From: an uncultured Clostridia bacterium
GTDB taxonomy: Bacteria > Bacillota > Clostridia > Christensenellales > Borkfalkiaceae
DNA: 34,639 nt
Assembly (NCBI GenBank): GCA_947629575.1
Contig: CANREF010000019.1
Span: forward strand, 1-34,639
Direction: 5' to 3'
Shown here: positions 1 through 34,639 of the stretch, piece after piece
Numbering within the stretch: position 1 is the first letter of the stretch
Layout: every line of letters begins with the position of its first letter
Notes under the pieces: generated by a model
Told to the model about the DNA's origin: nothing
Database searches by the model: none
Seen by the model: the letters and a program-made list of their open reading frames with translations, nothing else
Translations under genes and position numbers: made by a program

Positions 1-57
1 AAAAGAGAAGGCTGGGAAAGCCAAAGGAGAAAGAAAATATCGTATTTAATTTGCACG

Positions 58-1146
58 ATGGAAAAGTACAACACGAAGGATAGGGACAACATAACCCCCA
101 TCGAGTTGGAGAACGAGCGGGACGAAATCTATAAGCCGAAAAATCCGCAGATCGACCTTAAACGCACAAAGAAAAATTACCATGAAGTTCACCCCCAAGG
201 CGGGTATCTCGACTATATCCACAAGAGGATCGAAGAGCTTCATCTTCCGAGGAAACCGAGGAAGGACGCCGTTCTGATGTGTTCCTTCATCATCGGTTCG
301 GATCGTACATTTTTCTCGAAGTTGAACGAGGGCGCGCGGGAAGCGTTCTTCCATGACGCGGCACAATTTTTCATTGAGAAATACGGGCGGGAAAACATTA
401 TCTCGGCGGTCGTTCACATGGACGAAACTAATCCGCACATGCACCTCAATCTTGTTCCGATCTTCGGCGGGAAGCTCTGCGCCAAAGAGCTGTTCGGTCC
501 CCCTCAACTGCGCGACTTGCAAACGGAGTTTTGGAAAGAAGTCGGTGAACCGTGGGGCTTGATGAGAGGAAAACCGGGGAGCCAAGCCGTTCACCTCGAC
601 ACGGCGGAATACAAAGCCAAGAAGATTTTGGAGAAGGCGCAGGCGGAAGCCGCCAAGAGCGACGAGCGGAAACGGAAACAGGACGCGGAGTTCGAGCAGA
701 AGGAAGCGCAGATGAAAGAAATGGAAAAGGCGCGCCGCTATGACGAGAGGCTCATTGAACAGATGTCCGCGCAGAAGGAAAAGCTCGAAAGTTCGATTTC
801 CCAACTTGAAACTTTTCACACCGCCGTAGAGGAAGCAAAGGAACAGCCGCTTCCGAAGAGGCGCAAGGAGAGCGAACAGGAGATCACCCGATTGCGAGCG
901 GAGAACGCCGCCTACCGCGTAGAACAGAAGCGACTTCAAAGAGAGGTCGGAAATCTCTTTCAAGATTGGCAGGATGCGGAACGGCGGGCGCACAGGAACG
1001 AGGACGCGGCGAGCGCGGTCAGGGACATGGAAACGGCGTATCCGAGCGAGTATAAAGACCTCCTCTCCAAGTCCAGACGAAAGCTCAACCCCGCCGCGTA
1101 CTACACGCCTATCAGAATCAATCACAGCGGCAAGGACGGGAAATGA
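58..1146 (+). CDS. MobV/Pre-type relaxase (plasmid mobilization protein)
   Basis: Nicks one DNA strand at an origin of transfer so that a plasmid or integrative element can be mobilized. Counting from the ATG at 58, the metal-binding motif HMDETNPHMH (residues 120-129; H120, D122, E123, H127, H129) is the hallmark of MobV/Pre relaxases, with the family pattern RKDAVLMCSFIIGSD before it (about 67-81). Residues about 190-310 are charged and predicted coiled coil, typical of the family's C-terminal half. The frame is open to the left edge of the window. The ATG at 58 has no ribosome binding site, and the residues just before it (ISYLICT) match the usual first strand of the family. The true start is therefore probably near 37, an ATA codon 6 bases after AAAGGAGA, or beyond the window. 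The gene marks the end of a mobile element next to the defence operon. No oriT was identified. Confidence 0.9.
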   Translation: MEKYNTKDRDNITPIELENERDEIYKPKNPQIDLKRTKKNYHEVHPQGGYLDYIHKRIEELHLPRKPRKDAVLMCSFIIGSDRTFFSKLNEGAREAFFHDAAQFFIEKYGRENIISAVVHMDETNPHMHLNLVPIFGGKLCAKELFGPPQLRDLQTEFWKEVGEPWGLMRGKPGSQAVHLDTAEYKAKKILEKAQAEAAKSDERKRKQDAEFEQKEAQMKEMEKARRYDERLIEQMSAQKEKLESSISQLETFHTAVEEAKEQPLPKRRKESEQEITRLRAENAAYRVEQKRLQREVGNLFQDWQDAERRAHRNEDAASAVRDMETAYPSEYKDLLSKSRRKLNPAAYYTPIRINHSGKDGK

Positions 1147-1194
1147 CAACTGAATAAATCTTACAAGGAGGTAAATCATATCGACTGACACAGG

Positions 1195-1383
1195 ATGGGA
1201 CGTAGGCGCAAAAATAGGACGGGGATCCCCGACTATGAGATCGAAACGCTGGCGCGCGCGATATTGCCCTCGATTCAACAATTATTTGAAACGGAAGAAG
1301 GAAGAAGAGAGTTTGAAGAGTGGCAAGCCGAACGGCGGAAACAACAACTAAATAAAAAAGAAAACGATAAAATATCCCATTGA
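1195..1383 (+). CDS. Small element-borne hypothetical protein
   Basis: A 62-residue charged protein with no domain I can name. It begins with a basic stretch (MGRRRKNR), followed by an amphipathic helical segment (YEIETLARAILPSIQQLF) and an acidic/basic tail. Small proteins of this look often follow relaxase genes on mobilizable elements of gut Firmicutes, so I infer that it belongs to the same element. It begins 48 bases after the relaxase stop. An AAGGAGGT at 1165-1172 lies 22 bases upstream of the ATG, farther than usual, and an in-frame TGA at 1186-1188 rules out an earlier start in this frame. Function unknown. Confidence 0.55.
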   Translation: MGRRRKNRTGIPDYEIETLARAILPSIQQLFETEEGRREFEEWQAERRKQQLNKKENDKISH

Positions 1384-1432
1384 AAACCATAGGGATGTAG
1401 CCGCCGAGGATGGCGGTTGGGTTCGTCGCTTC

Positions 1433-1485
1433 GTATCCCGATCATAAAAAGCGGCACGGCGGGCAGAGATTTTTCTGCCCGCCGT
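1433..1485 (+). repeat. Copy A of a repeated terminator module
   Basis: The 18 bases GTATCCCGATCATAAAAA (1433-1450), followed within a few bases by a hairpin with arms ACGGCGGGCAGA and TCTGCCCGCCGT, occur again at 31578-31627. The tag and both arms are identical; only the bases between tag and hairpin and the loop differ. Confidence 0.8.
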
Positions 1486-1490
1486 TTATT
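1456..1490 (+). terminator. Intrinsic terminator after the mobilization genes
   Basis: A perfect 12-bp stem (1456-1467 pairing with 1474-1485) with a 6-base loop is followed by a T-rich tract. The A-run before the stem would give a T-tract on the minus strand too, so the element may act in both directions. Confidence 0.8.
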
Positions 1491-1916
1491 TATTTCGGCG
1501 TATATTTTCGGGTTTTTCTGCGGATATTCGGCGATAAAATCCGCGAGAAATGAAGTGACTCCCGAGGATATTTTTCTCACTTCTTGCGGAAAAGCAGCCG
1601 TTTTTTATAGGTTTTTCAGCCGAATCACGAAGCCAAAGCCGTCTTTTACGGGAAAAACGGTGTTCGGATAATTAACGTCCACCTCACCAAGTGAGACCCA
1701 GTAGAACCCGCAAAAAGGTTCTATTGGGGTCTTTTTTTGCACTTTTTCGGCTATTTTATATCCAAAGGACGATTGCATACGTCTGTTTCTCCGCTCCGCC
1801 GCCGAATGTGTGGCGTTCTACTTCTACCGTCATTTTTACTTCATAAAGAGATCGTCGGCAAAGCGTTCGGAATATTTTTTCTTGTAAAGTTTTCAATAAA
1901 AAGATTACAGAAACTC
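1486..1916. other. Non-coding stretch between mobile element and defence operon
   Basis: About 430 bases with no convincing gene on either strand; the short open frames here lack ribosome binding sites and recognisable composition. It contains the second terminator (1694-1738). I saw no tRNA, integrase remnant or clear direct repeat that would mark an attachment site, although this is where the mobile element and the defence operon meet. Confidence 0.6.
1694..1738 (+). terminator. Long hairpin terminator
   Basis: AGACCC plus AGTAGAACC (1694-1708) pairs with GGTTCTATT plus GGGTCT (1717-1732), with one G-T pair and one bulged G, and is followed by seven or more T residues. This is a strong rho-independent terminator that insulates the defence operon from the left-hand genes. 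Confidence 0.85.
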
Positions 1917-1945
1917 TTGACAATGCATCGCATATAGGTTATAAT
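1917..1945 (+). promoter_or_regulatory. Consensus sigma-A promoter of the fic-hsd operon
   Basis: TTGACA (1917-1922) and TATAAT (1940-1945) with exactly 17 bases between them match the consensus fully. The ribosome binding site TAAGGA (1973-1978) lies 5 bases before the fic ATG. No operator was recognised, so strong constitutive expression is plausible. Confidence 0.85.
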
Positions 1946-1983
1946 TATATCAAAATACAAAAAAGATATAATTAAGGACTCCG

Positions 1984-3042
1984 ATGAGGCAAATAGATTA
2001 TAAATCCAGACAAGCCAAATTGCTTGTTCCGGAAATCGTTGAGCTGCTCTCACAAATTCATGAATTAAAGGGAGCGCAAAATTCATTTCTTGCGGCAAAG
2101 CCCGATGCGCTTTTTCACTTGTTGGAGATCGCTAAAATTGAAAGTACCGCCGCTTCGAATAAAATCGAGGGGATTTTCACTACCGACAATCGGTTGAAAC
2201 AAATCGTTTTGGATAAAACGCAGCCGAAAAATCGCAGTGAGCGCGAGCTTGCAGGTTACAGAGATGTCTTGAAAGTCATCCATGAGAACTATCTGTATCT
2301 TCCGCTCAAGCCTTCCTATATTCTGCAACTTCATAAAATGCTCTATGAATATAGCGGGAAAGATTACGGCGGAAAGTTCAAGATCGCCGATAATGTCATT
2401 TCTGAAACCGACGAAAAGGGAAACCGCAAAGTCCGCTTTGTGCCCGTTCCCGCGTGGGAAACGCCCGATGCCATCGAAAAGATCTGCGCCGCATATCAAG
2501 AAGCTGTCGACGGGGAGAAACTCGATCCCCTGCTTGTGATTCCTCTGTGGATCTTGGACTTTCTGTGTGTACACCCGTTCAGCGATGGGAATGGCAGAAT
2601 GAGCCGCCTCTTCACCTTGCTTCTCCTCTATCGTGCGGACTACCAAGTGGGCAAGTACATCAGCATCGAGAGACTGATCGAGCGCACCAAAGAGAGTTAC
2701 TATGAGGCACTCATGCAGAGTTCCTACAAGTGGCACGAGGGCGAAAACGACGACTTGCCTTTCGTCCGCTATATGCTTGGTGTGATCTTGGCGGCATATC
2801 GGGAATTTTCGGAGCGGGCAGACAGGTTTATTGGGCAAAATCCCTCAAAGCCCGAACGGGTGCGGGAAATTCTCAAAGCAAGTCTTTCGCCCATGACAAA
2901 GCGGGAGATTGCAAAGCAAAACCCTGACATTGCAGAGATCACCATTCAAAGGGCGCTTATAAGTCTTGTACAAGAGGGCGTCGTCATGAAGATCGGCGGC
3001 GGGAGATATACAAAATATATTTGGAATCACGAAAAGGAGTAA
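1984..3042 (+). CDS. Fic-family AMP-transferase (fido domain) with C-terminal winged helix
   Basis: Fic proteins transfer AMP or another nucleotide part to a hydroxyl side chain of a target protein. The core motif HPFSDGNGR is present at residues 197-205 with catalytic H197. An N-terminal autoinhibitory motif of the (S/T)xxxE(G/N) type, SNKIEG at 58-63, indicates a self-inhibited enzyme in which the glutamate blocks ATP binding. Residues about 288-345 look like a winged helix (MTKREIAKQ... then VVMKIGGGRYTKY), a common C-terminal addition in 350-residue bacterial Fic proteins, suggesting DNA binding or self-regulation. It is the first gene of the operon and its stop is 3 bases before the hsdM ATG, so the two are translated together. 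Fic genes often travel with type I restriction loci; the target protein is unknown. Confidence 0.93.
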   Translation: MRQIDYKSRQAKLLVPEIVELLSQIHELKGAQNSFLAAKPDALFHLLEIAKIESTAASNKIEGIFTTDNRLKQIVLDKTQPKNRSERELAGYRDVLKVIHENYLYLPLKPSYILQLHKMLYEYSGKDYGGKFKIADNVISETDEKGNRKVRFVPVPAWETPDAIEKICAAYQEAVDGEKLDPLLVIPLWILDFLCVHPFSDGNGRMSRLFTLLLLYRADYQVGKYISIERLIERTKESYYEALMQSSYKWHEGENDDLPFVRYMLGVILAAYREFSERADRFIGQNPSKPERVREILKASLSPMTKREIAKQNPDIAEITIQRALISLVQEGVVMKIGGGRYTKYIWNHEKE

Positions 3043-3045
3043 ATT

Positions 3046-4542
3046 ATGCTTACGGGAGAAATCAAACTGAAAATCGACGGACTTTGGGATATCTTCGCCG
3101 CGGGCGGGCTCGTCAATCCATTGGACGTCATTGAACAAATCACCTACCTCATGTTCATCCACGACCTTGACGACGCCGACAATCGCCGCGCAAAAGAGGC
3201 GACGATGCTCGGCATTCCCTACGAGAGTGTCTTCCAAGACGAAGTAAAGATCGGCGAAAAGACGGTGGATGGCAAACAGCTGAAATGGTCCGTTTTTCAC
3301 GATCTGCCCGCAGGGGTGAAATATACCGTCGTGCAGGAGCAGGTCTTTCCCTTCATCAAGGAACTCCATGCCGACAAGGAGAGCGCATACAGCAAATATA
3401 TGGGCGACGCGATCTTCAAAATTCCGACGCCGCTCGTCTTTGAGAAGATCGTCGCCGCGCTCGATAAAATTTACGAACTCATGGACGAGGAGAAGAATGC
3501 AGACATCAAGGGCGACGTATACGAATATCTTCTCTCCAAGATTGCACAGTCAGGCTTAAACGGACAGTTCCGCACTCCCCGACACATTATCAAGATGATG
3601 GTGCAGCTTGTAAACCCCACTCCCGAGGACACGATCTGTGACCCTGCCTGCGGCACTTCGGGCTTCCTCGTCGCGTGCTGCGATTATCTTCGGGAGCATT
3701 ATAAGGAAGAGATCTATTTTGACAAGGCGAACCGCGAGCACTTTCTCAAAGAGATGTTCTTCGGCTACGACATGGACCGCACCATGCTCCGCATCGGCGC
3801 GATGAACATGATGACGCACGGCATCGAAAATCCCTTTATCGAATACCGCGACAGCCTATCTGACCAGAATGCGGATAAGAACCGCTTCAAGCTCATCATG
3901 GCAAATCCGCCCTTTAAGGGAAGCCTCGATTACGACATCGTCTCCACCGACCTCATCCGGGTCTGCAAGACGAAAAAAACCGAGCTCTTGTTCCTCGCCC
4001 TCTTTTTGCGCATGTTGGAACGGGGCGGAAGATGCGCCTGCATCGTTCCCGAAGGCGTGCTATTCGGCTCGTCTACGGCGCACAAGGCGATACGGAAGGA
4101 ACTTATCGAAAATAACCGTCTGCAAGCGGTCATTTCCATGCCGAGCGGCGTATTCAAGCCCTATGCGGGCGTCTCGACGGCGGTGCTGCTCTTTACCAAG
4201 ACGGGGCACAGCGACACCGATAAGGTTTGGTTCTACGAGATGAGGGCGGACGGCTTCTCCCTCGACGACAAGCGCACCCCTGTTCCCGAGAATGACATTC
4301 CCGACATTGTGGCGCGCTTCCATGACCTCGCGGCGGAAGAGAGCCGCGCGCGCACCGAGCAATCCTTTTTAGTGCCCAAGGAGGAGATTGTCGTCAACGA
4401 TTACGACCTCTCGATCAATAAATACAAGCAGACGGAGTATGTGCGGGAGGAGTACCCCTCCACGCAGGAAATTCTGACCGATCTCAACGAGTTGGAACTT
4501 GAAATCACGGCAGGCCTCGCCGAATTGGAGGAACTGCTGTGA
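3046..4542 (+). CDS. hsdM: Type I restriction-modification DNA methyltransferase subunit
   Basis: The modification subunit adds a methyl group to adenine in the recognition sequence, as part of M2S (methylase) and R2M2S (restriction) complexes. The S-adenosylmethionine-binding motif DPACGTSGF is at residues 199-207 and the catalytic motif IV NPPF at 287-290, which marks an N6-adenine enzyme. The N-terminal 130 residues fit the HsdM helical domain. At 498 residues the length is normal and no motif is broken. The ribosome binding site AAGGAG overlaps the end of fic. The 3' end overlaps the GTG start of hsdS by four bases, the usual sign of coupled translation. Confidence 0.96.
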   Translation: MLTGEIKLKIDGLWDIFAAGGLVNPLDVIEQITYLMFIHDLDDADNRRAKEATMLGIPYESVFQDEVKIGEKTVDGKQLKWSVFHDLPAGVKYTVVQEQVFPFIKELHADKESAYSKYMGDAIFKIPTPLVFEKIVAALDKIYELMDEEKNADIKGDVYEYLLSKIAQSGLNGQFRTPRHIIKMMVQLVNPTPEDTICDPACGTSGFLVACCDYLREHYKEEIYFDKANREHFLKEMFFGYDMDRTMLRIGAMNMMTHGIENPFIEYRDSLSDQNADKNRFKLIMANPPFKGSLDYDIVSTDLIRVCKTKKTELLFLALFLRMLERGGRCACIVPEGVLFGSSTAHKAIRKELIENNRLQAVISMPSGVFKPYAGVSTAVLLFTKTGHSDTDKVWFYEMRADGFSLDDKRTPVPENDIPDIVARFHDLAAEESRARTEQSFLVPKEEIVVNDYDLSINKYKQTEYVREEYPSTQEILTDLNELELEITAGLAELEELL

Positions 4543-5624
4543 CAAATTTTATAAAGTTGGGCGATTTGACAACAATCAAAACAGGAAAGCTGGATGCAAA
4601 TGCTTCAACTCCAGATGGCGCTTACCCATTCTTCACTTGTGCGATTAAGCCACTGAAAATTGCGAGCTATTCGTATGACTGTGAATGTGTTTTGGTTGCA
4701 GGCAATGGCGATCTCAATGTCAAATATTACGATGGTAAATTTGATGCTTATCAAAGGACTTATATAATTGAAGTCAAAGATAAAGAAAAATTGTTGACGA
4801 AATACTTGTACTATTTTTTGCAATTATATATTTCAATATTGCGGAGCCAATCGATAGGCGGAGTAATTAAATACATAAAATTAAACAATCTGACGGATTT
4901 GCTAATAAATGTCCCACACTTGAACGAGCAGCAGAGAATCATATCCAGAATAGAACAGATTTCTACCCTAATGACAAAACGCAAACAGCAACTCGAAAAA
5001 TTGGATGCGCTCGTCAAAGCAAAGTTTTACGAGCTATTTGGAAATATCCCCGCGACGAAATACAATTCTTTAGAAAATGTATGTAAAACCATAACCGATG
5101 GGACGCACCAACCACCCCAATTTAGTGAATCAGGCATCCCCTTCTTATTCGTATCAAACCTAGCAGATAATGAAATAGATTATGAAACACAAAAATTTAT
5201 AAGCCGTGAAACGTATAACGAGTTAATCAAACGGACTCCGATAGAAGTCGGGGACATATTACTCACAACCGTAGGATCTTACGGACACCCTGCGGTTGTA
5301 GAACAAAAGCGGGAATTTTGTTTTCAAAGGCATATTGCTTATTTGAAACCAAATGCTCATTTGATCGATAGCCGTTTTTTGCATGGAGCATTGCTTTCCC
5401 CGATAGGACAAGAACAAATAGAAAAAGCTGTAAAAGGAATCGCACAAAAAACGCTCAATCTTTCAGAGATAAAACATATTAAAATACCTGTTCCCTCTTT
5501 GGAACAACAAAGCAAGTACTCCAATTACCATAAGCGAACCGAAAAAATAAAAACCAAAATCAAACAGAGCCTTGAAAAACTCGAACTCTTAAAGCAGTCC
5601 CTTCTGCAAAAATACTTCGGATAA
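4539..5624 (+). CDS. hsdS: Type I restriction-modification specificity subunit
   Basis: Chooses the DNA target of the HsdMS and HsdRMS complexes. The protein has the two-half design of the family: target recognition domain 1 at about residues 1-125, a central conserved helical spacer with LNEQQRIISRIEQ and FYELFG at about 128-167, target recognition domain 2 at about 170-320, and a matching distal spacer (LEQQSKYSNYHKRTEK ... LLQKYFG) at the end. It starts with GTG inside the hsdM stop. At 361 residues it is slightly shorter than the common 380-430 but has both halves. The DNA is visibly more AT-rich than hsdM and hsdR, as expected if specificity is swapped by horizontal exchange. No second hsdS, recombinase or inverted repeat is seen, so phase variation by inversion is not supported here. 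Confidence 0.93.
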   Translation: MTNFIKLGDLTTIKTGKLDANASTPDGAYPFFTCAIKPLKIASYSYDCECVLVAGNGDLNVKYYDGKFDAYQRTYIIEVKDKEKLLTKYLYYFLQLYISILRSQSIGGVIKYIKLNNLTDLLINVPHLNEQQRIISRIEQISTLMTKRKQQLEKLDALVKAKFYELFGNIPATKYNSLENVCKTITDGTHQPPQFSESGIPFLFVSNLADNEIDYETQKFISRETYNELIKRTPIEVGDILLTTVGSYGHPAVVEQKREFCFQRHIAYLKPNAHLIDSRFLHGALLSPIGQEQIEKAVKGIAQKTLNLSEIKHIKIPVPSLEQQSKYSNYHKRTEKIKTKIKQSLEKLELLKQSLLQKYFG

Positions 5625-5636
5625 AGGAGAAAAATT

Positions 5637-6668
5637 ATGGACATTACTTATTTGATTGGCAATGGATTTGATATTAGCGTGGGGTTACACACGAAATATA
5701 GTGAATTTTTAGAGTATTATCGGGCAATAAAATCGGACATCCCCCTTATTCAAAAATTTAAGGATAGTATCACTGAAAATCAAGAGCTTTGGTCTGATGC
5801 AGAAATTGGCTTTGGAGAATACACAAAGGAATTTTCCGATCTCGAGGAATTTGAAGTTTGCCATCGCGATTTTTGTCTTGAGCTTTGCGATTATCTACGA
5901 GCACAAGAGAAAATGTTAATTCAACCAAATGATAACATTAAAAAGAGTTTTTGCGACGCTCTTGTCTCATATCCAACTCATTTAAGGCCCGCCGAAACTA
6001 TAGAAATCAACCGCATATTAAATAGTCATATAGCAGAATCATTCAAATATAATTTTATAAACTTTAATTATACCCGTGCTTTTGACCGTTGCTATCAATA
6101 TGCCAGAAAAACGGGGGCGCAATTTGCCTATCACGATCACGCAGGCTCCAAACATGCAGAGTTATTAAGCAATTTGATTCACGTACATGGCGATCTAAGC
6201 CGTCCTGTATTGATGGGAGTAAACGATGAATCGCAGGTCGCCAATAAGGAACTTCTGAAAACAAGGCAATTCGTTCGGGAATTTATTAAACCGGAAACAA
6301 ATAATGGGCTTAAAAACTTAGTCAACGAAAAGGTACAAGAGATAATAGAAGGAAGCAATATACTGATTATTTTCGGTATGTCATTGGGAAAGACAGATAA
6401 AAAATGGTGGAAAAATATAGCTAGGTGGTTAAACAATACATCAGGACACTTGATTATTTACACAAGATGCGCTGACTTTAATATAAATTTGGGCGGTGTC
6501 GAATTGGCTCACGAAGAAAAAATCCAAAATCTATTCTTATCATACTCCGGTTATAACGAGCAAATTAAAGATGCACTAATCAATAGAATACACATTGTGA
6601 CAAACAAAAGTCTATTCGACTTTACAATGGTTAACGACGATAAAATTGAAATAGAAAAAAGTGCATAA
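5637..6668 (+). CDS. AbiH-family abortive phage infection protein
   Basis: AbiH-family proteins are associated with abortive phage infection; their biochemical activity is not well established. Recognised by the family signatures LIGNGFDI (residues 5-12) with the following HTKY, then FNYT, IHVHGD and the C-terminal IFGMSLGKTD followed by two tryptophans. The GNGFD / NYT / HGD spacing resembles a Rossmann-type, SIR2-like nucleotide-binding fold, but that is inference. The 343-residue length is usual. It sits between hsdS and hsdR, 12 bases after hsdS (ribosome binding site AAAGGAG) and 6 bases before hsdR, so it should be co-transcribed with the restriction system. Its AT-rich composition matches hsdS, not hsdR. 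It may be a back-up suicide defence for when restriction fails or is inhibited. Confidence 0.88.
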   Translation: MDITYLIGNGFDISVGLHTKYSEFLEYYRAIKSDIPLIQKFKDSITENQELWSDAEIGFGEYTKEFSDLEEFEVCHRDFCLELCDYLRAQEKMLIQPNDNIKKSFCDALVSYPTHLRPAETIEINRILNSHIAESFKYNFINFNYTRAFDRCYQYARKTGAQFAYHDHAGSKHAELLSNLIHVHGDLSRPVLMGVNDESQVANKELLKTRQFVREFIKPETNNGLKNLVNEKVQEIIEGSNILIIFGMSLGKTDKKWWKNIARWLNNTSGHLIIYTRCADFNINLGGVELAHEEKIQNLFLSYSGYNEQIKDALINRIHIVTNKSLFDFTMVNDDKIEIEKSA

Positions 6669-6674
6669 ACAACT

Positions 6675-9600
6675 ATGACAAACTTTGACTTTCTGAAAAA
6701 TGAAGAAAAATTCGCGTCGTTTGCGGATGTGGCGATCAATGCGGAGAAAATATTCCATATCGACGCGGAGGCCTCGGCGCTCAACTGTCGCCGTGCGGCG
6801 GAGTTCGCCGTAAAATGGATGTATTCTGCCGACTTGGAACTCGAAATGCCCCCTTACGACGATTCCTTTGCCGTGCTCACAAGCGGCGAGGCCTTCCGCG
6901 GGATCGTAAAACAAGACAACATCCGCCGCCTCGACTATATCCGTCGTTTGGGCAACAACGTCGCACACAAGGGCAGGTCGGTCACTCCCGATCAGGTGCG
7001 GCTGTGCCTTGAAAATCTCTTCTATTTCCTCGACTGCGTTGCCTATCTCTATGCCGATGAGTACGAGGAAAAAGAGTATGACCGCACTCTGCCCGATATG
7101 CAGAGCGAACCCGCCCCTGCCCCCGAGCCCGAGATCGACATTGAGGCGCTTCTGAAAGAAAACGCCGCGCTCAGAGAAGCGCTTTCCGCAAAGCGCGAAG
7201 AGCGGGAAAAGACCTACTCCCCGCCGCCCAAAGAGCCCTCGGAGTACGAAACGCGCACCAAATACATCGACGTCATGCTCATGGACGCGGGTTGGGAACT
7301 CGGCAAGAATTGGATCAACGAATATCCTCTTTCGGGAATGCCGAACGCCTCCGAGTTCGGCTTTGCGGACTATGTTCTCTTCGGCGACGACGGCGTTCCG
7401 CTCGCTGTGGTGGAGGCAAAAAGAACATGCGTCGACCTCTCGGTCGGGCGGCGGCAGGCGCAGCTCTATGCCGACCTTTTGGAGAAGAAATTTCATAAAC
7501 GTCCGATCATTTTCCTTACCAACGGGTTTGAAACGAGGATTTGGGATGACCGCTATTACCCCGAGCGCGCCGTGAGCGGAATTTACTCCAAGCGCGACCT
7601 TGAAAAACTCTTCAACCTGCGCCGCGCAAAGACGAGCCTCAAATACATTACCGTTGATAAGCGCATCGCGGGAAGGTACTATCAGGAAGCGGCGATCAAA
7701 TCGGTCTGTGAAGTCTTCGAGCGCAACCGCCGCAAGGCGCTGCTCGTCATGGCGACGGGTTCGGGCAAGACGCGCACGGTCGTGGGGCTCGTCAAAGTTT
7801 TGTTGGAACACGGTTGGATCAAAAATGTACTCTTCCTTGCGGATAGAACGGCGCTCGTGACGCAGGCAAAGCGCACGTTTGTAAACCTGCTCGAAGATTT
7901 CTATGTGTCAAATCTCTGCGAAACGACCCCCGATTACAACGCAAGCGGCATTTTTTCCACCTATCAGACGATGATGAACGCCATCGATGAAGCGAAGAAC
8001 GAGGACGGGCGCATCTTTTCCTGCGGGCATTTCGACCTCATCGTGCTCGACGAGGCACACCGCTCTGTTTACAACAAATACCACGCGATCTTTGAGTATT
8101 TCGATGCGCCCCTCGTCGGGCTCACCGCGACCCCCAAAAACGAGGTCGGCAGGGACACCTATTCCCTCTTCGAGCTCGAAGAGAACATGCCCACCTACGG
8201 CTACGACCTGCCGCAAGCCGTGACCGACGGCTATCTCGTCAACTATCAAATCATCGACACAAAACTCAAATTCATGCAAGAGGGCATCGTTTACGACGAT
8301 CTTTCGGAGGAGGAGAAAGAGGCCTACGAGAGTACCTTTACCGATGAAAACGGCGAACTTCCCGCAAAGATCGTGCCGAGTGCGCTCAATGATTATATCT
8401 TCAATGAGGACACCATCCGCCAAGTTCTTCGCACCCTCATGACTTACGGACAGAAGATCGACTACGGTCAGAAGATCGGCAAGACGATTATCTTCGCCAA
8501 GAACCACCAGCACGCCGAAACGATCCTCAGGCTCTTCAATTCGGAATATCCCGAATATGTTGGCTACGCCGCGGTCATCGACAATTATATCAACTACGCC
8601 CAAAATGCGATCGACGTCTTTTCTACGGCGGACAAGTTGCCGCAGATCGCGATCTCTGTGGATATGCTCGATACGGGCATCGATATTCCCGAAATTTTGA
8701 ATCTCGTCATTTTCAAACCCGTATTGAGCAAAGCGAAATTCTGGCAGATGATCGGGCGCGGCACGCGGCTCTGCCCCGAACTCCTCGACGGAAAGGATAA
8801 AACTTGCTTTTACGTCTTTGATTTTTGCGGCGTGTGCGAGTTCTTCGGCATGGGGAAGGGAAAAGAAGGGCACGAGACTGTTGCTCTGCAAAGCGCGATC
8901 TTCAATCTGAAAGCGCAGATCATCTTTAAGCTACAAGATTTGGAATATCAAACGGATGAGCTCATCGCTTTCCGAAAGCGGTTGGTGGCGGAAATGCTGG
9001 AAAAGGTGCAAGAACTCGATAAAAACCGCTTCGACGTAAAGTTGCACCTTCGCTATGTAGAGAAGTATTGTCTTGAAGAAAATTACACTCTCCAATACGA
9101 GGACACCCTTCTCATCGCCGAACACGTCTCTCCTCTCATTCTGCCCGATAAGGACGAGGTCGGCGCAATTCGCTTTGACGCCTTGATGTACGGAATTGAG
9201 CTTGCCTATCTCATCGGAAAATCCTATTCCCGTGCGCGGAACGACTTGATGAAACGGGTCAATCTTCTCTCAGGTATGGCGAATATCCCCGAAATCATGA
9301 TGCAGGCGAAGCTGTTGCAAGAGATCCGGCAGGGAAACTATCTTGAAATGGCAGGCGTCAACGAATTTGAGAACATCCGCGAAAATCTGCGCGATTTGAT
9401 GAAGTATTTACCTAAATCCAAACTGCTCTACACGACCGATTTTAAGGACGCGATCCTCTCTCTCGATTGGAAAGAGCCTGAATTTAATGACGACACTCTG
9501 AAAAATTATAAAATTAAAGCAGAGCAATATGTTCGCCGTCATGAAGACGATCCGACGATTGCCAAATTAAAAACCAATGTGCCGCTTACCCAATCCGATA

Positions 9601-9962
9601 TTCAATCGCTCGAAAAGATCCTATGGAACGATTTGGGCAGTAAAGCGGAGTATGAAGCGATCTACGGAGAAAAACCGTTGGGCGAATTTGTTCGGGAGAT
9701 CGTAGGGCTCGACATGGCGACGGCAAAAAAGGCATTCGCCGAATATTTGAACGAGACCCGCTATGACAGCAGGCAGATCTATTTCGTCAACCAAATCATT
9801 GAGTATATTGTCCACAACGGCGTCATGAAAGATCTTTCCGTCTTGCAAAGTGCTCCATTCTCGGACAGGGGTAGCATCATCGATCTTTTTCGAGATGCCT
9901 CCGTTTGGTTTGGGATCAAAGCGGTCATCGACTCCATCAACGCCAACGCCCTTGCCGCTTGA
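6675..9962 (+). CDS. hsdR: Type I restriction endonuclease/translocase subunit with N-terminal DUF4145-like domain
   Basis: Cuts unmethylated DNA after ATP-driven translocation, in complex with HsdM and HsdS. The domain order is visible. Residues about 1-130 form a helical DUF4145-like domain, followed by a Pro/Glu-rich linker and short coiled coil (about 142-185). A PD-(D/E)xK nuclease has D232 and E247-x-K249. A superfamily 2 helicase motor has Walker A ATGSGKT (360-366), DEAH (459-462), GLTATP (482-487) and motif VI QMIGRGTR (691-698). A C-terminal helical region for HsdM contact follows. Every key residue is present at a normal length of 1095 residues, so the enzyme should be active. It is the last gene of the operon. 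Its ribosome binding site is weak and it starts 6 bases after abiH, so translation probably depends on coupling. Confidence 0.95.
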   Translation: MTNFDFLKNEEKFASFADVAINAEKIFHIDAEASALNCRRAAEFAVKWMYSADLELEMPPYDDSFAVLTSGEAFRGIVKQDNIRRLDYIRRLGNNVAHKGRSVTPDQVRLCLENLFYFLDCVAYLYADEYEEKEYDRTLPDMQSEPAPAPEPEIDIEALLKENAALREALSAKREEREKTYSPPPKEPSEYETRTKYIDVMLMDAGWELGKNWINEYPLSGMPNASEFGFADYVLFGDDGVPLAVVEAKRTCVDLSVGRRQAQLYADLLEKKFHKRPIIFLTNGFETRIWDDRYYPERAVSGIYSKRDLEKLFNLRRAKTSLKYITVDKRIAGRYYQEAAIKSVCEVFERNRRKALLVMATGSGKTRTVVGLVKVLLEHGWIKNVLFLADRTALVTQAKRTFVNLLEDFYVSNLCETTPDYNASGIFSTYQTMMNAIDEAKNEDGRIFSCGHFDLIVLDEAHRSVYNKYHAIFEYFDAPLVGLTATPKNEVGRDTYSLFELEENMPTYGYDLPQAVTDGYLVNYQIIDTKLKFMQEGIVYDDLSEEEKEAYESTFTDENGELPAKIVPSALNDYIFNEDTIRQVLRTLMTYGQKIDYGQKIGKTIIFAKNHQHAETILRLFNSEYPEYVGYAAVIDNYINYAQNAIDVFSTADKLPQIAISVDMLDTGIDIPEILNLVIFKPVLSKAKFWQMIGRGTRLCPELLDGKDKTCFYVFDFCGVCEFFGMGKGKEGHETVALQSAIFNLKAQIIFKLQDLEYQTDELIAFRKRLVAEMLEKVQELDKNRFDVKLHLRYVEKYCLEENYTLQYEDTLLIAEHVSPLILPDKDEVGAIRFDALMYGIELAYLIGKSYSRARNDLMKRVNLLSGMANIPEIMMQAKLLQEIRQGNYLEMAGVNEFENIRENLRDLMKYLPKSKLLYTTDFKDAILSLDWKEPEFNDDTLKNYKIKAEQYVRRHEDDPTIAKLKTNVPLTQSDIQSLEKILWNDLGSKAEYEAIYGEKPLGEFVREIVGLDMATAKKAFAEYLNETRYDSRQIYFVNQIIEYIVHNGVMKDLSVLQSAPFSDRGSIIDLFRDASVWFGIKAVIDSINANALAA

Positions 9963-10336
9963 TAGCTTGAACATCCCCAAAATCCGCAGGAATGGGAAGT
10001 CACGTAAGAATACATTCAAATTCTGAATGAGCGGTTGTTGCTGTTTTTGCAGTCGCATTGGGAATAAAACGGGCTATTCGATTTAGACTGAATACCGCTC
10101 ACCATGTCGCGGCAAGCGACTTTTGAAAGCGATCGCATTTCGGCGGTCGCTTTCCTTTTATCGCCTGCCGCTCTCTTTCCGAAAAATCTTGCCGAGCAAT
10201 TTTTTTCGAGAACTCTTTTTTTGATAAAGATCATAATAATTTCCGTAAGAAAAGAGCTTTCTTTTCTATATTATAAGGGCAACTTCGATAGCCCGTTGAG
10301 CCTGCCCGTCGGTCTCGAAATCATGATGAAAAAATG
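9963..10336. other. Non-coding stretch with possible coding remnant after hsdR
   Basis: No intact gene. In the plus-strand frame 9966-10067 the bases read like a protein tail (for example EWEVT, a TAA at 10005, then EYIQILNERLLLFLQSHWE and a stop). This could be a decayed gene end but is too short to name. A terminator lies at 10125-10160. The rest is AT-rich, with the GH36 promoter beginning at 10337. Confidence 0.35.
10125..10160 (+). terminator. Terminator of the defence operon
   Basis: GAAAGCGATCGC (10125-10136) pairs with GCGGTCGCTTTC (10143-10154) over 12 bp with one G-T pair and a 6-base loop, followed by CTTTTA. It is the first good terminator downstream of hsdR. Confidence 0.75.
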
Positions 10337-10365
10337 TTGACAATCACGAAAAAGCATGATAGAAT
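10337..10365 (+). promoter_or_regulatory. Promoter of the GH36 gene
   Basis: TTGACA (10337-10342) and TAGAAT (10360-10365) with a 17-base spacer. An upstream in-frame ATG at 10356 lies within the promoter spacer, which supports translation from 10392 instead. Confidence 0.75.
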
Positions 10366-10391
10366 TGGGAAAAAATCGGGAGAACTTCACA

Positions 10392-12470
10392 ATGAAGCAT
10401 GCAAAAATGGAATTTATAGTGTCGGAATGGGACAATAAGCCCTATTTGATCGACCTTGAAGCGCGGGAGATCGCACACCCGGAATACTTTGCAGAGCCTC
10501 CTTTTCTCGCCGAATATTCGTTCACGGATGAAGCGGGGCGGGAGCGTCACGGGGAGACCCGCGACTTCTTCTTTGCGGAAGAGCGGACGTGCGGAGAGGA
10601 ACGGGCGAGCGTGTTCCGCTCCTCGGACGGAGGGGCGGAAATCCTTCATTCCCGCAGGTTTGAGGATGGCGTTTGCATTTGGAGCACGAAGATCGTCAAC
10701 GCCGGCGCGAAGAAACTTTGCGTCAAGAAGCTCTTCAACCGCATCGGCGGCGTTTGTACGGCGGCGATCAAGGGCGATTACCGCGCTGACGCGGAGATCG
10801 GCGTTGTGCGGGGAGAGTGGGCGAGCGAGGGGCAGTTTTTTTGGGAAAGTCCCCAATCGCTCGGGCTTTACCGCGCCACGGGCCACGAGACGGGAAACAT
10901 TGTCCGCTTCGGGTCGCCCACTTCCCAAACCACGCGGAAGTGCGCGCCTCTGCTCTTCGTGCGGGAAAAGGCGAAGGGGACGGTCTGGGCGTTCCAGCAT
11001 TTGCCCGACGGACCTTATTCGATGGAGCTCGGTTTGAGCGACGCCGAAAATATTCCCGGGAGCTGTTTCAATCTCTCCTTCGGCGCGGGGGACAACGAAC
11101 TGCAGGGGTTTCGCCTCTATCTCTCCCGCGGGGAGAGCTATTCCTGCTGCGAGACCCTCTTGACGTGCGCTCCCGACCTTGAGACCGCCGTCGGGAGACT
11201 GACGCGTTTCCGCCGCAAGCGGATGAGATCCCGTCCCGCGCCCCCCGTGATGTTCAACGATTACATGAACTGCCTCTGGTGCAAGTTGGGAGAGGAAGAA
11301 TGTCTGTCTCTGCTCGCCTCGGCGGAGAGTGTGGGCGCGGAGGGGTATTGCTTCGACGACGGCTGGTATCGCGAAAGGGACGCGCACGGCTCTACGGGGT
11401 TGGGGGATTGGATCCCCGCCGAACGCCTGTTCGGCGGCAGAAGTTTTGCCTGCATGATCGAAGAGATCAATTCCCGCGGCATGGTAGCGGGGCTGTGGAC
11501 GGAGCTGGAAGCGTGCAGCGACCTCTCCCGCGCGGCGTCTTTCCCCAAAGAATGGTTTCTCACCAACGAGGGGGAACGGATCTTCCGCAGCGGAAGGTAT
11601 TACTTCAATTTCGGCGTGAAGGAAGTCCGCGAATATCTGCTCGGGCGGGTGCGGGCGCTCTACGATCTCGGGATCCGCTATATCAAGAACGACTATAACG
11701 GGCATCCGGGCTGCGGATGCGATTGGAAGAACGCCTCTCCCTATGCGGGGTTGGAACAGCACTGCCGCTGCGTAGGGGAGTTCTACCGGACGCTCGGGGA
11801 GACCTTCCCCGATCTCATTCTCGAGAATTGCAGCTCGGGCGCGATGCGGGCGGACGCGCAGACGATGCGGAATTTCAATTCGCAGAGCATTTCCGACTGC
11901 GAGGAATATGAAAAACTGCCGAGCATCGTGAACGGAACTCTTCTTTCCCTTCTGCCCGAACAGCTTTCGATTTGGGTATATCCCTATCCCCGTATCTTTT
12001 GGGAAATGAACGGGGAGAGCTATCTCACGGCGGACTATATTGCCGAGCGCGCGAACGGCGCGGAGACCGCCTTCAACCTCGTGACGGGTTTCTTCGGCGT
12101 TCCCCTTCTCTCGGGGAAGATCGACCGCGCCGACGAGACCAACCTCTCCCTCATCCGCCGCGGGGTCGCCCTCTACAAGGAATGGCGTTCCTTCGTTCAG
12201 GAGGGGATCCCCGTGTTCCCCCTCGGGTTTGCAAAACTTCTCGGCGAAGACTGTCCCGCCGCTCAGGGACTGCGCAGGGGGAACACCCTTCTTTTGGGCG
12301 TTTGGAGAAGAAAGGGGGAGGCGGAGATCTTCGTTCCCTGTAAGGGGGTGCGTGCGGCGGAAGAGCTGTATCCCAACCTCGGCGCGTCCGTCAAGAGGAC
12401 GGAAGGGGGGATCTCCGTCCTTCTGCCCGACGAAAACAGCGCCGTCCTCTGCCGCGTGGAATTGGATTAA
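10392..12470 (+). CDS. GH36 alpha-galactosidase
   Basis: Removes alpha-linked terminal galactose from oligosaccharides by a retaining mechanism. The clan GH-D (beta/alpha)8 barrel is recognised by FDDGWY (residues 321-326), the nucleophile motif IKNDYN with D434, and the acid/base region ENCSSGAMR followed by SISD with D502. An N-terminal beta-sandwich (about 1-285) and a C-terminal beta domain complete the 692-residue protein, which is near the family length. There is no signal peptide, so it should act in the cytoplasm on imported sugars. I chose the ATG at 10392 because GGGAGA lies 8 bases before it; the in-frame ATG at 10356 overlaps the promoter. The usual SSGGGR is SSGAMR here, a small departure; other alpha-linked sugars such as N-acetylgalactosamine cannot be excluded. 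Confidence 0.9.
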   Translation: MKHAKMEFIVSEWDNKPYLIDLEAREIAHPEYFAEPPFLAEYSFTDEAGRERHGETRDFFFAEERTCGEERASVFRSSDGGAEILHSRRFEDGVCIWSTKIVNAGAKKLCVKKLFNRIGGVCTAAIKGDYRADAEIGVVRGEWASEGQFFWESPQSLGLYRATGHETGNIVRFGSPTSQTTRKCAPLLFVREKAKGTVWAFQHLPDGPYSMELGLSDAENIPGSCFNLSFGAGDNELQGFRLYLSRGESYSCCETLLTCAPDLETAVGRLTRFRRKRMRSRPAPPVMFNDYMNCLWCKLGEEECLSLLASAESVGAEGYCFDDGWYRERDAHGSTGLGDWIPAERLFGGRSFACMIEEINSRGMVAGLWTELEACSDLSRAASFPKEWFLTNEGERIFRSGRYYFNFGVKEVREYLLGRVRALYDLGIRYIKNDYNGHPGCGCDWKNASPYAGLEQHCRCVGEFYRTLGETFPDLILENCSSGAMRADAQTMRNFNSQSISDCEEYEKLPSIVNGTLLSLLPEQLSIWVYPYPRIFWEMNGESYLTADYIAERANGAETAFNLVTGFFGVPLLSGKIDRADETNLSLIRRGVALYKEWRSFVQEGIPVFPLGFAKLLGEDCPAAQGLRRGNTLLLGVWRRKGEAEIFVPCKGVRAAEELYPNLGASVKRTEGGISVLLPDENSAVLCRVELD

Positions 12471-12476
12471 AGAGGG

Positions 12477-12511
12477 GGCAAGGAGACTGCTCTTGCCGAT
12501 TTTGCGGCAAG
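12477..12511 (+). terminator. Two overlapping, mutually exclusive hairpins after the GH36 gene
   Basis: GGCAA-G-GAG (12477-12485) can pair with CTCTTGCC (12490-12497). Alternatively CTTGCCG (12492-12498) pairs perfectly with CGGCAAG (12505-12511) around ATTTTG. The strand 12492-12497 is used in both. There is no proper T-tract after either, so termination is uncertain. Confidence 0.45.
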
Positions 12512-12698
12512 TCCGAATGAAATTGCAGAACAAATTTTCCTTCCGCGTGCGGGCTGCGCGGGAGGTTTTTTCGTCATTTTTTGTGAAAAAGAGGGGAAAA
12601 AGTGAGATCCGTTCGTTCTCATTTTTCAATAAAAATCTTTGATAAAATCGCCGCTTAGAAAAATTATTTGAAAATGGTATTTTTTTTCACATTTCCTA

Positions 12699-12727
12699 TT
12701 GACACGATGTGAATTCTGTGATATAAT
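12699..12727 (+). promoter_or_regulatory. Consensus promoter of the glycan operon
   Basis: TTGACA (12699-12704), a 17-base spacer and TATAAT (12722-12727) form a full-consensus sigma-A promoter. Transcription should begin near 12734, leaving a leader of about 140 bases before the ATG at 12875. A promoter this strong normally needs a repressor; the palindrome at 12733-12750 is the obvious target. Confidence 0.88.
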
Positions 12728-12732
12728 TTGAA

Positions 12733-12750
12733 TGGTTATACGAATAACCA
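12733..12750. promoter_or_regulatory. Likely LacI-family operator at the transcription start
   Basis: TGGTTATACGAATAACCA is an 18-base palindrome with a central CG and one mismatched pair, the form bound by LacI/GalR-family dimers. It covers the predicted transcription start. The LacI-family gene at 30528 is the only such regulator in the window. No second copy was found in front of the other units. Confidence 0.65.
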
Positions 12751-12863
12751 CCGACGTGAGCCCGTTAAAACAGCTCGTTGGGAGAGGGCGGGTCGACGCC
12801 GGCAAAGAACAGCCGCGGCTGTTCTTGTCTGTGTTTTTCAAACACAGACAAACAAAACATAAT
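12751..12863 (+). promoter_or_regulatory. Structured 5' leader with two adjacent hairpins
   Basis: A perfect 22-base palindrome (12805-12826, centre CCGCGG) is followed directly by a hairpin with arms GTCTGTGTTT and AAACACAGAC (12827-12849, loop TTC). The first half (12751-12804) has GAGC/GCTC and GGCG/CGCC pairings. Neither hairpin has a T-tract, so these are not plain terminators. The ribosome binding site AGGAGG at 12864-12869 lies just outside. I recognise no known riboswitch. mRNA stabilisation or a protein-binding site is possible. Confidence 0.6.
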
Positions 12864-12874
12864 AGGAGGATGAT

Positions 12875-14170
12875 ATGTTCAAAAAGCTCGCTTGCATTGT
12901 CTTGGCAGCGCTGTGCGTGTGCGGAATTTCCTTTGCCCTTCCGCTCTCCGCAGGCGCAGCCGACCCCGCTCCTTCCGCAGAAGAGGAGCGTCCCCGCGCG
13001 ATCTTTCTGCAATCCGTTACGATGACGGAGGAAGGGGAGAACGCGCGCTTTTCCTGTCTCTTTGATAAGGAAGTTTCCGAGAAGGCGGGGGATCTCGACG
13101 CGAAAGCCTACTTCAAGTTCAACGGGAAGAGCCTTTCCGACATCTCGGGTTCTGCCCTTGCCTACACGGAGAACGCGAAAGAGATCGTCGCTTCCGTTCC
13201 CAAGGGCGAATTGGGGGACGGAACGGTCCGTATGAACGTTCTCGGCGGATTTATTTCGGAGACGGAATGCGTTACTACCGTCCGTTACATCTACGATTTC
13301 TACGGATCGGGCGCGGGAAACCGCATCTACCGCAGCGACAACATGGACGACTATGAGGAGGTCACCGTAACTTCGATCTCCGTTCCCACCGTCGAATCGC
13401 TGAACAGCTGCATCTACATCTATTTCTCGGACGCCGTGACCCCCAAGAAGTATCACGATCTGCAATGGACGCGTTCGTGGCTGATCTCGGCATACGGGGA
13501 GAACAACAAGCAGCACCCCGATTTCAGTAATTCCGAGCTAAACCTGCTCTACAACTATCAGGTGTACGACCCGCAGTGGGACTTCTCCATCGCCCACACT
13601 CTGCTCTTCGGCTGCGAGGATTACAACGGACTGAAGGCCTATCCCGCCAACACGGGGAACATCGACATGACCCCCAAGGGAACGGTGGGGGACATCGAGC
13701 TCTTCGACATGCGCCAGCTTCAGGAATCGGTCGCGCAGGAAGGAGTTCCCTATCTCGACGTAAACGGACAGCCTCAGACCCGCAACGGCTCCACCCAGCC
13801 CCTCTCCGTGCAGATCCACTTCGACGAGAACTGGATCCAGTTCATTCTGAAGGGGGACGCACGTGCGGACGCCGACCTCGGGACCGTTCTCGACGCGGCG
13901 GGCGAGAAGGTGGAGGGCTATCCCAAGACCTTCAACGAAAACCTGCGCCCCGACTTCAACCAAGTGATGGCGATCAAGGTGGCGAAGGGAATGCTCCTTC
14001 CCAACGGGAAGATGGTCAAACAGGATTTCACCTTCCTCTACAATCCCGAGCGGAAATATTGGCGGCTCGCCGATTCCGCTCAGGCGGAATATCGGGAGGA
14101 CGAGACCCTCTCCAATCAACAGGGCTACACCGACGCCGAGCTTGCACAGCTTGCGAAAAATCAAAAATAA
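12875..14170 (+). CDS. Secreted protein of unknown function, first gene of the glycan operon
   Basis: A 431-residue protein with a clear Sec signal peptide: KK, a hydrophobic run, then an AGA-like cleavage site near residues 24-30. The mature part starts with a Pro/Glu-rich stretch, then an Ig-like beta-rich region (about 38-125) and a longer domain rich in Tyr, Trp and Asp. I do not recognise the family. There is no membrane anchor or cell-wall sorting motif, so it is released or bound non-covalently. Being the first gene after the promoter and leader, with AGGAGG 5 bases before the ATG, it should be the most highly translated product. Glycan binding is the likeliest role from context alone. 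It is followed after 12 bases by the large lipoprotein gene. Confidence 0.75.
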   Translation: MFKKLACIVLAALCVCGISFALPLSAGAADPAPSAEEERPRAIFLQSVTMTEEGENARFSCLFDKEVSEKAGDLDAKAYFKFNGKSLSDISGSALAYTENAKEIVASVPKGELGDGTVRMNVLGGFISETECVTTVRYIYDFYGSGAGNRIYRSDNMDDYEEVTVTSISVPTVESLNSCIYIYFSDAVTPKKYHDLQWTRSWLISAYGENNKQHPDFSNSELNLLYNYQVYDPQWDFSIAHTLLFGCEDYNGLKAYPANTGNIDMTPKGTVGDIELFDMRQLQESVAQEGVPYLDVNGQPQTRNGSTQPLSVQIHFDENWIQFILKGDARADADLGTVLDAAGEKVEGYPKTFNENLRPDFNQVMAIKVAKGMLLPNGKMVKQDFTFLYNPERKYWRLADSAQAEYREDETLSNQQGYTDAELAQLAKNQK

Positions 14171-14182
14171 AGGAGACCTCGG

Positions 14183-16801
14183 ATGAATAAGAAATTTTTG
14201 AAACTCGGCTCCGTTGCGCTGGCGCTCCTCTTCGGGGGAACTTTCTTTGCCGCATGCGGCAATGAGGAGACGGAAAACGGCGGAGGCGGAAACGGTGGCA
14301 ATGGCGGCGGAGGCGGCGGAAATACCGACGTCGTAGTCCCCGATCTCGAAAACGGATATACCTATACCAAGCAAAACAACGACGGGCTGATGCAGTTTTA
14401 CAGCTCCGATCCCGCGCTCGACAACTTCCTCAACGATTATATGCGCCGTCATCTCCGCTATGACGACGAGGCGATCGGCGCTCTCAAGATCGGCAACGGC
14501 AACAGCGTGTGGAAGGAATGGGAAACGATGTCCGTTGCATGGATGAACACCGCGGGGATCGGATACAGCCCCAAGGACACCGTTAAAAACTGGTTCTCGA
14601 ACATCTATCAGGACGCCTTCGGCTACATTTGGGTGGATTCGGGGACGACGACTGTAAACTGGGGGCAGAGCTGGCAGTTCCCCAGCTGGGCGCACTCCTA
14701 CTATTACAAGGACGGGCGCAAGGAATTCCTCAACACCAACTATTTCGACGGACTCAACAACCTCGACGACGGCAACGTCGAAAACGGCAACAATCTGCTC
14801 ACTTCCCTTTGGAAGGGGGAATCGGATCAGGGGATCAAGGGAACGCTCGGGAAAAATACGACCGAATATTACGACTACATGACGATCTCCGGCAATGATA
14901 TACGGCAGATCACCTACACCTACGAGACGCCCGCCTCGCACAAGAACGAGAGCGGAGTGCCCGTGAAGGCCTTCATGGGAACTCCCTTCTGTTCACCCTT
15001 CCTCGAACTCGATTTCAGCATCACCGATTACGATTCGTTGGGACTTACCGATCAGGTGGAGGACGTCATCGTATGGTGGAAGGGGGGAAGCGGAGAAAAG
15101 AACCAAACTTGGGACAACGATCACCGCGTCTCTTACCGTGAATTCTCCACCAACTACCGCGAGAGTTTCGCTTCCACCACCCACATCGTGTTCCCGATGT
15201 ACGCCCACCCCAACTGGGGGGATTCGGACGACCTCGAAGACGCCATTACGGACATGAAGATCGAGCTCGTGTTCAAGAACGGGATCAACGCGGAAGTCCG
15301 TCTCGAAGAGGTGACCCTCGCCTTCGACGGACGGCAGATCAATAACAACAGCGTCTTTTTGGCTGCCGCCGCCTACTACTACCAATACACGCAGGACGAC
15401 GAATGGCTGCAAAAGAACATCGATAAACTCCGCAAGGCGTTCCAATTCCTCACCACCTACTGCGGAGCGGAGGGAGAGGGGACGGACGCCCTCATCACGA
15501 CCGAACGCTTGGTCGGACACGACGGCTCTTCCAACTACGACTATTTCAATTCGGACGGACAGTACAACGGCGGCAAGGTGACCGACTACCACGCCGTGGG
15601 ACACGGCATCGGCGACGGCTATTGGGACAGCGTCAACAATCCCTGTATCAACCTCTACTGCAACCTCTATTACTACAAGGCGCTCCAAGGTATGCTCTAT
15701 CTCGAAAAGATGATGGACGCTTCGGGAATGCAGGAGAGCGGGGCGGAGGTCAAAGTCCGCACCGCGGACATGAAACAGGAAGTTTCCTATTTGGAGACCG
15801 AACAGTCGCTGCAGGCGAAGATCGACGCCTTCGTGCCCCAATTCAGGCAATATTTCTGGAACGACGAGACGGGGCGGTTCCTCCTCGGCTATCTCTCCGA
15901 AGACGATCCCGGCGTTTTGGCGGGAGAGTTGGATACCAAGGTGGACTACGGCTTTACGACCTATAACCAGGAAGCGGTGCAGCTCGGGCTCGCCACTCCC
16001 GAACAGGCGGTCTCCATTGCCCAATGGATCAACGGGGAACGTAGGGTAGAGGGGGACACCGCCGACAATTCCGGCAAAGCTCCCACCCAGATCTACTACT
16101 TCACCTTCGCCCCCCGCTGGACGACCAAGGAAAACCGCTACCAGTATTGGTTCCGCTTCGACGGCATCAAGTCGGGGACATACGGCTGGAACAAGCAGGT
16201 CCAGAACGGCGGAACGGCGCTCCATTGCGCCTTCTACGACCTCGTTGCCGAAGGGGATACAAACGGCGCGGAGGCGGCGTATCAAAAACTTCTCACCATT
16301 CGCGGCTGGTATGAGGAAGTCGTGGAAGCGGGCGGCGTAGGAGAGGACTTCTACGAGGAATACTACCGCTACAAGAACATCAAGCTGCAGGGCAAGAACG
16401 GCGCGGGCGCGATCGGTATGGACAGCGAATTCATCGAAGCGGCCCTTCTTCCCGCCGCCGTCCCCACCCTGTTCTTCGGGCTCTCCTCCACCGAATACCG
16501 CACCCTCAATATCACCCCCGCCCTTCCTTCGGGACTCTCCTATTGGAAGATGGAGAATCTCGCGTTCGCAGATCTTACTTACGATCTGTCCATCGGTACG
16601 AACTGGGTGCAGATCAACAGCGTGCAGGGGGATCTTACGGGCAAGAAAGTCCGCGTCACCCTGAAAGCGCCCGCGGGAGCTTTTGAAGTACGTCAGCACA
16701 ACATTACCCTCCAGGAGGGTACGGACTATACCGTGCAGAACGGCAGCGTCGTCATCACCGCGCCCTTCCGTAACGGCAGGATCCAGATCATCGAAAAATA
16801 G
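14183..16801 (+). CDS. Surface lipoprotein with six-hairpin-glycosidase-like architecture (paralog A)
   Basis: A lipoprotein signal peptide ends at C25 (FFAAC), followed by a Gly/Asn linker of about 20 residues that would lift the protein off the membrane. The mature protein has a Trp/Tyr-rich N-terminal region (70-170), a jelly-roll-like region (about 265-385), then a helix-rich part with repeated aromatic helices (about 390-760) and a small beta C-terminal domain. This plan resembles (alpha/alpha)6 glycosidases with a C-terminal beta-sandwich. The motif GIGDGYWD (475-482), with D478 and D482, is shared with the protein at 20056 and may be part of an active site; NGGTALH is a second shared motif. 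I cannot assign a known glycoside hydrolase family. Its place before the binding protein and permeases suggests it trims or holds the glycan at the cell surface. Confidence 0.75.
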   Translation: MNKKFLKLGSVALALLFGGTFFAACGNEETENGGGGNGGNGGGGGGNTDVVVPDLENGYTYTKQNNDGLMQFYSSDPALDNFLNDYMRRHLRYDDEAIGALKIGNGNSVWKEWETMSVAWMNTAGIGYSPKDTVKNWFSNIYQDAFGYIWVDSGTTTVNWGQSWQFPSWAHSYYYKDGRKEFLNTNYFDGLNNLDDGNVENGNNLLTSLWKGESDQGIKGTLGKNTTEYYDYMTISGNDIRQITYTYETPASHKNESGVPVKAFMGTPFCSPFLELDFSITDYDSLGLTDQVEDVIVWWKGGSGEKNQTWDNDHRVSYREFSTNYRESFASTTHIVFPMYAHPNWGDSDDLEDAITDMKIELVFKNGINAEVRLEEVTLAFDGRQINNNSVFLAAAAYYYQYTQDDEWLQKNIDKLRKAFQFLTTYCGAEGEGTDALITTERLVGHDGSSNYDYFNSDGQYNGGKVTDYHAVGHGIGDGYWDSVNNPCINLYCNLYYYKALQGMLYLEKMMDASGMQESGAEVKVRTADMKQEVSYLETEQSLQAKIDAFVPQFRQYFWNDETGRFLLGYLSEDDPGVLAGELDTKVDYGFTTYNQEAVQLGLATPEQAVSIAQWINGERRVEGDTADNSGKAPTQIYYFTFAPRWTTKENRYQYWFRFDGIKSGTYGWNKQVQNGGTALHCAFYDLVAEGDTNGAEAAYQKLLTIRGWYEEVVEAGGVGEDFYEEYYRYKNIKLQGKNGAGAIGMDSEFIEAALLPAAVPTLFFGLSSTEYRTLNITPALPSGLSYWKMENLAFADLTYDLSIGTNWVQINSVQGDLTGKKVRVTLKAPAGAFEVRQHNITLQEGTDYTVQNGSVVITAPFRNGRIQIIEK

Positions 16802-16811
16802 GAGAAATTTC

Positions 16812-18200
16812 ATGAAAAAGTTTTGCGTTTTACTTATGTCCTCTATCATGGCGGCAACGCTCGCCCTTTCCTGCGCCTGCTCGATCGACACGGGAGGCGG
16901 GAACGAGAACAACACGCCCGAGCCGGAAGAACCTCCCGTAGTCAACGAGGGGGCGGAGGTCGAACTCACCGTGGGGACGCTCTCCTATTCGGACGAGCGC
17001 ACCCTCATCAACCGTTGGATCAACCGCTTCAATAAGGATCATCCCGAGGTCAACATCAAGCTCACCCACCAAATGCAGGGAATGCCCGATACGACCCTTT
17101 GGGAGAGCGCGGGGAACATGCCCGACATCATGTGGACGGCGGGAGACCAGCATTCCCCCTATTCGGGCTATTATCACTACTTCCAGGACCTCTCCGATGA
17201 AGAGAAATTCCCCGGAAGCGCGGAATTTTTCTCGGGCTTCTACGATTCCCTCATCGACAGTACCCACTTCGACAATACGGACAAGGGGATCTGGTTCGTC
17301 CCGCGCGACTATAACCGTCTCGTGATCTACATCAATAAGACGGCGTTCGCGGAGGCGGGGGTCGATCTTCCCTCCAATAATTGGACGTGGACGGAGTTCA
17401 TCGACATCTGCAACCGCCTTATGGACAAAGGCGCAAAGAAGGCGATCGAGTGGAAGCAGTGGAGACCGGTGTATACCACGATGCTCCGCAACTTCGGCGG
17501 GAAATATCTCAACGACGACGGATCTCTCGCCATCGACAGCGAAGAGACCGCAGCCTGCGTCGATTTCTATCAGAAATTTTACAACACGACCCGTTCGGAT
17601 ACCGACAACGTGGTGGGGCTTGCCATTCCCGGCGAAGGGACTGCCTTCAAGGCCTACCCGGGCTCGGTGATAGGCAGCGTTCCCATGGTGGTGGACGTCC
17701 GTCCTCAGCTTCCCGCCTACATGGCGGCGGCGAGCAACGGCGAATGGGAGCTGGAAGCCCGTTCCTTCCCCAACTACGTCCAGCCCGACGGCTCGGCGGG
17801 TTACGTCGGCGCGGGGTGCAGCGGCTACGGCATTTCCAAAGTTTGCACGGATGAGAAGAAACTCGAATGGGCTTGGAAATTCCTCAAATGGTGCATGTCC
17901 GAAGAGGGGTACGAAGTCGTGAGCAACCTCGGGAACATCGTTCCCGCCCTCACCTCCCTGCGCGACAGCGGTTCGTGGAGAGAGTACGATTATTACGGCG
18001 CAACGGTCGACGCGGCGGCGTTCGTCGATCTCGACAACGGTGCGCAGAGCATTTTCCTCAACTATCAGAACAGCCTTCCCGTCTCCAAGCAGGATGACTT
18101 CATTTTGCGGGTGGACGACTTCTGGAAGGACGTCCGCACGAAGAGTTATGCGGACGCTGTGGAGACTCTCAGACAGGCATATTCCGCACTCATGAAGTGA
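16812..18200 (+). CDS. ABC transporter solute-binding lipoprotein, sugar type (family 1)
   Basis: Captures an oligosaccharide outside the cell and delivers it to the two permeases that follow. The lipid-attachment cysteine is C21 or C23 (LSCAC). Next comes an acidic Pro-rich linker, then the type-1 binding fold opening with LTVGTLSYSDERTLINRW and NKDHPEVNIKL. Later signs are the hinge-region NWTWTEFIDICNRL and the C-terminal WAWKFLKWCMSEEGYE typical of sugar-binding proteins. I chose the ATG at 16812 because TAGGAG, which includes the stop codon of the previous gene, lies 8 bases upstream; an in-frame ATG at 16683 would overlap the previous gene by 119 bases and bury the signal peptide. Length is 462 residues, normal for the family. 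The many aromatic residues fit a sugar ligand. Confidence 0.92.
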   Translation: MKKFCVLLMSSIMAATLALSCACSIDTGGGNENNTPEPEEPPVVNEGAEVELTVGTLSYSDERTLINRWINRFNKDHPEVNIKLTHQMQGMPDTTLWESAGNMPDIMWTAGDQHSPYSGYYHYFQDLSDEEKFPGSAEFFSGFYDSLIDSTHFDNTDKGIWFVPRDYNRLVIYINKTAFAEAGVDLPSNNWTWTEFIDICNRLMDKGAKKAIEWKQWRPVYTTMLRNFGGKYLNDDGSLAIDSEETAACVDFYQKFYNTTRSDTDNVVGLAIPGEGTAFKAYPGSVIGSVPMVVDVRPQLPAYMAAASNGEWELEARSFPNYVQPDGSAGYVGAGCSGYGISKVCTDEKKLEWAWKFLKWCMSEEGYEVVSNLGNIVPALTSLRDSGSWREYDYYGATVDAAAFVDLDNGAQSIFLNYQNSLPVSKQDDFILRVDDFWKDVRTKSYADAVETLRQAYSALMK

Positions 18201-18217
18201 TCGGAAAGGGGGTGAAG

Positions 18218-19132
18218 ATGACTTCAAGTACAAAGAAGAAGCTAAGGCGCAACATCGAGGGATACCTCTATGTATTGCCCGTCATTCTCGGAGTACTGAT
18301 CTTTACGGCGTTCCCCGTGATCTATGCGTTTGTGTGCAGCTTTTTCGAGACGCCGCTCAAACCGATCGGGGAAGGATTCGACCACTTCGTCGGGCTGGGG
18401 AACTACTTCAAGAGTTTTTCGGACGCCTATTACAGCAGGAAGTTCTTCACTTCGCTCGGCGTGACCTTCCTCTATGCCGCGACCTATATCCCGATCAGTC
18501 TCGTCCTCTCCTTCCTGCTTGCCGTGTTTCTCAACAAGCAAGTCAAGGGAATGCGCTTTTTCAGGGTGCTCTACTATCTGCCCGTTCTGCTTCCCGCAGT
18601 GTGTACGGGCATGCTGTGGAACCGTATCACCGATCCCTATTACGGCGTGATCACCAAGGCGCTTCAGAACATCGGGATCAATTGGAGTTGGTTCGAACTG
18701 CCCCAAACGAGCATGGTGTCCTTTGAGTTCATCAGTCTCTTTACGTTGGGCGGGAACATGATCCTGTGGCTCGCGCAGCTGAAAAACGTTCCCAAGTCTT
18801 TGTATGAGAGCGCCACGCTCGACGGTGCGGGGAAGTTCCGCCAGCTTGTCAGTATCACCGTTCCCATCTGCACGCCCATGATCCTCTACAACGTCATCAT
18901 GAGCATCATCGGCGTCATGCAGACCTATTCGCAGGTGCTCACCCTCACGGGGTCGAAGGGCTCGGGGTTGGAAGACAGTTTACTGTTCTACGTGTTCAAT
19001 ATCTACGATAACCGCGTTACGCACTTCGGCTATGCCTGCGCACTGAGTTTCATTCTGTTCGCCATCATCGGCGCGCTCACCGCGGTCGTGATGAAGACGA
19101 GCAAGTGGGTGTATTACACGGAGGAGGGTTGA
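18218..19132 (+). CDS. ABC sugar transporter permease, MalF/UgpA type
   Basis: First membrane channel subunit of the importer. It has six predicted membrane spans (the first at about residues 16-42) and the cytoplasmic EAA loop ESATLDGAG (197-205) that docks to the ATPase. Sequence such as FRVLYYLPVLLP and the TLDGAGKFRQLVSITVP loop are diagnostic of the MalF-like permease family. The start is set at ATG 18218 behind AAGGGGG; an in-frame GTG at 18197 overlapping the previous stop has no ribosome binding site. Its 3' end is one base before the next permease gene. No ATPase gene is present in the window, so the transporter presumably uses a shared MsmX/MsiK-like ATPase encoded elsewhere, as is common in Firmicutes. 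Confidence 0.95.
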   Translation: MTSSTKKKLRRNIEGYLYVLPVILGVLIFTAFPVIYAFVCSFFETPLKPIGEGFDHFVGLGNYFKSFSDAYYSRKFFTSLGVTFLYAATYIPISLVLSFLLAVFLNKQVKGMRFFRVLYYLPVLLPAVCTGMLWNRITDPYYGVITKALQNIGINWSWFELPQTSMVSFEFISLFTLGGNMILWLAQLKNVPKSLYESATLDGAGKFRQLVSITVPICTPMILYNVIMSIIGVMQTYSQVLTLTGSKGSGLEDSLLFYVFNIYDNRVTHFGYACALSFILFAIIGALTAVVMKTSKWVYYTEEG

Positions 19133-19133
19133 T

Positions 19134-20048
19134 ATGCAGGAAGAAAACATCCCCGTTCTCCCTTCCCAAGAAGGAGCGGAAGCGGCCGCTCGCACCAAAA
19201 AGCGCGCCGCGACGGTCAAAATCGTGCGCTTGGCGGTGGATTATCTGTTTCTCATCGCGCTCGCGGCGGTCTTTCTGTTCCCCTTCTTCGTGATGATCTG
19301 TCTGAGCATCCTTCCCGACAAGGACATTTACCGCCAAGTGCTCTTTACCTCCTCGGGCGTCATCAACTTCGGGACTTATACGAAGATCCTGTCGGGTGGC
19401 TCGAAGTATCTTTCCTATCTCGGGAATACCCTCATTGTGGCGGCGATCACGACGGTGGGAATTCCGCTCGTGAGTTCCCTCTGCGCCTATGGGTTTGCGA
19501 AAATGGAATTTGCGGGGAAGGAAGTCGTGTTCGGGATCGTCCTTGCAACGATGATGATCCCCGCGGTCATCAGCTTGGTCCCGCTCTACACCCTGTATGC
19601 GCGGTTCGGCTGGCTGGACACCCTCTTTCCGATGTGGGTCCCTTCCCTCTTCGGAGGGGGCGCGACGAACATCTTCCTCATGCGGCAGTTCATGCGAGGA
19701 ATTCCCAACGACATGATCAAGGCGGCGCAGCTCGACGGGGCGAATTCTTTCGTGATCTATTTCCGTCTCATGCTCCCGCTCTGTCTGCCCATTCTGCTCT
19801 ATGTGGCGGTGCAGTCCTTCCTCGGCGCATGGAACGACTTCATGACCCCGTTCACCTATCTGAGCGTCGGTTCTAAGCACATCACGCTCGCGCTCGGCGT
19901 GTACTACGATTACACCAACAGTTCCCAGACCCTCGCGAACGAGGCGATGGCGGCGGGCGTCATCATGACCCTGCCCTGCGCAGTCATCTTCTTCTGCTTC
20001 CAGAAGTATCTCATCGACGGCGTTGCAGTCACGGGAATGAAGGATTGA
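19134..20048 (+). CDS. ABC sugar transporter permease, MalG type
   Basis: Second channel subunit of the importer. A short basic N-terminus (RTKKRAATVK) precedes six predicted membrane spans. The EAA loop KAAQLDGAN is at residues 196-204 and the C-terminus DGVAVTGMKD is the usual end of MalG-type permeases. Gene spacing of one base after the MalF-type gene and seven bases before the next gene shows it belongs to the same transcript. 304 residues is slightly longer than the usual 275-285 because of the N-terminal extension. Confidence 0.95.
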   Translation: MQEENIPVLPSQEGAEAAARTKKRAATVKIVRLAVDYLFLIALAAVFLFPFFVMICLSILPDKDIYRQVLFTSSGVINFGTYTKILSGGSKYLSYLGNTLIVAAITTVGIPLVSSLCAYGFAKMEFAGKEVVFGIVLATMMIPAVISLVPLYTLYARFGWLDTLFPMWVPSLFGGGATNIFLMRQFMRGIPNDMIKAAQLDGANSFVIYFRLMLPLCLPILLYVAVQSFLGAWNDFMTPFTYLSVGSKHITLALGVYYDYTNSSQTLANEAMAAGVIMTLPCAVIFFCFQKYLIDGVAVTGMKD

Positions 20049-20055
20049 GGTAAAC

Positions 20056-22398
20056 ATGAAACATCGAATCGGAAAAATCATCTCTGCGCCGCTCTCCCTT
20101 TTCACGGCGGCCGCCCTGTGCGTCGCCTGTACTCCTTCAGAGAGCGGAAAGCAAGACCCTCCCGATCTTTCCCCCAAAGAGGAATACGTCGCCTACGACT
20201 ATACGCCCGTCCATACTTCTACCGATCGGAACATCGGCTTTTACAGCTCGGACAGTTCTCTCAACACCGTGCTGAACGATTTCCGCGAGCGGCACATGCG
20301 GGATACAGAAAACCGCATCCACACCCATCCCGTCGGCGCGGGAGGGACTGCGTGGAAGGAATGGGAAGCGATGACGGGTTCGTGGTGGGACGCTTCCGCC
20401 GAAAACGGCACTATGTCGAGGGGATACGCCACCAAAGACTTGGTGAAGGCGTGGCTGCTTTCCCCCGTGCAGGACGGACAGGGCTACATCTGGCGGGACG
20501 AAGGCGGCGACATCGCCGATTGGTCTATGGGCTGGGAATTTCCCGACTACCGCACGGGCGGGAAGGGCTGGCTGTTCGACGAAGGCGAAGAGGGCTGGAC
20601 GGTCTCGGGCGGAACGCCCTCCGTCTCCTCCTCTCATCTCAACATCTCGGCGGAAGGGGCGGAGGAGATCGTCTTGACTTCTCCCGAATTTTCCTGCATG
20701 ACGGCGGCGACGCCCTTCCTCCGCACGGCGTTTTCGTGGACGCCTTCGGCGGGGGACGTGGAAGATCTGTACCTCTACTACCGCACGAGCGATTCGCCCG
20801 AGTGGTCGGAAGAACACAAGGTCTCCTTCTCGGAATTCTGCACCCGCGGCTTTTCGATCGGTGGGGGCGGGGTGCGCGAATCGGGATATTTCTTCCCCAT
20901 GTATCTTCTCGAAGATTGGGGGTTCACCGCGGGCGGCTACGGCGCGCGGTCGATCACGGGGGTCAAATTCGTATTGAAAGGGGCGGCGGGGAAGCCCTTG
21001 AGCGGAACGCTCTCCTTCGACTATATCGCCACCGAATACGACGACCGCCAGCCCCTCAATAACTGCAACTATCTCATCGCCGCGCAGGAACTTCTCTCCT
21101 TCTCGCAGGAGGAGGATACCCTGCAAACAGTTCTTCCCTATGCCCGCCGCGCGATGAATTTCCTCCTTGACGCATTGGAGGGAAGGGAAGGGCTCATCTC
21201 GACCGCCTACCTTGCGGGTCACTATAACGACGGCTACAAGGCGGACGGAACGGGCATCGGCGACGGCTATTGGGACGTGCTCGCCTTCCCCAAAGTCAAC
21301 CTCTACTGCAATATCTCCTATTACAACGCGATCGAAGCGATGCTCTACCTCGAGGAAATGGCGAAGGCACACGGGCTTACCGCTTCGGCGGAACGCACGA
21401 AAAACGCCGCCATGGACGGCACGGTGGAATACGCCGAGACGGTGGAGAGCCTTCTTGCCCTCAAAGAGCGCTGCAAGGAACGCATCCAAAGGGAATTCTG
21501 GAACGAAAAGACGGGCAGATTCCACGTCGGGATCTACGACGACGGAACGGGCCGTCCGCAGGACCACGGCTATCTCATGTTCAACGAACAGGTGATCGAG
21601 AGCGGGATCGCGACAGAGGAGCAGACTGCTTCCGTCATGAGCTGGATCAACGGGACCCGCACGGTGGCGGGGGACGACAGCCGCGGAGAGGACATCTACC
21701 GCTACGAATTCGCGCCCCGCTTCAATACGGGGGAGATCGGGAGCGATTTCTTCTTCGGGTACAGCGCCCTCTTCGACGGGAACGTGCAGAACGGCGGGAC
21801 TGCCCTCCACCTCGCCTATTACGACCTCGTGGCGCAGGCGGCGGTGGGGAAGGACGCGCTCTCCCTCCGTCTCAACGCCTTCCGCGATTGGTATCTGAAA
21901 GTACTTTCGGCGGGCGGACAGGGAATGAACTTTTACCGCACATACTACAGCGGCAGCGGGATAGGCCTGCAAGGGGGCGGAACGGGCGGCACGGTCGGGC
22001 TCGACTATGAATTTTTGGAAGCCGCGCTCCTCCTTCGCGCCGTTCCCGAAGCGATCTTCTCTCTTCGCGCCACGGCGGACGGAACTTTATGCGTCTCCCC
22101 CGCGCTTCCGAAGGAATACGACTATTTCCGTCTCGAAAACGTGACCTTCGCGGGACACTGGCTGGACGTGACGGTGGGGCAATACTTTGCCTGTATCAGC
22201 GGATTGGAGGAATTCCGCGCGGGAAGCGGCTTGAGCGGCAAGTCCGTCTCGTTCACCTTCCCCAAACCTTCGTTCGATTTTGAAATTTATCTCGACGGCG
22301 TTCGTACAGAGGACTACCGCACCCAAGACGGGCTTGTCACCGTGACCCTGCCTCTCCGCAATGGAAAGGTGGAGATAAAGCCCGCCGCAGTGCAGTGA
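20056..22398 (+). CDS. Surface lipoprotein with six-hairpin-glycosidase-like architecture (paralog B)
   Basis: Paralog of the protein at 14183. Shared blocks in the same order include FYSSD, WKEWEAM, GYIW, the GIGDGYWD motif (residues 400-407), NLYCN, LYLEEM, NGGTALH and a C-terminal beta domain ending in NGKVEIKP. The lipid-attachment cysteine is C25 (CVAC). The linker is shorter than in paralog A and is Pro/Asp-rich instead of Gly-rich. A jelly-roll-like, possibly glycan-binding region lies at about 165-330, before the helical domain. The two copies diverge a good deal between the blocks, which suggests different substrate preferences instead of a recent duplication. It follows the permeases after seven bases. 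Enzyme activity is inferred from the fold-like pattern only, and the family is not one I can name. Confidence 0.75.
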   Translation: MKHRIGKIISAPLSLFTAAALCVACTPSESGKQDPPDLSPKEEYVAYDYTPVHTSTDRNIGFYSSDSSLNTVLNDFRERHMRDTENRIHTHPVGAGGTAWKEWEAMTGSWWDASAENGTMSRGYATKDLVKAWLLSPVQDGQGYIWRDEGGDIADWSMGWEFPDYRTGGKGWLFDEGEEGWTVSGGTPSVSSSHLNISAEGAEEIVLTSPEFSCMTAATPFLRTAFSWTPSAGDVEDLYLYYRTSDSPEWSEEHKVSFSEFCTRGFSIGGGGVRESGYFFPMYLLEDWGFTAGGYGARSITGVKFVLKGAAGKPLSGTLSFDYIATEYDDRQPLNNCNYLIAAQELLSFSQEEDTLQTVLPYARRAMNFLLDALEGREGLISTAYLAGHYNDGYKADGTGIGDGYWDVLAFPKVNLYCNISYYNAIEAMLYLEEMAKAHGLTASAERTKNAAMDGTVEYAETVESLLALKERCKERIQREFWNEKTGRFHVGIYDDGTGRPQDHGYLMFNEQVIESGIATEEQTASVMSWINGTRTVAGDDSRGEDIYRYEFAPRFNTGEIGSDFFFGYSALFDGNVQNGGTALHLAYYDLVAQAAVGKDALSLRLNAFRDWYLKVLSAGGQGMNFYRTYYSGSGIGLQGGGTGGTVGLDYEFLEAALLLRAVPEAIFSLRATADGTLCVSPALPKEYDYFRLENVTFAGHWLDVTVGQYFACISGLEEFRAGSGLSGKSVSFTFPKPSFDFEIYLDGVRTEDYRTQDGLVTVTLPLRNGKVEIKPAAVQ

Positions 22399-22458
22399 CC
22401 GACGGAAAGAGGCATTCGGGAAAATTTAATAAACAATATTTATAAGGAGTAGGAAAAA

Positions 22459-24438
22459 ATGAAGAAGAAACTGTTATTGGCATTACCGCTTGCGTTTGCT
22501 CTGGCATTCAGCTTTACCGCATGCGACAACACGCCCGCTGAGAACAACAACGTCGGAGACGGCGGAACGGGCAGCACCGAGAAATTGCCGCCCGAACAGA
22601 AAGTAACTACCTACGATGTCACGGTCGTAGACGGCACTATCAAGGGAACGGTCTGGAATCATCAGACGGTCGAGGAGAATTCTTCCGTCACCGTCGTCGC
22701 TTATCCCGAATCGGATACGCGCGGCGCATTTGAAGGCTGGACGATCGGCGACGCGACCGAAAAAGTGGGGACTGCGACCGAGTATAAGATCGACAAAGTC
22801 ACTTCCGACATCACCATTACCGCTCACTATGCGGCGGTAGTCACCCCCGAAGTGAAGGAAAAGGTCGCCGTCACCGTCGTCAACGGCACGATCAAAGGGG
22901 AGAACACCAACCAAAACATCTACGACAAGGGGACTTCCGTGACTGTCGTTCCCGATTCCGACAAGGGGACGTTCGAAAAATGGATGAACGGTGAAACGGA
23001 AGCAAGCACGCAGTCCGAATACACCTTCACGGCCGATAGGAGCGTCGTTCTCACGGCGACCTTCGCCGCGGAAGAAGCCAAGCCCAGCGTTTGGAGCGGC
23101 GATTATCCCGACAGCGAACCCGAAGGCTTCCTCGAAGACGAAGCCACCCATTCGTGGCACATCACCTCGGCGGACGCGCTTGCCTTCTGGGCGAACAAGG
23201 TGACCTGCAATGCCGACGGTACAGACAAGAATCTTTCCAGATACAGCGTGCTTGATGAGAGTACCCGTGCGGCTCAGAACGACGACCCGATGAATTATTA
23301 TCATCCCGAACGCGCCTGGACGCTCTACCTCGAAACGGATGTGGATCTCGACGGCTATCCCTGGACGCCCATCAATTCCTCTCAGTGGAGCTTCTGCGGG
23401 CTCACCTTCAACGGGCTCGGGCACACCATTTCCAACCTCTATGTGGAGGCGCAAAATGAAACAACAGCTGGTCTCGGTAATAACAGCGCCGGTTTCTTCG
23501 GTTGTGTCATGAAGGACGACCTTGCCATTCGCAACGTTACGTTTGACGGCGCGCGCATTGTCAGCACAAGTACGTCCAAGCAGAACATGGCCGTTGTACT
23601 CGGTTATGTCAGTCCCAGCTACCACTGGATGGGGGCTGGACAAACCTATTTCGGAACTCCTCAATCCATCATCTTCGATAATGTGCATGTCATCAATTCC
23701 ATTGTCGGCGACGGCAACGCATATAAGGACGGTCTCTTTGTGGGACGTTCCGGTGCATGGATCGAAGACGAACACGACGCGGCTATGTATATGTTCACCA
23801 ACTGCTCGGCTTCCGATTGCACAGTCATCGGTACGAAGTTTGTGGGCGGCTATATCGGCTATGCTTGCCATGGTTCAGACGGTGACATCGCGGTGGGCGG
23901 AACGCTCTCCATTATTGAAATCAGCTGTACGATGACCAATGTTACGCTCATCACTGCCAATGCCTCGAACGATGTAGGTCTCTCTATCCCCGGCACTCTT
24001 GTTTCGGGCGACCATCATCTTACGACGTATCATGGCACCGATCTCAAGGCACATGCCGTGAAGAATATCAAGAAACTTGACCTTCACTGCGGAGCAGGCG
24101 CGATCGTCGGCACGGCCGAAGAGCTGTCAAATGCTATTTGCGATGAAAACTATGAACCCAACAAGACCGAGATCTTCGTTGCATGCGACATCGATATTAC
24201 CAAGATCATTTCCACCCTCGAAGAGAACTTCGAAGCCGATCCCGAAACGAAGCAAGTGATCTATTTGCTCGACGGCGCGCAGATCACGGGCGGGACGATC
24301 GAAGGGATCGAGATCCGCAAGATCAGCGGCGAACGCGATGGCGGCAGCCTTGTCGTTACGAACGAAGCGGGCTCTGCGATCGGCAAGTGGGTCATTGGCG
24401 AAGAAGGCAAGTCCGCTTCCTATGTAGCGAACAACTGA
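22459..24438 (+). CDS. Surface lipoprotein with InlB-type repeats and beta-helix region
   Basis: A lipoprotein signal peptide ends at C22 (TAC). Two repeats of about 75 residues follow (about 51-129 and 137-204), each with V-x-V-V-(D/N)-G-T-I-K-G, a GTF/GAF-E-x-W segment and an ITITAHY/VLTATF ending. This is the pattern of divergent InlB B-repeat/bacterial repeat domains found in surface proteins. From about 290 the sequence (FNGLGHTISNLYVEA, ... AIRNVTFDGARI) fits a right-handed beta-helix with GLUG-like turns. No catalytic motif is evident, so an adhesive or glycan-binding role is more likely than an enzyme. The ribosome binding site AAGGAG is about 8-10 bases upstream. The 60-base gap after the previous gene shows no promoter, making this the last gene of the operon. 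Confidence 0.78.
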   Translation: MKKKLLLALPLAFALAFSFTACDNTPAENNNVGDGGTGSTEKLPPEQKVTTYDVTVVDGTIKGTVWNHQTVEENSSVTVVAYPESDTRGAFEGWTIGDATEKVGTATEYKIDKVTSDITITAHYAAVVTPEVKEKVAVTVVNGTIKGENTNQNIYDKGTSVTVVPDSDKGTFEKWMNGETEASTQSEYTFTADRSVVLTATFAAEEAKPSVWSGDYPDSEPEGFLEDEATHSWHITSADALAFWANKVTCNADGTDKNLSRYSVLDESTRAAQNDDPMNYYHPERAWTLYLETDVDLDGYPWTPINSSQWSFCGLTFNGLGHTISNLYVEAQNETTAGLGNNSAGFFGCVMKDDLAIRNVTFDGARIVSTSTSKQNMAVVLGYVSPSYHWMGAGQTYFGTPQSIIFDNVHVINSIVGDGNAYKDGLFVGRSGAWIEDEHDAAMYMFTNCSASDCTVIGTKFVGGYIGYACHGSDGDIAVGGTLSIIEISCTMTNVTLITANASNDVGLSIPGTLVSGDHHLTTYHGTDLKAHAVKNIKKLDLHCGAGAIVGTAEELSNAICDENYEPNKTEIFVACDIDITKIISTLEENFEADPETKQVIYLLDGAQITGGTIEGIEIRKISGERDGGSLVVTNEAGSAIGKWVIGEEGKSASYVANN

Positions 24439-24458
24439 CCCCACGCCCTCTCGGCGTT

Positions 24459-24655
24459 CGCGTCATTCCGAACAAAATGCCCCGCGTCATTCTGTCCCCC
24501 CCGCGTCATTCTGAGCCGGCAATGTTACATGAAAACCGAGAGCTGTCCTCGAAGAATCTCGCGGGGACAATAGATGCTTCGGGGAGAGCGCAAACGGACT
24601 GCGTAACCGCTCATCGGCTCAGCATGACGCATAGGTGCGGGGCAACATGACGCAT
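24459..24655. repeat. MITE-like nested inverted repeat
   Basis: The left part has three direct copies of CGCGTCATTC (24459-24468, 24483-24492, 24502-24511). The right part has two copies of ATGACGCAT (24624-24632, 24647-24655) in inverted orientation. The inner arms GCGTCATTCTGAGCCG (24503-24518) and CGGCTCAGCATGACGC (24615-24630) are complementary except for one base and enclose about 96 bases. The form fits a non-autonomous mobile or intergenic palindromic repeat. No transposase is present and no clear target duplication was identified. Confidence 0.65.
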
Positions 24656-24774
24656 GGGCGCGGGGCAGCCAAGAGCAGCCCGTTCCCCCCAAGGGGCGCG
24701 GGAAATCCAACAACAAACCTATTTACTCATCCGAAACAGCCCCATCCTCCCCCATGGCTGTACGGATATTATTC

Positions 24775-24811
24775 CCCCCTTCTCCCGCAATGCGCGGGAG
24801 GAGGCAGGGGG
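24775..24811. repeat. Imperfect GC-rich palindrome
   Basis: CTCCCGC (24782-24788) pairs with GCGGGAG (24794-24800). The pairing extends outward through CCCCC (24775-24779) and GGGGG (24807-24811) with an internal bulge. There is no T-tract on either side. Confidence 0.5.
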
Positions 24812-24824
24812 AAACCGATTGGTT

Positions 24825-24860
24825 GCGCGCCCACGCTGAAAGCGTGCGGCGCGCTCTTTA
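24825..24860 (+). terminator. Strong GC hairpin before the pectinase-like gene
   Basis: GCGCGCCCACGC (24825-24836) pairs with GCGTG-C-GGCGCGC (24842-24854) over 12 bp with one bulged C and a TGAAA loop, followed by TCTTTATC. It could end transcription from the left or act as a 5' structure of the gene starting 24 bases later. The T-tract is weak. Confidence 0.45.
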
Positions 24861-24878
24861 TCAAAGAAGAGGTATTTT

Positions 24879-27800
24879 ATGAAAACACGATCCTTTCTTT
24901 TGCGCGCGGCGTTGCTCCTATTTGCGCTCTCCGCGCTCCTTTCAGGGCTCTTCCTTCTCAAACCTGCCGCCGCGGCGAACGCCGCCGCAAACGACCCCGA
25001 CACCGCACAGTTTCTTTCCACTTTCACCCCTTCGCGTGGTTCTTCCGTGGAGATGGACGGCGGCTGTCTGACCTTTACGATCGGCGGGGCTTCTTCCTAT
25101 GCCGAAGTTTCCACTTCGCAATATTCCACGGGCTCGCAGTGGTTTGTGAAGTACCTCACCATGCGAAACACCGTGCTTCTGCACATGAAGAATAATTCCC
25201 CCGCCACGAGCTGTACGCTCTCCTTCATCACCCGCTCCAAGCGGGAGTTTGACGAGGAGAAGAGCGTCTCCTTCCCCCTTGAAACGGACGGGGAATTCCA
25301 CACTTACTTTGTAGACCTCTCGCGGAATCCTCTCGCAACGGGCCAGCTCACGGGGCTTCGGCTCTCCCCGCAGGCGGACTTTGGCTCTGTCTCGATCGAC
25401 TATATCTCCTTTGAACACGAATTTGTCGGCGACTATGCGGGGAAGATCCTCTCCTGCACGACGGACGGCAGTTCGGTCTTCGTGAAAGGGGAGCTCAACG
25501 AAGAATTTGCGGGAAAAGACGTCACCCTCTACCGCACGGGGATCGAGAATATCAACCAAGATCTCTCCTTTGCTTCCGCCCTCGAAACGGTTCGGGCGGA
25601 GGGGAACAGCTTCTCCTTCGAGATCCCCTATTTCGACGGGGAGATCACACTTCTCTCCTCCAAATTCCTTGCCGCCGTGGGGAAGATCAAAGTCGCTCCC
25701 ATGTTCGACATCGAAAATTGGCGGGACATGACAGAAAATCCCTATGCCTTTACCCTGCCCGAACGCACCGTCTCCGTCCTCGACTACGGGGCGAAGGGGG
25801 ACGCGTTCACCAACGATACCCCCGCCATCCAACGCGCCATAGACGAGGTGAGCGGACAGGGCGGCGGAGTTGTCGTCGTTCCCGGGGAAGAGGGGGACTA
25901 CGGGCGCAGATACCGCGTTTCCACCATTCGCCTCAAAGACAATGTGGAACTTCGCGTCGAGAAGGGGGCTACCCTCTGGCAGTCGCTGCGGCCCGAAGAT
26001 TATCCTTATTCTCCCACCGTCGGACACGACGTTCCCGGGATAGAATGGGGACACAACGGACTTGCCAAGAACTATCCGCTCGTCTACGGCGGCGGAGCGA
26101 AGAATATCAAACTGACGGGCGGGGGGACTGTCCGCCTCGCCGACACGGGAAACCAGCACCGCCTCAACGGGTATTCTCCCGCTTACAGCGAATACTGCGC
26201 TTCCCTCATCCACCTCGTGCCGCTCGGATTTTACGACTGCACGAATGTGGAAGTGACGGACATCACCGTCTTGAGAACGAGCTGTTACCACTGCGTTGTC
26301 TACGGCTGTACGAACGTCTATCTCGGCAATATCACCCTCACCGAGGACGCCTGTCTCTCGGGCGACGGATTCAGCATCGGGCTGGGTTCTAAAAACGTGA
26401 TCGTCGACCGCTGTTTCCTCTATACCGACGACGACGCGATCGTGCTCCTTGCTCACTCCATCGGAGACCAACGCGGGCAGACGTGGTGGACCAACCACCC
26501 CGACGGCGGCGATAACCGCGTCCGTAACGTCACCCTTCGCCACAGTGCGGTCACGCCCGGGAATATCATCGTTCTCATCACGTGGGGGGTGGACGCTTCC
26601 GATTGGACTTGGCAGGCGATGAACGGCTTCGATTGCTACGACAATATCCTCGGAACGTACACCACGGAAGCGATGAAGTCGATGAATTCTTCCTGCATGA
26701 ACCTCTGCAACAGCCGCAATACCTACGGCTATGGCGGACTTTCCGTCCCCGTCCTCAACTTCCGTATCCGAAACAATTCCTACCGCGGGGCTATCGCCAA
26801 CATCACCGCCCTTGCGGGCAAGACGGGCTGGATCGCCGACTGCGGAGGGGTCAACGTGGAAGGGGAATTTTACGATACTTCCTTCTATCGCGGGCTCGGC
26901 TATTGGGAGTACGGCGGAGAATATGAAAAGAACGTCTTTGCGGAGGGAGCGGAAGCCGTCCTCGATCTCGACCCCGCCCTTGCAAAGACTTACGGAACGC
27001 CCTCCCTCTTTCAGGGGCTGTACCTTCTTCCCGGGGAATACACCTTCTCCGCGGACGTGAAGGAGGAAGCGGGGGGCACAGCGAAGCTGTTTGCCCGCGA
27101 GGCGTATTCGGGAGAGGAGATCGCTTCCGTCCCCGCCTCCGAGGGGAAACTCACCTTCACCGTCTACTACGAAGGGGTGTACGACATCGGCGCGGAGGGC
27201 ACTTCCGAAACGGGTCGGGTCACCCTCTCCTCCTTCCTTCTCTCGGGGACCGAAGGGGAGCGGAAAGCCTTCTTCACCCAAGACTTCGAGGGGGGAAGGG
27301 AGGAAGAATTGTTCGAAAAGTTCGACTTCCGTCTTCTCACCGAAGGGGAGAACACTTCCCTCGCCCTTGCGGAAGGGCAGATCGGCGGCGATCTCCGCTT
27401 CAAATCGGTCTATACCGACTTCGACCTCAAAGCGGAATCCCTTTCCCGCAGAGAGGGACTTCACTACGTCCGCTACGGCGGGAACAGCGCCTATTACAGC
27501 GTGATCTTCGACGGCGTGCGGAAGACCGTCTCCCTGCTTTCGCGGGAGAACGGGACTTCCCGTAAACTCTCCTCCGCCCCCGCCGACCTTCCCGCAGGGG
27601 AATGGGTGCAATTCGGGCTTTCCATGAAGGAGGGGACGCTGCGCGTGTTCCTCAACGGAGAGCAGCTCCTCGAACAGAGCGGGCTCAAAGACCTCGGCGG
27701 AGGGTATTTGCGCGTCGGCGAATACGGCGCGGACGCCCTTCTCGATAACTTCGCCGTCGCCGAAGCGGGAACGCTCACCTTCGGGCGCTCTTCCCTCTGG

Positions 27801-28040
27801 ACAGAGCCGAAGCCCGACGAGCCCGATAAGCCCGACGAGCCCGACGAACCCGATGTTCCCGATGTGCCCGACGATCCCCCCAAAGATCCCGTCGGGGACG
27901 ACCCGTCGACAGACGATGCGAAACAAGACGAACCCGAACAAAATGAGCCGGAACAGGGCGGCTGCGGGGCGATGGGAGAGGCTTGGCTTCTTCCCCTTGC
28001 GGCGATCCTCTTCCTGCGGAAAAAGGAGAAAAAACAATGA
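24879..28040 (+). CDS. Modular pectinase-fold (GH28/pectate-lyase-like) surface protein with C-terminal membrane anchor
   Basis: Probably binds and cuts a plant polysaccharide on the cell surface. Domain order: signal peptide (1-33), beta-sandwich possibly binding carbohydrate (about 38-180), a small beta domain (185-275), a right-handed beta-helix opening with VLDYGAKGDAFTNDTPAI (300-317), a LamG/concanavalin-like domain near the end, then an acidic Pro-Asp-Glu linker and a tail. In the helix domain D496 (SGDGFS) and D517-D519 (TDDDA) match GH28 motifs I and II, but the usual GHG and RIK motifs are not evident, so it is a divergent member or acts on another bond. The tail has GGC (1027-1029), a hydrophobic span and RKKEKK, a sorting-signal-like anchor without LPXTG. 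The ribosome binding site is weak (AAGAGG). The stop overlaps the next gene's start. Confidence 0.82.
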   Translation: MKTRSFLLRAALLLFALSALLSGLFLLKPAAAANAAANDPDTAQFLSTFTPSRGSSVEMDGGCLTFTIGGASSYAEVSTSQYSTGSQWFVKYLTMRNTVLLHMKNNSPATSCTLSFITRSKREFDEEKSVSFPLETDGEFHTYFVDLSRNPLATGQLTGLRLSPQADFGSVSIDYISFEHEFVGDYAGKILSCTTDGSSVFVKGELNEEFAGKDVTLYRTGIENINQDLSFASALETVRAEGNSFSFEIPYFDGEITLLSSKFLAAVGKIKVAPMFDIENWRDMTENPYAFTLPERTVSVLDYGAKGDAFTNDTPAIQRAIDEVSGQGGGVVVVPGEEGDYGRRYRVSTIRLKDNVELRVEKGATLWQSLRPEDYPYSPTVGHDVPGIEWGHNGLAKNYPLVYGGGAKNIKLTGGGTVRLADTGNQHRLNGYSPAYSEYCASLIHLVPLGFYDCTNVEVTDITVLRTSCYHCVVYGCTNVYLGNITLTEDACLSGDGFSIGLGSKNVIVDRCFLYTDDDAIVLLAHSIGDQRGQTWWTNHPDGGDNRVRNVTLRHSAVTPGNIIVLITWGVDASDWTWQAMNGFDCYDNILGTYTTEAMKSMNSSCMNLCNSRNTYGYGGLSVPVLNFRIRNNSYRGAIANITALAGKTGWIADCGGVNVEGEFYDTSFYRGLGYWEYGGEYEKNVFAEGAEAVLDLDPALAKTYGTPSLFQGLYLLPGEYTFSADVKEEAGGTAKLFAREAYSGEEIASVPASEGKLTFTVYYEGVYDIGAEGTSETGRVTLSSFLLSGTEGERKAFFTQDFEGGREEELFEKFDFRLLTEGENTSLALAEGQIGGDLRFKSVYTDFDLKAESLSRREGLHYVRYGGNSAYYSVIFDGVRKTVSLLSRENGTSRKLSSAPADLPAGEWVQFGLSMKEGTLRVFLNGEQLLEQSGLKDLGGGYLRVGEYGADALLDNFAVAEAGTLTFGRSSLWTEPKPDEPDKPDEPDEPDVPDVPDDPPKDPVGDDPSTDDAKQDEPEQNEPEQGGCGAMGEAWLLPLAAILFLRKKEKKQ

Positions 28041-29305
28041 AGAAATTTTTAGCGATCTTGCTTGGCATTCTTATGGCGGCGGCGTTTACCGCCTGCGGCG
28101 AAACAGACGTTCCCCCCGCGGATACAGGCGGGGAGGGTCAGGGCGAACAGACGCAGGGCGGAGAAGGCGAACAGGGCGGAAACGGAGAGCAGGGCGGAGA
28201 ACAGACCGACACGGGAGTGAAGGAGCTTGTCTTCGGCGAGACGATGCGCGAGGACTATGTGAATTGGTTCGGCAGAGATCTTCTGCAAAAACGCGCAAAG
28301 TCGGTCGCCTGCAACAATACCGCTTCGGGCTTTGAAGTTTCCTTTCACGGGACTGAACTTTCCATGACCTATATCAGCCAGAAGGTGACGCAGGAAGAGG
28401 GCTTTTTGGAGGGAAACTGCTATCTGTGCATTCAGATCGACGGATCGGATGACTACCTCGGCGGCTTTACCATGCTTCCCCCGCGTTCTTCCATGGCGAA
28501 GTTTACCCTCGCCGAGGGGCTGGAAGAGGGGGCGCATACGGTGGCGGTCTACAAGGCGACAGAAGCGCTCTGCGTGAGTTTTGAAGTCGGTTCTCTCTCG
28601 ACGGACGGGTATTTCACCCAGCCTCCCGCCAAAAAGACGTTGAAGATCGAGGCGTACGGCGATTCCATTGTCGCGGGAAGGGGAAGCAACCGCCTTCCCG
28701 GAGAGACGGAGACCGACCGCAGCGAGCAGGAGAACGGTCTGTACTCTTACGCCGCCTGCTGCGCCCGCGCGCTCGGCGCGCAGTATAACGCCTTCTGCGT
28801 GAGCGGCTCTTGCGTGGGGAATTACTACAACGGCACGGACGCCGACGGAGATCCCTACAACAACGAGGGCGCGATCGTCATTCCCCGCATCGCCTCGGGA
28901 TATTCCCCGATCGCCAACGCCAAGGACGTGTGGGACCCTTCCGCCTACGTCCCCGACGTCATCCTCATCGAACTCGGCACGAACGACATCATCAGCAACT
29001 ACATCTATCGGTTCGCGGACTTCGAAACGCAGATCAAGGAGAATTATTCCGCCTTCATCCGCAGCTTGCGCGCCACCGTACCCGAGGCGAAGATCGTCCT
29101 CTGCTGCGGATCTTTCACCTATGCGAAATATCCCGTCACCGCCTATAACGCCCTGTTTAGCGAGATCGCGGAGAGCTTCTCCTCGGATGGGAACGTCTAC
29201 TGCCATACCTTCTCCGTACCCACGAAGAAGGGGCATCCCGCTTACAGCGAAGCGGAACGGTTGGGCGGGGAACTCGCGGAGTTCCTTCGCGGCCTGATCG
29301 CATAA
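28037..29305 (+). CDS. CE2-like SGNH carbohydrate esterase lipoprotein (copy 1)
   Basis: Likely removes acetyl groups from a polysaccharide at the cell surface. The lipid-attachment cysteine is C20 (TAC), followed by a Gly/Glu/Gln linker of about 35 residues. An N-terminal jelly-roll (about 62-195) starts with YVNWFGR and SGFEVSFHGTEL, as in carbohydrate esterase family 2. The SGNH domain follows, with GDS (S210), GTND (314-317) and H400. The residue two or three before the histidine, usually Asp, is Lys here (TKKGH); CE2 enzymes are known to work with a Ser-His pair, so loss of the Asp fits. I chose the ATG at 28037 because AAGGAG lies 8 bases upstream and it gives a proper signal peptide; an in-frame ATG at 27983 lies inside the previous gene. 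The start overlaps the previous stop as ATGA. Confidence 0.87.
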   Translation: MKKFLAILLGILMAAAFTACGETDVPPADTGGEGQGEQTQGGEGEQGGNGEQGGEQTDTGVKELVFGETMREDYVNWFGRDLLQKRAKSVACNNTASGFEVSFHGTELSMTYISQKVTQEEGFLEGNCYLCIQIDGSDDYLGGFTMLPPRSSMAKFTLAEGLEEGAHTVAVYKATEALCVSFEVGSLSTDGYFTQPPAKKTLKIEAYGDSIVAGRGSNRLPGETETDRSEQENGLYSYAACCARALGAQYNAFCVSGSCVGNYYNGTDADGDPYNNEGAIVIPRIASGYSPIANAKDVWDPSAYVPDVILIELGTNDIISNYIYRFADFETQIKENYSAFIRSLRATVPEAKIVLCCGSFTYAKYPVTAYNALFSEIAESFSSDGNVYCHTFSVPTKKGHPAYSEAERLGGELAEFLRGLIA

Positions 29306-29315
29306 GGAGGAAAAG

Positions 29316-30464
29316 ATGCGCACACAAAAACTTTGTCTTGCTCTCTCGTTACAGCTCTGTTTCGCGGTCTGCGGCGGCTGCAGCGGGGCTTCCGCTCCCT
29401 TGGATCCTCCCAAGGAAGAGGAGACGCCCGCCGCTCCGCAGGTGCGATCGCTCGGGTTTTCGGACGATCTGCACGAAGATCTCGTAAATTGGTACGGGCG
29501 GGTCCGCGCGGACGGCGAAAAGACCGACTTCTCCAATTCCGCAGCGGGCTTCGAAGTCTCTTTTACGGGAACGGCGCTCTATGCGGAGATCGTCTCACAG
29601 CCGTCCTCCGCGCCGAACGAGGCGGAGGGAAACGCCTATGCGTATGTGTTTTTCGAGGGAGAACGCAACTATAAACGCGCCGTAAAGCTGGAACTTTTGC
29701 CGAAAAGCGAGGCGGTGCGTTACCCGCTTGCCGAGGGATTGGAGATGGGGGAACACAGGGTGAAGGTCCTCAAATGCACCGAACCCAAGTACGGGACTGC
29801 CGCTCTTCTGCGATTGGAAACGGACGGAAGTTTTCTTCCCCCGCCCCCCAAACCTTCCCTCAAATTCGAGATCCTCGGGGATTCTATCATGAGCGGGAGC
29901 GAGAGCATGCGCGGCGCGTCGGCGGCGGACAGCCTGCTCTCCTCAAGTGAAAATTCGCTTGCGAGCTACGGCTATATCGCGGCGAACGATCTGCGGGCGC
30001 AGGTGTATGCGATCACCCGTTCGGGCGGGCTTCTCAGCGGGTATAAGGGATTCCCCTCCATACCTCAATTTTACGATACGTATAGCCAAATCGACGACAC
30101 TCCTTGGGATTTTTCCCGCTACCAACCGGACGTCATTGTGCTCGATCTCGGCACGAACGACCGCCTCATCAACGCGCCCGAAGAGCTGATCTATAAGAGC
30201 TATCTCTCCTTCGTGCGGCACATCAGGGAAAAGAATCCCGAAAGCGCGATCTTCTGCTGTGAGGGCGCTCTTCTCGGAACGCTCTCCGAACTTACGGAGC
30301 GGGCGGTAGAACAGCTCTCCTTGGAGGGCATGGAAAAAATCTGGCATTTTCGCCTTCCCCGCCTGAGGACGGAGGGCGGACATCCGAACGAGAGGGACCA
30401 TAAACAGAACGGGAACGCACTCTCCTCGTTCATTATGGAAACTTTGGGGTTGGAATTATCTTAA
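29316..30464 (+). CDS. CE2-like SGNH carbohydrate esterase lipoprotein (copy 2)
   Basis: Paralog of the previous gene with the same two-domain plan: N-terminal jelly-roll with LVNWYGR and AGFEVSFTGTAL (about 55-90), then the SGNH domain with GDS (S190), GTND (279-282) and H356 in GGHPN. The aspartate before the histidine is again absent, as in the Ser-His dyad of CE2. The likely lipid-attachment cysteine is C22 (GGC). Its linker is short and Pro/Glu-rich, unlike the long Gly-rich linker of copy 1, so it should sit closer to the membrane. The gene starts 10 bases after copy 1 behind AAGGAGG. Two divergent copies side by side suggest different acetyl positions or polymer lengths. It is the last enzyme gene before the regulator. 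Confidence 0.86.
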   Translation: MRTQKLCLALSLQLCFAVCGGCSGASAPLDPPKEEETPAAPQVRSLGFSDDLHEDLVNWYGRVRADGEKTDFSNSAAGFEVSFTGTALYAEIVSQPSSAPNEAEGNAYAYVFFEGERNYKRAVKLELLPKSEAVRYPLAEGLEMGEHRVKVLKCTEPKYGTAALLRLETDGSFLPPPPKPSLKFEILGDSIMSGSESMRGASAADSLLSSSENSLASYGYIAANDLRAQVYAITRSGGLLSGYKGFPSIPQFYDTYSQIDDTPWDFSRYQPDVIVLDLGTNDRLINAPEELIYKSYLSFVRHIREKNPESAIFCCEGALLGTLSELTERAVEQLSLEGMEKIWHFRLPRLRTEGGHPNERDHKQNGNALSSFIMETLGLELS

Positions 30465-30478
30465 CAAAGTGAAAATCA

Positions 30479-30507
30479 TTGTTTTTTTCGCAAAAATGGA
30501 TTATAGT
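30479..30507 (+). promoter_or_regulatory. Promoter of the LacI-family gene
   Basis: TTGTTT (30479-30484), 17 bases, TATAGT (30502-30507), about 20 bases before the ATG at 30528. The spacer holds a T-run, CG and an A-run (around 30484-30496), which could be a weak CG-centred self-operator. This last point is speculative. Confidence 0.55.
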
Positions 30508-30527
30508 CTTTATAAGGAAAAATTTGT

Positions 30528-31568
30528 ATGCCTATCAAGTCCGAAAGTCGCAAAAGAAAGGTAAAACGGGAGGACGTTGCGCAGGCCGCAGGGGTCTCTT
30601 CCGCCACGGTCTCGTATGTCCTGAACGGGACAAAACGTCTCTCTCCCGAAGTGGAAAAGCGGGTCTTGGAAGCCGCGCGGCAGTTGAATTACTGCCCCGA
30701 TTTCCATGCCAGAGCTCTTGCGGGGAGCAAGTCTTACACGCTGGGGCTTCTCACGACGGATATCGCCAATACATATCAGCTCGAAGTGATCAAAGGATTG
30801 CAATCGGAAGCCCTCAAATACGATTACGTCGTGATCGTCTTTGACGCATTCGGCGATACCGAGCGCTATATAGACAGTTTGATCTCTCGGCGGGTAGACG
30901 GTATTTTTGTCTCTATCGCGCCCGATTCCCTTCCCGATGAATCGCTCTGCAAACTGCGGGACGCGGATATCCGCGTCCTCGCCGAATTCGCGCGGAACAG
31001 TTTCCTGCCCGACGTCTCCTACGTCATGTACGATCACAGTGACGGTCTCGTTCAGGCGGTGCGCTACCTCAAAGAGCTCGGGCACAGCAAGATCGGCTTT
31101 TTGAGCGCATTCGACGAGGGCTATCTCTACGATAAGCGTCTCCCCGGCTTCCACCGCGCGATGGAGGAGGTGATCGGGGAAAAGGATCCCGCGATCGTCT
31201 ACGGCAGTTCTCCCTACTTCACTTCCGAAGAATTCGGCGGGACGCTCATGCAGAGGATGATGGAAGAACACCCCGAGGTGACGGCGGTCATCGCGACCAA
31301 CGACCTCATGGCGATCGGCGCGATCAAGGCGATCAAGAAGGCGGGGAAACGGGTCCCCGAAGATTATTCGGTCTGCGGGATCGATAATATCCAGCTCAGC
31401 CGTCTTTGCGATCCGCCGCTCACCACCCTCGACCAGAACGGGCGGGAATACGGCATGAAGATCTTCCATATCTTATACGACAGTATTTCCGCGCATAAGG
31501 CGGGCGAATACATCCTGCCCATGCAACTCCTCGTGAGAGGTTCCACAGGCCCTGTCAGAGGAGCTTAA
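30528..31568 (+). CDS. LacI/GalR-family transcriptional regulator
   Basis: Represses sugar genes until an inducer sugar binds. The N-terminal helix-turn-helix and hinge helix are clear at residues 11-63 (VKREDVAQAAGVSSATVSYVLNG, then the hinge ARALAGSKS). The rest is a periplasmic-binding-protein-like effector domain (TLGLLTTDIAN ... VTAVIATNDLMAIGAIKAI ... CGIDNIQLSRLCDPPLTTLDQ). Length 346 is typical. It follows the esterase gene after 63 bases but has its own promoter and an AAGGA ribosome binding site. Being the only sugar-type regulator present, it is the best candidate to bind the CG-centred palindrome at 12733-12750 that overlaps the main operon promoter. The inducer is unknown. Confidence 0.95.
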   Translation: MPIKSESRKRKVKREDVAQAAGVSSATVSYVLNGTKRLSPEVEKRVLEAARQLNYCPDFHARALAGSKSYTLGLLTTDIANTYQLEVIKGLQSEALKYDYVVIVFDAFGDTERYIDSLISRRVDGIFVSIAPDSLPDESLCKLRDADIRVLAEFARNSFLPDVSYVMYDHSDGLVQAVRYLKELGHSKIGFLSAFDEGYLYDKRLPGFHRAMEEVIGEKDPAIVYGSSPYFTSEEFGGTLMQRMMEEHPEVTAVIATNDLMAIGAIKAIKKAGKRVPEDYSVCGIDNIQLSRLCDPPLTTLDQNGREYGMKIFHILYDSISAHKAGEYILPMQLLVRGSTGPVRGA

Positions 31569-31577
31569 AAGGGGAGA

Positions 31578-31627
31578 GTATCCCGATCATAAAAAACCCA
31601 CGGCGGGCAGAATTTTCTGCCCGCCGT
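31578..31627. repeat. Copy B of a repeated terminator module
   Basis: The same 18-base tag and the same two 12-base hairpin arms as at 1433-1485. Here it separates the LacI gene from the convergent XRE gene. Confidence 0.8.
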
Positions 31628-31632
31628 ATTTT
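31600..31632. terminator. Bidirectional terminator between lacI-type and xre-type genes
   Basis: A perfect 12-bp stem (31600-31611 with 31616-31627) and a 4-base loop. ATTTT follows on the plus strand, and an A6 run before the stem gives a T6 tract on the minus strand. It lies between the convergent genes at 30528 and 31635. Confidence 0.85.
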
Positions 31633-31634
31633 GA

Positions 31635-31841
31635 TCAATATTCGGAAAGTCCGAGTAGATAATCGGAAGAGATGTGAAAGTTCTTGCAAATCACAATGAC
31701 GTATTCGAGGCTCGGAAAGCTCTTACCGTTCTCCCAAAGCGATACTGTATCTTGTGAAACTGCCAAAAGTTTTCCAAACTCAACCTGAGACAGTTTATTC
31801 TCCGTTCGCACTTCTTTGATCCGTTCCGCTATGATCTGCAT
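31635..31841 (-). CDS. Small XRE/Cro-CI-family repressor
   Basis: A 68-residue protein that is almost only a helix-turn-helix domain: RIKEVRTENKLSQVEFGKLLAVSQ... with the recognition helix region QDTVSLWENGKSFPS, ending in YLLGLSEY. It has no oligomerisation or sensor domain, like Cro-type proteins. AAGGA lies just before its ATG on the minus strand. It is divergent from the exported/membrane gene pair, and two matching palindromes lie in the intergenic region, so it most likely represses that pair and perhaps itself. Confidence 0.93.
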   Translation of the reverse strand: MQIIAERIKEVRTENKLSQVEFGKLLAVSQDTVSLWENGKSFPSLEYVIVICKNFHISSDYLLGLSEY

Positions 31842-31851
31842 GTCCTTATTT

Positions 31852-31868
31852 TACGAGGATTATTCGTA
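31852..31868. promoter_or_regulatory. Operator 1 of the XRE repressor
   Basis: TACGAG-GATTA-TTCGTA, 17 bases, matches TACGAR-N5-YTCGTA. It lies 10 bases upstream of the XRE start codon, where binding could block the repressor's own expression. Its centre is 30 bases, about three helical turns, from operator 2. Confidence 0.75.
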
Positions 31869-31875
31869 AAAATAC

Positions 31876-31904
31876 TTGACTTACGAGAAATCCTCGTATA
31901 TAAT
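31876..31904 (+). promoter_or_regulatory. Promoter of the exported/membrane gene pair
   Basis: TTGACT (31876-31881), a 17-base spacer, TATAAT (31899-31904). The spacer is completely filled by operator 2, so repressor binding and RNA polymerase binding exclude each other. Confidence 0.85.
31882..31898. promoter_or_regulatory. Operator 2 of the XRE repressor, inside the promoter spacer
   Basis: TACGAG-AAATC-CTCGTA is a perfect 6-bp inverted repeat with a 5-base centre, occupying exactly the 17 bases between -35 and -10. Confidence 0.8.
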
Positions 31905-31924
31905 AGGAGAAAAAGGAGGAGTCT

Positions 31925-33049
31925 ATGAGCGGCAAAGAAATCAAACGGATCGTTTGTCTGTCTCTGAGTTTCATATTGTTGGCGGCAACTTTTGTTCTTT
32001 TCCCTTGGAACGACGCTCCCGCGGGAATGGGGAGCGGAAAAAATGCCGAACTTACGACGATGGAAGATCTGTCGATACTATTGCAGGACTTTTCTTCGGA
32101 GCTGACTAGTTTTGACGAAAGCCGTTATACGGGAAGCGCGAATTCTCTGTCTCTGCTTGGAGAGGAGCAAGAAGGGCAGGATCGGGAAACGCGCAAAAAG
32201 GTACATACGAGCGTCACGGTAGAAGAGATATCTTCTGCCAATTTGGACATGGAAATAACAAATTCCGTGTCCGTTTCTCCCGATTCCCCATATAAAGATA
32301 TGATATCTTCCTCATCGACATCGAGGCAAATGGGGCTGAACTTCGAACGCGCGTTGAAGGTATACATTACGCCCGACGCCGTGTTATATGACAGCGATGT
32401 TGTGCTCTCTGCGTCGACAACTGTAAATTCGCAGACTTCCAGAATGAATATTTCGGCGCGGATATTGATCTATGTCGGAAAAACAGGGGTCATGATACGC
32501 TTTGAACGCTTTGAAATGATCGAGGATCGGAAAGGCGGGGGAAATTTCGACGCCATTCTCGGGAAGTGGATCGATTTTTCTTCGTTGGCGGCGGAGGGGA
32601 TGAGGATCGATTCGCTCATGAAAGAGTTGAACGGAAACAACTTCGACGTATTGGCTCATTTCGGGAATACGATCGAAAATCAGCTCGATGACGGATTTTT
32701 GCAAACGGGTAGCAATTATCGCATGAAAGAGGAGCTGTTTGGGGATTTTTGCACAACTTTGCTGAAAAAACAGGGGGTCGAAAACGACTTTTTTGAAGCG
32801 CCCTACGAAGGAGGATTCAGTGTAGATTTTTATGACAGAAGCGCGCCGCGCATCACGCTCACGCTCAAAAACGAGGCAAAAAATTACTCAGAAGATACGA
32901 ATCCCTATAAAGGCGTCGAAATGCGAAACAGAGCGAATGTTTTTTATGTGGAGTGCGATGAGCTGAATTTCAAATATATTGATAACACTGTCATAAACAC
33001 GCCGCGGGGCGCGATCAGTCCGGAGGAAGCGGAATCGCTGATGAGATAA
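31925..33049 (+). CDS. Exported or membrane-tethered protein of unknown function
   Basis: A 374-residue protein with an N-terminal hydrophobic segment (about residues 9-28, after KEIKR) that is either a signal peptide or a membrane anchor. The rest is soluble and mixed alpha/beta, with Ser-rich segments (SSSSTSR) and no cysteine-based lipobox or sorting motif. I do not recognise a domain. It has an excellent ribosome binding site (AAGGAGGA, 4 bases before the ATG), and its promoter is under an XRE operator, so it is probably made only on a specific signal. It is followed after 3 bases by a polytopic membrane protein, suggesting a two-component complex at the membrane. It could be a stress- or envelope-related pair, or a remnant module of a mobile element. 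Confidence 0.8.
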   Translation: MSGKEIKRIVCLSLSFILLAATFVLFPWNDAPAGMGSGKNAELTTMEDLSILLQDFSSELTSFDESRYTGSANSLSLLGEEQEGQDRETRKKVHTSVTVEEISSANLDMEITNSVSVSPDSPYKDMISSSSTSRQMGLNFERALKVYITPDAVLYDSDVVLSASTTVNSQTSRMNISARILIYVGKTGVMIRFERFEMIEDRKGGGNFDAILGKWIDFSSLAAEGMRIDSLMKELNGNNFDVLAHFGNTIENQLDDGFLQTGSNYRMKEELFGDFCTTLLKKQGVENDFFEAPYEGGFSVDFYDRSAPRITLTLKNEAKNYSEDTNPYKGVEMRNRANVFYVECDELNFKYIDNTVINTPRGAISPEEAESLMR

Positions 33050-33052
33050 ATT

Positions 33053-34111
33053 ATGGGCAACGAGATCAAAACAGAGGAAGAACAAACAAGGCCGGCGGAA
33101 AAAATTACTTTTTTGCAGATCTATTGTGCAATCGGAAGCGGGGTCGCACTCGTTGTATCGATCGTAGCAATGGTGATGTATATGAGCGGGTCGTTTTCCG
33201 TTTTTGGCCGTGACATGACGATCGTTTCGGCCGCAGAGCTGATTTTGAAAGTATTTAATATGAACAGCGCTATCTGGTATCGCAGCATTTTCGGCATGGT
33301 GCTCGGAGTGCTGTATTATGCGCTGCTTCTTGTGATGTGCAAGTGCCTTTATTTTGTCATCGCTTCAATGGTGCGATTGCTTTCGCGGCGTCAGATCGGG
33401 GTCATGACAGCGCGAGGCACAGAAAAAAGATTTCCCGTTGAAAATTATTTCCGCAGATCCGTTTGCGAATGTCTTTGCATCTTTGAGATGCTTTGCATAT
33501 TTCTTGTCATGGGCGCAGCGACGACGGAGTTGGTATATACAAGGGGGACGATCGCCCTGTTCATCGCCTTTGGCGTCGTAGCGGTCATGCGCGCGATCGG
33601 GGGGAGTATCGCGAGAAAAGATAAAGTCGCCGGTTTCATACTGGACGCGATCAAAGCGGTTTTTTTGCACGCGTCGGTCTGTCTCTTGGCTTTTCTATTG
33701 ACTGCGCCGTGCGTCAAAACTTTTATCGAGGGCTTCAGTGTGCTGTTGAATGGCAATTTGAACACTTCGGGGGGGATCGTCCGCATCGCAATCTATTCGC
33801 TTTATTCTTCTTTAGCAGTGCCCATTCTGCTTTTTATCCTCGACATCTTCTTTTTGCGCCTGTTGCACGTGTATAGCGAAGGTTTGAGCCTCGACCTCGT
33901 ACAACGCAAAACCATGATCGTTCTTTTGGTGATCATGGCGCTCGGGCTCATATTCAGATGTATTTTTGTCTCGGTAACGGGTTCGGTCGAGTTGCATACG
34001 TTTACAGTTTGGCTTGGGATGATCAAGGATTCCTATCTTCCCATGCTTTTGCTCTCGCTTACTCTTCTTTTGCTTTGCCCGATTTACGGAAGAGAGGACC
34101 GCACTTTATGA
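33053..34111 (+). CDS. Polytopic membrane protein of unknown function
   Basis: A 352-residue protein with about eight hydrophobic segments (roughly at 19-43, 70-105, 135-155, 158-180, 190-215, 240-265, 282-305 and 318-340) and an acidic, Glu-rich N-terminus placed inside the cell. It resembles no transporter family I can name, and no ATP-binding or catalytic motif is seen. It starts 3 bases after the previous gene without its own strong ribosome binding site, so translation is likely coupled and the two proteins probably act together. A terminator-like hairpin follows at 34176-34200. Confidence 0.8.
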   Translation: MGNEIKTEEEQTRPAEKITFLQIYCAIGSGVALVVSIVAMVMYMSGSFSVFGRDMTIVSAAELILKVFNMNSAIWYRSIFGMVLGVLYYALLLVMCKCLYFVIASMVRLLSRRQIGVMTARGTEKRFPVENYFRRSVCECLCIFEMLCIFLVMGAATTELVYTRGTIALFIAFGVVAVMRAIGGSIARKDKVAGFILDAIKAVFLHASVCLLAFLLTAPCVKTFIEGFSVLLNGNLNTSGGIVRIAIYSLYSSLAVPILLFILDIFFLRLLHVYSEGLSLDLVQRKTMIVLLVIMALGLIFRCIFVSVTGSVELHTFTVWLGMIKDSYLPMLLLSLTLLLLCPIYGREDRTL

Positions 34112-34175
34112 AGTCTTGTCCGAAAATTAAGTCATAAAGGGCCGTACGACGAATAATGCGAACGGAAACGATCAA

Positions 34176-34208
34176 GTGCCTTCCCGATGTGGGAGGGCAC
34201 AGCTTTTA
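34176..34208 (+). terminator. Terminator after the membrane-protein gene
   Basis: GTGCCTTCCC (34176-34185) pairs with GGGAGGGCAC (34191-34200) with one G-T pair and a GATGT loop, then AGCTTTTA. It is moderately good and separates the XRE cassette from ppdK. The bases 34112-34175 show only a weak inverted repeat (CTTTATGA at 34104, TCATAAAG at 34132). Confidence 0.65.
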
Positions 34209-34314
34209 TGCGCGATCAAGTTTCCCCATGTGTCACAGTAAACGCCTGCAAGGCGGATTTTTCCGATTTTTTTGTAAAAATGTGCCTTTTCGGGAAAAAA
34301 TTGCCGTCAAAGGC

Positions 34315-34343
34315 TTGAAATTTTCCCGCAAATGATGTACAAT
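34315..34343 (+). promoter_or_regulatory. Promoter of ppdK
   Basis: TTGAAA (34315-34320), a 17-base spacer, TACAAT (34338-34343), followed by AGGAGGA at 34370-34376 and the ATG at 34386. Confidence 0.75.
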
Positions 34344-34385
34344 GGCTATTGGTTAAGTTCGCAAAATTTAGGAGGAATTTTTTAT

Positions 34386-34639
34386 ATGGCAAAAAAGTAT
34401 TGTTATCTTTTTACCGAAGGTAACGCAAACATGCGTGAACTTCTCGGCGGCAAGGGCGCGAACCTCGCGGAGATGACCAATATCGGTCTTCCCGTCCCTC
34501 AGGGCTTCACCATTTCCACCGAGGCCTGCACGCAGTACTATGAAGACGGCAGACAGATCAATCCCGAGATCCAAGCCGAGATCATGGAATACATCGACAA
34601 GATGGAGCACATCACCGGCAAGAAGTTCGGCGATAAGGA
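34386..34639 (+). CDS. ppdK: Pyruvate, phosphate dikinase, N-terminal part (runs off the window)
   Basis: Interconverts pyruvate plus ATP plus phosphate with phosphoenolpyruvate plus AMP plus diphosphate, in the cytoplasm. In anaerobic Clostridia it commonly serves glycolysis or gluconeogenesis. Only about 84 residues are in the window, but they are diagnostic: [20 protein letters not shown] is followed by [17 protein letters not shown] and the [11 protein letters not shown] segment, the start of the nucleotide-binding domain. AGGAGGA lies 9-10 bases before the ATG and a promoter is visible upstream. The gene has its own transcription unit and is a housekeeping gene, so it marks the chromosomal side of the window. 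Confidence 0.96.

Follow-up and report, generated by a model that had tools for sequence, protein, structure and literature searches.

Gene organization of the locus

The window, which is the whole stretch of 34,639 nucleotides analysed here from an uncultured Clostridia bacterium, contained genes for two large predicted surface lipoproteins, Fam1 and Fam2. The features of the locus and of the two proteins were as follows.

10356..12470, + strand: Melibiase-domain protein, single NCBIfam match to beta-L-arabinopyranosidase at 210.7 bits (cut-off 1100)
12875..14170, + strand: 431-aa protein with a signal-like start, upstream of Fam1, no Pfam match above cut-off and no NCBIfam match
14183..16801, + strand: Fam1, predicted surface lipoprotein of 872 aa, six-hairpin glycosidase-like (ORF, BLASTP, model)
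14699..15322, + strand: inserted mostly-beta domain of Fam1, residues about 173–380 (DSSP on the model; length compared with insert-less relatives)
15605..15628, + strand: GIGDGYWD of Fam1, residues 475–482, with D482 as the predicted general acid in the helix 5–6 loop
16436..16438, + strand: E752 of Fam1, at the start of helix 12 and predicted to be the general base
16797..18200, + strand: solute-binding protein of a CUT1-type importer (SBP_bac_1, Pfam)
18197..19132, + strand: permease A, UgpA/MalF-like (BPD_transp_1, Pfam/NCBIfam)
19134..20048, + strand: permease B, MalG-like (BPD_transp_1, Pfam/NCBIfam)
20056..22398, + strand: Fam2, predicted surface lipoprotein of 780 aa, six-hairpin glycosidase-like (ORF, BLASTP, model)
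20599..21036, + strand: inserted mostly-beta domain of Fam2, residues about 182–327 (DSSP on the model; insert-less relatives)
21253..21276, + strand: GIGDGYWD of Fam2, residues 400–407, with D407 as the predicted general acid
22018..22020, + strand: E655 of Fam2, at the start of helix 12 and predicted to be the general base
22072..22185, + strand: match to PF03633 (GH65 C-terminal domain) in Fam2, residues 673–710, E 1.7e-6 (Pfam)
24879..28040, + strand: GH28-like protein, best NCBIfam match rhamnogalacturonidase at 77.3 bits (cut-off 500)
28049..29305, + strand: CE2/GDSL esterase (Pfam/NCBIfam)
29316..30464, + strand: CE2/GDSL esterase (Pfam/NCBIfam)
30528..31568, + strand: LacI-type regulator

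From 12875 to 22398, six genes followed each other almost without interruption, separated by at most 12 bases or overlapping slightly. The first-pass annotation had placed the lipoprotein pair on either side of an importer, and the Pfam search agreed, with one SBP_bac_1 binding protein and two BPD_transp_1 permeases lying between them. The ATG of the binding-protein gene at 16797 overlapped the stop codon of Fam1, and the listed open reading frame began at an upstream TTG. Both CE2/GDSL esterases were nearest to acetylxylan esterase/glucomannan deacetylase in NCBIfam, below the cut-off.

Further genes surrounded this cluster. A lipoprotein-like gene with two InlB-type repeats (22459–24438) adjoined Fam2, and its relatives occupied the same place in two related loci (L006 and L008). 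At 31925–34111, two genes encoded proteins of 374 and 352 aa; with a threshold of E 0.01, neither was matched in Pfam or NCBIfam. The region 58–9962, which precedes the sugar locus, carried a Mob_Pre recombination enzyme, a Fic protein, AbiH (5637), and the type I restriction-modification genes HsdM (3046), HsdS (4539), and HsdR (6675). The G+C content was 0.42–0.50 in this region and 0.51–0.60 from 10 to 32 kb.

Paralogy of Fam1 and Fam2

The BLASTP alignment of Fam1 and Fam2 spanned 899 columns with 32% identity (E 4e-121, 374 bits), in agreement with the paralogy claimed earlier. The six motifs named in that claim were each present once per protein and in identical order, starting at the following residues of Fam1 and Fam2, respectively: FYSSD, 72 and 62; WKEWE, 110 and 100; GYIW, 147 and 143; GIGDGYWD, 475 and 400; NLYCN, 490 and 415; and NGGTALH, 675 and 579. 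The signal-like N-terminus of both proteins ended in a cysteine at residue 25, which was invariant in all 71 rows of profile A1 and is a putative lipobox residue through which the proteins would be anchored to a lipid.

Besides the two window proteins (P0001 and P0060), 94 other homologues were found among the matches listed. Profile A1 comprised a window protein and 70 homologues, A2 a window protein and 57, and A3 Fam1 alone. A tree of 103 rows was built from the window pair, 93 of the other homologues (P0075, a piece of 522 aa, being omitted), and eight of the 120 insert-less proteins listed. In this quick tree, which gave long-branch warnings, Fam1 (26 rows) and Fam2 (48 rows) formed separate clades with an SH-aLRT value of 99 each.

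Predicted fold and the inserted domain

The AlphaFold models of Fam1 and Fam2 had pLDDT values of 89 and 92. An (α/α)6 barrel followed by a C-terminal beta domain, as guessed from the sequence in the first-pass annotation, was present in both models; the barrel was composed of twelve helices according to DSSP and to the best 50 fold matches of each model. It began at residue 77 in Fam1 and residue 67 in Fam2, and no domain preceded it in the models. The Foldseek whole-chain TM-scores were low (at most 0.34 to the query) because the domain order differs, and the fold statement is based on the VIA alignments. GH116 barrels were among the fold matches, as were the GH121 barrel for Fam2 (E 9.6e-7) and, among the top Foldseek hits, GH78; no single glycosidase family stood out among the best 50 PDB fold matches per model.

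In both models, a mostly-beta domain, which had been missed in the first-pass annotation, was located between barrel helices 3 and 4. The distance from the GYIW block to helix 4 was 185–315 residues in all 95 insert-type rows of the tree, compared with 19–30 residues in the eight insert-less rows, and the insert was present in all 93 homologues measured of the 94 listed besides the window pair. This insert within the predicted barrel is the structural novelty of Fam1 and Fam2.

Two insert-less relatives, also missed earlier, were encoded elsewhere in the same genome, on contig C5. The insert-less family was common: a query with one of these paralogues gave 249 matches, and in the 120 of them listed, the same spacer measured 0–32 residues in the alignment (median 18.5, none above 100). 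Profile A1 matched the insert-less profile with 100% probability (E 6e-67, hhalign). The region that encodes both insert-less relatives (L126 and L127, C5:74000–112754) constituted a further glycan cluster that also contains GH65, GDSL esterase, GH78-like, and trehalase genes.

Family assignment

The pair could not be matched to a known family in the first-pass annotation, and this was upheld by Pfam (E up to 1) and NCBIfam, neither of which matched a catalytic domain in Fam1 or Fam2. The only Pfam match above cut-off was that of PF03633 in Fam2 (28.1 bits, cut-off 22), with nothing above cut-off in Fam1 at E up to 1, and NCBIfam gave zero matches for both proteins. A CBM_X2 match in Pfam at E 0.017 was set aside as chance, as were PDB antibody linkers that matched the glycine-rich stretch of Fam1 (60 of the 103 matches listed). 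Six insert-type relatives showed at most weak or C-terminal Pfam matches, one of which (P0089) passed GH65_C. Among the PDB matches listed, no chain fell below E 0.016, and profile A1 gave only the GH94 chitobiose phosphorylase 1v7v at that value; PDB sequence searches with the two insert-less paralogues returned no glycosidase. No match to Fam2 was found in the plasmid collection.

Profile comparisons by hhalign indicated some kinship. The percentages are those of single pairwise comparisons, several of which span half the barrel or less. The MGH1-like GH63 family gave 96, 97, and 94% for A1, A2, and A3, respectively, over part of the barrel, followed by GDE_C (92, 93, and 22%), GH78 (30, 41, and under 1%), GH94 (20, 39, and 3%), and GH95 (9, 15, and 2%); GH65 remained under 3% for each profile. 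The insert-less profile gave 97.9% for GH94, 97.8% for MGH1-like, 94% for GDE_C, 93% for GH78, 92% for GH65 (57 columns only), and 2.7% for GH95. Precomputed Pfam matches in the 120 listed of the 249 insert-less proteins were patchy (PF17389, PF04685, PF22422, PF17167, PF06202, and PF03633), with no consistent assignment. Of the two paralogues on contig C5, L005 passed the cut-off of GDE_C (PF06202) by 0.8 bits and L003 passed only that of PKD.

Fam1 and Fam2 were compared with several described families. PF03633, the C-terminal domain of GH65 enzymes, was matched above the cut-off by Fam2 and not by Fam1, and neither protein matched the GH65 catalytic domain PF03632 at E up to 1. At the same threshold, no match was found to PF06202 of the GH133-type debranching enzymes or to PF22422 of the GH63/MGH1-like family, to which the kinship is one of profiles only. 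GH63/MGH1-like and GH37 enzymes also differ from Fam1 and Fam2 in that the latter have a C-terminal beta domain. Moreover, GH63 enzymes carry their insertion between helices 5 and 6 (PMC7263609), whereas the beta domain of Fam1 and Fam2 is placed between helices 3 and 4. The GH78 α-L-rhamnosidases (AoRhaA, A. niger Rha-2, and 3cih) ranked among the best Foldseek hits and share the barrel and C-terminal domain, but PF17389 was not matched at E up to 1 and the identity in the VIA alignments was 11–15%. The GH121 enzyme HypBA2 of Bifidobacterium longum is a membrane-anchored (α/α)6 enzyme, as predicted for Fam1 and Fam2, and its gene is likewise clustered with an ABC importer; according to PMC7263609, it is retaining and its beta domain is N-terminal, not inserted, and no sequence match between it and Fam1 or Fam2 was found.

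A real, if minority, possibility is that Fam1 and Fam2 are glycosidases of an existing CAZy family for which Pfam and NCBIfam have no model and for which no close structure has been solved. This possibility bears on the novelty of the pair and is compatible with the mechanism proposed below. The comparison made here covers Pfam, NCBIfam, and the PDB, and (α/α)6 families such as GH192–194 were created as late as 2025 (PMC12102758). On the other side stand the absence of PDB sequence matches below E 0.016 and the source names of the relatives, most of which were unnamed and the others only 'hypothetical protein' or 'discoidin domain-containing protein'. In the open-licence literature, no paper was found with the motif string, and none of the titles and abstracts listed described a family or system like Fam1 and Fam2.

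Candidate catalytic residues and proposed mechanism

Two acidic residues were invariant in all 103 rows of the tree. The first was the final aspartate of GIGDGYWD (D482 in Fam1 and D407 in Fam2), located in the helix 5–6 loop, and the second was a glutamate at the start of helix 12 (E752 and E655). The corresponding residues of the insert-less family, D261 and E491, occupied the same alignment columns as D407 and E655 and were invariant in the 120 listed of the 249 matches. By helix order, both positions match those of the acid (helices 5–6) and base (helices 11–12) of the superfamily. In GH65 and GH15 enzymes, the acid and base are located on the helix 5–6 and 11–12 loops, and the base glutamate of a bacterial GH65 hydrolase occupies the phosphate-binding place of the phosphorylases (PMC8626586). 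In GH63 and GH37 enzymes, whose acid region and base position D407 and E655 would share by helix order, the acid lies in the helix 5–6 insertion, and the base is found at the place taken by a sulfate, a phosphate analogue, in GH94 (PMC7263609).

The first-pass annotation had proposed D478 and D482 of Fam1 for mutation. D482 was retained as a candidate by its invariance, but D478 was not conserved, and E752/E655, which had gone unnamed, is the likelier partner acid. In the column of D478 (D403 in Fam2), all 26 rows of the Fam1 clade carried aspartate. The 48 rows of the Fam2 clade were divided among Asn (28 rows), Asp (17), Ser (2), and Ala (1), and the eight insert-less rows had Ser or Cys. 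D747/D650 was rejected as the base: all 95 insert-type rows kept it, but the eight insert-less rows had Ile or Val in its place. E652 was also rejected, being Val in two rows. Nearly as conserved as the two candidates was D588/D503 of the helix 7–8 loop, with aspartate in 102 of the 103 tree rows and in all 120 listed of the 249 insert-less proteins; this residue may be a further catalytic acid. By conservation and modelled position, D482 and E752 in Fam1 and D407 and E655 in Fam2 are the likeliest catalytic pair.

Fam1 and Fam2 are best read, subject to the predicted models, as cell-surface and probably inverting glycoside hydrolases of a six-hairpin family without a catalytic assignment in Pfam or NCBIfam. 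In its full form, this reading describes diverged paralogous surface lipoproteins with a beta-interrupted (α/α)6 barrel that would trim oligosaccharides beside the importer, possibly in an exo mode. It is regarded as moderately probable, being built on the paralogy, gene order, and conserved residues observed at the locus and on a predicted fold; the confidence is slightly lowered by the conservation of D588/D503 and by the insert-less paralogue that reaches the GDE_C cut-off. In this mechanism, the target sugar would be held in the barrel pocket, D482 or D407 of the helix 5–6 loop would donate a proton to the glycosidic oxygen, and E752 or E655 at the start of helix 12 would activate a water molecule. 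The insert is predicted to exit the barrel at the helix 3–4 loop, on the same face as both catalytic loops by helix order, where it would cover the cleft and aid glycan binding. The binding protein would then pass the trimmed product to the two permeases.

Three other mechanisms were weighed against hydrolysis with inversion. It is unlikely that the proteins are retaining glycosidases like those of GH116 and GH121, with another acid such as E102 of the WKEWE motif participating. The barrels of these two families were among the fold matches, the E102 column contained Glu in 93 of the 95 insert-type rows, and the pocket of the retaining enzyme HypBA2 contains three conserved acidic residues (PMC7263609). 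However, E102 was replaced in two of the eight insert-less tree rows, whereas D407 and E655 were never replaced, and PMC7263609 describes inversion for those GH63, GH78, and GH37 homologues that have an acid/base pair.

A GH94-type glycoside phosphorylase that splits sugars with phosphate is a very improbable alternative. The TG[ST]A sequence of GH94 is a phosphate-binding stretch ahead of helix 12. Fam2 has F-L-E-A in its place, with E655 falling on the stretch in the hhalign alignment to an earlier GH94 set, in which wrong-frame rows are possible and the L024 row is correct. With the corrected set, the alignment of A1 was gapped at TG[ST]A, and E491 of the insert-less family stood right beside the stretch, in the gap. 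Hydrolysis is preferred to phosphorolysis because a glutamate stands at or beside this stretch, as does the base in the GH65 hydrolase, GH63, and GH37. Furthermore, neither protein matched PF17167 or PF06165 at E up to 1; the models show no beta domain ahead of the barrel, where GH94 enzymes have their N-terminal supersandwich; and Fam1 and Fam2 differ from GH94 by the beta domain inside the barrel. The predicted location is extracellular, and phosphate-dependent cleavage would be unusual there.

Equally improbable is a purely binding role, in which Fam1 and Fam2 would be lipoproteins with a dead barrel that bind glycans and supply the importer. The beta domain inside the barrel and the adjacent binding protein might suggest such a role, but an inactive enzyme would not need both candidate acids kept, and these were invariant in 26 of 26 Fam1 and 48 of 48 Fam2 rows.

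Conservation of the locus and possible substrate

Nineteen distinct loci with family members were found outside the window (L006–L015, L017, L019, L137, L138, L141, and L143–L146), where L139, L140, and L142, whose contigs equal those of L008, L010, and L012 in length, were taken to be these loci, and L146 was taken to be L018. Importer genes adjoined the family member in 16 of the 19, although the short stretches of L017 and L019 include no importer gene other than that of the binding protein, and no importer was found within the 15 and 11 kb taken for L141 and L143. The queries for importer genes were the importer proteins of the window (tblastn, E 1e-8, above 60 bits), with which a diverged importer could be missed.

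A Fam1-type gene with 50–76% identity was present in six of ten related loci (L006–L011), each time with the gene of the 431-aa protein upstream; this protein is perhaps a surface glycan-binding protein. A Fam2 gene followed the second permease in all four Fam1-type loci that reach that far (L006, L008, L010, and L011), the contigs of L007 and L009 ending before this position and that of L009 just after Fam1. The case for the two-step processing unit suggested in the first-pass annotation was weakened. The Fam1–importer–Fam2 order recurred in four other loci, but in L137 and L138, the importer was followed by Fam2 with no Fam1 in the stretch taken, by which an obligatory pair was rejected. A single member before the importer was found in L012–L015 and L144–L146.

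Neighbouring genes of some of these loci were also recorded. In two loci, a large protein that gave no Pfam match was encoded directly upstream of the single-copy relative and its importer (943 aa, L012:1902–4733; 918 aa, L013:7230–9986). In L138, the second gene after Fam2 (15257–16411) carried a GH94 supersandwich domain in an open reading frame of 385 aa.

Matches were sparse. Of 61 genomes, five gave a match (the window's own genome included, and one of the five barely), and of the 396 genomes scanned within the order, eight did so at E up to 1e-60; in the latter scan, two candidates were scored per genome and the copy numbers are lower bounds. From this sparseness, the locus looks accessory.

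The melibiase-type, GH28-like, and CE2 genes nearby lead to the guess that the substrate is an acetylated pectic oligosaccharide bearing galactose or arabinopyranose, or a related heteroglycan. Melibiase-type genes recurred in L006, L007, L010, and L011, and CE2 pairs in L010 and L011. For the esterases and the Melibiase-domain protein, a mannan with galactosyl and acetyl groups would be an equally good guess. A more specific proposal is that Fam1, Fam2, and their insert-type relatives form a new glycosidase family, with a carbohydrate-binding-like beta domain built into the barrel over the active-site face, in which two paralogues of different specificities would strip one branched glycan sequentially and flank the importer of the product; this combination is rather doubtful.

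The analysis defines an insert-type sequence family with conserved acids at the places of six-hairpin glycosidases, yet with no catalytic match in Pfam or NCBIfam for the window pair. The insert-less sister family has both acids too, and the insert-type proteins are tied to a sugar importer in most of the loci found. If active, the Fam1/Fam2 family would account for part of the glycan use by poorly cultured Clostridia.
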